Assembly (NCBI GenBank): GCA_022496805.1
Contig: CM040088.1
Span: 22,103,001 to 22,167,000, forward strand
Origin: Pohlia nutans
Taxonomy: Eukaryota; Streptophyta; Bryopsida; Bryales; Mniaceae
Length of the DNA stretch: 64,000 bases
Direction of reading: 5' to 3'
Positions within the stretch are counted from its first letter, which is position 1. Each line of letters begins with the position of its first letter. The translations under genes and the position numbers were made by a program. The notes below the pieces were generated by a model, which was not told the origin of the DNA, made no database searches, and worked only from the letters and a program-made list of their open reading frames with translations. Positions 1-64,000 of this stretch are shown here, piece by piece.

Positions 1-439
1 CCTAAAAGATAACCAAGGATGAAGTGGGCTTTTCAAAACATTCATCATCCACTGTAATGAATGGATTAGAGGTTTGAGGTGGTAATGAAAAATCACAATT
101 TCTTGTTTGAGCTTCGAGTGCAGGGAAACAAGCAACTACGATTTTGTTGTCTAGTACTTCAAAGGAACCTTTCTGAAAACTCTTCCTGTCTGTACTCAGT
201 AAAGAAAATTGAGTACAAGCACAACCTTTTAATTGCTTTTGTACAACATGTAGAATTGATCGGTCCCGCTATGATAATATGATAACACCAAATTTAAATG
301 GTTCTGAAGGGGGCTATGGGGGTCCATACCAACGTAGTGACCACCAAAGATTGCTCCAGTATACTTTGATTGATCTGAACTGACAGAATGTAAGATGGAG
401 CGCATGCCACCACGTGCAGTTGAACCCGATGTAAGTTAA

Positions 440-959
440 CCCCTAAGTGCCCAAGGGTTTTCTTGAAATGCTAGATGTGTTATAATGTCCATCTTACTCA
501 ACTTTTATGAGCTTCAGTTTTTAAACATATGTAGAGCACAACAGTAATGGTTAAATTTTGGAAAAATGTTATGAATTTTTTAATAACTAATTAATAAGAA
601 TTTTCTTTGAAAATTCATAAAAAAATACATGTTTAGTCATTTTGATTTGGAATCAAGTATGATAGGTCAAAAACATTGGTTTTTTATGGTGGTTACTTTG
701 TTCATATTAGAACTAATCTTATTTGATAGAAAACCTAAAGATTCCTGTCACTTTGAGGGTTTTAGAGGAAAATCAATAAATGTTTTTTTTCAGATTTTCT
801 TTTTGGAAAAGTTGCTCAGTTTCAATATCTACAAGGAAAGAAAATGACGCTCAAAAATTGTTATTTTTGCAAAAGTTATGGATGTTTAAAGTGGGTTGAA
901 CTTTTTTTAAACTATGAAATTTTGGATCGACCAAATATGGTCGATTAGGCAGTTAGGGG
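440..959. mobile_element. TTAA-flanked piggyBac-like element, 520 bp
   Basis: TTAA at 436-439 is followed by CCCCTAAGTGCCCAAGGG. The right end reads GGCAGTTAGGGG followed by TTAA at 960-963. TTAA duplication with ends starting CCC is the piggyBac signature. No transposase frame is present, so it would be non-autonomous. Assignment to the superfamily is inference. Confidence 0.55.
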
Positions 960-1098
960 TTAAGCCTCAACTATCAAGTAGTGCAATTTTCTCTATGTAT
1001 CCTACCAAGAAGCCAAGGGTTGTTTTCAACTATTTATTCGACATTATTTTTTACTCTTCAGTATGGAAAGGAGTGTAAAAAGCAACCACTTTTTTTTT

Positions 1099-1520
1099 GG
1101 TAGTAAGGTGAGTGGGCCATAAACCGATGGCGACCATAAACATAATCCTATAATTATTTCATGAAAGACACTTCACTGTGCCAAAAACCAACAATCACTA
1201 ATGTAGTTTAGTGATTGTTGACTTTGAATGACTACCTGGACTCACCTCATTTGTGGTAAGTTTGTGTATTCTAAGGTTTTTTATGATCCTTCACGACAGA
1301 TTCAGCCCAAGTCTATTGCCACAGATAGGCAACCTAGACCTTGAACTTCAAAAATTCATCACTTATTCGATATAGCTTCAAAAATTATGATTCAACTTGG
1401 AGTAGATTTAGAATCAGTTCGTTAATTCATTCAAACTACCACATTGCACTTCAGATTACTATAAATAGTCACAGTCAGCTTAAAGTGTCGGTTTGTGACC
1501 CACTCACCTTAGTAGTAAAA
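1099..1520. repeat. Inverted repeat, possible small DNA element
   Basis: A GGTAGTAAGGTGAGTGGG block at 1099-1126 recurs in inverted form at 1489-1520 (CCCACTCACCTTAGTAG) with few mismatches. The 360 bp between have no coding signal. I could not identify a target duplication, so the boundaries are approximate. Confidence 0.4.
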
Positions 1521-1707
1521 GCCAGAGGCTTACCCCTACACGTTCTTTCTGAATTCTGACCCTGACGTTGCACTTGTCTCTGACATCTCTGAAAGTCTGT
1601 CTGCATCCCAGGGTTGTTCAACTTCAAACAGTACTGCACCTGTGGGATCAAGTGCCTTCTCAACTACATTATATCTTACCCATGTTCATACAACTCTGAC
1701 AAGTTAA

Positions 1708-2102
1708 CCCTTGAACGTCCAAGCAAGCCCCGTAGGCTTTTTATGAAAGAATAATCTAGAGAATAAGTAGTTTTCCTCAACCAAAACAAGCGAGGATTGG
1801 TGCGTTGGAAAGCTACTAAAATCGGGAGTTAGATTCTTGACTTGGGAGATTGTGGAATCATCTTCAAACAATCAAAGTAACCAATTTGAACAGGAGTTGA
1901 GGTTGGGCAACTGAGGTCGTTTTTAAAAAGTGTCGCACTGCAACAGTGCCGCACTGCAACAGTGCCGCACTGCAACAGTGCCGCACTGCAACAGTGCCGC
2001 ACTGCAACAGTGCCGGTGACCAGCAGAGCCGCTTTTTTTTCTTTTTCTTTTTTTCCAAAAAATTTAGATACCTTCCGGCTGCCCCGCCCAGGCCCTCATG
2101 GG
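1708..2102. mobile_element. TTAA-flanked element carrying a minisatellite
   Basis: TTAA (1704-1707) then CCCTTGAACGTCC at the left; GGG then TTAA (2103-2106) at the right. The left part (AAGCCCC.GTAGGCTTT...) matches the start of the element at 24042-24572, so these are two members of one family. The interior holds the 16-bp tandem array at 1934-2014 and a T-rich tract. Confidence 0.5.
1934..2014. repeat. Five copies of a palindromic 16-bp unit
   Basis: The unit CGCACTGCAACAGTGC is repeated five times head to tail without error. Each unit is itself a near-palindrome (GCACTG-CAA-CAGTGC). It is far more GC-rich than its surroundings. It lies inside the TTAA-flanked element 1708-2102. Confidence 0.9.
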
Positions 2103-2338
2103 TTAACATCAGGATGTTGATGTCATACCATACGTCATTGAGGCTTCCTGCTTACACTGGTGATATAATCTGCTATAGAGTTCATCTCTCACACAATGAG
2201 ATGTGCTTTACTGAATTATCGATTGCTTCATCTAGTAGCTGCACTGGTCCGTGTTTTTTTTCCTTCACTTCGTGAGTTGGTGTGTGATAGGATCCTGAAG
2301 ATCAATTTGGGAAGTGTCGGTGTTTGCGTTTTTTTCCA

Positions 2339-5300
2339 ATGGCAGAAGACTCGAAGGAGGAATGCAGGAAGTTGCATGCGGTCATAGTGCCGTTTCCAGC
2401 GCAAGGGCATATCAATCCAATGCTGCAGCTCGCGCGCCAGCTCGTTACAGTTCATGGCTTCAGAGTCACTTTTGTGAACACCACTCAGAACCTGCATAAT
2501 CGCTGCATCAAATCCTCGCAAACTGCCACAACCAGGTGATGATCGAGCTCCTTCAATGTATCCTCCAAATCCAATTTTGTGTAATCATTCTCGGTTGCTT
2601 ATGTACTAAGTTAGAGGATACTATTTGCTTCAGTTTAAGCATTTTAACACATGTAGGAGTACGATTTCTGGGACACTTTTAAGCATTTTAACACATGTAG
2701 GAGTACGATTTTTGGGACACTTTTAAGCATTTTAACATATGTAGGAGTACGATTTTTGGAAGATCAGTATAGAGCTGTGGAGAGATCGCTTTTGGGTACA
2801 AGAGCCAGATCAAACTTTTATGCAACTTCAAAGTAGAAGGTTGTAAATCACTATGTATAGTAGACAACCCCATTTAAAGATTAATAACCATATACATTTA
2901 GCTATCAACCAAGTGTATTATTAAATATGTGGTTGGTAATATGGGTCAGTGTAGGTGGTGAAATTATGTTTCTAATGGTTTTAGTATCCACTACCCCAGG
3001 TCTTGACTAATAACTGTATTTACGGGTGCTTTAGACACGAACAAAACTTTGGTCAAGAATGGAGCTTGAAGGCCCGTAGATTGGTTCAACTTCAAAATTG
3101 GGAAACAGAAAACTCACCTCTATTGGCGTAGGGTTGTGTTTTGGTTTGGCTCAAGATGTATCAACTCTCTTGAGCTAGGAACCATGTTTGAAGCAAAGAT
3201 CAATGGAAATACTGAGCAGCGTCTTCTGGAGTCAAAGTCTAAATTGCTCCTGAGTCTGCTGTTAGAAAGGATAACATCATGCTTAGAGCCTGTTTCCACT
3301 GGAGCCTGGAGGGGTCCAGGTCTGGACTTCCAGGCTCCATTACCCCTAAAGGACCATAAGGCCACCAGGTGGCTCCTGTTTTTTTCAGTGATTTTGAGTC
3401 GGTTTTATGTAGATTCCTTTTTGTTAATTTTATTTTTATTTTTAATTCAACATATGTAATATTCTTCACTGATTCTAGTGATATAAAATTTGGTCCCATT
3501 CAAATTATAATTTTCACAATATGATTGTTTAAACTTGTCATTTTAAAACTATGAATCCTTGGTCCTTTAGGGGTTAACGCAAAACTTGAACTGCAGACCT
3601 GGAGGTACGGAACTGGAGGTACTGATACTTTCTAAAATGTACCTACTGGAAGGATTTACGGAATTTTTCGACCTGCTGCCCGTAGGAGCCCTCCAGTTCC
3701 AGTTTCCAATGCTATGTAAACTATGAGTCATACTAATGGTAGGAGGGCGAGCAAGGTGTTGATATGAGCTAATCCGGGCTGGGGAATGAAATGCACATAA
3801 CAGGTGGGACTCGGGAATAAAGTTTGTGGTGCTTCCAGACGCACCGGCCGTGTTCCAAATGTCGAATACTGTTGAGCTGGAGCAGTTTCTGAAAGCATTG
3901 AAGGACATGGGGCCCAAATTTGAGGCCCAGTTTGAGGAGCTCCTGGCAGAGTCGCCCATCACGTGCTTGATCCGGGACTACATTATGTCATGCGTGCACA
4001 AGTCAGCCAGAAAGTACGGCATTCCAGTGGCAGCTTTGGCCACCATGTCTGCAGTGGCCACCCACTGCTGCTTCCATTACCAGAGCTTTATCAGCCAAGG
4101 CCTGCTCCCCTTGCCAGCTCCCCCAGCTGGCGAGAATGAGAGTAAATCACAGGGTAGCAGTAATACATGGTTGGACCATATGCAAACATTCCCCAAGCCG
4201 CCTCGGAGTGCAGCCGAAGATGCAGCGCTGAAGCGAATCGTTGGCCACGTCGTTGCTGGTTTGTCACCGAACCTCACGGTTGCCGAGCTTCCCTCCAGCT
4301 TCTTAACCCACAGCCAGATGCCAAATCTTGTCCAATCCATGCGTTCCTTGTATAATGAGCTTCTCCCTGATTGCCACTGCCTGCTTCTCAACACCTTCCA
4401 TGAGCTGGAATCGGCAGTCCTTCATGGTATGGACGAAAACCCTGTTATTCTGCCAGTTGGTCCCCTTGTTTTCCTCAACCGGGAAGGCCCTGCAGGCTTG
4501 CAACAGGTGAGTCTTTGACTTGATTTGTTCAAGAATGGTTATGTTTGATTTTTACAACTAATCTGGTAGTCCATTCCAAACTGATTGCTACATTTGTTAG
4601 CGATGTTATCCCCTAAACGTCGGGCCTATGACCATGGAATCTTGCTTTTCCTGTCACACTCACTTTTGGCACTATAAATAAGATAAGAATTCAACTTTAT
4701 ATTTTTTAGTAGATGAAGCCATGTGTCTATGAACTTTTCATAAATTTTGGTGAAGATTTGAAATTACTATGATTTTTTGAAGTGATTGTAAAGAAAATTT
4801 ATATCAATTACAAAATGTACTCAGAACTTCCGAATTTTTTTACCTAAGGTGTAAATTACAATGAAGAATAGTACAAGAAATGAAAATCATCTGTGTATCT
4901 AAATTTAGAATAATATCCATTGAACTTGTAACTTTAATAAAACACTCAATTCTTAGAGTTTTCCAAGAATTCAAAATGGAGTTGAAACTAGACTTGGTAA
5001 GCTTCATTTTGTTAGTTAAGCTCAAATGCAATAGAACTCATTTTCACGGCCCAAATTTAGTTTAAGCAAGAAAAAACAAAAAGATACACTACATGGTGAA
5101 CCGTTTTTACTACTCTTTATGTAGTTAGGACCCCATGTAAAATCCAAAGATAGCTTAAATGACCTTAATTTAACTTGAAGAGGTAGCATGACCAACAAAG
5201 AGCCTTCTTGAAAAGAATTTGATGAAAAACCCTTCGTCTACTCTGTGATACTTCAGTTCACTTTGGATGAGTTACATGCATATGTCAATATATGGCTGCA

Positions 5301-6994
5301 ACGACGTTTTAGTGTTAAGGGAGTACACCAATTATTGCCATTACTGTGGGTCACAGAATTAGTGTGAGATTTCCTACCAAGTTCTCAATTAGAGTGAGAC
5401 TTTACACACAATCCTCACTACTCACTCTGCGAATTCTCAATTACTGTCACACTTTGTTCTAATACCACAATTACTGTGACTCACAGTAATGGCAATAATT
5501 GGTGTAGCAATAAGAACTCTAAATGTTGCTTGACAAGCTGTAAATGTTCCTAAATGTTCCTTGACAAGCTGTAACGTTGCTTGAGTTACTCCCCAACGTT
5601 GCTAACAAACGTAGCAACTGCCAGATCAGAGCGACTGAAGTCAATAAGAAATTGAAAGTCATGGTCGTCTTCAGGGCTGTAAAGTTGACCTCTTCACCGA
5701 CTCACTTGTCTGCAGCGAAATTCTTTTGGGCTAATTATCACCAAATTGCTACATAAAATTTCGGCTGACTAATTAGTACAAAGATTTTTTCCAAAAATAA
5801 GAAGGAATAATAGCCAGATTCCCTACATGATGTGTAGCCTCTATAACACCTAAGTAGCACATGTATATTTACCTATATATTAGTATGACAAGAGCATCCA
5901 AGGAGCATGGATTGCGCATCAAAAAGTAGCGAAAATGCTAAGAAAATCAACTCTGTGTGGCTCTGTGTGGCAGGAAAAGGAGCCTGTACTGGGTGATGCT
6001 CTGTGTCCATTACGGGAAGAAGATCCGGCAACATTACAGTGGCTGGAAGGTCAGCAACCAGCGTCAGTAATGTACGTGTCGTTCGGCAGCCTGGCTACTG
6101 TACCAGTTGCGCAGCTGCTGGAGATTGCGCATGGGCTGGAGGCCAGTGAGCACCCGTTTCTGTGGGTCATCCGGGAAGACTTGGTGGACGGGGAGCAGGG
6201 CGAGTTCGCCGCCTTTTTGGCAGGTTTTCGAGAGGCCACCAAAGACAGGAGTTACATAGCGCCATGGGTGTCCCAGACAGCCGTGCTCTCGCACGCCGCA
6301 GTGGGAGCGTTTCTCACGCATTGTGGATGGAATTCCACGCTGGAGAGCATCTCCGCTGGAGTACCCCTGGTCGCGTTGCCAGTCTTCGCTGAGCAGGGGG
6401 TGAATGCATTCTATGTCACGCAGGTCAGTGATTTTCTTTTTATCAGGAGCAGTGATTTTATTTTATTTTTTTGTCAAGAGACAGTTTAACATTTTTGCTA
6501 CTTTTCCATGGCTTGGAGAGCAATCCAGGCTCCTTGGATGCTCTTTTCATATTAACATATAGGTAATATCAGGGTAATACACATGTGCTACCTACTCAGG
6601 CAATACCTAGGTTTAAAGAGGCTACACATCGTAGAAAAGCTGGCTATTATTCTTTTCTTTTCTTTTTCAAAATTCCTTTGTATCAATTAGTCAGCCAAAT
6701 TTTATGTAGCAATTTGGCTAAAATTGAATCACTGTGCAGGTTTGGGGCAATGGGGTGCGGCTGGAGCGTGACGAGCAGGCTGAGGTGGTGACGAGACAGG
6801 AGGTGGAGAGCAAGGTGAGAAGTGTGCTGGCTGTCGATGCAAATGTGAAGACCAGAGCTCGAGAGTTGCAATCGGCAGCACGGAAGGCTGTCTTGCCTGG
6901 AGGATCCTCCCAGCGAGCCATGGCCGAGTTTGTGGAGCGGATTGTGGCTTGTTCTCGTGAATCTGCCCTTGTGAAATCTGCAGAAATCATGTAG
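2339..6994 (+). CDS. Family-1 UDP-glycosyltransferase, 4 exons
   Basis: Transfers a sugar from a UDP-sugar to a small acceptor in the cytosol; the acceptor cannot be predicted. Exons 2339-2535, 3804-4506, 5974-6423 and 6740-6994 join in frame to 534 residues, a little over the usual 450-500. The start is the ATG beginning MAEDSKEE, giving the expected short lead into [11 protein letters not shown], with the catalytic His at about residue 24. The plant PSPG box runs from Trp398 ([10 protein letters not shown]) through [10 protein letters not shown] to a final EQ near 441; a last Gln usually goes with UDP-glucose. Intron 1 holds a 44-bp tandem repeat and a TTAA element; intron 2 holds two small elements; intron 3 is entirely an H1 hAT-like element, with splice sites in the duplicated target. 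The frame is intact throughout, so I see no sign of a pseudogene. Confidence 0.93.
2636..2760 (+). repeat. 44-bp direct tandem repeat, nearly three copies
   Basis: Successive copies begin at 2636, 2680 and 2724 with TAAGCATTTTAACACATGTA and run through GGAGTACGATTT.TGGGACAC. It lies in UGT intron 1. Differences between copies are one or two bases, so the duplication is fairly recent. Confidence 0.9.
3343..3573. mobile_element. TTAA-type element, family P1, in UGT intron 1
   Basis: Left end TTA-CCCCTAAAGGACCATAAG; right end CTTGGTCCTTTAGGGG-TTAA (3574-3577). The interior (TTCACTGATTCTAGTGATATAAAATTTGG) matches copies at 45825-46663 and 52139-52368. The left TTAA has lost one A. Length 231 bp, no coding capacity. 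Confidence 0.65.
5326..5504. mobile_element. TA-flanked palindromic MITE, 179 bp, in UGT intron 2
   Basis: TA then CACCAATTATTGCCATTACT at the left, with the exact inverted copy ending in TA at 5505-5506 at the right. TA target duplication and near-perfect inverted ends fit a Tc1/mariner (Stowaway-like) MITE. Confidence 0.65.
5713..5970 (-). mobile_element. H1 hAT-like element at the 3' end of UGT intron 2
   Basis: In reverse orientation this carries the H1 landmarks GCTAATTATCACCAAATTGC, TACAAAGATTTTTT, GGAATAATAGCCAG, CCTATATATTAGTATGA and GAGCATCCAAGGAGC. It ends a few bases before the acceptor of UGT exon 3 (5974). The sequence CTTGTCTGCAG just before it (5705-5715) would itself be a usable acceptor, so the element may have displaced the original splice site. 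Confidence 0.6.
6424..6739 (+). mobile_element. H1 hAT-like element that forms the whole of UGT intron 3
   Basis: The intron starts GT-CAGTGATTTTC and ends AATCACTG-TGCAG, so the hAT-type ends CAGTG/CACTG sit just inside the splice sites. GCAGGT occurs immediately before the left end and again at the right end. The donor GT comes from the first copy and the acceptor AG from the second. The interior matches H1 copies at 29089-29392 and 52748-53048. A second CAGTGATTTTA about 24 bp in is a partial duplication of the left end. Confidence 0.75.
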
Positions 6995-7261
6995 AAATCT
7001 GCAGAAATCTGCAGAAATTTGACTTGGTTTAGTTTCTGTTGTGCTGCATATTAACATTCTTGAGAACGACTCCCTTGTAGATTCTTTTTCTTGAGCTCAA
7101 CATTACAAATCAGTGAAATTTTTGCCAATATTCTCTGTTTTTCACTCATGCACTTTATTGCGTTCTCATCGATTTAGTGCTTTTATTATTGTCTTTCTCA
7201 TTAATTTAGTGTGTTTCCAAGTCTTTTCTTAGAGCATCCACACCCTTCTCCCTTCAATTCA

Positions 7262-7430
7262 CAGGGAACCTTGACTGATTCACTGCCAAGTAAATGGTAC
7301 AAAAATGATGGTGAATTTGTGGTGAACACTTGCTAAATTGAGCAACCACTTCAATTTAGCAAGTGTTCACCACGAATTCACCATCATTTTTGTACCATTT
7401 ACTACCTGGTGAATGTGTCAAGGTGCCCTG
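7262..7430. repeat. Palindromic element with 52-bp hairpin arms
   Basis: Arms 7290-7341 and 7351-7402 are complementary at 51 of 52 positions around a 9-base loop. The outer parts (CAGGGAACCTTGAC / GTCAAGGTGCCCTG) continue the symmetry. A degenerate half copy occurs at about 32350-32425 in SCO1 intron 1. The ends fit a hAT-like palindromic MITE; transcribed, it would form a very stable hairpin. Confidence 0.7.
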
Positions 7431-7508
7431 TGATTCACTCCTTGATCACTATCATCTCATCCAAAATTTAGTGTTAGAAGCTATCGTCTCCACTCCCTTG
7501 AACCGCTA

Positions 7509-9136
7509 CAGTGACTGCCAAAACTGAGTACGAACACAGCTTACTGAAATTTAACAAACAATGTAGGGAAATTGGATGCGTCAAAAATGAAACCATAAAT
7601 TGCATAGGATTACCATTGCAATCAGTCATACTTCCATGGGGATTGAGGTCTATTACACACATGTATGCATGTTAAAAAAAAAGTAAAGTGAAGTTCAGTC
7701 CAAAACTCAGTTTTGCTCACATTAGCTGGAACAAAGTTAAAAATTTGTCCACCTACCCTTAGCAACTATAACAGCTGCAATGCGCTTAAGCATGCTTTTA
7801 TACAAGTTCTTACACTCACTGGGAGTAATTGAAGCCCAACAATCCTCAACACGCTCCCACAATTCTAACATTCCTTTGGGAGGTCTCTCATATTGGTTGA
7901 GTCGACGTTTTAAAGTTGCCCACAAATGTTCGATCGGATTCAAGTCTGGAGATTGCGCCGGCCACTTCAAAAGAGTGAATTCTTGCGAATTCAGCCAACG
8001 GCGCACACTCTTGGATGTATGCTTTGGGTCATTATCCTGTTGAAAAATCAAATTGGCAGGATCTAGATTGTATGTATGCAGTGTATGAACCAGTTCTCGC
8101 TCTAAAATTTCTCTATACATGTACTGATCCATTCTTCCCTCAATCCTACACATCATACCAAGGCCACTCGGAGTCATGCAACCCCACATCATCACTCCCC
8201 CACCTCCAAAGTTGACAGTTTGTTGCACCATTCCAGCACTTCTACTCTGTCCATCACGAAACCAACACCAACTGCGACCATCAGAGTAAAATCGGTTGAT
8301 TTTTGTTTCATCAGAAAATACTACACAATCCCAATCATCATCAGTCCAATGGCAATGACGTCTAGCAAATTCTAATTGTCCTTTAATTTGAAGAAGTGTG
8401 AGCTTTGGTTTCTTTTGCTTCACTTCACATTTCAAACCTGCTTTTCGTAACATTCTCCTCACAGTACTATCACTCATACCAACATGAAGCTCCTCTCAAG
8501 TAATTTCCAACTTTGTGTGCAGTTTCTAAGCCACCTATAGTGATTTCTCTCACACAAGCCCTGCGATCAACTGCACTGTACACCTATGGCCTGCCACCAA
8601 AACTGCGATTCACATCACTCAACTCACTCAAATGTTGCTTACGAAATTGTGCAACCCAACTTTGGGATACTTGTAAGTCTCTAGCAACATTTCTAGTACT
8701 TTCACCCCTCCTCAACTTTTCTAAAGTAGCTTCTTCTATCTGCTTTCTATCAACAACAGAGAGAGACCTTAATGAAACCATTTTGCTCAATTTGCATACA
8801 TGATGTGCACTGAATAGGGACACAATTATAAATGTGAAGGCCAAGAACATGCCCATCCAAAAAAATAGACCCAGAAAACCACTTGTGCATGTCAAATTTG
8901 TAGCATTCACCGCGTAATCCAAGTGTGAGCATAACTGAGTTTTAGAGCTAATTTACTTTGATCTATATCTTTCTCAAATCATTTTGCATTGCTGGACTTG
9001 TAATTTGGTAGCCACATCATTTACTTGAATGTATACTTGTGCCGTCAACTGATTTGGCATTAAATGCAGTAAATTATAAAATATGAATGGCTAAAGGTAG
9101 ACTAAGCTATTTCGTACTCAGTTTTGACAGTCACTG
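7509..9136 (-). mobile_element. Tc1-type transposon (DD34E), 1,628 bp, near complete
   Basis: TA (7507-7508) then CAGTGACTGCCAAAACTGAG at the left; the inverted copy ends CTCAGTTTTGACAGTCACTG followed by TA (9137-9138) at the right. A second, inner repeat of the AAAACT(C/G)AGT core lies about 190 bp in from each end (7700-7727 and 8925-8949), the IR/DR layout of Sleeping Beauty-like Tc1 elements. Length, TA duplication and transposase type all agree. The transposase is interrupted, so this copy is not autonomous. Confidence 0.92.
7737..8781 (-). pseudogene. Tc1 transposase, one stop codon and one frameshift
   Basis: The protein would start at 8781 (MVSLRSLSVVDRK) with a paired helix-turn-helix region (ESTRNVARDLQVSQSWVAQF). 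An in-frame TAG lies at 8584-8586 just after FGGRP. A frame change follows at about 8493-8498, consistent with two missing bases. From 8477 to the stop at 7737 the DDE catalytic half is one open frame: FSDETKI with the first Asp, GGGGVMMWG, FQQDNDPKHTS with the second Asp, and SPDLNPIEHLW with the Glu. Exactly 34 residues separate the second Asp from the Glu, the DD34E spacing of Tc1. All three catalytic residues are intact. Damage is light, so activity ended recently or a different copy supplied the enzyme. Confidence 0.92.
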
Positions 9137-10174
9137 TATGTGTCCCTCTATACAGTCGTGAACCAATCATAATCACTATACGTGGGTAATTGTTATTGTC
9201 TATCAATCCATGATACCGAGCTCTTCCTTAAAATAGCTACAGGGACGCATTCAGATCACTATATTCCGTGGCTCTCTCTTGCCTTGAATTTTTAGCATTA
9301 AATACAAGCACTTTTCATTCAATTTTTAGAGAATCTCTTACTTTCAATGGTAGGGTGCAGATGCTCTTAGGTATTCTACTCTTATCAAGGGTGTGTAGTT
9401 TTTGTGTCACTCTCGTTGTCGTGTGGGACTTTAAACGAACAAATTTTTAATGTACGCCAGTCTCAAGAAGAGAACCTGGGGTTATGTATCTCTTTGTTTG
9501 TTACCAATTGGTGAAAGTTTTTCCAATATTCATAATCTTGTACGTACTTCACCCATGCACTTTATTGTGTTCACTCTAAAGATGGCTTTGATTTTTCAAA
9601 AGATTACGATTCCTCGAACGATTTCAGCCTGTGATGCCGATTCCCAAGAGTGAACAGTGGAGTTGCTAAAGAATGTTATGTTAGCCTTTCTCCATAAACA
9701 ATTTGCTACACTCATATCACCATATATTGTGGTCCACAGTATATATGAGAGACTTTACTAATAATTATTTTTTCAAAATATTGTCGTAAAATTCATCCAA
9801 ATCGGATGGAAATTTATTTAAATGGATGAATGAACCCACAACAATTATGCACCCACGATATATGATGATTTCAGTGTACTATGAATAGTAGAGAAAATAT
9901 AGCCTCTTTGTTGGTTTTAGGTAATCACATCTAAAATCATTCAAATAAACATTTGAAGATGGTTCTCATCGTTAGTTTTCTTATTGAATCATGTTGGCAA
10001 TTGGAAAAAATCCAGATTCGTCTTAGCATGTATTTTTGGGATACCATGTGACCAGATTATGAATTTCTTAAGGGTTGATCATAGGCTTATTCTAAATCGA
10101 CCCTAGGCTCTCTTGTTCAAAAGGTGTACATTTTAGTCAAGAATTTAGATGGATTAATTTTGTATTAGAGGAAA

Positions 10175-10365
10175 TTTTAGGCCTCCAAAGGGTTGCGAGT
10201 TTAACCAAATTGCCATGCAAAAAATTTTAAAAATTTAAATAAAATTTAAAATATCCAATCTAACGTGGCCAAAACTCGGCCACGGCATTTTAAAAAATAA
10301 TAATAATAATATTTTTTATTAATTTATTTGCATGGCAGTTTCAATAGCCTTTTGGAGGCCTCAAA
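10175..10365. mobile_element. Palindromic MITE with AGGCCTCCAAA ends
   Basis: Left end TTTTAGGCCTCCAAAGGG and right end CTTTTGGAGGCCTCAAAA are inverted copies. Inner sequence (TTGCCATGCAAA / TTTGCATGGCA) extends the symmetry. No coding capacity; superfamily unknown. Confidence 0.6.
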
Positions 10366-10715
10366 ATGCTTGTCATGGCAACAAGGTGGATTTTTGGTGT
10401 GTTTTCTTAGAATATACATTATGGACTAGGTGATGTAAAAGTAAAGCCTCGATATGATAAATAAAAGCGTGTTGAGCCACATAAGCAGTGAAGAATGTCA
10501 TTTCTATAATAAGGCTATATTTTCAAGTTATCAAACATAACCTTGATGTTTAGATTCCATTTGTTCGTGCTCAATCCATGAAAGATACTTTGTAGCTAAA
10601 CAATGACTAAATTATGAAACATAACCATGTTCTCTAGTTCCAATATTTGACTTCCACCTTAATAGAAATGAATTCTATTGAAGCTTCGGAAGGACATTAC
10701 ATAACATTTGTTTAA

Positions 10716-11369
10716 CCCCTAAATGCTCATAGCCCTCTCTAAATTGGGCAGTTTTGCAAAGATGCATTATAAAATGTATTTAAGAGGAATATTTTGAACC
10801 TGATGTACGAATAAATATTGTACATTATGAATTTTAGATTCTATTCATGTGGTTAGATCTGTGATTGCTATCACCAATATTTTTGTATAAACTTTGAAAC
10901 TTAAATTTCAAAAATATTTTGTAATTCGATTACGAACAAGACATTGACAATTTGTAGATGAAATTTGTTGTGATGGGTTGAGATGTAATATTCTGAGTGT
11001 TGTGATTTTTGGACATTTTTTGGTATCTTAACCCCTAAAGGCCCAACCAAGCCAAAACGGCTTGGTTAACAGTGTATTTTGACAACCTTGGGCCTTTAGG
11101 GGTTAATTCAATGAGTTGACTTTTTCAAAAGCACTTTTGAACACATTTGAACTAAGATTTTAGAAATTTTTGGTGAATTACTGCATCATGAAATGAGACA
11201 TAAATATTTCACAAATCATCTCCTTTCTAATCAGATCACATATGCGTGAAGCTAAATTTCCATAAAATCAATAGTAAATTATACAGACTACAAAAAGTGT
11301 ATGACGGATGAAAAAAATTGGATGAAATTTGTACATCATCCAAAGAATGAACGCATGGGCAGTTCGGGG
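10716..11369 (+). mobile_element. P2 TTAA-flanked element with a 71-bp element nested inside
   Basis: TTAA (10712-10715) CCCCTAAATGC at the left; GGGG (11366-11369) TTAA (11370-11373) at the right. Relatives lie at about 46060-46632 and, reversed, at about 16026-16580, sharing GCAAAGATGCATTATA and the TATCACCAATA region. Within it, 11032-11102 is a second TTAA-flanked palindrome (CCCCTAAAGGCCCAACC / GGGCCTTTAGGGG). Another CCCCTAAAG end starts at 11374, sharing the right TTAA. Confidence 0.6.
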
Positions 11370-12159
11370 TTAACCCCTAAAGCGTCCCTAGCTTTTTTGG
11401 GCTCAAAAACATCATTGCTTTTGATGTGTTACAGGTCTACATGTAAGTGAGGTAAGGAAATCTCAGCTGTACAATCTTGTAGTATACATGTTGTAGATGA
11501 TGTGAATCAAATTTGGAGTCATTTGGCCACATAGATTGCAAGATCATGATGTTTTAGTGTTAAAAAGGATGCTGAAAATTTCCTAGCAACAAATTAGAGG
11601 TGAAATGTGTTTTCAAAACTACTCAAATGAAAAAACTCTAAACTATAAAGTGGTTCAAAATCATCATATAACCACATTGGTACCAAAAAATACTCATGCA
11701 AAAATTTGATGTGTCCTAAAATGGCTTTGCAATGTCAAAAGGTAGCACGAAAAGTGACCCATTTGACCCAAAAAGCAAAAAGTGTCCAAAATAGACCTGT
11801 GTACTAAAATGAAACCCAAACATTCAGAACAACATGAATTGACATGAAAATTTTACCATGATAACTAAACTTCAAGGGGAATCTAAACCGATAATTTTTT
11901 TTTATTGAAAATGAACATTGATTGAAGGAGATACAAGCCCTCGAAGTTGTAGCCATCAAAATGCACAAAAACTGTCCAAATTGGGGGCATTCAATTGGAT
12001 ATTTTGAGAGAGATATAAAGTAATATGCATACTTTTTCCAAATATTCACTATATATTATAAACATTCTAAAAACAATCTATTATTTTGGAATATGTATTT
12101 GAATTATTACTAGCTTGACCCATGCCGGCCACCTGCACATAAAAAATTTCAAAATAAAT

Positions 12160-13720
12160 ATCAAAAGCTCTAAGTGAACATGTTATACTTTGGGGGAGGT
12201 TGACTTATAGAATTCGAAATTTCAGGAGAAGAGTCTGTTACCGCGAGTGAAAGAGGCTCGCCAAGCGTTCGATGTAGCAAAATTCTCCACATTAGGGTTT
12301 GACCGGAGTGCATTCCTTTGCAACAAACCCGTGTGCTCCGTGTACTCCATGTTTGCGCAGGGTCGGGGAGAATTGAAGTCGGGTGACAAATGTTGCGGTA
12401 CCGCATATGAAATGGGATGGGAGGAGCGGGGACGGAGGAGCACGGGCATCCATCTGCTTAACGCTCTTAACATCATCGTAGCTGTTGAAAACTCAGTATT
12501 GTTCAGTGCTGCGTTTTTTTGGAGTTAGAAGAGCTCTGGAATAAGAGTAGGCGTCATGTTCGGAGGTGATACATTAAATTGCTTGGTCGGAATTTTGAAT
12601 CCTACTGAAGATTGTCAGCATTGGAATTATTGTGATGGATTGAATACTTCCTAGTCACACTTTGATTGCCTCTCATGATTTTGGTGTGCCGCCTGCAATA
12701 GAGTCCGATATGAGGTTTTTGCATTCAAAAAGTTGTCGAATTTCGAGCGCAGATATCAGGTTTGGTAAGAACTATGATTTATAGAACTTAAATAAATTTT
12801 CCACTGCTAAAATAATCATCATCTTTTGTTCCGCATCTTTTCTCAATGACGATTTCGCAATACGATTTCTTAATTCGATTAGAGTTGAATTTGTGCCAAA
12901 TCATCTTTATTTCAAGCTCTGTCTGTTTCTGTAGAAGTGAAACTTGCTATGTTTTGAATTGTAGCTAGCATTGAACCTGAGGTTGTGATTGAAGCACCTG
13001 TTTTTTGATGTATTAGTTTGTGCCACTGTAATTTGCGTCATTCTTGACTGTCGTTGTCAAACCGCAGACGTCCAATTCGTTTGTGGCTTTCTGCCGCTAC
13101 ATGATAGATGGTCTTGCTTCTCCACGGGCTAATGATGTTGGTCACGAATCAAAGGTTATAGGTGCGATTCTCATCAATTTCCTACGACATAAATTGAAGC
13201 TGTTGAAGTCTGCCCCCTAATCTAGCGAGAGATTCGAAGAAGCTACAAATCCTTTTGTACAATTAAAGAAAGAGGTTCTCACTTATCCTTCGTGCCAATT
13301 TCCTGTTGAACCAATTTGCATTGGCAAACTTAGGTCACGAAGTTCCTGAGCTTCTTCTCGTACAGTCCAATGGTCGTCAATCTTCGTTGTTCTCGTGTTT
13401 ATGACCTAGAGAGACGGGGAGGCATGGAGGGCGGTTATGGTAGCCAACCACCTGCCAATTGTGCGATTATCTATTTACAAGCACAGCGCGACCAAAAAGC
13501 TGCGCAACAATTTCAAGAACACCGCAGAATGCCAAGAAACACTCGCAGAATGCCAAGAACGCTCCAAGCAGGTTCCACTCCGGAATTTAGTCAAATAACC
13601 ACTTATTCCATGTGTAAAATGTCATGCCCGGACAGACACACAAAAAACACCCTTCTTCCTTATTATATGGATTTTTTGATGCATTTTTTGCATCCCTGTA
13701 TTATTTCTTAAATAATCATG
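12160..13720 (+). other. Unassigned GC-richer region, possible small gene or transcript
   Basis: Base composition is clearly less AT-rich than the flanks and several GT/AG-like junctions occur, but no continuous protein family is visible. A 53-residue frame at 13437-13598 begins MVANHLPIVRLSIYKHS and ends with a duplicated (T/L)AECQE motif and LRNLVK; the duplication comes from a 15-bp direct repeat. I do not recognise it. It may be a decayed gene, a non-coding transcript or chance. Confidence 0.25.
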
Positions 13721-15244
13721 ATGTATCAAAGAAAATTAAGTGAAAAGAATTATTGGGACTCTACATTATGATCTACTTCATTTCCAATATCTTTGCACAC
13801 TAGGTAAAGTACGGACATCTAAAATTGTCGCTTTTGCTATTTTGCATAGTATCTATTATTCAATTAGTCAAATTTATATTGATGTTTTTATTGGTGAATG
13901 AAAGAGGATCATAACATTCAGTAGCATTCATTGGCTCTGCCTTGCCTTGAGGAGAATGTGCAGAATATCCGACATCATCACCCATGCAAAATCAGTAGCT
14001 AGTTTGTTTTACAAGAAGGCAGAGGTAATGGTAACTCGGAGGGGAAGGTCAACAAGATCTCAAAGCTCCAAACACATAATAAAAAAGAAGAAGATATTGT
14101 AGTGGCTTAATGCCAACACTAGTACAGCACGCTGACCAACACTCGCTGACACCTTTTAAAATAACAAAATTGTAAAAAGAAATTTTAATTTAATTTTTTT
14201 TTAATTTTTTAATTTTTTTTAATTTTTTTTTAAGTTGGATGGCGCTACAGGCTTGGCTATGAGCCAGCAGTTAGTTTTTTTTTTTTTTGGTTTTTTTTCA
14301 CTCCACTCCAGTGACCTCTAGCGGCCGGCTCTATCCATCCCTTTTCTTAATGAACTTCTATACGGTTGGATGGATGTAAAGGTAGTGCACGTGAAGGCTA
14401 CTGAATGTTATGATTCCAATACATCAAAGATTACATTGTATAGATCTTGTTGAGTGGCCTATGGACTTAAATGTGGGACCTCAAAGTGTACCTAGAATTT
14501 AGTTAGGGATGCAATTCCAAACAGTGGTGAGTTCCAACCCTTTATTTTTTTCATTATTCAGAGAGTGCTACACTCGCAAAACAAGATAATATTGTAGAAC
14601 CACACATTTCTACATGCATCCACATTTTAATGTTATTTTCATCCAAATATGACAATCTCATCTAATATTTTTTAAGAAATTGAAGATATTTTGGAGATCT
14701 AATATTGAGTTTTTGGTCATTTTGTACCTAGATTATTTTCTATTCGTGTAATCTAGCACTAAAAAGTCCAAAACAAAGGGCTTGGTGGTGAGCTCGTTCT
14801 TATTACCATGCATTAACATCTAAACACCTGAGGGGGGGGAGGGGTTCCCCCACCCAAAACTACCTCATTTTGGTTATTTTCATTGATGATCTTCAAATGA
14901 TTTTCAAAACCCTTTTTTCACCCTTCCAACTATAGGATCTTATACTCATAGGCCTTATAAACTATTCCTCAAATTTCCAAAACATTTGATTGTACAAGTC
15001 TCAAGATAATAGCAAATGAAGTTGAGATTTTGAAATTTCAGGCTTTGAAAAATTTGGACAACCTTGCTTTGATGGGCTTCCAAACCAAAAAAAAATTAAG
15101 TGACGCGCCATTTTGGACCATTTTCAAGATGAGGTAGTTGAAGTGTTGAAGTTTATTTCAACATTGAGGTGTTTCACTTTGAAACAAATGACTTGGTGAT
15201 CTCACATCACACTAAAATTATGCTTATACTCAACATATACCAAC

Positions 15245-15445
15245 CATTAGTTAATGGCTATTTTTTTCACTGGTTGTTGGTCACCAAAGGGTCTATTCCC
15301 GATAAGTGAGAGTAGTTTTGTTCCGATGGCCTTTTGTCCATTGGGCACTAGGTCACTGACATTACAAACAGATACTTTATTCACGCCGACCTTGAAAGAG
15401 AACTGGAATTTCTATCTATCTATGTTTCGCTTTGAAAAATTCCCT
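15245..15445 (+). repeat. Possible LINE-like 3' end with CTAT tail
   Basis: The segment ACTTTATTCACGCCGACCTT-GAAAGAG...TTTCTATCTATCTAT recurs at 36570-36675 as CACGCCGGCCTCGAAAGAGG...CTATCTATCTATC. Both copies lie on the same strand and stop at a short CTAT repeat, as some non-LTR retroposons and their truncated copies do. No reverse transcriptase frame is present. Confidence 0.4.
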
Positions 15446-17046
15446 TAGGTGGAGTGCTGATTATATGAACATAATTCCAATTGCATTGGAAAGAAGACTT
15501 GTTTACCTATGACATTGTATTTTTTTATTTTGAAAAAAAATTATTTGTTTGGGCCTAGGCAACCGGAAAAATGGGCAATGATCAAAAAATGGTTTTTTGT
15601 GAGCTTAGGGGTTAAGGTTAGTTTCAACACTTATATATTGAAATAGTTTAATTTTAGAATTCAGACTCTACCAAATGCCGTTTTTTAATTTTCAAAATTT
15701 TGGAAAATTTACTAATTATGGTGTTTCAGATTTCACGGGGAACTAAAGACATTCAAATCATTTTTCTTTGTTTTTCTTTGTTCTATAACTTCTAAAATGA
15801 GTTTTTATGCCAATATTATTAAATTCTGACAAACATTGTTCTTCAATAGTCCCTTACTCAGCTCTCTTGGCCTTGGGAGAACTTGTGGGAACTTTTTTTT
15901 ATCATTGAGGGGTCACAAGTTCCATACCCTTTGGTGGTGTATGGCCTTGCTTTAGATTATTCTCCAACTCACTATAGATTAGTTTTGAAGTCTTTTTGAA
16001 CCAGAAACAAGTCGAAGGTGAGTTTAATCCCTAACTACCCAACCGTCCATTTTTTGGACAATGTAAAGATTTCATTTACGTTTTCTCATCTGTCATGCAC
16101 TTTTTGCAAGGAAAAATATAATACAAAATTTTACGACAAGATAGCTTCATGCATATGAGATCCGATTTGAAAAGAGATGATTTGTGAAATTTTATGCCTC
16201 TTTCATGTTGTAGTGATTCATTGATGATTTGAGTCTAAATGTGCTCTTGAAAAAATAAACTCATAAAATTAAGCAAGCAAAAAATATCCAAAAATCACTA
16301 CACTTAGAATATTACATTTCAACCCATCACAACAAATTTCACTCACACATTGTCAATATCTTATTTGTAATTGAATTACAAAAGAATTTCAAATTTCAAA
16401 TTTCAAATTTTATACAAAAATATTGGTGATAGCAATCGTAGATCTAACCGTATGCAGAGAATCTAAAATTCATAATGTACAACTTTTATTCATACATCAA
16501 GTTCAAAATATCCCTCTCCCTCTTAGTTGCATTTTATAATGCATCTTTGCAAAACTGCCAAATTTGGAGTGGGGTGGGGGTATATAGTGATGAACAAAAC
16601 TGAGTATTGATTTGAAACTTTTTCATTCAAATAACCATACCATGAGCATCAATGGGAAAAGTCCAAAAGTAGATATGAAAAAATTGTAGTATGCGACATA
16701 TAACCCATTACTATGGAAGTTTGAAGAAAAACTCAATTGCGATTTGAAAATAAATGAATTTCAAAGTTAGCTATGTCTAAAATTTGATTTTGTGCACTAT
16801 AATTTGAAACTACTTTAAATTTTGTCAATTTTTCTTAGAGTTTCAAAAAAACTTTTTGTACCTCGGCATGTTGGTATACATCATTTTTAGATTGTTGTAC
16901 ACAAAAATTGAAGGAAGTTGACATTTTATAGAATTTAAAATATTCACAATTTGATAAACATGCAAATGATGTTGGTTCTCACGACATTTGAATATTTTGT
17001 TGGAATTGAGAGCGTGGGACTGCGTTGGCCATTGTAGAGAGTGCAT

Positions 17047-17323
17047 CATCAGGAATTTAGGACCCCACGGATTTTAAGCGATTTTCGTGCGACATCCGAT
17101 TTTTCATGGGTTTGTACATTTTTCGCTTGGATTCTGCACAGATTTTGTGCTAATTCCGCACGGATTCTGCATTGTATTAGATATCAAAAAGAGTGAATGT
17201 AGAAGCCATGCAGATTCAGTGAAGAATTAGCACGAAATCCGTGCGAAAAATGTACGAACCCAAGAAATATCGGATGTTGCACTAAAATCGTTAAAAATCA
17301 GTGAGGTCCTAAATTCCTGATGC
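17047..17323. mobile_element. Palindromic MITE nested in the left foldback arm
   Basis: Ends CATCAGGAATTTAGGACC and GGTCCTAAATTCCTGATG are perfect inverted copies. The undisturbed right arm of the foldback shows the empty target GAGTGCATAGG, and TGCAT is duplicated here, so the insertion is certain. Confidence 0.75.
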
Positions 17324-17412
17324 ATAGGTTGCAACATGAACCATTGTTACATCTTAATGCCCTTGCATTTGAAATATTTGTTTAATTGGAGAATGCATTC
17401 AATTTACACATT

Positions 17413-17699
17413 AGAATTGTATGATGCAATTTTTTGGTCTAACTTTTTTTGTACAAAAACTAGAATTTTTATTGCATATAATTAATCGAATGAATAAAAA
17501 AAAAACATAACATTTTCAATATCATCAAAAAATTCATAATTGCCAGAAATTACACTAACTTTCATAAAATTATCAATTTTTTAATGATACTGAAAATGAC
17601 AAAAACAAGTTGCTCAATTGGTTTAATCAATCATGTGCGTCATGATCTCTAGACTTTGTACAAAAAAAGTTAGACCAAGAAACTGCATCATACAACTTT
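17413..17699. mobile_element. Palindromic MITE in the centre of the foldback element
   Basis: Inverted ends ATTGTATGATGCA... and ...TGCATCATACAA, continued by GGTCTAACTTTTTTTGTACA and its inverse. The middle is AT-rich. Superfamily not determined. Confidence 0.55.
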
Positions 17700-17701
17700 A
17701 A

Positions 17702-18025
17702 TAGGGGTTGTCACACATCCTCCACCCCATTCTCAATCTTCAAAGAATGGGGACGTGGCACGCTCTCCTTGAATGGCGGAGGGCCCATTCTCTGAAGATT
17801 GGAGAATTTCATTCTTTTCCTCCACGGGTGAAGAATGGAGAATGGGAAATGGCCCATGCTTGGAGGATGTGTGACCAACTAACAACCTCTCATTCTTCAT
17901 TCTCATTCTCCACATACCACAAAAGGGGTGTCACACTTTCTCCATGGAGAAGCTACCCTATTGGCTCGTCTTTTTCCTCATTCTTCACCCATTCTCCATT
18001 CTCCGAGGATGTGTGACAACCCCTA
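17702..18025. mobile_element. TAGGGG-ended MITE, 324 bp
   Basis: The first 20 bases TAGGGGTTGTCACACATCCT are perfectly inverted at the right end. Internal partial copies (GGAGGATGTGTGAC near 17860, GGGGTGTCACAC near 17925) suggest repeated end motifs. A TAGGG terminus is compatible with hAT, but no clear 8-bp duplication was found. Confidence 0.6.
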
Positions 18026-18449
18026 ATGTATAAATTGAACGCATTCTCCAATTCAACAAATATTTCAAATGCAAGGGCATTGAGATGTAACAATAGTTCA
18101 TGTTACAACCTATGCACTCTCTACAATGGGCAACGCAGTCCCATGCTCTCAATTCCAACAAAATATTCAAATATTGTGAGAACCAACATCATTTGCATGT
18201 TTCACAAATTGTGAATATTTTAAATTCTATAAATGTCAACTTCTTTCAGTTTTTGTGTACAACAATCTAAAATGATGTATACCAATATGCCAAGGCAAAA
18301 AAAAGTTTTTTTGAAGCTCTAAGGAAAAATTGACAAAATTTAAAGTAGCTCCAAATTATAGTGCACAAAACCGAATTTTAGACATGACTAACTTTGAAAT
18401 TAATTTTTTTTTAAATCACTATTGAGCTTTTCTTCAAACATCCGTTGTA

Positions 18450-18722
18450 CTGTAGTACCATAGCAGGGTCGCCACCCCATGAATGAATATTTAATTTTTT
18501 TTGAAAAATAAGGTTCGCTCCTGAAAAAATGAATTTCCTGATTTTTGTTTCTGAGAAAAAATGATTGAAAATGGCCCAAAATAGTCCAAAATAGCTTAGA
18601 AATAGCAAAATAAAGCTTACAATAATTTATTCTATTTTGGTTCTTTTGTCCTCTTAATTTTCAATTTTTTACGTTTTTCTTTTTTTGAATTATTTTTTGG
18701 CGAACCTGCTATGGTACTACGG
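18450..18722. mobile_element. TA-flanked MITE in the right foldback arm
   Basis: TA (18448-18449) then CTGTAGTACCATAGCAGG; right end CCTGCTATGGTACTACGG then TA (18723-18724). A solitary related end occurs at about 34748-34775 (ACCCTACTATGGTAGTACGG). TA duplication fits Tc1/mariner. Confidence 0.6.
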
Positions 18723-18840
18723 TAATGGATTATATGTAGCATACTACAATTTTTACATGTCTACTTTTGGACTTTGCCCATTGATGCTCATGGTATGGTT
18801 GTTTGAATGAAAAAGTTTCAAATTAATTCTCAGTTTTGTT

Positions 18841-18988
18841 CTTGGGTGATACTTCGATGATACTTGGGTGATACTTGGGTGATACTTGGGTGATATTGTG
18901 GTGATACTTGGGTGATACTTGGGTGATATTGTGGTGATATTGTGGTGATACTTGGGTGATACTTGGGTGATACTTGGATGATACTTGT
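18841..18988 (+). repeat. 11-bp minisatellite upstream of MED7
   Basis: About 13 head-to-tail copies of TGATACTTGGG, with a second variant, TGATATTGTGG, interspersed in a patterned way. It begins where the foldback arm ends and stops at the foldback terminus GTCACTGTA. It lies roughly 270-420 bp upstream of the MED7 start codon, so it is probably in the promoter or 5' leader. Confidence 0.9.
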
Positions 18989-19261
18989 CACTGTACGCGG
19001 GTATTCTCGGTCGTCGCGCTCAATGTCGTCCTTCGTTTCCCAGTTTCCAAACCACCCACAGACAGAGAAAGAGAGGAGATTCCGTGGTCTCGTAGGGATT
19101 TCGGAACCATCAATTTATCTGGAGCACACGTCGCCATGTCGGGCTGCTGCTGCTGCTGCGAACCGTGATGAGCTTGGAATCATCATCGTTTGATGGGAGC
19201 TGAGGTTGTTGAATGGTGCTCGATCATCGCCTCAACAGTTCATTGAAGCCGGTGATCAATA

Positions 19262-22137
19262 ATGTCTGCGGCTGCGTTTCCCCCTCCGCCTCCTTACTAT
19301 AAGCTGTACGCGGACTACAGCATCGATGATCCCACCTCCGCTCCGCCCCCGCCCCCGCCCGTGCTCGGTACCTACATCCAGTACGGAGGGAATTACACGG
19401 TTCGTTTCCCTCGCTTACTTAATGTTTTCCAGGAGCAACGATCGCAGGGGTTAAGTTTTCGACTGGAAATGTTCTTGTTAGGAAATTAGGGTTTAGGGTT
19501 TGGTGAGGTCAAGTTTTTAATGGCAGACCACGGACATTCTTCCTGGATTAGGCCTTCAGCTGCTGAGTATGTTTAGAGTGACAAAGAAATTTGTGTTTCA
19601 AGAGGATTCCAACACACTAGAAAAATGTATTATTTAAACACCTTATGAGTAAGTTATGAATTTCGCTTGCTTTCTTTTCCAATTTTTTCGGCGGGATCGT
19701 CCAGGATTTTCGACTGGAAATGTGTTTGGAGTTAGGGTTTAGGGTTTGGCGAGGACAAGTTTTTAATGGATTTTTTTAATGGCAGACCACGGACATTCTT
19801 CCTGGATTAGAAGAGGAGGGGTTACGTCAACTGTATCCAACTGGTTCAGACGTTGGTGAGCTTCTTCTCTATTGCTGAAACACTCCATCATCTGCGTTTT
19901 TTTGGGCCAGGTTTTTCACTTTATGTCGCTGTATTTTAATCGAATACTTGTTATTAACCTCAAAATGGCTGCCAGTTTTGGAAAAAACTTTAGATTTATT
20001 ATAATATATGATTTCTAAGATAGGGAATCCATTCTTGAGGCCTTCCTGCTGAGTATGTTTAGAGTGGCTGAGTATGTTTGCCAATCTTTTCAAGAGGATT
20101 CCAGCACACTAGAAAATGTATTATTTGAACACCTTATGAATAAGTTGTGAATTTCTGAAGTTTTGCTAGTGAAAGCATGGGTTGACTTTTACTCTTTTGT
20201 TGCTAAACTTGTGTACTTGTGAATTATGATTATTCAACTTTAAGCCTATTTTAGTCCTACCATGGGAACTCACTTGACTGGAGAATTCACCTTATAACAT
20301 GAAAGTTGATGTCTAATAAGATGCTAACCCTTAATGAACTGGGAAACCAGATTGCGGTCATTTTCAGATGGAGTTTGTCCATTTTTAGATTACTTTTTTC
20401 CTTGAACTTGGTAGGAATTTTGTCCTCTTTCCAGTGACACCAAATTTGAGTCAATTTGAGCTTGAATGCATTTGGAAATGAAGAAGACGTTATGAAAATG
20501 TACAGGAAAAATTTCTGCCATTTTCTAGTAGGCAATGAGAACCTTCTATTAGTTTCTAGGAGTTAATGGGAGCCATTCACAATGGCCAATGGGGATGCTT
20601 TGGAAGTTTTCTATTTTAACAGTCCATTAGGGGTTAAGCATGATGAGTAGAAATTGTCTATACAATTGAACTTGAATTAGATCTTTGCTAAATCAATATA
20701 GGAGCATGTAACTTAAGAATTCACCAAAAATATAGTTCTTATTTTAATAATTGAGTTTTGGTTTTTAGGCTTAAATTCTAAGGCTATCATCATGGTATAA
20801 TAAGTCCATTGAATTCCTTATTTAACTTGTTTTGAATCTTTAAATTTTTCATATAAGTGCAGGCTCTTGTTTTGTTTCCCAATTCCAATTTATCTTAACC
20901 CTTTAGCGCGCCTGCGTCCCCAAACTGCGAGTCATTTTCTGAAAGATGAACAATCACATTTTTCGTCCATCCAAATTTCTCTTGGTTCTTGTGCTAGTTG
21001 ACTACCATTTGTACGGTATGGATCTTCAAAATAAGATATTGTGATTATTTTAAAAACAACATATTTGGTTTATGTCAAGTTTCATTCTTAGTTCAAAAAT
21101 TGAGATCTTAAAGATGATTTTCCAAAATAAGTAGAATCAAATAATGAAAATTATACCATCTCATAGTGCATATTATTCCAAGTTTGTTACAACAATCTTG
21201 AATTAAAAAATTGTTAATTTGGGATTTTTAATTGAATTTTGAAAGAAAAATTAATTAAAAAATATCAATAAAAAATATGATAGATCCAACCGTACAGATG
21301 TGATCTGCACATTGACATTTACGACTTTGCTTTGTATATCACTCCATTTTTGTTATTCACCAAACATTTTATAACGCATCTTTGAAATCGGTGCATCATC
21401 TGGACCTTAAAGGGTTAAGACCGCTTATTCCGCTCTGGTTTTTTGTCAGATTTTAAAAAGGAGCTGCGGGCACTGAATCGAGAACTCATTCTTCAGTTCT
21501 TGGAGTTGACGGACGCTTTAATCGAAAGACCTTCACAGTCAGCCCGTTGTGTTGAAGACATGACCCTAATATTGCGGAACATTCATCACTTGCTGAATTC
21601 TCTTAGACCGCACCAGGTTTTGCTCATACCCGCCCTTCACGTTTCCTAGAAGTATTTGAGTTCTGTTGGGAGCAAGTTTCTTTGTCATGTATTCATTGAA
21701 CAGATCATTTTCATAGATTGGCTTATCATTAATCATTAAATTTGTTTTCATGTGACTAGGCAAGAGCAACAGTGATACATCTGTTGGAGACACAATTAGT
21801 CAGGCGAAAGGAAGCCCTTGCAGAAATTCGCCGGTATGTCTATTTGCTTCTTGTTTGGGGTATTTCTCATTCTGTTTCCCATGTGGCTGTTGTATTCCTC
21901 TCTTGAATCTGACAAGTATGTAACCTTTGCATTTATTGGAATTTTTACGATCTTGTCTGATTCCTCAGCTCAGTGTTTGGTTTCTTTCATAGAAAGTTTT
22001 CTGATATATGCCCCTTTCTTCGGAGAGCTTACCGGTACATAATTAGAAATGTGACCTCATTTCTTTGTTTTGGGTGCATGAACAGAAAGAGAACAGAAGC
22101 TCGTGCAATGCTTCAGGAGTACTCAGCCACTCTATAG
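19262..22137 (+). CDS. MED7: Mediator of RNA polymerase II transcription subunit 7
   Basis: A middle-module subunit of Mediator, the nuclear bridge between transcription factors and RNA polymerase II; MED7 pairs with MED21 and MED31. Exons 19262-19399, 19786-19855, 21450-21616, 21760-21833 and 22086-22137 join in frame to 166 residues, close to the length of plant MED7. The N-terminus has the plant pattern SAAAFPPPPPYYKLYADY, then a proline-rich turn and GTYIQYGGNYT. The middle has ILPGLEEEGLRQLYP, DFKKELRALNREL and HHLLNSLRPHQ. The last exons form the predicted C-terminal helix (RKEALAEIRRKRTEARAML). The MSAAAF start is unambiguous. Intron 1 contains a partial copy of exon 2, and intron 2 contains two TTAA elements, one ending about 30 bp before the exon 3 acceptor. 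Telo-box motifs in intron 1 fit constitutive, growth-linked expression (inference). Confidence 0.95.
19456..20155 (+). repeat. Tandem duplication in MED7 intron 1 including part of exon 2
   Basis: Copy A (about 19456-19660) and copy B (about 19707-20155) share TTTTCGACTGGAAATG, the TTAGGGTTTAGGGTTTGG telo-box, TTTTTAATGGCAG, the first 25 bases of exon 2 and a trailing block ending CACCTTATGA.TAAGTT. In copy A the exon sequence ACCACGGACATTCTTCCTGG runs into GCCTTCAG with no donor, so it is a decoy. Copy B holds the working exon and about 220 extra bases. Confidence 0.85.
20328..20633. mobile_element. TTAA-type element in MED7 intron 2
   Basis: Left CTAA-CCCTTAATGAACTG, right CAGTCCATTAGGGG-TTAA (20634-20637). 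The ends are imperfect inverted copies and the left TTAA has changed to CTAA. 306 bp, non-coding. Confidence 0.5.
20899..21414 (-). mobile_element. P3 TTAA-flanked element in MED7 intron 2
   Basis: TTAA (20895-20898) CCCTTTAGCGC at the left; CCTTAAAGGG TTAA (21415-21418) at the right. The interior matches, in opposite orientation, elements at 23380-23862 and 28100-28939 (ATAACGCATCTTTGAAATCG, ATCCAACCGTACAGATGTGA). Non-autonomous. Confidence 0.65.
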
Positions 22138-22905
22138 ATCACCATGGTCGGTGGAGGGCTCCTGTATATACACAAGTTTTGAGGAAAGTGAAGAGTAAGC
22201 AAACCATGTCCGTAATTGGCTACCATTACCACAATTTGAAACTGCAGGTATTGTTTGAAGGATAAACTTGTGATAGTTTGTAGTTGTAGATAGTAAACCT
22301 TAAGCCAGACGTCGATCTTGCTGCAGGCTCCAGAACATGCATGTGTAACACGTCCAATTTCATTTTGCATCATTGAGCAAATTATAGTACATTTGATGTG
22401 CCTTCAAACTGAAAATCTAACGGTACTCTCCTGCTCTATTTCGTCGCATCTTTATGGATTCCATGTCAGAAGCCAGCAAATGAATTGAGCACCATTTTTT
22501 TGTTTCTCAAAATTAATTGAGAAATGTTGGAACGTTCTCAACGATCTCAATCCTTGTGTTCAGATTTCAGTTGAATCTTTTGCAAATATGCTGAAGGTGG
22601 TTTTCAAGGGGAATCTCTTCCAGAAACGAGTTGTGGAAACCAAAGGTGAACACAATTTGGTCTACCGGATTGTAAGCAAGCATTTGTGTAGATGAGGCAT
22701 TCTCAGCAAACAATAACCCAGCTCTAAGTTTATCCATTCTTTTTGATACCGATCTAAATTATATCTTTCGATGTAAGAAAGTTTGATTTTTTATTATTAG
22801 AATCACATTTTAAAAACTAAATATAATAGACCCAAGAAAATCTTGATTTGAACATTGGACGACCAAGACACACCCCATTAAAAGTTAGTTAACTTCCAAA
22901 AAAAT

Positions 22906-23018
22906 TAGAGGGCTCTTCAATTCTAGTATGAAAAGAGAAAATTCAGCCGAAGGCATTGTGGATGTGCCGTGTTTTGGGTGAATTTTCTTTTTTTAGACTA
23001 TATTTGAAGAACCCTCTA
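22906..23018. mobile_element. Small palindromic MITE, 113 bp
   Basis: TAGAGGGCTCTTCAA at the left and TTGAAGAACCCTCTA at the right, with inner GAAAATTCA/TGAATTTTC also inverted. TAGAG ends are compatible with hAT, but no clear duplication was seen. Confidence 0.55.
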
Positions 23019-23379
23019 AACATTTTACATTTTACATTTTGAACATTTGATGGAATGTGTTTGAATCAACCAATGTCCAAATCCAAATTTTCTTGTACAT
23101 TCACTATGCATTTTTAAATGCGCTTTTGTGATAATATTTTAATGGTCTAATTCCTTGTCTATTAAAAGATATTGTTTAATATGACGGATGCTTTGGAGGG
23201 TCTGGAGTAGAGTATAATTCAGAATACTCAACTGCTTCTGATGTCGCTCACAGCCATTCTCATGTTGCATTGATCCCTATATACAAATGGGCTTTTGGTT
23301 GCTATGTGTTTGGTCTCTCCATTCATAAAATAATATGTGGATTTTTGTGCACCAAATAGACCCATTTCGAAGCTTTTAA

Positions 23380-23862
23380 CCCTTTAACATCCCGATTCAA
23401 CATTGATTTCAAAGATGTGTTATAAAATGTTTGATGAATAACAAAAATAGAGTCGATGTACAAAGCTAAGTTGTAAATGTCAATGAATGTCAATGAAGTT
23501 CATATCTGTATGGTTGGATTTATCATATTTTTCATTACTAAATTGTGATTAAAATTTCAAGATTTTCTTTTGAAATTCAATTAAAAATCCCAAATTAAAA
23601 AATTAAAAATTAAAAATTGTTGGAATGAATTTGGAATAGCATGCACTAGGAAAATGAAACTTGATATAAACCAATTCTGTTATTTAAAAAAAATTACAAT
23701 GTCTTATTTTGAAGATTCATACTGTACAAAAGTACAAATTATAGTCAACTGGCACAAGAACCAAGAAAAATTTGGATGGATGAAAACTGTCCATGTATGT
23801 AGTCAAGAGAATAATCTGAATATGTTCATCGTCCACTATGTGAATGCAAGTGCGTCAAAGGA
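23380..23862 (+). mobile_element. P3 TTAA-type element, right end decayed
   Basis: TTAA (23376-23379) CCCTTTAACATCCCG, then TTTCAAAGATGTGTTATAAA as in 28100-28939. The right end (GTCAAAGGAATAAC) has lost the GGGTTAA seen in the sister copy. Confidence 0.55.
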
Positions 23863-24041
23863 ATAACACTTCATTTGATGAATTTAGTCAACTTTATCAA
23901 ATGGAAAGTCACTACGTAAATGGTTTATATCCAAATGCTCAAATTCCATATTTAGATTGTCCTTGTATTTTCTTTATCTCCTGTAAAATCTGGGCTTGTT
24001 GCAAAGGTGTACAGATTCAACCTTTTGTTCAATTAATTTTA

Positions 24042-24572
24042 CCCTTAAACGTCAAAAAAGCCCCACAGGTTTGTTTTGAGAGAATAATGAAGAAAAAAGT
24101 GGATTTTCTCAACCAAAATTGAAATGGATTGGTGCTTTGGAAAGGTGATGAAAAAGCAAGGCTAAATTTAGCAAATACGCTTCTTTTAGTAAATTGTACA
24201 TTCCAAAGAAATTGGAAAGAGAATTGGTGGAGAGGGAGGGGATGGAATTGGGCAGCTTGAGACTTGATGCATATTAAAGCTACCAGCGTTGTTTAACAAT
24301 GTTTTTTTTCTTTTTATTTATTTACTTATTTTTCTAATTTTTTTTCAATTTTTTAAAAATCTAGAATTGTAGAGCTTGCTACACAGCCAGGATTTCATTG
24401 AATTTTTTTAATTTGTTTTTCGAGTGACTATTCACTCCATTCACTGTTTATAGAGGATTTGAGGAATTCTCATTGGTTGTTCACGTTACTCAAGGGGCGA
24501 CTATTGGGGGCAGCTCTATAAAAAAATTATTCCTTTGGACTGCCCGTCCAGGACCGTCTTGATGTTTAAGGG
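24042..24572 (+). mobile_element. TTAA-type element related to 1708-2102
   Basis: TTTA then CCCTTAAACGTCAAAAAAGC at the left; GATGTTTAAGGG then TTAA (24573-24576) at the right. It shares AGCCCC.(C/G).AGG, the TTTTCTCAACCAAAA tract and GGATTGGTGC with the element at 1708-2102. Confidence 0.5.
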
Positions 24573-24970
24573 TTAAGAAAACGACATTAGTTTGTAAGTA
24601 TGTAATGTCCAAATGACTTTTTAGCGAAGAACACACAACCAAAGCCATCTGTAAGCTTAGCATATATCATTCTTGGATAATGAAGTTTGAATTATTCTTG
24701 CAAGCTTGTTACAATCAACATCATTTGATTACAGAGTTCGGGATAAGTGGGCATAACTCTATCCTGAATAATTTCCAATAACTACATACTCATAGGAAAT
24801 GTGTCGTTTTTCACTTATTATAATTGAAAAAGGAATGAAAACCGCGCCAGGTCATTGCTGGTGAGTGGTTTTGGTCACGAGAGGACAGAAATATCTGCCA
24901 GTGTTCCCCCTTTCGTGAGAATGAAAAACGACAAGTAGGCTACTACTGTAGGTGTGTCAAAATTCAATAT

Positions 24971-26773
24971 TCAAGCAAGACCGCCATTGGCTCGAATCAC
25001 CTGTGCATTCAGCCACTCTCCTTCCTTACTGACAACAAAGAGAACAATGTCAGCGATTTCTTTGGGCAGGCCAATGCGTTCGAGTGGCGGACCGGAGCTT
25101 TGTTGCTCGATCATCTCCTTGCTTTTGCCTCTGTAGAAAAACTCAGTCGCCACGGGCCCGGGGGCCACGCAGTTGGCAGTAATTTGCCTGCCTCGGAGCT
25201 CCTTGGCCAGTATCTTGGTGAAGCTTTCCACGGCCGCTTTGCTCGCCGCGTAACAACTGTACCCGGGAGTATTGGCCGCCACAATGGTGGTGGTGATATT
25301 GACTATCCTGCCATCCGCATTTGAGGGTATCCGTAACGCGCCTTCTTTGGAGCACATAAACATGCCTCGCGTATTCACACTGAATACGTGGTCCCATTCT
25401 TCCACTGTGGTGTTGACAAGGGGAGGGTACGACTCCGGGCCCGTGCCACGCCAATGCAAGTTGACACCTGAGCAATGGAATTTTTTTTCGTTAGGAGACA
25501 GAAATTGCTACTTTTCCATGGCTTGAAGAGTAATCCACGATAGCATACTAGAGCACAGAGAGGACCACTTCAAAATAGAAATGAAAATTACAGTATGGCA
25601 TTTCCTCCTTCATGGTATGCACATGATGGCATTCCCTCATAAGTTGGAAAAGAAGATCCAACTCAAGATTCCCTTGGAAAAGGGAAAATGGGTACTCCCT
25701 CTCTCTGCTCTACATAACATAATAGAGCAATTCATGAAGTCCCCCTTTTCTATAATTGCAGGTTACCTGCCTCCGGGGTCATTTTCTTCACATGTGAGCA
25801 TGGGCGGTGTTAACTTCCAACAAGTGAATTACCATGGGAACCTACAAAAATAGGAGAACTGAAGTTCTAGGCATGGCTCTTGAAAGGAGAACCACCTTCT
25901 GCCAGTGGTACAAAGACCTATTGTAGAAGGTGAAAACTGAATCTCATTAAAAGATGCTCATTTGATCCAGTTCCAAAAGGGGGACATCCTGAACTGCTCT
26001 ATTATGTTATGTAGTTTGCTATGTCCTCTTTTCATATTAATATATACGCAATTAATATCAGGATAATACTCATGTACTACCCAAGTGCTACTTAACCCTT
26101 AAAGGTTTTAGGGCATAGTAGATACGTTGCCATATATTTAACATTTGTTGTAAGTAGAAAGTTCCAAATTGAGATCCCAATAGCTTTTAAGACCATGTAG
26201 ACATGAATTTTAACTTCACTTTTGATATGAAACTTATAGGAGGTGTAGAACCATTCCAAATACAATGAAATACAGCCGTATAATACTGGCCGGAATGGCC
26301 AATCTGGACCTTTAAGGGTTAAGCAATAATTAGGTTTAAAGAGGCTACACATCGTAGAAAAGCTGGCTATTATTCTTTCTTCTTCTTTTTCAAAAATCCT
26401 TTGTATCAATTAGCCAGCCCAATTTTCATGTAGAAATTTGGCGATAATTAGCAACAGAAAGAAAAATCACTTCACCTGCGTTGTTGACGACGATGTGGAT
26501 CTGACCGAAGGCCTCCTCTGCACTGTCGAACAGGCTCTTCACATCTTTCTCGACGCTCACATCCGTCTTCACAGCTTTCGCTTTCCCCAGTCCCCGCCCT
26601 GAAACTTCCGACACCAACTGCAACGCTTTCTCCTCGTTGCTCAAGTACGTGAACACTACGTTTGCCCCTTGTCTCGTAAACGTTAGCACTATCTCTCTTC
26701 CTATCCCATCGCTACCTCCTGTCACTACTGCCACTTTGTTCCGCAGGCTTAGAATATTGCTGGAATCAGCCAT
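24971..26773 (-). CDS. SDR, plant NADPH-dependent aldehyde reductase type
   Basis: A classical short-chain dehydrogenase that would use NAD(P)H to reduce a carbonyl compound; in plants this subgroup detoxifies reactive aldehydes. Exons 26773-26476 and 25467-24971 give 264 residues. The Rossmann motif is TGGSDGIG, followed by NNAG at the end of exon 1. The active site YAASK lies in GYSCYAASKAAVESF. Then come ITANCVAPGPVATEFFYRGK and the C-terminal WLNAQVIRANGG, typical of the subgroup. The stretch where the catalytic Ser is expected reads VNITTTIV, so Thr may replace it. I chose the ATG at 26773 (MADSSNILSL); an in-frame ATG at 26824 adds 17 residues. The single intron (25468-26475) is an H1 transposon carrying two later insertions. 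No targeting peptide is obvious, so it is probably cytosolic. Confidence 0.92.
25712..26012. mobile_element. Inverted-repeat element nested in the SDR intron
   Basis: ACATAACATAATAGAGCA at 25712 recurs inverted as TGCTCTATTATGTTATGT ending at 26012; AAGTCCCCCTTTT and AAAAGGGGGACATC continue the symmetry. It interrupts the H1 sequence between GAGTAATCCA and CTCTTTTCATATTAA. Confidence 0.6.
26096..26318. mobile_element. TTAA-flanked element nested in the H1 copy
   Basis: TTAA (26092-26095) CCCTTAAAGGTTTTAGGG at the left; GGACCTTTAAGGG TTAA (26319-26322) at the right. Removing it and one TTAA restores H1 sequence (GTGCTACTTA-GCAAT...GGTTTAAAGAGG). This dates it after the H1 insertion and directly supports TTAA duplication. 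Confidence 0.8.
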
Positions 26774-27608
26774 AGCTCGTCCGCCGCTTCGAGGAAACCC
26801 TTGTCCTATGTTGACAAAAAGCACTCACCGACTCTAGAATGGCTCAAAATAGCGAAGCGACCAGTTACTCTCGATCGGAAGATGTCGATATCGATCACCT
26901 GTCTGATCGAAAAGTCTCACAACCCTACATGAAAGATTCAAGACATGTCTAGCTCTAGCATTGTAATGAATCGCAGGTTTGGCAATTGATTGTTAGTACG
27001 AGATCGATGTGGCTCCTGAAGTGAATAAGCTAGTGAGTATCTAGGTCGACGCTTGACTTAATTGTTGAGTGCAGCGTGCGTGCAAACAATCGAAGATCAA
27101 TATATGTATTTCAGCAGCTAGCATGAAATTACGAAATGCATCGAAATGATCACTCCTAGCTAGCTACCAATGACACTTGCTTCAATTCAAATCGTGTCTG
27201 CACACTCCAAAAGAACTAAACTCTGTATATCGATCCCCGGCCAGAAAGAAAAATTGGTCTCGCAAAGGACACTGAAAGCTATTTACTAGTTAGGGTATTG
27301 AGCATCATGGCGATCAATGGAGACAAAGGAAAAGCAGTTGAAGTGAGGATTAAGTGACAGCATGACAGGCTTCGTTCACCAGAAAGTGTGCACGTACGTT
27401 GCTAATTGGAATGCTGCAATGGCCGCGTAAGTACGGGGCTCAGGAAAAGTATCGCCCCTACTTTGCTTTACTTATTAGCTTGCTGGCCACGGATTTGGAC
27501 TGATGATCCTCAGCCATAACATTCTGTAGCCTTCATGCCCACTGCCTTTCCTTCATGCACTTTGCTCATCACCTTGAGCCTCCACCTGTCCACTTAGCTA
27601 CTGATGAA

Positions 27609-27916
27609 CAGTGATCCCAAAACTGGCTAAAATTAGCTGGATTTCTACCCAAAAAATGGGGTTGCTAAACATACAAAAGAAAATGAAAAAAAAAATGAAA
27701 TGTAGCAAGAATTTTCATCATAATATAAATATGTAGTAACTTCATGAGGTGATATCCGCGGATATCATCATGGTATCACCTTAATATATCAAGGGTATTG
27801 CCGGATATTATAGAGGTATCGTGCATATTGTATGCACTGGATAGCAAAAGTAGATACCATTTATGTGGGAGGTCGCATAATGTTCTAAATGTCATAAAGT
27901 GGTTCTGGGATCACTG
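27609..27916. mobile_element. Intact hAT-type MITE, 308 bp, perfect 8-bp duplication
   Basis: CAGTGATCCCAAAAC at the left and GTTCTGGGATCACTG at the right (one mismatch). CTGATGAA occurs exactly at 27601-27608 and 27917-27924. These are textbook hAT ends. The first bases resemble H1 (CAGTGAT, GGCTAAAATTAGC) but the interior differs, so it is a sister family. Confidence 0.88.
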
Positions 27917-28099
27917 CTGATGAAGTACTCTTGGGTGTGGGATATTCCACACCATCTACTGTAGAGCCAAGGCAGAGATAGTGCATGCTACTGAATGTTA
28001 TGGCCTCTTCATTTTAGGTGGTGAAATATATCAAAGAAAAAAAACTTATTTCTTTATTGTCCCAAACTCCTCCATATAGATGACTTTTCATCCATTTAA

Positions 28100-28939
28100 C
28101 CCTTTAACGTCCAAATCCACCACCGATTTCAAAGATGTGTTATAAAATGTTTGATGAATCACAAAAATGGAGTTGATGTATAAAGAAAAGTTGTAAATCT
28201 CAATGTGTAGATCACGTCAGTTGAATTTATAAAAAAAAATTATGAATAGTTTTCAACTAATTTTGTAAGGTTTTCTTTTGAAATTCACTTTAAAATATCA
28301 AATTAACAAAATTTTAACGAATTTGGAATAAAATGCACTGTGAAATGGTATAATTTCCATTATTTGATTCTACTTATTTTGGAAAATCATTGTTAAGGTC
28401 TCACTTTTTGAACTAAGAATGAAACCTGACATAGACCAATTTTGTCATTTAAAAAAAAAATCACAATATCTTATTTTGAAAATCCATATTTTACAAATGG
28501 TAGTCAACTATACTAAATGGCGTATTTAGTGTCCGAGGAGAATTGATGTCTTTTATCACAATTCGTTCAAAGGTGAAGAGAAATAGTGTTCCTTGACACT
28601 ACATAGGAGTTTGCCACTTGTCATTCTCACTTTCATTGAGAGTGTCATGTTCTTTCCAAGTAATGAGAGTGATATGAGATGACATGCCATATTTATTATA
28701 AAGTTGCCATATGTCATTGGAACACAACATTCGCTTTTTTTTTACAAGGACACTATATCTCCCTAAAATTAAATAGTGTTTAGGTTTAGAAATAGTGTTC
28801 CGGGACACTAAATACGCCACTCAATGTAGCAGAAGAACCAAGGAAAATTTGGATGAATGAAAAATTGTATAGGATGTAATCAAGAGAAGGCTTACAATCT
28901 ATTCATGGTTCTTTATATGGACACAAGCATGTCAAAGGG
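28100..28939 (+). mobile_element. P3 TTAA-flanked element carrying a nested MITE
   Basis: TTAA (28096-28099) CCCTTTAACGTCC at the left; CAAAGGG TTAA (28940-28943) at the right. Without the nested 300-bp element (28519-28818) it would be about 540 bp, matching its sister copy at 20899-21414. Confidence 0.7.
28519..28818. mobile_element. Nested MITE with GGCGTATTTAGTGTCC ends, 300 bp
   Basis: GGCGTATTTAGTGTCC at the left and GGACACTAAATACGCC at the right are perfect inverted copies. The flanks ACTAAAT and ACTCAAT look like a 7-bp imperfect duplication. AATAGTGTTCC motifs recur inside. Superfamily undetermined. Confidence 0.7.
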
Positions 28940-29088
28940 TTAAGCAAAATTTCATTTCTTTATGACAACTTCATTTCAGGTGTGAATGAAAGTGCCACAA
29001 CATTTGTTTCATTTGTGCCACATGTTCGGAAAATGGAAAATTGTAAGAAAATCCTTACCTAGCCTAGCTTGCATGAGAGAGTTATCAA

Positions 29089-29392
29089 TAGTGATATTTT
29101 TTTGTCAGGAGACAATTTAGCTACTTTTCCATGGCTTGAAGAGCAATCCAAGGTCCTTGGATGCTCTTTTCAAGTTAATATATAGGTAATATCAGGGTAA
29201 TACACATGTGCTACCTAGGTGCTACTTAGGCAATACCTCGGTGATACGTAGGTTTAAAGAGGGTACACATCTAGACTCCATGTAGGATATCTGGCTATTC
29301 CTTCCTTTTTTTTTCAAAAATTCTTTGTATCAATTAGCGGACCAAATTTTATGTAGCAATTTGGCTAAAATTAGCAACAAAAAAAATCACTG
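29089..29392 (+). mobile_element. H1 hAT-like element, intergenic reference copy, 304 bp
   Basis: TAGTGATATTTTT at the left, AAAAAATCACTG at the right. Flanks GTTATCAA and ATTATCAC match at 6 of 8 positions. It contains the full H1 interior: TACTTTTCCATGGCTTGAAG, CCTTGGATGCTC, a run of short (G/C)(G/T)(G/C)(A/T)ATAC-type repeats, and TTTGTATCAATTAG. It shows the family outside any gene. Confidence 0.75.
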
Positions 29393-29911
29393 ATTATCAC
29401 ACACTCATACTCAGCGTTTTTTGGGAGCAGTAACCCCTTCTCTGTCCTCATGAGGGACGTGGCTACACAGATCCAAATCTGTCAGAGAGTGCAATACATT
29501 GCCCAAAAAACCCTGCTCATACTCTGTCTCCTCAAAGACCGAGTCTTCAGATTACTACGTCGCACCTGCCATAGCCAGCATGATTGTACAGCTCCATGCA
29601 GCGCTAGCTTGCAATTTCAGTAAAGCTCTTGAAGCTTGTAGCTACATAGATCTATTTTTTAATTGAGAGATTTCCTCTCTTATACCTTCTTTGACACCTC
29701 ACCAAAGGATGAAATATTCCTTCCAAGGACTCTTGAGAAAAAATATAAATTAACATCTCAAGGACTGGATAACCGTATTTGTTTTTATTTATTTTTACTC
29801 AGCAAAAAACACTGAGCTTCTTAAAACAATGAACTAACAGGTTGTTAGAGAGTTTCCTGATATATCACACTCTGAGGCAGTTGTCTGTAGAACTGGCTAG
29901 CGCTTTAAGAC

Positions 29912-32900
29912 CTACTTCCCCGTTGTAGTACTTTTGATCTCTGTAATGACTCCATCAGCAAGAGAGTCTGCATCATAGTTCTTCCCGAAAAATTTAACAA
30001 AATTCATATCAGGGTCCATCAAGTACCTGCAAACGTTGTGACCAATATTCATATGTGAACATGACTATTTACACTATCAAGTGCTTAACTCCAACATCTA
30101 CAAAAAATTGACATGCCGGCAATCTTCTGTAGATGACAAGCGCATTTTAACGTGGTAATCCAACTAATATTCATAACTCTAAGCAAATCAATGAACGCGT
30201 CAAATTAGAGGTTTAGATAATTGTACGTGATAATGGAGTGATCAACAAGGTAGTCGGTGCCTTCATCCTCAGTCTTCATATAATAAACCCTGTACTCACG
30301 TGCAACCTGCCGAATATCTTCCACAGTGCCAGTCAAACCCACAAACCTGGGGTGATATTCTGCAGATTAAAAAGGATGTCAGCGAATGATTCAATTTTGC
30401 AGAAGCTTATTGAATTGGCGAGAGATTTCAAGTCCCATAAATTGAATCTTCCGTGAACTACAACTCATTGACACAAGGCAGAGTAAGGCCCACAATCAAT
30501 GGCTTATGGGCCTAAGTCACAATTGTATGAGTCAGGAATCAAAGCGACAAAGAGTACAACAAAATGAGACCTAGAACTGACAGTTTTCATAAAACTGGGG
30601 ATGAAGCTTACCTTTCAAGTACTCTCGGATTTGCTCAACAGTATCACGTTCTGGATCAATAGAAATAAAAACAGGAAGAACCTGCAATCCTACTTTCTTT
30701 TCTGCATTTCAGAAAAATCAAGAGTGAGGATAAAAAGCCAGAAACAAGTCAACATGAAACATCTAATCCAGTGCCGGTTTGCTAAAACTAGCATGATGGC
30801 ATTTCAAGTCATGCTCACCAGAAAGACAGTTAACCTTACAACTCAAATTACCATTGAACATAGCAAATCAACGTCACTACGCAGCCTCCAAGATGATGGA
30901 TGAATGCATGAGATAAACATTTAATGACACTTATGAGAAGACTAACCAATTTGATCAACAGCTTCAGCCAGTTTCATAAGTTCATCAGGACATATATCAG
31001 GGCAATATGTGAATCCAAAGTAGATGAGCGTCCAATTGCCAACGAAATCACGATCTGAAACTACTTTCCCATCTTGATTTATCAACTTGAAGGGACCCCC
31101 GATAGCTGCCTTTCCAACTCCAGGGCCTGTCTTGGCAACTGCTCCTTTCTCTGCGCGGAGAACTGCAGAGATCAATCAACAGAAACTCACCGTTAGTAGC
31201 AGAAATATGAAGTCGTTAACATAATGGAACTCCTCTTACCACAGCTAAGAGGGATAGATAAAGCCAAGCGGGAAATGACAGCCAACCTTCTAGCTGCCGC
31301 TTCTTCTCTTGCTCCCACAATAAAATCAGGCCGACTCCAGTCACCACTAAAATTGCAAGACTAGCCCAGGAGACAGGCTGCAGAACACATGAACACTCTC
31401 ATCTCAAAAAAAAACCACCAGTTATTCCAAGGAATTATCCTTTCAGCATCTACAAGCTGGACGTTCTCAGCGATTACTCCAAAAACCACAACAAAATCGT
31501 CATACCTCAGAGAATGTGACTGGTGCAGACACGTTTTGGTGTACATCGAAATGTGACAGCATTGAACTAAATTTCAATCTAAACCCAACACAACAAAATT
31601 GTTCAACCCCATTTTTATCATGATGATGATGATGTATTGTTGTATAGAAATGTGCATCTATGGCTGCAAACTTTCCTTAATGAATTCCACGTTGAAGGCT
31701 AGAGTATTATGAACATTTGGAGTTGCCAATTTAAATTAAGGATCTTCGTAAATACAATGCAACTTTCTTGTTTCATCAAACTTAGGGGACTTATTGTTCA
31801 AATCATAATCATTTTGCAAGGTTTCTGCACATGAAAAGATTTAGGCAAGGAGTTCTTACAGTCCCTGCATGTGCAATTTCTTGCGCGAAAAGGTAACTAC
31901 ATGAAGTCATCCTTGAGGTGTAGTTTAAGCTTAGACACTGCGGAAGCTCATATGAGTATAGAAATGACAAACATGCAAGTAGAGCTGATTGATTTTGAGT
32001 AGGTTTGGGCAACAAAGATTTGCATGCAGAAAGAAAGGAAAAACGGACTTACGCCAGTCCGGATGGCCTTTGCATTCTCTCCAGCCGTCTTTGCATTTTC
32101 TCCAGCGACCTTCGATATGGCCTCCCTGCTCCTGCCTACGCTGGGACCCTGGCTTGACCGCGATGAATGAAATGGCCTATTGAAGACACCAACACCCTGT
32201 AGCAATCAACGAGGCAACAATAAAAACTTCAGTCCAATTGTATCATACATGAAAATCCTGGTCTCAGTCGATACCAGATACTTGTCCAATTCACTGGGAA
32301 ATAAACATTACTACCAAACTGCTGTTTATAGCAAGCTTTGCAAGTGGTTGTTCAATTTAACAAGTGCTTACCAAGAATTTACCATCATTCTTGTACCCAT
32401 TACTGCCTGGTAATGTGGTCAGGGATCTTTGTATATAATGCAGGACATAGCTGAATGGATCAAGCAGATAAAGATACCTTTCGTATACAGGAGACCTAGC
32501 ATCATAATAAACTTGCTTGCTGAGCTACAATGATAAGAATTAGCACGAACAAAATCTAGAAACCCTAAACCCTAAACCCTAAAACCTAAATTTGTCGATC
32601 CCTAGAAATTGGCATTTCCTGCCAGTTTGTAAAGAGCGTGCTTGTCCGCTTCGCAGAATTCGCAATTCCTAACGTGTAAATATCATCAAGAAACTGTATA
32701 TAATTTGTAGAATCATATTTAGAATGATAAGAATTAGCACGTAAATTCACGATCAAAATCTAGAAAACCAAAACCCTAAACCCTAAACCCTAAATTTGTC
32801 GATCCCTAGAAATTGGCATTTCCTGCCACTTGTGCTTGTCCGCTTCAAAGAATTCGCAATTCCTAACGTGTAAATATCATCAAGAAACTGAGTATTTTAA

Positions 32901-33252
32901 GAAGCGATCGTCCGATTGCCTCAACCATTTCCAGCAAACATTCAGCAAGAAATTTTTCAAAGCCATCAGCTAATATTGCTATTCCGATGGCACACCACAC
33001 CTGAGGCAAAAGATTGGTCCGCCTCTCGACTAAGAATTGCTTTGCGACGAACTGCCTCGAAAATCTTTCCTCCAGAAATGATCCGAACGAACGAGCAGTT
33101 GGAAGCTCCACATGTCGAAACAAATCCTCCTTCTTTGCAGGAACCCGACGGAGCTCAAAGAGCGCACGCCCCACTGTGGCCAGGCTCCTCCTCGCTCGAA
33201 TTCCTGACATTCCTCTCCCGCTAAACCATACAGTCGAAACTAAACTAAACAA
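29912..33252 (-). CDS. HCC1: SCO1/HCC1-like copper chaperone for cytochrome c oxidase
   Basis: Delivers copper to the CuA site of mitochondrial complex IV from the inner membrane. Exons 33252-33001, 32196-32053, 31377-31287, 31162-30947, 30701-30612, 30359-30227 and 30026-29912 give 346 residues, or 332 from the in-frame ATG at 33210 ([10 protein letters not shown]), closer to plant HCC1. The N-terminus is Arg-rich like a mitochondrial presequence. Exon 3 has one membrane segment ([19 protein letters not shown]). The thioredoxin-like domain has the copper motif CPDIC in [14 protein letters not shown], then [18 protein letters not shown] and the metal-ligand His in YLVDHSI, so it is the CxxxC-bearing type. 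The end reads [12 protein letters not shown]. Exon 2 is low-complexity with a repeated AGENAK. Intron 1 holds a tandem duplication with telomere-like repeats. Confidence 0.95.
32531..32893 (+). repeat. Tandem duplication with telomere-like repeats in SCO1 intron 1
   Basis: Two copies of about 170 bp (32531-32700 and 32725-32893) each contain TGATAAGAATTAGCACG, an array of CCCTAAA units (32561-32590, 32771-32794), TTTGTCGATCCCTAGAAATT and CCTAACGTGTAAATATCATC. The units fit a plant telo-box on the minus strand near the 5' end of the gene. Confidence 0.85.
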
Positions 33253-36185
33253 TTAATTGCAACAATGACGCTCAAGAGCTCCTTCAATGCACCAATTTGT
33301 AACTAAACCAATTGCACCAATTTGTACAAAATAAAATTTGTGCTCGCATACTTCCACCTCAGAGCTCAATAGTTTGCAATCGGAAAAAATGGAATTCGGA
33401 GATGATGCTGAATGAACATCATGCCAACAAATGGAGAAGCAAGAAATTTACAAATGGAAATTCCATCGTGCCTTGAAGCGCACTCCCAACGAGAGAGACG
33501 ACCTTCTTCCGCAAGGTCTACAGAATGGATGAATGACTACTGGACCGAGACCTCTGTAATATCACATACCGGATGGGCGTGATAATATGGAATTTTGTAA
33601 CATTGTGTTGGGATTGTAAGAGTCAAGAAGGTGGTTTAAATTATTATTATTTTAATTGTCAAACTACTTGTTATTACTTTATATGCAATTTCTTATTACT
33701 TTACATGCAATTTCTTGTATAAAATAGCTAGGTCCATGCCAAACATAAGATTTGAGGTTGTTAAAAGTACTCCCATATATAGAACCATATATCAAGAGAA
33801 TAAAATTGAAGTGATAATATGGTTGTAAGTATTTTTGAAATTGTGGTATTTATTTTAAAGTCATAGTTTTTGGTCTTTTTGCACTAACTCTAAAACATCA
33901 ATCTTAAATAAACTATTACTTGGATTTACCATGTAAATGATAGAGGGATAAGGGCAAAACCTAGATGTGTTATAAAATGTTACTTTTGCAACTTTGATGA
34001 AGTTTGGTTCAAAAGAGAAAATGAGAAGCATGGCATTTAGTAATTATCTATACAATTAAACTTTCAAAAAATGCTTTAGATACTCATTTAATGAATTTAA
34101 AAGCATTTATTGTTGAATATTTACCAAAATTACAATTTTATTTTTAGAATTTGAAATTTGATATGATTGGTTAAAACTAGAAATTCTATTCTAAAATGGT
34201 CGATGGCAAAATTTTCAAAGGAAATGACATCATCACTTTCTTGAAATAGTAACTTTTATAACACTACTAAACTAAAAACTAATGCTAGCACAATTTGACA
34301 TTGTCATAAATCTCATAATTTAATTCAATCACATCAAATTTCAAATTAAAATATTTATTTTTCATATTTGTAATATATACTTATGGTTTTCTTTTCAAAA
34401 ATATTTAATACTAAATCTAAAATATTTTTTGAAAGTCCAAACATATAAATGGCAAGCCCCAATTCCTTACAATAATTATTTTTACGACTCAAGTCAAAAA
34501 CAATTATAAAAAACACATATACCGGTAATTGCAATTCTGATTTAAAATCCTTAATCCTCAAGTGGTATTTTGTATTAGAGAGAAATGTGGAAAAAAATCT
34601 TATTTTACAATAGAACTCTAAACTTTGGTTATTTGTTATAAATTTTGGGCCATTTTAAAGCATTTTCGACTAAACAACGACGACCAAGAAACTCAATTTT
34701 TGCCAAACAAACTTCATTTTTTCAAAATCTTTAAATATTTGTTCGTGGAGAGGCAACCCTACTATGGTAGTACGGTAGTTTGACTATTCTACACATGGGG
34801 AGGTCACTCCATTGTAAAGTTGAACAACCATTGTAAAGTTGAAATGTAAAAGTTGAAAGTTAATATCACGTCACATTGTAAAGTTGAACTGTAAAAGTTA
34901 ATGTGACGTGATATTATTTGTCCATCCTCCACTTGTAGTGATGTGCATTATATGTCTAATTATTATTTAGACTACAGTTCTGTTCATTCTTATACTCTTA
35001 CAACAACAGGAATGGATGTTTCTAGAAGTACTTATGTGTGCAAACTGTTTCAGTGATTGACTTTAGACGTCCTCTGAAATTGCAATAAAAATTAATTTCT
35101 TCCACAGTCGCTTTATAGTGTGTTTAGGGTTTAGGGTAACAACAGATTGTTTTCAGTGTGATTTCACAGCAGTTTGCTTTTAGTTTGCTTTCCCAATCAT
35201 TATCACCTCTTTATTCCGCAGTAGTGAGGTTTACCCTAAACAGGGTAAAGCCATAGGAGACCGTGTCCCACTCCATGCGCTCTGACTGAGGTGTGATTAC
35301 TTTAGTAGTTGCGCTCTACCACGCAAGTTCATCCACCGTGGATGACAAATCATATATAATATTATAAACGGCTTCGGGTTCTGACACATGAGCTTCATTC
35401 CAAGTTTCCTAATTCCTTGTTTTGATGTTCTCTTCTTGTTTTGTCCCACTCGCCTCACTATTCATAATGTTTGTATTATTGTTTGCAGTATGTTTTGGGA
35501 ACCTAAACCCTAACCCGTAGGGTTGATAAAATTTGCCACCTCTTTCTGTCATCCATGGATTTATGAATCTGTCCTAGACTTTGCTTTGTCCCATTCTATA
35601 GTGCAATGAGAGTGGGCTTTCAATAATGCCAAGTAAACAAAGAATAAGTGAAAATCCGCCACCCACACTCATCTCGATGTTTTAATCAGGGAGTAGCTCT
35701 TATCTATATCATCGATGTTGCTTAAAATCATCACCACCTACGTGGTATTAGAGACAGTAAGATATCACACGTACTAAAAACTAGCATGAATATGTAGGTG
35801 AACTTTATTCTTCAATAAATATTTACCTAACACATATTAAATCATGTGAACATGGTATAGATAATCCACATTTATGACTGGATAAGATAATACCCCTCAA
35901 TCCATTTTTAAGAAGTCCTACCTCTAATGTTGGATTACTGCATGCGAACAAGATCATTGGCACGTACAAATGTAGAAACAAGAATGATTGATGTCAAGTA
36001 AATTATCGAGGCTTACACAAGGGCTTACATTGTTGTTGTAATTTTTTGTTGGTGACATACTCTGTGTAGAACGAGTATGATTTTGAACCCACTCTATTTG
36101 ATATGAGGCTTGGAAATCCATGTCACTCTCAATCGCAATGTCCACCCTTTTACAGTAAAATGCGCTATAAGTACCTTTCACAGTT

Positions 36186-36305
36186 CACTAGTACAAAAGG
36201 TGGCACTCCCCATGAAGATGCCCAGACAAAATCACTGTGCATGCATGGAATTGGGCACCACTTGCCTGGGCAGCTCCCTCAATAGTGCCACCTTTTCTAC
36301 TAGTG
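36186..36305. mobile_element. CACTA-like MITE, 120 bp
   Basis: CACTAGTACAAAAGGTGGCA at the left and the inverse (TGCCACCTTTTCTACTAGTG) at the right with one mismatch. GTT is duplicated on both sides (36183-36185 and 36306-36308), matching the 3-bp duplication of CACTA transposons. The terminus resembles common plant CACTA ends. Confidence 0.8.
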
Positions 36306-36569
36306 GTTGGCGCTCATTCGGCTACACATTATATTCAATGGGTTCTTTCTTGAGGCGTTGGACGAAGGGAGTTTCACTACTGTGCCATTGGTTTTTTCAA
36401 CAAAGTCAACATGATCTATTTGGTTGTTGTTCTTTGAAAAAGTTAAAAAAACGTTTTCTTCAATTCATTATTTCTATGGTATATATATATAAATTAAATG
36501 TAAGACATTTATACATAGTGACCACAAAGTGACACAAATAGGATGATTTACTTAGTGAATACAAGGATG

Positions 36570-36675
36570 CACCAATGGCCCTATGTCCTGTGGACACTGG
36601 CTCATTGTCAAGACGAATAGACACTTTATTCACGCCGGCCTCGAAAGAGGACCGGAGTTTCTATCTATCTATCTG
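36570..36675 (+). repeat. Second copy of the CTAT-tailed repeat
   Basis: Contains CACTTTATTCACGCCGGCCT, GAAAGAGGACCGGAGTTT and a CTATCTATCTATC tail, matching 15245-15445. GGCCTCGAAAGAGGACCGG can form a short stem just before the tail. Confidence 0.4.
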
Positions 36676-39600
36676 AATACAAGGAGTTAAGGGTTTTGAG
36701 GTTCAAAATGATTGGAATCTCTTCTAATGGTTTGTTTTCCCCAATTGCTATGACCACTCATTGCCATGGTATACCATTCTTTTCTCTATTCTCCATGCAT
36801 AGCAAGCCATGGTGCTAATTGTACAAAGCCATCAAATTCTCTAGTGTAGGCTTCAAAGAAACACTTATAGTGAGGAATCAACACATTTATTCTGTCTACA
36901 CCGTCCCACATGCTCGCATCACAGACATGACATTTGTTTGAGATTTTGTGGTGCCAGAACAGAAAAGAAAAATTGTGCATGATGATTTTTCGGAGTCTGC
37001 CAATGATAATTAATGCATCTTTTTGTACTCCTTTTTAGCATTGAGTCTTTCTTCTGAGTCTACAATTGTACTATGTATCTAATATTTGTTAGCAATGTTT
37101 GCATGGTCTCTTAATTATTTTCAGTTGACCTTTTATTGCAATGAGTTACAGGTGATAGATGTTGTAATACCAAAAAAAGGTGTTGTTTTTTACACCTAGT
37201 TACAGTAGAAAATATGTTCTAAAGATTTGGGCCTTAACTAGTTACATAATTCAAGAGTTTTGTAGAAACAATCAATGTGAAAATGAAAATAATTAAAACA
37301 TCTTTTTATCCTAGAAATGTAGAAACTTCTCTAAAACCAAAGGAAGAATGACATTTCAGTTGAAGAATTAACAAGTCGAACATATCAATGGACATATTTA
37401 GATCAAAGTAGAATTGAGGGTTGAAGTCTTTAATTCGACGACGGTGGAATTGGTGAGACTTTCAAAGGACATTCTTGAACTTTAGAAGCCACGATTGTCC
37501 CTAGATCTTCGTTGCAGTCTTCATCTTTTGAATCAATTGTCATTGTGGTTGGGCAAGATTTTCAGTTTGTAGGATTTAATATTTTTCTGATCTCGGTTCT
37601 GATTTGTTGTCTACAAGCTACAACATCTTCTTTCCTCTTCCAACCCCGCTTTTGATGAAGTTCTTCTACATTTGGCATGGGATTCTTTTAACAACCAAGT
37701 ACTACCTCTGCGGTCACTATAGGCAAAACTTTTTCCTTTTTTTTCACCCTTCACCACATCAACCACCTTTAGTTTAGCCTTCGCACGTCCCCGACCCCTC
37801 TTATCAGGCTCCTCCACTACATTCTCCTTAGTTTTGTTTTGAACAACAATTAATTTTGACGTTGTTCTCATCTGCTTTAAGGTCATAGCATTTGGGTTTT
37901 TTTTCTAAAAACATAGTTATGGAAGATCTTTGATTTTAGCGACGTAATCATGTTTGCTTTAGCATACTGTTACAACAGACAAATAAAATCAATGCCTCAA
38001 ACAACGATTCAACAAATGAAACAAAAGCGGTACAAATGGGTTTTTGTTCACCACAACAATTGCATTTGACAAAGACCTCGACAAAGACACTGCACACAAC
38101 AATATCAACAAAGAAATTACTAGAAACAAAGTATTGAATACAAAAAAAAATACTTGTAGTGAACATGCAGACTTCACGGATTTTCTTCATAGTTTCTAAA
38201 AGAGGTTTATAGAAGTTTGAGTGGACTTCCATGGACTTTTGTTAAATGAACTATCTTTTTATTGTGGAAAGGTGAAGTAGTGGGACATGGAGAATATTCT
38301 TAAGGCCCTCTTCCAAGGCATTCCTCTCACACCAACAAAACACTAAACTCGCATGTCATTTGTATTGACATTGTTTAAACAAAAGACAGGGACATAGCCT
38401 AGTCTTTAGAAGTTGTTGATGGTGTTTTCATTGCAATAATATTTCTGAATGCAAACCTAAGGCTTGTTGGAATTTGTATCTGTCTTTGAATATAAATACA
38501 AAATATTTTCATAGTATACGACCATCATTCTACTCTAGATTTCTTGGAGATTGATTCTGGACATGAACTATGGTTATTCATATTACAAAGACTTACAGTA
38601 TTCCCGATTGTGCTTCTTGCAACACAATCACGCATTGTGCAACGTTAGTGAGAATTAGATTTTGACACACTCATCCAATTTGGTTTGTTGGACCCTCTAT
38701 AACTACCGTGATTGTCAATTGTGTAATTGCCTTCTACAAATTCCATGTGCAGTGACAAGATCTTTGCATTGAATGTTTATGGAAGGGGTTATATTCTTCT
38801 TGTGAGCATATTTCTTTATGGAAACTAATCTTGTAGAAACTTTTGTGCAAATATCGTGGTATATGATATTTAAAGCAAAGTTACATAATCTTTATTGATT
38901 TAAATATACATTTTTTAAAGGAAATTATAAAATTCAAGAGATTTCAATTGCCTCAGTGGTCCAAGAAGAGATGTATTAGAGTGCAAGCACCAAATCAAGA
39001 GCCAAGGGCACACACTTATGTAGTCATGAACCGGTCCTTATCGGGACCCATTGGAGGACAACATAAGGGACGAAACCTACATGGCAATCAATGAGTAGTG
39101 TTATTTTGAACCTCATCCCCTCTCTCGGACTCGGAATTTGTTCCCACCCAGGTCATCGTCTTCTTTGTCCTGGTAACTGAGAAGGATGTTCACGTGCAAA
39201 AGAATTTAGGGTTTAGAAGGAAAAGTTTGTCTCGGTCATGAAAACATCGTGTGCCTGCAAAAGAAAAGAGTAGAGACACTTGAAAAAGAGCTTCAAATGT
39301 TTCAATCTCAAATTGTTGAATTTTTCGTGATAGAGAGAGGTTTTAGCTACGATGGCTTGAATTCAAAGGATTCAAAGGACATAGCCATTGTTACGCAGGC
39401 TGACATTGAAGAGATATTCGGCAAGGGTTTTAGTATACTAAGTTATTTTGAGAGTTGTGACTAAGGAGTTACAAATTCTCTTTTCAGACTTTGTATGTCA
39501 TCAAAATGAAAAGTATTCTTTATATTAAATAATCAAAATGCACTATCTAGTCTTTTCAATACTCAACAAAATTAAGTTCCGTAAGTCCCAATTACTACAC

Positions 39601-40189
39601 AAATTGGTTTTCAACCATACAAAGGTAGCATGACATCACTAGATGCACTAATCTACTTTCATGTTGTAATCCCATTCTAGCAAATTTCTACGGACATGTT
39701 TAACCTCACATCATGAAAACATAGACATACACAAATCGTATGACTGTTAGGTTTGCATTCTTTACCCTATTTTCTAACCTCACCTACCACTTGTCTATTA
39801 GATATCATGTTGTATCTCCCACATCTACAATCTATGTCAAGGTTATCTCTATAAAACATAAGATGATCTATTATATATGGCGTAACAATTTTTTTGATAC
39901 ATGGTATCAACATCCTTGTATGGCGATAGGGAGTATGAATCATACCAAAGAGTGTAAGTTAAATTTGTTAAATTTATGCTAAAATATAAATTTTAATGTT
40001 TTTTCCGAGTGAAAAATCTATGACATGATAATCAATTTATTTATAGAATTTTGTAAATAACACACAAGCATAGCCATTTTGGTATTGGGGATTTGGGAAG
40101 TCAACCAATTATTTATGTTTTTCTGTTGGTAGAGTGACATGCACTTTGGAATGTAGCCAAGTAAAGGAAAATGGATAAAATCATTCTCA

Positions 40190-40265
40190 TATATACATAT
40201 ACATATATACATATATATACACATATATATACACACATACATACATACACACATACACACATACA

Positions 40266-40297
<32 letters not shown>

Positions 40298-40310
40298 CAT
40301 ATACGTTCAT
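40190..40310 (+). repeat. TATACA/CATA microsatellite
   Basis: Alternating ATACATAT and ACATACAT runs about 120 bp long. It gives spurious Met/Tyr/Val/Cys-rich frames on the minus strand. Confidence 0.95.
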
Positions 40311-41087
40311 TCATAAAATCTATACATTTGAGTTAACCGAAATCAAAGCAAAAAAGTGAACTCAATACCCTCCAACTTCAATTTTAGACATGAGCTCCAA
40401 GTTGTCAGAGCCAACTAATCAAACCAGTCACCTAATTATATCTCAAGTTTGCCACATGCCTTGCCATTATCTCTAATTGGATGTGGGCCATCGCCTCCAA
40501 GCCTTGGCCCTCTTTGTACTCACCTTAGTCTCAATTTTGCCTCCTTTGTGACGGCAAAACTAGTTCACACTCTTTTCTATTTTGGATTCTTTGGAAACCA
40601 TGCGAGTTTGCTTGGCTGCCTTAGATATGGGTCAGACTCACCTCACCTAACATGTATTTTCTCTTCTTTTCGGTTAACTCTATAAAATTATGTTGTTTGT
40701 TTGTTTTGTGACGTTGAGATCTTTGGGATTGTGCATCCACTGGTCACGTTCTTTGTACTATTGGAAAGCTCTTGACGAGAAGGGAAGCACGGGGTTTATT
40801 TCATTGCGTTTGAATTACGGTGTGAAAGTTATTGATTTTCAATTGAATTTTGTCACCATAAATTGAATTAAATTTTAAATAAATTATTCTAAAAAAAAAA
40901 AGCACGAAAAATATGAGGGATATGTGGAACATGGGGAACATCTGCGCTAGCGGCACAAGGCCACACTACTGTAATTATCTATTATAAGGCACTTTCATCC
41001 AAATAGTGGCAATTTTAGAAAAAAATAAGACTGAGGATATTAGTGAATTCATCCACTTTTTGGCCCTCTTTTTTTAATTTTTTTAAT

Positions 41088-41134
41088 TTTTAATTAATTA
41101 ATTAATTAATTAATTAAATTTATTAATTAATTAA

Positions 41135-41174
<40 letters not shown>

Positions 41175-41176
41175 TA
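41088..41176 (+). repeat. TTAA and TTA microsatellite
   Basis: An AATT/TTAA run followed by a run of TTA triplets, immediately upstream of the presumed promoter of the coiled-coil gene. Confidence 0.9.
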
Positions 41177-41282
41177 TAGGTAAAAGTAGTCACTCCCAAA
41201 ATCCAATAACAGTCAGGCGAAAATTCGCCAAGAAATTTGGCTGCGGGGAGGCTGGGGCGGGTCGGGGACCGTGGACGGGGAT

Positions 41283-41297
41283 TTAGGGTTTAGGGTT
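41283..41297 (+). promoter_or_regulatory. Telo-box upstream of the coiled-coil gene
   Basis: TTAGGGTTTAGGGTT sits in a GC-rich patch about 700 bp before the likely start codon. Telo-boxes mark promoters and leaders of growth-related plant genes; a role here is inference. Confidence 0.5.
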
Positions 41298-41996
41298 TTG
41301 GTGCGCAGAGTCCTATCGTGTGCATTTGGCAGGGATTTGTTGATCGATAGGGATTCTTCACTCGCTGGATGCGCAAGCTCCAAAATGTGACAGATCAAGA
41401 GGACGCTTGTGCGCAGAGTGCATAATTTATGCAACCGATAAAGAGGAAGTGGTTCTTTCGATGTAGAGCAGAGCAGAGCGGACGTTGGATGAATGTTTTA
41501 GGGTAAGTGGTGTGTCTGTGATATGTCTGTAAATGTCTGTCGTATTTTCGCCCCCACTCCACTCGGTCTTTTCTCTAAATGCACCTTGTTTGCAATGAAA
41601 TACTGTTTCATTTGTGTCAAAAAATAAACAAATGCACCTTGTTTTTGTTGGTTTAGGGTCAAAAGGTTTGGGGTGCCGTGAGCCTCACTGCGCGCGTCGT
41701 GGACGACACGTTCCCCGTTTGGTTTGTGACGAGGAGTCATGCGCTTCTTCCCCAGGCTGATATGGAACCTCCGGTGCGTCTGTTTCTCACGTTGCGTATT
41801 TTGGATTCCTCACCGCAGAAACCCCCGAAACCCTAAACTGCATTCCCGCAACGAGTTCAACTCTCTTGGAATTTCATTGGAATTAGATGAATCCACATTA
41901 GGGCTTTAGGGAGTCACTGGGAAGAACGTCGAGCGCGCTTCGTTTTTTATTTTGCATGCAGGAAATGGTGTTCTTTGTTTTAGGAATTTTAAACTT

Positions 41997-44150
41997 ATGG
42001 AAGGAGGTATGCCGGCGATGGTGCAGAATGTAGGAGGAAGTGATAGCGGAGTTGGAGATGGAAGGAATGAGTTGAACGAGCGGCAGTTGTCGGAGAAGTT
42101 AGAGAAGAGTGAGGCTGGGAGGAAGAAGTTGCGGCAGGCAATTGGATTGCTGAAGGAGAAGCTGGATGCTACGTCTCAGGCTTTGGAAGTGAACGAGGCG
42201 CTTCGGCAGGAGGTGGAGAAGGAGCGGCTGAATGTCGATACGGAACGGAAGAGGGCGGAGGAGGAGAAAGCCCTGCGAGAGAAACTGGAGGAGGAGAATG
42301 TTTCCATCAAGGAGCAGTTCGTCGGTGTTTTGCAGAGGTTGGATTCTTTGGAGAGCAGCTACAAGGCCGAATTTGGCCGGATTCGTTCGGAAGTGAAGGA
42401 AGGCATTGGTGCGGCTTTGCAAGCTGTGGAAGCGACCCAGGGTTTATACCAGTCTTTGGAACGGAGTCTTCACGCCAAGGTGAATGGAGCTGTCCAATCC
42501 TCATCGAAGGCTTTGGCCATGGCGCAGAGTGGGCAAGCTGCAACTTCTAGGGCACAGGCCGCGGCCCTCGCAGCGCAATCTTTGGCCAAAGCTATGCAGA
42601 AGGAGGTCCTGGTGGTGTCATCACAGGTCGTCACGCTGCAAAAACAGGCGTCCAATCTTAGTGCAATGGAGGCTTCGTTGCAGCAAGAGCCGCAACTCAA
42701 AGGTCCATGTACTCCTCTCAACAGTCCGGATGCTGGAGAATCCAATGTTTCTCTGGCTGTTCCGAAGGAGAAAGTTTCCATTGACGCCGCATGTCCGAAT
42801 CAAGGGACGGTACTCAGTAAGACGACACAGAAAAGCAATGATGAAGGAGATATGCTAAATATGTTGGTTGCATCCACCGACAAATCTCGAAGCAATCCGA
42901 TGTGTTGTTCTAGCAATGGCTTACCTCCGCGAGGAGGAATGTTTCTAAGTAGGAACCAGATTCTTGATGGAGGGTTGAAGTCGCAGAGCACGATCCCACC
43001 GGTTCGTAAAAGTCCTAGAAAAGGCTCAGTAGAAATGGTAAGCAGGGATGAATCCACTCCAAGTCAACCTGGGAGTGTGCCCTTGAGGAAAGGGCCAGTG
43101 GCAATTATTACTGGACTTGACTCTATTTTGAGTCCTGCTGTGAGAGTTCCTGAAACTGCCACAAAATCCGCACCGTCTTTGTACATTACCTCGCCCAGTG
43201 CCAGGGCCACTGCTTTACCCAAACAAAGCGAAGTACAGCCTCAGAAGTTTGGAGATGCTTCCAGAGGACCGGGCAGTAGAGAGTGTTCCAACAAGCGCCC
43301 TGCTGTGAAGAGAGGTCAAGGGGATTCTAATGTTGCACGATCCAACGTCCAACAGAGTAAAAGCAGCACAGACATGGCTGGGAAGCAAATCACTTCTACA
43401 GCCGGGCTTCCTGCACGGACTGTAGCTTGTAGTACGGTTGAGGATGATGGTGATACTTTCTTGGAAGGAATGCCCCAGTTACATGGTAAGCCTTATCCCA
43501 GCTCGACAACTAAATTGTTGAAATCGGTAATGAAGATGTTTGAGAAGGAGGGCAGGAACCGTAAAAGTATGGAGGACAAACTCATGAAATTGCAAGCGGC
43601 ACTGGAAAGTCCTTGTGACTCTGGGCAAGTGGCACAAGTAGGCACGAAGCGGAAACGAGAGACAAGGAAAGAGAAGGGCGATGGGGCATTGGAGGAGAAG
43701 GGGAAGAAACGACACCGTCAGGGAAAAGAGTCTAAGAAACAAGCGGCGAACTTCTTCAGTCTTGATGACGCCGTTACCTCTCCAACTTGCCCCACTGAGG
43801 ACAAGCATCTTCTGCAGGAGAAAGAAGTGCAGCAGACTGATGTTCAGGCATCCGAAGACGGCGAACCTGCTCAGGACAGGCTTTCGGAGATGATATCTAG
43901 CCTTCAAGACAGGTGCAGAGGGGAAGGAATGTTTGAGTCGGCCGTAGATTGCCAGGTAAACAGAGATGCCCCTGGGGCTGAGGAATGCAAGGATGCTTAC
44001 AGTGATGTAGACATTTGCAATGACGATGTATCTAAAGATGAAACAGGTACAAACACAGATCTGGAGAGTACCGATGATGACTTGGGGGAAGATTGGTGGG
44101 CGAAAAAAGTGCTTCTATCACCAATTTCCAGTAACGATCTCATTTCCTAG
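41997..44150 (+). CDS. Unrecognised nuclear-type coiled-coil protein, 717 residues
   Basis: One long uninterrupted frame. I chose the ATG at 41997 (MEGGMPAMVQNV) because a probable acceptor, TGCATGCAG at 41959, lies between it and the in-frame ATG at 41952; GTAAGT at 41500 is a candidate donor for an intron in the leader. Residues of about 24-125 form a strong Glu/Lys/Leu coiled coil (LSEKLEKSEAGRKKLRQAIG and on). About 180-205 is Ala-rich and helical. A Ser/Pro-rich disordered middle follows. About 500-536 is a second short helix (LLKSVMKMFEKEGRNRKSM). About 548-590 is Lys/Arg-rich with KRKRETRKEKG and KKRHRQGKESKK, a likely bipartite nuclear signal. The C-terminus is acidic and ends DWWAKKVLLSPIS. 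No enzyme motif is visible; a chromosome, meiotic or RNA scaffold role is possible but unsupported. Confidence 0.85.
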   Translation: MEGGMPAMVQNVGGSDSGVGDGRNELNERQLSEKLEKSEAGRKKLRQAIGLLKEKLDATSQALEVNEALRQEVEKERLNVDTERKRAEEEKALREKLEEENVSIKEQFVGVLQRLDSLESSYKAEFGRIRSEVKEGIGAALQAVEATQGLYQSLERSLHAKVNGAVQSSSKALAMAQSGQAATSRAQAAALAAQSLAKAMQKEVLVVSSQVVTLQKQASNLSAMEASLQQEPQLKGPCTPLNSPDAGESNVSLAVPKEKVSIDAACPNQGTVLSKTTQKSNDEGDMLNMLVASTDKSRSNPMCCSSNGLPPRGGMFLSRNQILDGGLKSQSTIPPVRKSPRKGSVEMVSRDESTPSQPGSVPLRKGPVAIITGLDSILSPAVRVPETATKSAPSLYITSPSARATALPKQSEVQPQKFGDASRGPGSRECSNKRPAVKRGQGDSNVARSNVQQSKSSTDMAGKQITSTAGLPARTVACSTVEDDGDTFLEGMPQLHGKPYPSSTTKLLKSVMKMFEKEGRNRKSMEDKLMKLQAALESPCDSGQVAQVGTKRKRETRKEKGDGALEEKGKKRHRQGKESKKQAANFFSLDDAVTSPTCPTEDKHLLQEKEVQQTDVQASEDGEPAQDRLSEMISSLQDRCRGEGMFESAVDCQVNRDAPGAEECKDAYSDVDICNDDVSKDETGTNTDLESTDDDLGEDWWAKKVLLSPISSNDLIS

Positions 44151-45824
44151 TCGGTTTACTTCTCAAATTTTGGAGACCAGGCTGTGGGATACCAGGCTGG
44201 TATTTCCATAGGTCCTTCTGGTGAAGCAACCAAGTTACAAGTTATAAGATTTTCTACTCGTACGACAGTGAATCATCAGGTCCGTGTTTCAGAACCTTCA
44301 TGTGCGTCCACTTCATGGAGCCAAAAATTTGGATCTCAATTTAGGCCCAATCGTAAGTAAAAAACTAGAAGTCTGCTGGTTGCATATTGCAGAAGTTTTG
44401 TCATCCTTTCTTGTATATATTTATCACTCAGGTACAGTAACGGGGTATGAGTGTCATGCTTCCAAGCAAATTCAGGTGGATATGTATGCCACATTTTTGA
44501 TATCGACAATGGTCACTAGTTAGAGAATGGAGTGTCTTACTATCAGTTGTTACCACATAAGGTGTTGAAATATTTTCAGAACCGTGTGTATGTAATGCAA
44601 AACATCAAGTTTACTGTAACAAATCGCTGATCTTCTATCACTCTTTCAGGCTGCGCCATACATCCGAATATCAGACATGTCAATCGACTTGTTGGTGTCG
44701 AGGAAGACGTCTGTCACACATACTGTGATGATCTCTGACTTTCATTTTCACAAGATGAGCTATCCCAGTTCCATGTGGTTCACTGGTAATTTTCTCTTCT
44801 GAGGCTCTCCGAATATCTAGAATACCAATGCGGCATTGGGCTATGTTCATCAGAGAGTACTTAAAGGCTTGTCATGGTTAGGATTTCTTTTTCTTATCCC
44901 TACGAATTAGCTTAGTTTTTCAGCATGAATGCTAATCAGCTCGTTGCCAACACCAAGCCATCACAGGCTGTTTTTATTCACGATATCTACCATATTGTTA
45001 CAATACTAGGAAATTTATATCTGAGGTGCACTCTCCAATTGTCATGCCGTTTCAGGTGGGGGTATTCATGGATGCATGTCTCTGTGTGTATTTTCACTGC
45101 ACCTCAATATTATGGATCGTTGACGAGTCAAGTTTACATTTGATGCAGGCAGAGCTTTGGAAGATGGATCCTATGGACATGGATCCTATGGACTTTGCTC
45201 AAATGGAAATTCTCAGTTTCACTGTGCCCGTCCTCTGGTGGTGGGCGTCATCTCTTTCAGGTACTAAAAGAAACGATACTCACCAGATTGGCAGCTGCGT
45301 TCGTAAAGAGACACTTGAAATATCCCATGAAATATTCTGAATCTAGGAAGCTCTACACTCTGGAGTAATGAGCCACCATCAGGAGAAAAGAAAGTAGACA
45401 AACTACGGTATTCCCAATTCGTCTCTTTCATGTATGGTGTATATCCAAGTGATTGGAATTAACCTGGGAGTTCACCGGTATGTGGAATTGTTTCCATGTT
45501 TCGGTTTTCAGAAATTGCCAGGATTGAAACCTTTGATGAGATGTTTCCAGGGTGACAAAGGTACTCCCGTTCACTACTGTAGCTCTAACTTGTTAGTGTC
45601 GAAAAACTTAACTGGAGCACACGGTTTTAGCACACAATTTTGAGTACATGGTTTTTAGCTCTAGGCTAAATCCTTGGATATTCCCAATGCAATAAACTTG
45701 CAGTTTGGAAAACACACTTCAGGACATTCAACTCTATAATCTCTAAAGGATTGGTGGTGTTTCATTCAAAAACACACCATACTTGCCATTTTCATTGCAT
45801 TTGGCCAAAATAAATATTTTTTAA

Positions 45825-46663
45825 CCCCTAAAGGACAATGAAGCCCAAATTGGGCCTTCATGATTGAATTGTTTTTTTTAAGGAGTTTTGAGAAGGTCGT
45901 ATGTGTGCTTTTCTTTGTTCAATTTTTTTTGTTGTTTGACAAGCACTTTTTTTGGTTCAATTTTCATGTTCATCATTGATTCTGGTGATATAAAATTTGG
46001 TCTTATTTGAACTATATTTTTCACAATGTGATCAATTGTGAAAAGTATAATTCAAATGAGACCAAATTTGTCATTTGCCTACAACCCTCCCTAGATTTGT
46101 AGAATTGCAAAGATGCATTACAGAATGCAACTAAGAGGGATATTTTGAACTTGATGTATGAATAAAAGTTGTACAGATAGAATTTTAGATTCTATCCATC
46201 TGGTTAGACCTGTGATTGCTATCACCAATAATTTTGTATAAAATTTGAAACTTGAAATTTAAAAATATTTTGTAATTTAATTATGAATAAGATATTGTCA
46301 ACTTGTAGATGAAATATGTTTTGATGGGTTGAAATGTAATACTCTACGTGTAGTGATTTCCGGAATTTTTTTGGTTGCATAATTATATGAGTTTATCATT
46401 TCAAAAGCACATTTAGACTAAAATCTTTGAAATTTTTGGTGAATCATTGCAACATGAAATGAAGCATAATTTTTTACAAATCATCCCCTTTCAAACCGGA
46501 TCACACGCATGAAGCTATCTTATCATGAAATTTTTGTAGATTTTTTTTTCCTTGCAAAAAGTTCATGATGGATGAGAAAACGTGGATGAAATTTGTACAT
46601 CGTCCAAAAAATGGACGGTTGGCAGTTAGGGGTTAAAATCATGAATCCTTGGTTCTTTAGGGG
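45825..46663 (+). mobile_element. P1 TTAA-type element with a P2 element inserted
   Basis: TTAA (45821-45824) CCCCTAAAGGACAATGAAGC at the left; ATGAATCCTTGGTTCTTTAGGGG at the right, TTAA lost. The interior from about 46060 to 46632 is a P2 copy (TTGCAAAGATGCATTACAG ... GGCAGTTAGGGG TTAA). A foldback around TTCACAATGTGATCAATTGT precedes it. Confidence 0.6.
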
Positions 46664-47905
46664 ATGTGTAGGATCTTGCACTAGATAGATAGACTTTTTG
46701 AATCCTCTTGGTTAAATTTTTGATATTATGGAAAGTTGGCGTTTTGGAAATTATCTTGAAGAATTGAGATGAAAATCTATAATTAAAAGAAAATAAAAAT
46801 ATTACTTAATTTTTATTTATGTTGAAATCATTTAGTAAACATACAAGATGAAAGGAAAACTAAAGTGTTAAAGCAAAATTGAAACATGTCAATCACACTA
46901 GTGAGAATATTTTACTAGGTTGATATGGAGGCTGGCACCAAATCATTTTAATTGCATTTCAATGCATCATCATGGCACCATATTCACATGCCTTGAAGTT
47001 CCTGATGATTGTAGAGAAACTACTAATAAAATAATTCAACTCTCCAACCCTCTTGGCTTGACCAGCTGAAGTTAGAGAAAATTCTCTGTGATGACATACT
47101 AAAATGACCTGTATGCAGCCTTTGGTGTCAAAATGGCACAAAAAATAGTTTGGTCCAACTTTTCTGATGATGCTGCCTCAAAGTATAGGGTGTGGTCCAT
47201 GGCAATTTTTTTCGACAAAATATTGCCAAATTGCACTAGAAAAAAATTCTGACTAAAAAATGGCCAAAAACCATGAAGTTTTTTGCCATAAAACTTCTAA
47301 CTTAAAAAATATTTTGGATAAAATCGCCAAATTGTGAATGAAAATAATACAAAATTATAAGTATGTCATATCTTCTATTTAATATGTAGATGAATGTTGA
47401 AATATAGGACACCACTATAACATTTTATATTGCCACTTTGGCACTTTATGAGAAATGAAAAAAGATATGGTCCAACAAGGTATTATGAATCTTATGAACA
47501 CATCACTAATGAAATTGAAATGAAAAAAAGCTTTCCATGTAAATATAGTTCAATCAATTCTATAAAAAAAACAACTAAAAAAAAGACTGGATTTTTTTCA
47601 TTTGCTTTATCTACCCATAAATATTTTGATAAACTTTCCATTGATGCTCTCAGGAACCACTGAAAAAATAATTAAAAATGATCTATTGAAAATTGACTTT
47701 ATAGTAACTTATCCAAATTGTCAATTCGGATGAGAATTGTTAAGACGTAAAGGCACATCTTGGGTTCCATTTCTATATAAAATTGTGAATAATGCAAATA
47801 TGTATTGATAATCTATCTTTGCATCCAATGGGATTGGTTCCAAGCATCAAAAAATGAATTCATTGCAATTTAGTTTTTGAATTGAACATCAAGAGGTCTT
47901 CCATA

Positions 47906-48153
47906 CTCCCTTTGTCCCAATAAAAGCTTCACGTACCTTTTTTTTGTTATCCCAAAATCTATCTTGGTTGCATCAAAGAAACCACTCCTGTTGGCTCAAG
48001 GTCTGAGAGAGCTTGATAGTTATCATCTGAGACCTTGATAGTTATTGTTTTGATGTTTTGCAACTTATTGACGAACAACAAATAATGAGTGCAAAAACGG
48101 ATTTAATTTTTCAATTTTTCTTCAACCAGAAGTTCTTTTTGGGGACAAAAGAG
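47906..48153. mobile_element. Stowaway-like MITE
   Basis: TA (47904-47905) then CTCCCTTTGTCCCAATAAAA; right end TTTTTGGGGACAAAAGAG. The CTCCCT..GTCCCA terminus is the Stowaway consensus of the Tc1/mariner group. Confidence 0.65.
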
Positions 48154-48635
48154 TGTTCAACAATATTTACTCCAAAATATAACTAAATAATTCATACAAC
48201 AAATATAATATTACACAACTAACAAATACATGGTTGAATTTTGGTGATTATTCATTGAGGCTATTTAAAAAATAATACACTTACATTTATGCTACTATAC
48301 TAAGGCACAAGAAGACTTAAGCTACTACTCCGTATATTAATGTTATTGACCTTGAGTAGGACTTCAAATACCATATTCAAGTGTAGATTGAACGGTATAT
48401 ACCTTGTTTGATGAACTTGAAAAAATTTGCCACAATTCATATAAGAATTTCCCGCACTTGTATATGGTATCATTGCAAAGCTATTTTTATCTAGTTTGAC
48501 ATCCAAGTGTGACTCAATAAGATATCAAATAACAGAAACGAATTCAGACCTCAACTACATTGGCATCACAAGAAGATAAAAAAAGCATGTTATGTTACAT
48601 TCCAATATCTAAGTAAAAAAATCATGTTGCTACTT

Positions 48636-51600
48636 TTAAATTGAGAGTACAGGTGACTCCAAGGACGCCTCTAAAGGGAACTTTTGAAACTCGTTTCGTA
48701 GTTGTCCACACGCAGCATTGGCATCCAGGCCTCGTGTTACTCGAACACTGGCTGTTACCCTTCGTTTGCCTAGAGTCTCCACAAATGCAAGTACCTGCAA
48801 AGTGAAGAATTAGATGCACCGTCAGCTGAAATAAAATCAATTTCTATGCCAAAATTTGATGAAATACACAATTGAGAAATACTCCTCTGTCCCAAAAATA
48901 GCTTCTGGTTGAAGGAAAATTGAAAAATTAACTCAGATTGAATCCTAATCTATCTCTCACATGATTGAGCAAACAGGAAGCATGTTATCTGGGATACTCA
49001 GATATTGAGCAAATTAACTCAGATATTGAGCAAACAGGAAGTTGAGTATCACAGAGAGATAAGTACAAGATTCCCATATGGGAAACGTGGACAAATTTCC
49101 CACAATTGTAACTTTCCCAGATCAAAAATACACTAAAATCATCCCAAGAAAGTCACATATGAAATCCCATGTGGGAATGTCTTTTTTTCTCCCTGTGTAT
49201 GTTACTTTGAGCAAACAGGAAGCTTATTCTGGGACAAAATGAAAAGGGGTACAGGAAGATTTTTTGGGAGTACCAACCAAGAAGAGAGGACTTACTTTTG
49301 CCTTAGTTGGACGTTCAAACTCAGAATCAGCTATCGGGTTATACGGAATAATGTTCACATGACGTCCCAAGTTCCATTGATGAAGCAGGGTTGCAAGCTC
49401 CTCAGCATGCTCTCTCTGGTCGTTCACCCCAGCTACAATGCAACAAGTTCAGAAAAATAAACGCTTGTATTCTTAGTGAAAACACACATGCAATAATGGT
49501 CCGTGCAATTATGGAGAAAAGACGATATCTCCTCTGAGAATTTAGAAGTTGGACATTCAACCCTGAGTCAGATACTCTCTATGACATGCAGAACATACAA
49601 GGCAATACAGATATTCTAATGAGCATGTTGAAAAACACATGTAATCACTGTTTCTGTAACTCACCTAGAAGAGTGTATTCAAATGATAGGCGACGTCCAG
49701 TTGTTTCAAAGTAGAATTTACAATCTTCCATCAGTGCGTCCAGTGGATAACCTTTTGCACTAGGAACTATTTGTGACCGTAGCTCCTGGTTTGAGGCATG
49801 CAAACTGCACATCAAAAGAATTATGTCCTCATTAAACAAATAGAAGAAACTGGCAACTACAGAACATTAGGTCAAGGATCTCTGCAAAAACCGTGACTCA
49901 GATGAATTGACAGTCCAAAAATCACCCTACCGACATCCATTTAGTAGGTACCTGACCCCTTCAATAGTTACTGTACCTGATAGCTAATGTGGATTGAAGC
50001 TTGTGAGCAGCAAGACGCCTTATGGTATTTGGAACTCCCACGGTCGAGATTGTCATCATTCGCTGGCCTATAAGCAACTCCTGAATCGTTCACACAGTGT
50101 TACCCAAAATGACAATAATAATGGCAAAGGAAAAGTTACTCTATGACAAACTCCAAGGAAACATTAGAATTCATGGCACGGGATTTGTTAAAACGAAAAA
50201 GAAAAAGAACTGATAAAACATAAAGGATCTGCACACACCTTGTTTATAGTGCGATGAGCATCTAATACAGGTCCAAGATTCATTAGGGGCTCGCCCATGC
50301 CCATGAACACAATATTTGTCACTCGTTGCCTGAATATGTCTTCTATAGATAGCACCTGGAGTGACAAACAGAAGCGTCAAAGCCAAACACCAGCGCATTC
50401 ACCATCACCAGCTTATCGATGCTGGATGAGAACTTCTGGGAGCCCTAAACTTGCTACCAGTAGAAAAGCTGAAAACCAAGAGGAAAAAGAAGCAGAATTA
50501 CCTGATCAACTATTTCATGTGCCTTTAAATTACGTGCAAACCCGCCCTTTCCAGTGGCGCAAAAAGCGCATTTCAGTGCGCAGCCAACCTGCAAGAAGCA
50601 AGTTCACAGCTGAAGGCTTAAGTGCTTGCACCTGATACATTAGAAAAAAAACAGAAGTAGCTAGTCAAAAGAGGTCTACAGCTGCTAAAACAAGAACCTT
50701 AAAAAGCCCTTGTCGTAAAACTAGGCAGTATACCAACATCTAATGGGATGTATCAAGGCATTGTAGCTTTGATCCTCCCGTAATAACATTCCAGCGCTCC
50801 TCGCAAGGCCTACATGGACACTATTCAATGCACCAAAAGGAAATCAAAGCTTTAACTCAGAGCTCATATAGAAAAGGACATCCGAGGACAAACTCAGACC
50901 TGAGATGAAACGCAGACAGTCAACCTTGCACTTCCATCTCTATCTTTCACTGGAATCCCAACAGCTTCAACAAGTCTATTATCCTCCAATCTCAGCAAAA
51001 TCTGTAACAATCAAATGAAAGAGGTCAGACCGTACTGCCAAGTAAGATCCCGCAATTGCAATAAACAAGCAGTAAATGCTCATCCGCACAACACGCACAG
51101 ACAAAAAAAAACGAACAGACATAATGTCATGCACTGCAGGAAAGTGTGCCGAAGCTCTAAATCAGTAATGCAGGCTAGCAATACTAAAGATTCACCAAAA
51201 AGCAAGCCAAATTTTGAAGGAAGCACCTTCACAGTTCCATCTTTAGAAGTTGCAACATGGTGTACAGGGGACCGCCCGATACTCCAACCTGCTTCCACCA
51301 TTGCATCACGCAACTGTTTCGGTACTAACACATTCAAGGCAGACAAGGCTTGAGTCAGTCCCCCAAAACACGTCATAAGAATTGATGGCTAAGGAGTAGT
51401 TGACGCAAATCCTATTGATCGTGTTATTGGTCATATGCCAAGCACTTCAATCCTCAAAATCCAAAAACGACACACAAAATCAATGTTTCCAGAACAAGCA
51501 GAAGAATAGGATTACATTGTGCTAACTGTTTGACAGTTTTGATCTTGTTCTTGTAGATGAGCTGGTGCATTTGCTTTCCCCGGTACTTTTGCTGCATGGT

Positions 51601-53382
51601 AGCACCCTTAAATGGTCAGACGAATTAATTTCTACCAAATACATAGCAAGCAAATCTACATATTCACGACCTCACACATTCACTACGTCAAGGCTCTCCA
51701 CTCCCCAATGAAAAGTGGATAATTATTGACCTCTTTTTGGTGATTAAGGGTGGCCTTGCCCTGGTAGCAACCTGTCTAGGTTAAAGGTGCACCAAGGAAC
51801 CCGAGTATTCTAGCACTTTCATGTCAAAAATTTCCAGCTGGTAGGATTTTTCTATGTGTTTGACTGATTAACTCTACCACCATGTAATACCTATCTGAAA
51901 TATCTTCGAAATCGAAAGGAACTAACCTCGCCAAATGACAACACAATCTCTTCCAGCTCTTCTTGTGTCTTGCCGATTAGATACTTGGGAGTCACTTGCT
52001 TGATAGGACCATCTTCATCCGCGCTTTGTAAAACAGGAATCTCGCCAGCGTCAATGGTTTCAGCGGCACTCCCAGCTGACATTCCTCTGATAAGCCACGG
52101 CTGCCTGTAACTGCAAAACCATCTCAACGACTTGTTAACCCCTAAAGGACCAAGAAGCCCAAATTGGGCCTCAAGTTCTTTTTTGGCACTATTGAGTAGG
52201 TCCTATACGGACTTTTTTTGTTCAAATTTATTTGTTCTTTGAACAACACATGCAATGTTCTTCACTAATTACGGTGATATAAAATTTGATCCCATCTTAA
52301 TTATATATTCACAATGTGATCAATTGAATTTTTCATTTTAAAACCATGAATCCTTGGTCCTTTAGGGGTTAAGGTTGCTTTACAAGATTCGAATAAAAAA
52401 AGGAAGTGGTGCTGGAAATGAATCAAAGTGACAGTAAAAATAGTGAAAAAGGTGTACGTACCCTTTAGCAGAATGGCTCAAGCGCTGCTGGACCCTGCAC
52501 AACCGACATTTCTATAAGAGTATGGCGCATAAACTTCAGAAAACTACAGCGCAATGTCAAAAAAACTCCAGCAAGCAAGTGAAGAATATTTTCACCGCAA
52601 ATAATGTGAATGGAACTAAACCAATGTGAAGACATCAAATTTAAGTAATTCCAGACCAAGTCACTGTCTAGAAATAATATAGGCAAAATGCCAAGCCGTC
52701 AATAGAGCCACTGATAGAAATTTGGTAGCAATGAAAATGACTCAAACCAGTGATTTTTGTACTTGCTAATTTTAACCAAATTGCTACATAAAATTTGGGC
52801 TGGCTAATTGATACAAAGGATTTTTGAAAAAAAAGAAGGAATAATAGCCAGCTTTTCTACGATGTGTAGCCTATTTAAACCCAGGTATCACCCAGGTATT
52901 GCCTAAGTAGCACCTAAGTAGCACATGTGTATTACCTTGATATTACCTATATATTAGTATGAAACGAGCATCTAAGGAGCCAGGATTACTCTTCAAGCCA
53001 TGGAAAAGTAGCAAAAATGCTAAACTGTCTCCTGAAAAAAAATCACACACTAAAAATTTATTAAACCAAACAGTTGAGAATTCGAATTTGTACTTGTTGC
53101 TTTCCCGTTTCGGAAAAACCACCGCAGGATATTCGCCGCCGTTGCAAAACCGACACTCTACAACTCGAGTTGTGCAACTTGAACACTGTGATGGAGCTTG
53201 TACCTGCAATGGAACGCAGAGTTTAAGCACATTTCTTTTACAAACAACCATTTGATTTGAACATTTAGCAAGAGAGGCAATACCCGTGATCTGTCGCAAA
53301 AGCCCCCGAGCGAAGCAGACGACACCGTGAATCGTCCTGCGGCTGCAGAAGCCACGACGCGGAAAGGCCCGCCCCTCATCAT
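48636..53382 (-). CDS. RlmN-like radical-SAM RNA methyltransferase, 13 exons
   Basis: Methylates C2 of adenine in rRNA/tRNA using two SAM molecules; plant members are usually organellar. Exons: 53382-53284, 53203-53094, 52494-52462, 52110-51927, 51591-51516, 51348-51227, 51001-50900, 50588-50502, 50355-50239, 50080-49977, 49804-49665, 49432-49296, 48794-48636; all phases agree, about 489 residues. The core has [26 protein letters not shown] (the CxxxCxxC cluster plus the upstream Cys equal to E. coli Cys118), [31 protein letters not shown] and NIIPYNPI. It ends with [14 protein letters not shown], whose Cys matches Cys355. The N-terminus ([16 protein letters not shown]) looks like a transit peptide. 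Exon 2 encodes [14 protein letters not shown], a possible zinc knuckle I do not know from this family. Exons 1-2 are less certain than the rest. Confidence 0.9.
48882..49245. mobile_element. Stowaway-like MITE in the last RlmN intron
   Basis: TA (48880-48881) then CTCCTCTGTCCCAAAAATAG at the left; GCTTATTCTGGGACAAAAT at the right, degenerate at the tip. It shares TAGCTTCTGGTTGAAG with the right half of the 47906-48153 element. AACAGGAAG and ACTCAGATATTGAGCAAA are repeated inside. Confidence 0.5.
52139..52368 (+). mobile_element. P1 TTAA-flanked element, best-preserved copy
   Basis: TTAA (52135-52138) then CCCCTAAAGGACCAAG; the exact inverse CTTGGTCCTTTAGGGG then TTAA (52369-52372). 16-bp perfect ends, 230 bp, non-coding. 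It sits in an RlmN intron and serves as the reference copy of the family. Confidence 0.8.
52748..53048 (-). mobile_element. H1 hAT-like element in RlmN intron 2
   Basis: Reverse orientation: CAGTGATTTTTGTACTTGC at 52748, then the H1 interior (CTGGCTAATTGATACAAAGG, GGAATAATAGCCAGC, CACCTAAGTAGCAC), ending AAAAAAAATCACAC. It lies inside an intron but does not coincide with its ends, unlike the copies in UGT and SDR. Confidence 0.7.
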
Positions 53383-53580
53383 CGTCTTGATTCAGCACTG
53401 CAAAGTTAACCCTTACTAACGAAGCAATCCCAATGCACTCAATCTTGAGGCGACTGAGCAAGAATGCACACACTTCAAGAGGACTACTGTTGATTTGGTT
53501 TTGCAGAATTGCAACAATGCTGTGGGATTATTGTGTGATGGTGGTGAGGAGCTTGCAGGTGCGGGATCCTCACTAACGCT

Positions 53581-53598
53581 TAAACCCTAAACCCTAAT
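53581..53598. promoter_or_regulatory. Telo-box upstream of the RlmN gene
   Basis: TAAACCCTAAACCCTAAT lies about 200 bp upstream of the proposed RlmN start codon at 53382. The same motif marks intron 1 of MED7 and SCO1 and the flank of the coiled-coil gene. Confidence 0.5.
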
Positions 53599-56500
53599 TC
53601 CTTACTGCAAGCTGTGGAGGTTTCATGACGACGAGAATGCATTTACTGTGTGGATAACGATTGATACTTCTCCGGGTATATAAATCCTCGGCGGGTATCG
53701 CGATGAATAGTCCGGGTGTCAGAGGGCCTCAACTTCTGTACGGTGCAGTGGTCGGCATAAGAAGGGAGCATCCTTTTCAAAGTGGATCTCAAGGAGAATA
53801 TTCACTCTTTTAACTGATGTATGAATGTTACATGTATCCCATAAATTGTGGGATTTCCTTGTAATTGCCATATAAACTTAGTTTTTAATCATAATCAGAT
53901 TGTGATCCCATTTGAAAAAGGTGTTGCTCATGTTGCTCTAATATGCTATGTACACGCTTGGTATATATAGTTAATGAACCAATCATAAACTACCATATGT
54001 AGAATGTAATATAAAAATTCCTTCACATGCGTAATCGACTACAAGGCTTAGTTATAAAGGGTTCTTTAGAATGTTTGGTATAAATAAAAAGTACAAAGTA
54101 TTGAGTCAAGCTTCAAAGCAAAGAAGCCTATATTTGAATGCTTTTCATCAATTTTATTGCATCATACATGAATGTTGTAAAAGAATTACTAGCCATTTTG
54201 TATATGTATATACAGTCGAACTTCTCTTGTTGCATGGGAACGGTGGAGAAATTATGCACATATAGAATATGGAGAGCGGCAGCCCAAAGGCCACTGTTCT
54301 TAAATTTATTCAACAGTATTGAGAGCTAGCAATATTCAACTTTTGCTTTTGCAGTATTGGCAGCTACCAATATTAAAAAGAACTCATGAATAAGCAACCA
54401 AACAAGTCATCCTCTTGCTTTATGATGGTTGATCCTCATTGTCAGACATAATATACATTATTATTGAAATCGGTGGGGGATATGTATTGTAGTTGATCCT
54501 CCTACTTTATAATTCCTTTATGTTTTTAGTCCTCCTTCGGGTTGACAAGTGGTTTTTGTATTTAACTTCATGCACATAAGGAGTATGTGAATAAAGAATT
54601 ACAAATATTTATGCAAGTAGGGAATTTGTATTATGAGAGGTTCGATTGTATGTAAACAAAGCCTTATCTAAAAAAAAATTAATTTTTTTTCAAAAATTGG
54701 ATACAAAAGCTTGGTGGTCTTCAAACTTAAAAAAAACTAGTTTAGCCGTCAAAAAAGACGGCTAAACTAGTTTTCCTTGAATTTAGAGACGACCAAATTC
54801 TTACACACCTAATAATGATAGACCACCAAGCTCTTCCATACTTTTAAACTATTTGGGGTGAACACATAAGAATATATTAAAGCAAAATTCACGATATCTT
54901 GTTCAAACTCAAGGTGACTTTAAGGATAACTCTATTATTAGCATGTTTGTATTCATAAACAAGGTCCTTTCATGGATATCATATCTACATAGCAGTTTTA
55001 GCGGAAAATAATTCTAAAAATAAATGCCAAAATTTTGGGATTTAAAAAAAAAAAAAAAATTGTAAGGAAAAAATGGATATTATAGAATATTTGTTTTTTC
55101 AAAATCTAGTTGAAAATTAATAATTAGCCAATATGTATTACTTGGCAATATAGACGAGTCGTGCCTCTACATCCATACATCTGTACGGCTAACTGGCATA
55201 TGACCACAGTAGCCATTTACTCCTTTGTGCAATACTCAATGCTAGTTACATTTATAAGTAAGGTACAAAGTGCTCAAATTCATTTGCAACGATTAGAAAT
55301 TCACATTTCAAAATAAAATAAGATTCAACAACCAAGCTTGTGAATGGCATCATTTATATATTGTAATACACTAGTCAAATATTTAAGTAGTCTACTTGTA
55401 ATCTATGTAATCCATGTTTCTGACATTTGTACAACCATAATACAGTCAACGGACTACTTAAGAGTTAAATCCAACATGAAGAATAACACTATTTGTATTT
55501 AGGGGCTAGAAGGCCTTTCTATAGCATTCATTAGCAATACTTTAAAATCAAGTCAAACATATTTTATTTGGTAATAGCATATTTGAATATTCCAAAACTA
55601 AATTGATTGTATTTTATTTATAAAACTTTACCACACAATACATGTTAGACTACTAACTTCTATTTTCTTAATTACTTAATCCAACCATATGCATGCCATG
55701 GAAAAGTCATCATTTACATCTTTCATTTGTATGGCAACTTCAAAGAATGGATTTAGTATGCATTTTATAGCCCAAAACCTTAAATTTTTTTTTTGTTGAA
55801 ATGAAAGTTCACATGGAATGGAAGGACCTAGTAAATTCCATTTCAATTTCTTTTCCTAATCTGACTTCACTTACATGAAGGTAACTACCTAAAAAATTCA
55901 TGTAAAAAATACCAACTCCAAAAACATCACCACGGATGAGAAATTGTACAATGATTCTATACATGTTTTGGATGATGGGTGATAGCAAGTTCCTACTTTG
56001 ATCACACATGAGGTGATGGAGATTTCCATCTTCTCATTGTAAGGAAGAGGGAAGTCCTAAAACTGCTATAGAATGTTATAAAAAACCCAGAGACTTCAAA
56101 TTCAGAATTCTGGCAGGAGGATAGCCAAACTTTAATAACGATAATGACAACGCGCTGCTATAACAATGTCAGCCATTTTCTTACAATCCCGGTGCCAGAA
56201 AACAATTCGCTCTGCGCCAGGTCCTTGAAGTAATTTCTATAAGATATTAGACCTAATCCTCTATACTAACTTTTGAGGGCACTAAACATAACAATACAAA
56301 GTCGAGGATGTTCCCCAACCATCCTGAAACTCATGGCATGAAATGAAAAGCAACTGGATATTGATAAGCCATCAAATGATGTTTACTCAACCTGATGAAA
56401 GCATTTGTTGGGAGCTGATAAAATTGCAAACTGCTGCAGACAAGCTGAAGCTGATGCAGTTCTCCAGCAAACACAAAAATCGTGGATGCCGAATAGTCCA

Positions 56501-56612
56501 GCATGCCAATAGCCGGCATGAATGCTTTGAAGGTCGAATATGATAATAAATCTACATGGATTGGTTGGAATGGAAAAATAATAAAAGAAGAAGCAATGGT
56601 AACCAACTGAAC
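53599..56612. other. Intergenic DNA between RlmN and the kinase-lactamase gene
   Basis: AT-rich, without supported genes. The one clear structure is the palindromic element at 54708-54832. The final few hundred bases are the 3' flank of the ABC1K gene. Confidence 0.6.
54708..54832. repeat. Palindromic element with perfect 16-bp central hairpin
   Basis: AACTAGTTTAGCCGTC (54735-54750), six A, then the exact inverse (54757-54772). Outer arms AGCTTGGTGGTCT (54708-54720) and AGACCACCAAGCT (54820-54832) are also exact inverses. Its symmetry suggests a small MITE; in RNA it would resemble a terminator-like hairpin, but no gene end is adjacent. Confidence 0.65.
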
Positions 56613-59600
56613 TTAGTTTTCTAAAACACCACCACCGGTCATATCAGGACCTCTGTCTGCGTTAACGCTACTGTACATGGCAGGACATGGTAGACCCATT
56701 TCGCGAGTGACAAGCCTCACTATTTGAGCAGTCACCCCACCTTGAGACAACTTATTCAAAGTGATTGCAATAGCAAAATTCTGTGCGGGATAACAAAAGC
56801 CTGTGGATCCGCCTACCCCCGAATGACCAAACCCAATTACCTCCTCAGCTCCAGAGTTGCCATCACCTGATGTGATTCTTCGAAAACCTAAACCAAACTT
56901 GTCATCTGTGTAGGCGAGTTTGCTGTACTCACCGGCACCCATGAAAGCATCATGTATCCTGGAGTTGGAGAAAATCCGGGCAGGTTTTGAGCCCGGCTCA
57001 ACCACTTTGGGAGCTTCAATGTCAGTCACAACCTTGGCGTTCTTCGTCCCGTCTTTCTTCGTCCCGTCTTTCATCGTCCCATCTTTCTTGCTTCCCTTGG
57101 CCAGAGGGTCGAACTTCTTCTCGAAAGGTTTGTGGGGGTGGCTGCCCAAGGGAGGCTCACTTGACGAAGAAGCTGCAGGAACCAGCCCTTCCGTAACCAG
57201 AGTGGCATAGTACCGAGCCAGAGCTCGCGCTGAAAAATGGCCATTAGCAGCTGGTATGATGGCCCGTCGCACAAATAAGGTGTTGAACAAAACTGGCAGA
57301 GCAGTGATGGTTGACATGGCGTCTCCACCACCAAACTGACTTGGAGCTGTGACTTGCTTCATCACCGTCTCAGAAGGTTCAGCAAACCGCTCCACTGGGG
57401 TGCTCAAAGATTTCAAACTGGCAGCTGCCTTCTGTTTCTCAATTGCTTCCTTCATGGTTTGCACTTCGATTGTATCTAAAGTCAGTGAAGCCAAACGATC
57501 TTCGACTCCTGTTGGAAATTAAGCACAAAAAATGTGACAACCAATGAAGGAAAAAAACACAAATTCCAACAGTACCATCTCTCAGAGGTAGACTTAAAGC
57601 GATCAATTGACTAGATAACTTGCATGTACCACTTTTCAAAAAGGTGCATACCAGCTGGAACCCCCACATAAAACTCCCCATCCAAGCCGATGGGTCGCAC
57701 CAAAACCTCGTCCAATAATTCCTGAAACTTTTTACCCGATGCTTTCTGCACATAATCCCCAAGGCCGTGATTCTATCAGAAAATGCTACACAGTCTACCT
57801 TACATGAAACAAGAGGGTACTGCACTGGCTTAACAGAGCACTAGAAATTCACAGAATACGTATCAACAAAAACCTTCAACCGTGGTCATTGATATCAAAT
57901 ATTCCAGACAAACACAAGACATTAAATAGTGAGCGGTGACCACAACACAAAACACAGAATATAATAAAAATGGAAGATGGCTTGAACATTATGCACTATT
58001 CTAGTTCTCCCTTTTAACTTGTATGTAACCTGCGTGAAGATAAGATATGCAGACCTCTATTATGCCACCACATAGCCAACCAAAAGTCATCGCATGATAA
58101 ACTTGCTTAACACCCGGTTTTGATTCTGGTATTGCTGCAGCCAGCTTCTTCAAGGTTTCATCCCAGTTGCACATAAGCAGAGGATCCGACTTCAGCTCAT
58201 TCACTAAAGCGTTTTGAAGCCCAGCTGTATGATTCAGCACGTGGGCGACCTACAGACATTGAGACAAACGAGTGTGAAATAGCTACACTTGAAGGATGGA
58301 GTCTGATTAGTCGTTCCTTTAAAATACAAAGGCATTAGGAGGTCAAACTTAAACAAAAAAGCGACAAGCACAATACAAGTTAAATATGAACTTTTCTCGG
58401 TGATTGATTTACGCACATCATGATAGACTGAATAATATCAAAAAACAACGTGAACTGCACAATACGTGGGATGCCCAAATAGAAATGCCGATGCCACCAT
58501 CAACCTAATAAATCTTCACCAGTTTTGAAATGATAGCAGGAACGGGAGACAGAATAGAGAGAGTTGGTGCAATCAGTACATAAATAACAGGGATCCTAAA
58601 AGCATAACTAAAATTATAAAGGATGAGTTCAGAATCCATCCACATACCGTGATATTTTGTTTCCCGTTTACTGCAAACTCTGGCCAATAAGTAGAAACTT
58701 TCTCACTCAAACTCAGTTTTCTGCAAATGAGGAAACAAGGAATGGATTGGTAACAAAAATAATTCCAGCAGCGATCTCACAATAAATGAATGATGAATTA
58801 TTAGATGCAAATGTATCATAAAAGATTGATCAGCCATAAGAATAAAACTAGCAGAGAACAAAAATCTGAAATCGCATCCGAAGCAGCCACTACAAATGCT
58901 TTACAAGATGAGAATGTACCCTTGATCAGCTAGCCAGTGTACAAGTCCTGCTGTAACTCCCTTTGTAGTCGAGAAGCAAGAGAACAAGCTATCAGGTTGA
59001 ACTGGTCTCGGGTCAAACTTTCCAAGTACTCCCCCCGCTGTATCAATAATGACTTTCCCATCCTTGTATACACAAACCTGGGAAAAGAGAGTATTCATAA
59101 GTTTATCATGTATGATCACACTGACTGGCGCTTAATGCTTAGCTTGACACACAAGAATAATACCACAAAGAAGACAGAATACTCACACAAAAAGAAGCAA
59201 GAAAAATGTAAAGGTGAAGGATAGCATTTATAGCTCGTCATAAGTCTCCTATATCGCAAACTGGGTTAACCGTCGCTATGATTTTACTTCAAACTCTACA
59301 CTCGAATCATTGAAACAGGCATATTTGCTTTCCCCAGACCAGAACACAAACCTGGACACCCAGTATCTGATCCTCTCGCCCCAAGTTCAGTAATAGTTCC
59401 CGTAGTTTTGTCTCGACACTCGAGTGAGAAGGTGTTTTATAAATCCAGCTTTCAGTTTCCAGACTGCGTCCACTTCTTAAAACATTCCCACTGCGACATC
59501 AAACCCATCCAACACAAATCTAAATCTCAGTATCCTTCAAAACATATCGTAGAGCAACACCGATTCTTTCTTCCCATTAACAATAAGACACAAGACCACC

Positions 59601-62600
59601 TAAAAAACTTCAAACTCCTTTTTAACCTTCTTTGCTTATCCTTGCCCTAAAAAAAAATGTTTATTCTGCTTAGGTTTCAACTACCCAGTCTTCAGTGTAA
59701 TCATGGTCCCAAGGGGCTACTGTTGAACTAACTCCCTTTCTCAAATTCATACTTGCACTAGAGATACTTCAATCCCATACCAGAATATTACCCGCATTGC
59801 AGGAAGGTAAAGAGCTGAAAGATAACTATCAGGTATTCAATCCAATAACAGTTATGCATATGGACAGTAGGTATGATATTTGCTGAAGACCATAGGAAAA
59901 TTTCCTTTGTAAGATGTTTACGCAAGGCTAACACAATGGGTGTCCATCAACGCACCTGAACAAGGCTGTCTCTGCAAATGGACGCATAACCTCAAGGTAC
60001 ACCACCCTTGCACCAAGCATTGACGACAATCCTGCATCATGTGCGCAGAAATCCAGAAAATATCATGATCCACTGATCGTAATGTTCACAAAAACCTGCA
60101 CTAGACATGGAAGTAACTAATGCAAAGGTAGACCTAACTAACCGCGCAGAAGATTCAAAACTCGCATGAAGAAGACGATATCGCCTGGAAAAGCATCTAC
60201 CTGCACATGAAGATGTGTAAGCCAAGTTTCTGTGTGTATAATAGTAAAAGTAAAATCATAGCGCTCTTCAAATAGTATCTTCAAGAGCTCAAATCAAAAG
60301 CTCAAATGCGTCTGCCAAAGTTCAATGATATAACACCAATTAATTGGAAATATTAAATATAGTATCATGAAGACGTTAAGACACTAATGCGATGGAATAG
60401 AATTCAGGCAGTAACGTATAAGCATTATAGCAAGCCAAAGTTATAACGTTGGTATGTCACATATAACAACTGTCCAGGCATTCCTCTAGCTATTCCATAA
60501 ACCAAGAAACGTATCGGACAACGTATTAGTTTTCCTAACTCAGTAGAAATCTAAAAGGATGAATCTTACTGGGTTACGGTGGAGACTGGAACCCTTTTCT
60601 TCCTCCTCCTTTTGCTTTTCCTGAAATCGTTTCTTCCTTTCCTCGTTCTCCTTTGTCCACTGCTTTATATCTTCCTGCAATTAAAATTCCAGGATATCAG
60701 TCCACTCTTTTCAAATAACGAACTAATGACCATCTTGTTACAATGAGAGATGGCTCCCGGACTCAATGACGCCTGCTGTAAGCAAACAAAGCAGAATGTC
60801 ACACGAAGTGAAGATTTGGAAAAAAAGGAGAGATTTCTGAAACTTATACGCAATACCGATGGCACCACTTAAGGTGATCCTACTTACCGGAGATTCCTTC
60901 CCAGGAATTGAACGACGAAAGAAGAAGTTGGTCACTTGCATGGCATCTTCAGGCATGTCCATACGAAGCTTCAAACCAATCTCCGCAAATGCAGACAATA
61001 AAGCAGCATAATCACCCTGAAAATACATAAAGTCCATCATTATCAGGGAAAACTGAACCCCCACAAACACCTGTACATTCTGAAAATAGAAGTATCATGG
61101 AATAAAGTGTCTAGTTAAGAACTAGAACTAACCTCCGCACAGGCAAGAAGCATTTTTGCAAGCGCCTGCTTCTTGGTGAACGTCAAGGTCTTGGTGAGGC
61201 CAAAATCCAAAAGAATAGGCTTGAATGGAGGCACCTTGCTGACTAAAAAATTACCTGTGATGAAGACAAATTGAACAAAGCATGAATATTGTCAAATCCT
61301 CGTTGACGTACGCAGGACTAAAATGAAATACTTGAAATTATTAATTCGGGTGTCACAGCCCAGTGTTTCATACCACCGGGCAGTAAACACCTCTAATTGC
61401 AGCAATAGGCAATCTCTGGAGGTAGCCAATTTCAATAAAATAACGCTCACCTGGATGAGGATCGGCATTGAAAAAACCATCAACATAGATCTGATGTGCA
61501 TATGAGCGTGTAATTGATTCCACCAACGCTTGCATATCCACCCCCAATTCTTTCAGCTTATCCACATCATTCAAGCGAACTCCATCCATGTAAACCATTA
61601 CAAGCACTTTCTCTGTTGACTGCCACATTCACCCACACCGCTAGAATAAGTGAGGTTCTCAAAATCAATTAGTTTTGACCAGACCTAACGTTCCAAGAAA
61701 CGAAAAAAGCATTTTAATTAGTTCGATTTACTGAGATCCAGCAGAAGGAACCGAGCAACTAGCTAACAATGCAAGATGAATCATGACACATATGATCTAA
61801 GGATTCAGAATGATTCGACTTAACATCTAAAAATTCAAGTAACAGGCTTATACTACAAATTTGGAAACTGAGGAATGTACATATGTCTAGTCATCCATGT
61901 TCCTACTCGTTCCTACTGAGAGGATAACAACCTGCAAAATCTCTGGCACCAACACATCAACGTGGCTCTTGGACAGCTCTGCAGATACTTCTTTATTGTT
62001 GTAATCTAAATTCTTTGCCACTTTCTGGGTGTTCTCTGCAGCCAAGAATGCACTCAAGCACGTCAGCTATGGAATCTTCGAGCATAGAAATGTGGTCAGC
62101 GAAGATGACGACAACAAACATCTTCTTGCAATCAGTGCAAAGCTCAAGGCATTCCAAGAGGGCAGGATTGCTTATAATCCAAATATGCTTTAGCAAAAAA
62201 GCTGGCGTAAAACGTTGATAAACACGAGGCCAGCACAGTTCATTGTACAGGAAGCGCATTGTAATAAAAATATATATATTATTCATGCAAGCACAAGACT
62301 TAAATTCAACGAGATGGACGAGTTGTTAGCAAAAAATTGATATACGATGTACCAGCTTCTAATTTGAAGTTTAATTCCTTGGGCACTTCATTGCACCATT
62401 CATCCATAACAGGCCCAAAGTCATAATCGGGTTCGGCCCAAGCAACCCACTGCACAATAGTTCGTGCATTTTTCAAGTCCTGCGATCGACCAGTTCAACC
62501 CACAGTCATGAGATCGGAACATAAGGGCAATTACACTTCTGTGCATAAGAACACTACATTTTCAAACATTGGATCAGACAACTTGAGAGGCTACAGAGGT

Positions 62601-64000
62601 CTTTAATAGAAACATCAAGCAAATCAGAGATGATGGGTAGTCGCTCATAGCAACATGATCATTAGATATTATGCATTGCTATTCTGTGAGTGTTAATCCA
62701 ATAACAAGAACAAAATGCACTTGGTAAGTAATACTTGAAAATTGAGTGGTCATAGAAACTCATTCTACTGAAAGTACTAGTACATAGGCGATAAATACAT
62801 ATATGTTCACCTGTAATATAATGTTTTTGATGCCCTTGTGTTGGACCTTAACCACAATGTCCACACCTTCCTTAGTACGAGCTCGGTGAACTTGTGCAAT
62901 CTGCAAGACTCAATGTTCAGCAACTGACAACTTGTAATTCAATTTAGGCAGAATATAAATGCCCCACCGCCTTACACTACCTGTACTAGAAAAGGTAGAA
63001 AACCAAGCTAGATTTACGCATTCTCCCCATGTAGTGTTATAGATACAGTAATTAAACCCACGAACTTTAGTGACAACTACCCAGCTTTAATGCGTAATGT
63101 CGTATATTTATTTGCAGGAGACAAGACTAGCTAGGATGCCGGTAAACATATCAATATCTGATCCAGCGTAGTGCTAATAGAATTAAACCAAGACAACGTT
63201 CCCAGGGTCTAGTGGAGGAGATAAGGGACGAGAAGACTAACCGAAGCTGTTGCAAGTGCGGTAGTATCGAAGGTGGCAAAAAGCTCTGAAGGATCCTTAC
63301 CCAACTCCTCCTTTATGGTCGCTCTCACCTAACATCCAGTGACAAAACAACGAGGAAATTTCAGTATCAGCAGACTGATCAAAGCAACCATTCATCATAA
63401 TGAACTATGCACATATTAGACCGATCACCTGAAGGGACTGGATTCATCCAACCATAGAAACTGGCAGCATAACCCTGGCCCTATTCCAGAGTAAAAATGC
63501 AGATAGGAGATTCAAGAACAAATGATATGCCTTGTAAGACCTTCATTTTTACCTCTCCCATGAACTCAGACAACACTTGACCTAGCACCCTCACTTTCAA
63601 ATGTCCTGACAACAATCAAGGAACTATGCTCATGAAGCAGGTGCAACTTTAATGCCCAAAATTCTTTACGTGCTGTAGACCTTGCCACAAAAGTCAAGAA
63701 CAAATGACAAGATGATGTCAATGGCTTCCAATCCAAAACCATGCCAGAGTTGATAATTCCAATCTTGACGTTACTTGAGAAAAATACACCATTTTCTACT
63801 AACCTCCTTCACAGGACGTGGAGGAAGAGAATCTTGAAGCTGGCGAAGAACTTGAATATACGGTTCAGGTAAAACGTCCGCCCTTGTGGACAAGTACTGA
63901 CCCGCCTTCACCCACAAGCCCTCGAGACCTACTATGGCATTATATACACGTTTCGCATTGCGTTCATGTGCCTTCTCCCATAGCTTGCTTGCTTGGCTTC
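56613..64000 (-). CDS. ABC1/UbiB kinase fused to a serine beta-lactamase-like domain (partial)
   Basis: Resembles the Arabidopsis At5g24810 type; ABC1 kinases act in quinone and lipid homeostasis of plastids and mitochondria. Exons: 64000-63804, 63328-63242, 62900-62811, 62479-62353, 62035-61932, 61619-61451, 61254-61133, 61016-60888, 60674-60570, 60200-60143, 60031-59956, 59463-59352, 59077-58920, 58720-58648, 58249-58055, 57745-57652, 57508-56613; 929 residues visible, N-terminus off the window edge. Kinase motifs in order: KAGQYLSTRADVLP (KxGQ), ALATASIAQVHRA, the Lys in VVKVQH, FNADPHPGNF and LLDFGL, so ATP-binding residues are kept. The second half has the lactamase-like SxxK as STTK in SCFSTTKGVTAG, HVLNHTAGLQN, YHAMTFGWLCGG and GFGHSGVGGSTG (HxG in place of KTG). 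A linker in the last exon has three KDGT repeats. Joint function is unknown to me. Confidence 0.94.

Follow-up and report, generated by a model that had tools for sequence, protein, structure and literature searches.

The window, the whole 64-kb stretch of DNA analysed here, carries on its plus strand a predicted UGT gene (2339-6994) with exons at 2339-2535, 3804-4506, 5974-6423 and 6740-6994, an ATG at 2339 and a stop codon ending at 6994. The four joined exons form an open frame of 534 aa, and the UDPGT family (PF00201) was matched in exon 3 by Pfam. Intron 3 (6424-6739, plus strand; GTCAGTGATTTT...AATCACTGTGCAG) lies where the first-pass annotation of this DNA had placed it; it is a GT...AG intron of 316 nt in phase 0 between Q and V, and when it is retained the reading frame stops soon past the donor. 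That splicing would restore an uninterrupted exon, as was also claimed, agrees with the open frame and with the Q/V junction, which aligns without a gap to P0241 (YATQVWGNALRL; 73% identical across 85% of exons 3 and 4) and to moss UGTs, those of Ceratodon and Physcomitrium; all other junctions are frame-consistent. Moreover, AT content is 66% in the intron vs 42-43% in the exons, the donor reads GTCAGT, and a CTAAA, which is not a full CTRAY match, lies 18 nt before the last intron base.

On the minus strand, a predicted SDR gene (24971-26773; PF00106, PF13561) consists of two exons encoding 264 aa, separated by a phase 1 intron of 1008 nt (25468-26475, minus strand). The minus-strand sequence around the splice sites is ...AACAACGCAG|GTGAAGTGATTTTT...CATTGCTCAG|GTGTCAACTTG..., from which joining of the exons yields NNAG/VNLHW. 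Among the relatives of this gene, P0001 (88% identity, 263 aa) has NNAGANLHW and P0002 (86%, 257 aa) has NNAGVNLHW, both being ungapped against the spliced SDR. Furthermore, P0003 (82%) crosses the intron site uninterrupted on a contig of 4,234 bases and may be a transcript or a pseudogene, and P0004 (92%) starts two codons beyond the site on a contig of 1,635 bases, as would be expected of an exon preceded by an intron. The SDR intron is also AT-rich (62% vs 45-48% in the exons), with a donor that reads GTGAAG and a CTAAC 23 nt before the last intron base.

Judged by similarity, both introns are made of one repeated element, H1, of which five copies (A-E) were recognized in the window, at pairwise identities of 74.2-89.2%, i.e., 11 to 26% divergence, the best value (89.2%) being reached over 268 aligned columns. 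Copy A (6426-6734, plus strand; ends CAGTGATTTT...AATCACTG) has the same orientation as the UGT gene and nearly fills its intron 3. Copy D (25473-26472, plus strand; ends CAATGGAATTTT...GAAAAATCACTT, termini CAATGG...TCACTT) lies antisense to the SDR gene and makes up the second intron; it is split by an insert of about 484 nt (25541-26024) and by a TTAA-flanked piggyBac-like MITE (26092-26322), both of which are nested in it and arrived later. Copy C (29089-29392, plus strand), with the termini TAGTGAT...ATCACTG (right end also written AATCACTG), is located outside the genes modelled here and is flanked by an 8-bp target duplication (GTTATCAA/ATTATCAC, 6/8) that contains no splice motif, so that the ends of the element are defined independently of the introns. 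In two further copies no clear target duplication was found: copy B (52745-53045, minus strand), the left end of which is uncertain, and the diverged copy E (5714-5949, minus strand), situated inside UGT intron 2 (4507-5973), whose acceptor follows at a distance of about 20 nt.

Members of the hAT superfamily have short terminal inverted repeats with a CA(G/A)NG consensus and make an 8-bp target duplication. Inverted repeats of this type were found in copies A, C, and D, and an 8-bp duplication flanks copy D (7/8, in register) and copy C (6/8). H1 therefore fits a non-autonomous hAT-type MITE of about 300 bp, with ends CAGTG...CACTG and an 8-bp target duplication, which would presumably have been moved by a hAT transposase. 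No hAT transposase domain was detected in the 19 open reading frames, out of 68 listed for the window, that were scanned with Pfam. A search with the H1 pattern gave 0 matches in collections of viral contigs and genome contigs; these two collections are not intended for plant sequences, so H1 cannot be called absent on this basis. Within the window, a 308-bp hAT-type MITE (27609-27916) with perfect 10-bp inverted ends (CAGTGATCCC, 10/10, starting CAGTGAT) and a perfect 8/8 duplication (CTGATGAA) was recognized as a distant relative, weakly similar to H1 (nhmmer E 2e-4 to the H1 profile).

In the SDR gene the flanks of the element were read in exact register. The 8-mers at 25465-25472 (CACCTGAG, minus strand CTCAGGTG), which holds the minus-strand acceptor AG, and at 26473-26480 (CACCTGCG, minus strand CGCAGGTG), which holds the minus-strand donor GT, are identical at 7/8 positions (CGCAGGTG/CTCAGGTG), and contribute 3 + 5 bases to the intron. 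The UGT flanks are less regular. In the best register, the left copy of the duplication (6419-6426, plus strand; CGCAGGTC) supplies the donor GT and the right copy (6735-6742, plus strand; TGCAGGTT) the acceptor AG, and just 2 + 5 intron bases fall outside the ends of copy A. Measured from CAGTG/CACTG, the duplication matches at 2/8 positions, and at 6/8 after a shift of one base. Moreover, the left end of copy A is doubled (CAGTGATTTT occurs at both 6426 and 6450), and about 12 bases are missing near its right end. Consequently, the first-pass annotation needs some correction at this locus: it had the intron matching other H1 copies from end to end, and although nearly all of the intron is indeed H1, blastn within the window (best E 1e-77) covers at most intron bases 42-302, the doubled left end and the missing bases further weakening the statement; likewise, GCAGGT is present on both sides as reported, but one base out of register and partly as a splice consensus that any donor and acceptor share. 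A recent date for the intron gain, also proposed there, does not follow from the five copies, given their pairwise divergence of 11 to 26%.

As a control, the same 8 positions were compared in nine other introns of the window, which matched at 4, 3, 4, 4, 2, 5, and 4 positions (gene at 61.0-63.8 kb), 4 (UGT intron 2), and 7 (UGT intron 1). In the gene at 61.0-63.8 kb, one of the seven junctions had two possible donors, one a lower-matching frame-consistent alternative, and one two candidates; where candidates competed, the one giving the expected protein was used. The exons of this gene were paired after the plant ABC1-kinase-like protein, as Pfam gave just a sub-threshold beta-lactamase match. 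UGT intron 1 (2536-3803; donor/acceptor ACCAGGTG/AACAGGTG) was considered as a further transposon-made intron and set aside, its inverted ends being unconvincing (4/12) and the intron giving no H1 match; thus, a high duplication match can occur without H1. For this reason target duplication was rejected as sole proof of insertion, since CAG|G(T) is common to donors and acceptors in any case and one control reached 7/8, and the UGT duplication alone proves little. Part of UGT intron 1 (3418-3577) recurs at 52215-52372.

The main support for an insertional origin is instead that the H1 ends, known from copy C, coincide in the DNA with the intron ends in two coding genes (UGT intron 3 and the SDR intron). 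We consider it very probable that insertion of H1 at CAG|GT in coding exons created both introns, which keeps the hAT-like insertion proposed by the first-pass annotation as the best reading, now on firmer ground because a second intron consists of the same element and has an 8-bp duplication in register. According to this proposal, a single insertion of H1 at CAG|GT in a coding exon would yield a spliceosomal intron at once, with ...CAG|GT supplied by the left copy of the target duplication and ...CAG|G by the right copy. The element itself would contribute the AT-rich body, donor positions +3 to +6, and, close to the acceptor, a motif resembling a branch point (CTAAA or CTAAC), which may serve as one. 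Splicing, predicted to take place in this plant, would then restore the exact pre-insertion exon; since the exon is rebuilt exactly, the protein would remain unchanged and the insertion could persist. In the window this would have happened at least twice, with H1 in sense in the UGT gene and in antisense in the SDR gene. Copy C has, on its reverse strand, a CTGAC at a distance comparable to that of CTAAA/CTAAC, a possible reason why H1 would be spliced in both orientations. Counting against the proposal are the UGT duplication, which is 6/8 and one base out of register, the doubled UGT left end, copies B and E, in which a clear duplication is missing, the 7/8 match of UGT intron 1, which is not an H1 copy, the incomplete agreement of CTAAA with CTRAY, and the negative Pfam result for a hAT transposase in 19 of the 68 listed open reading frames.

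Among the alternatives, the one that survives best, though we regard it as improbable, is that each position already had an intron, which H1 invaded and which then lost sequence by deletion up to both splice sites. Copy E, inside the larger UGT intron 2, indicates that H1 insertion into introns does occur, and the 7/8 of UGT intron 1 that splice consensus alone may imitate a target duplication. However, in such a history four ends would have to be trimmed exactly, to 2, 5, 3, and 5 bases, and the 3 + 5 register of the SDR intron would be a coincidence. Since only 2 + 5 (UGT) and 3 + 5 (SDR) bases lie outside the element ends, there is no splice-competent older intron left to have been the host. 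If H1 is assumed to start only at its inner left end (6450), the leftover intron measures about 31 nt and the duplication drops to 4/8. Plant introns are not known to be so short.

Still less credit is given to the view that the gene models are wrong and nothing is spliced at these positions, the UGT or the SDR being a decayed gene broken by H1. The models were predicted from DNA sequence; nevertheless, the spliced UGT is fully open over 534 aa, the spliced SDR (264 aa) is 86-88% identical to full-length relatives with no frame break, and random insertion in a dead gene would not favor CAG|GT twice. Finally, copying of an H1-bearing intron to another gene through reverse splicing and recombination would explain why the UGT and SDR introns are alike in sequence over almost their full length, but it is barely credible: the shared H1 sequence runs with transcription in the UGT gene and against it in the SDR gene, and the ends and duplication of copy C, which lies outside the modelled genes, are of transposon type.

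Regarding the host lineage, the SDR gene of the window forms a clade with P0001-P0004 (100/100) within a group of 16 sequences (100/97), whose named members are from Sphagnum and Ceratodon, with lycophyte, fern, liverwort, and seed-plant sequences falling outside. Similarly, the UGT gene and its two nearest sequences group with those of Ceratodon and Physcomitrium (15 sequences, 99/96). Both genes are thus likely of the moss lineage, an assignment limited to likely because neither tree includes algal sequences and paralogy is possible.

New introns derived from jumping elements are known from algae and fungi. In plants, the maize Ds element, a hAT transposon with an 8-bp duplication, is said to have been described by Giroux in 1994 and by Dennis in 1988 as lying in an exon and being removed by splicing. 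These Ds introns reportedly belong to laboratory mutant alleles, with imperfect or alternative splicing. In contrast, splicing of H1 would be neutral for the mRNA, both affected genes are intact, and the 11-26% divergence between the copies marks them as old. A model of intron gain by transposons at AGGT sites is set out in a review attributed to Yenerall and Zhou (PMC3443670). The review lists 35 events from Oryza, Drosophila, Oikopleura, and Zea, refers to maize Dissociation for the de novo creation of an intron, and raises the question of whether some transposon has a preference for making introns (PMC3443670). Two papers refer to maize Ds acting as an intron (PMC3443670; PMC3260210). The AGGT duplication of that model is the same as the one seen here; the events of the review are single (PMC3443670), whereas here one family would have acted twice within 64 kb. 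The suggestion of the first-pass annotation that intron gain of this kind had not been described for land plants was therefore too wide, since transposon-made introns of Zea and Oryza are listed in that review (PMC3443670).

Introners, as elements that create introns in this way are called, are known from some algae and fungi, and the main screen reported none in land plants (Gozashti et al., 2022; PMC9860276). The screen gives 27,563 introner introns in 175 genomes, none of a land plant; of the 835 genomes of animals and land plants, those with introners belonged to just two animal groups. A family was accepted there when at least four similar introns occupied non-homologous positions, and some families, among introners with target duplications and inverted ends, draw both splice sites from the insertion site, either the duplicated target or the adjoining exon (Fig. 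2E, Florenciella; PMC9860276). Like the introners of that screen, H1 is a short non-autonomous DNA element whose insertion would make an intron, and either orientation was allowed in their search; unlike them, its host is a land plant, and two introns are known here vs a family minimum of four (PMC9860276). In the open-licence PMC literature searched, transposon-made introns of land plants were, as far as found, reported only as isolated cases, so that this kind of event is already known, but no land-plant introner family with multiple copies was found there.

We lean, with moderate confidence, towards H1 being a bidirectional hAT-MITE introner family of a moss-lineage genome that takes its splice sites from its own target duplication and accounts for at least four introns, and probably for dozens or more. 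The count of H1-made introns is so far two in 64 kb, against the at least four that define a family in the main screen (PMC9860276). The origin of introns is a long-standing question, and land plants are rich in introns and in transposons, yet the main screen found no introners in them (PMC9860276). One MITE family with two introns in 64 kb would be a directly testable counterexample to that screen, and it suggests that, as long as both splice sites come from the target, the orientation of a symmetric element does not prevent its splicing.

A wider scan of the window for elements with an 8-bp duplication and inverted ends gave 82 matches, of which 43 passed a complexity filter and 11 were listed. 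One of the 11 listed of these 43 (35232-36695) has AGGT in both duplications and no other support. The Rfam and tRNA scans of the window gave 0 matches, and in a PDB sequence search one open reading frame had 0 matches and another a weak match to a carboxylesterase. A 104-bp element (29412-29515), 19 bases past H1 copy C, has CAGCGTTTTT/AAAAACCCTG as its inverted ends and is flanked by a perfect 8-bp duplication (CTCATACT), and an inverted-end element (ACACCAATTATTGCCATTACTGTG...CACAGTAATGGCAATAATTGGTGT) occupies about 5310-5510 within UGT intron 2. Just downstream of the UGT gene, pieces of a Tc1-like transposase (7737-8952, minus strand; DDE_3, HTH_Tnp_Tc3_2) include an open frame of 252 aa, and a large fold-back palindrome (ATGGTACAAAAATGATGGTGAATT... 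and its reverse complement; about 7290-7405) lies between the two. Elsewhere, a repeat family with at least three copies (16019-16552, 46105-46641, and 10733-11031) has 83-87% identity, and an open frame of 746 aa (41910-44150, plus strand) looks like a coiled coil, with no Pfam match at 0.001. Finally, tandem arrays were observed at 1929-2015, in 16-bp units (AGTGCCGCACTGCAAC), and at 18841-18987, in 11-bp units (CTTGGGTGATA).
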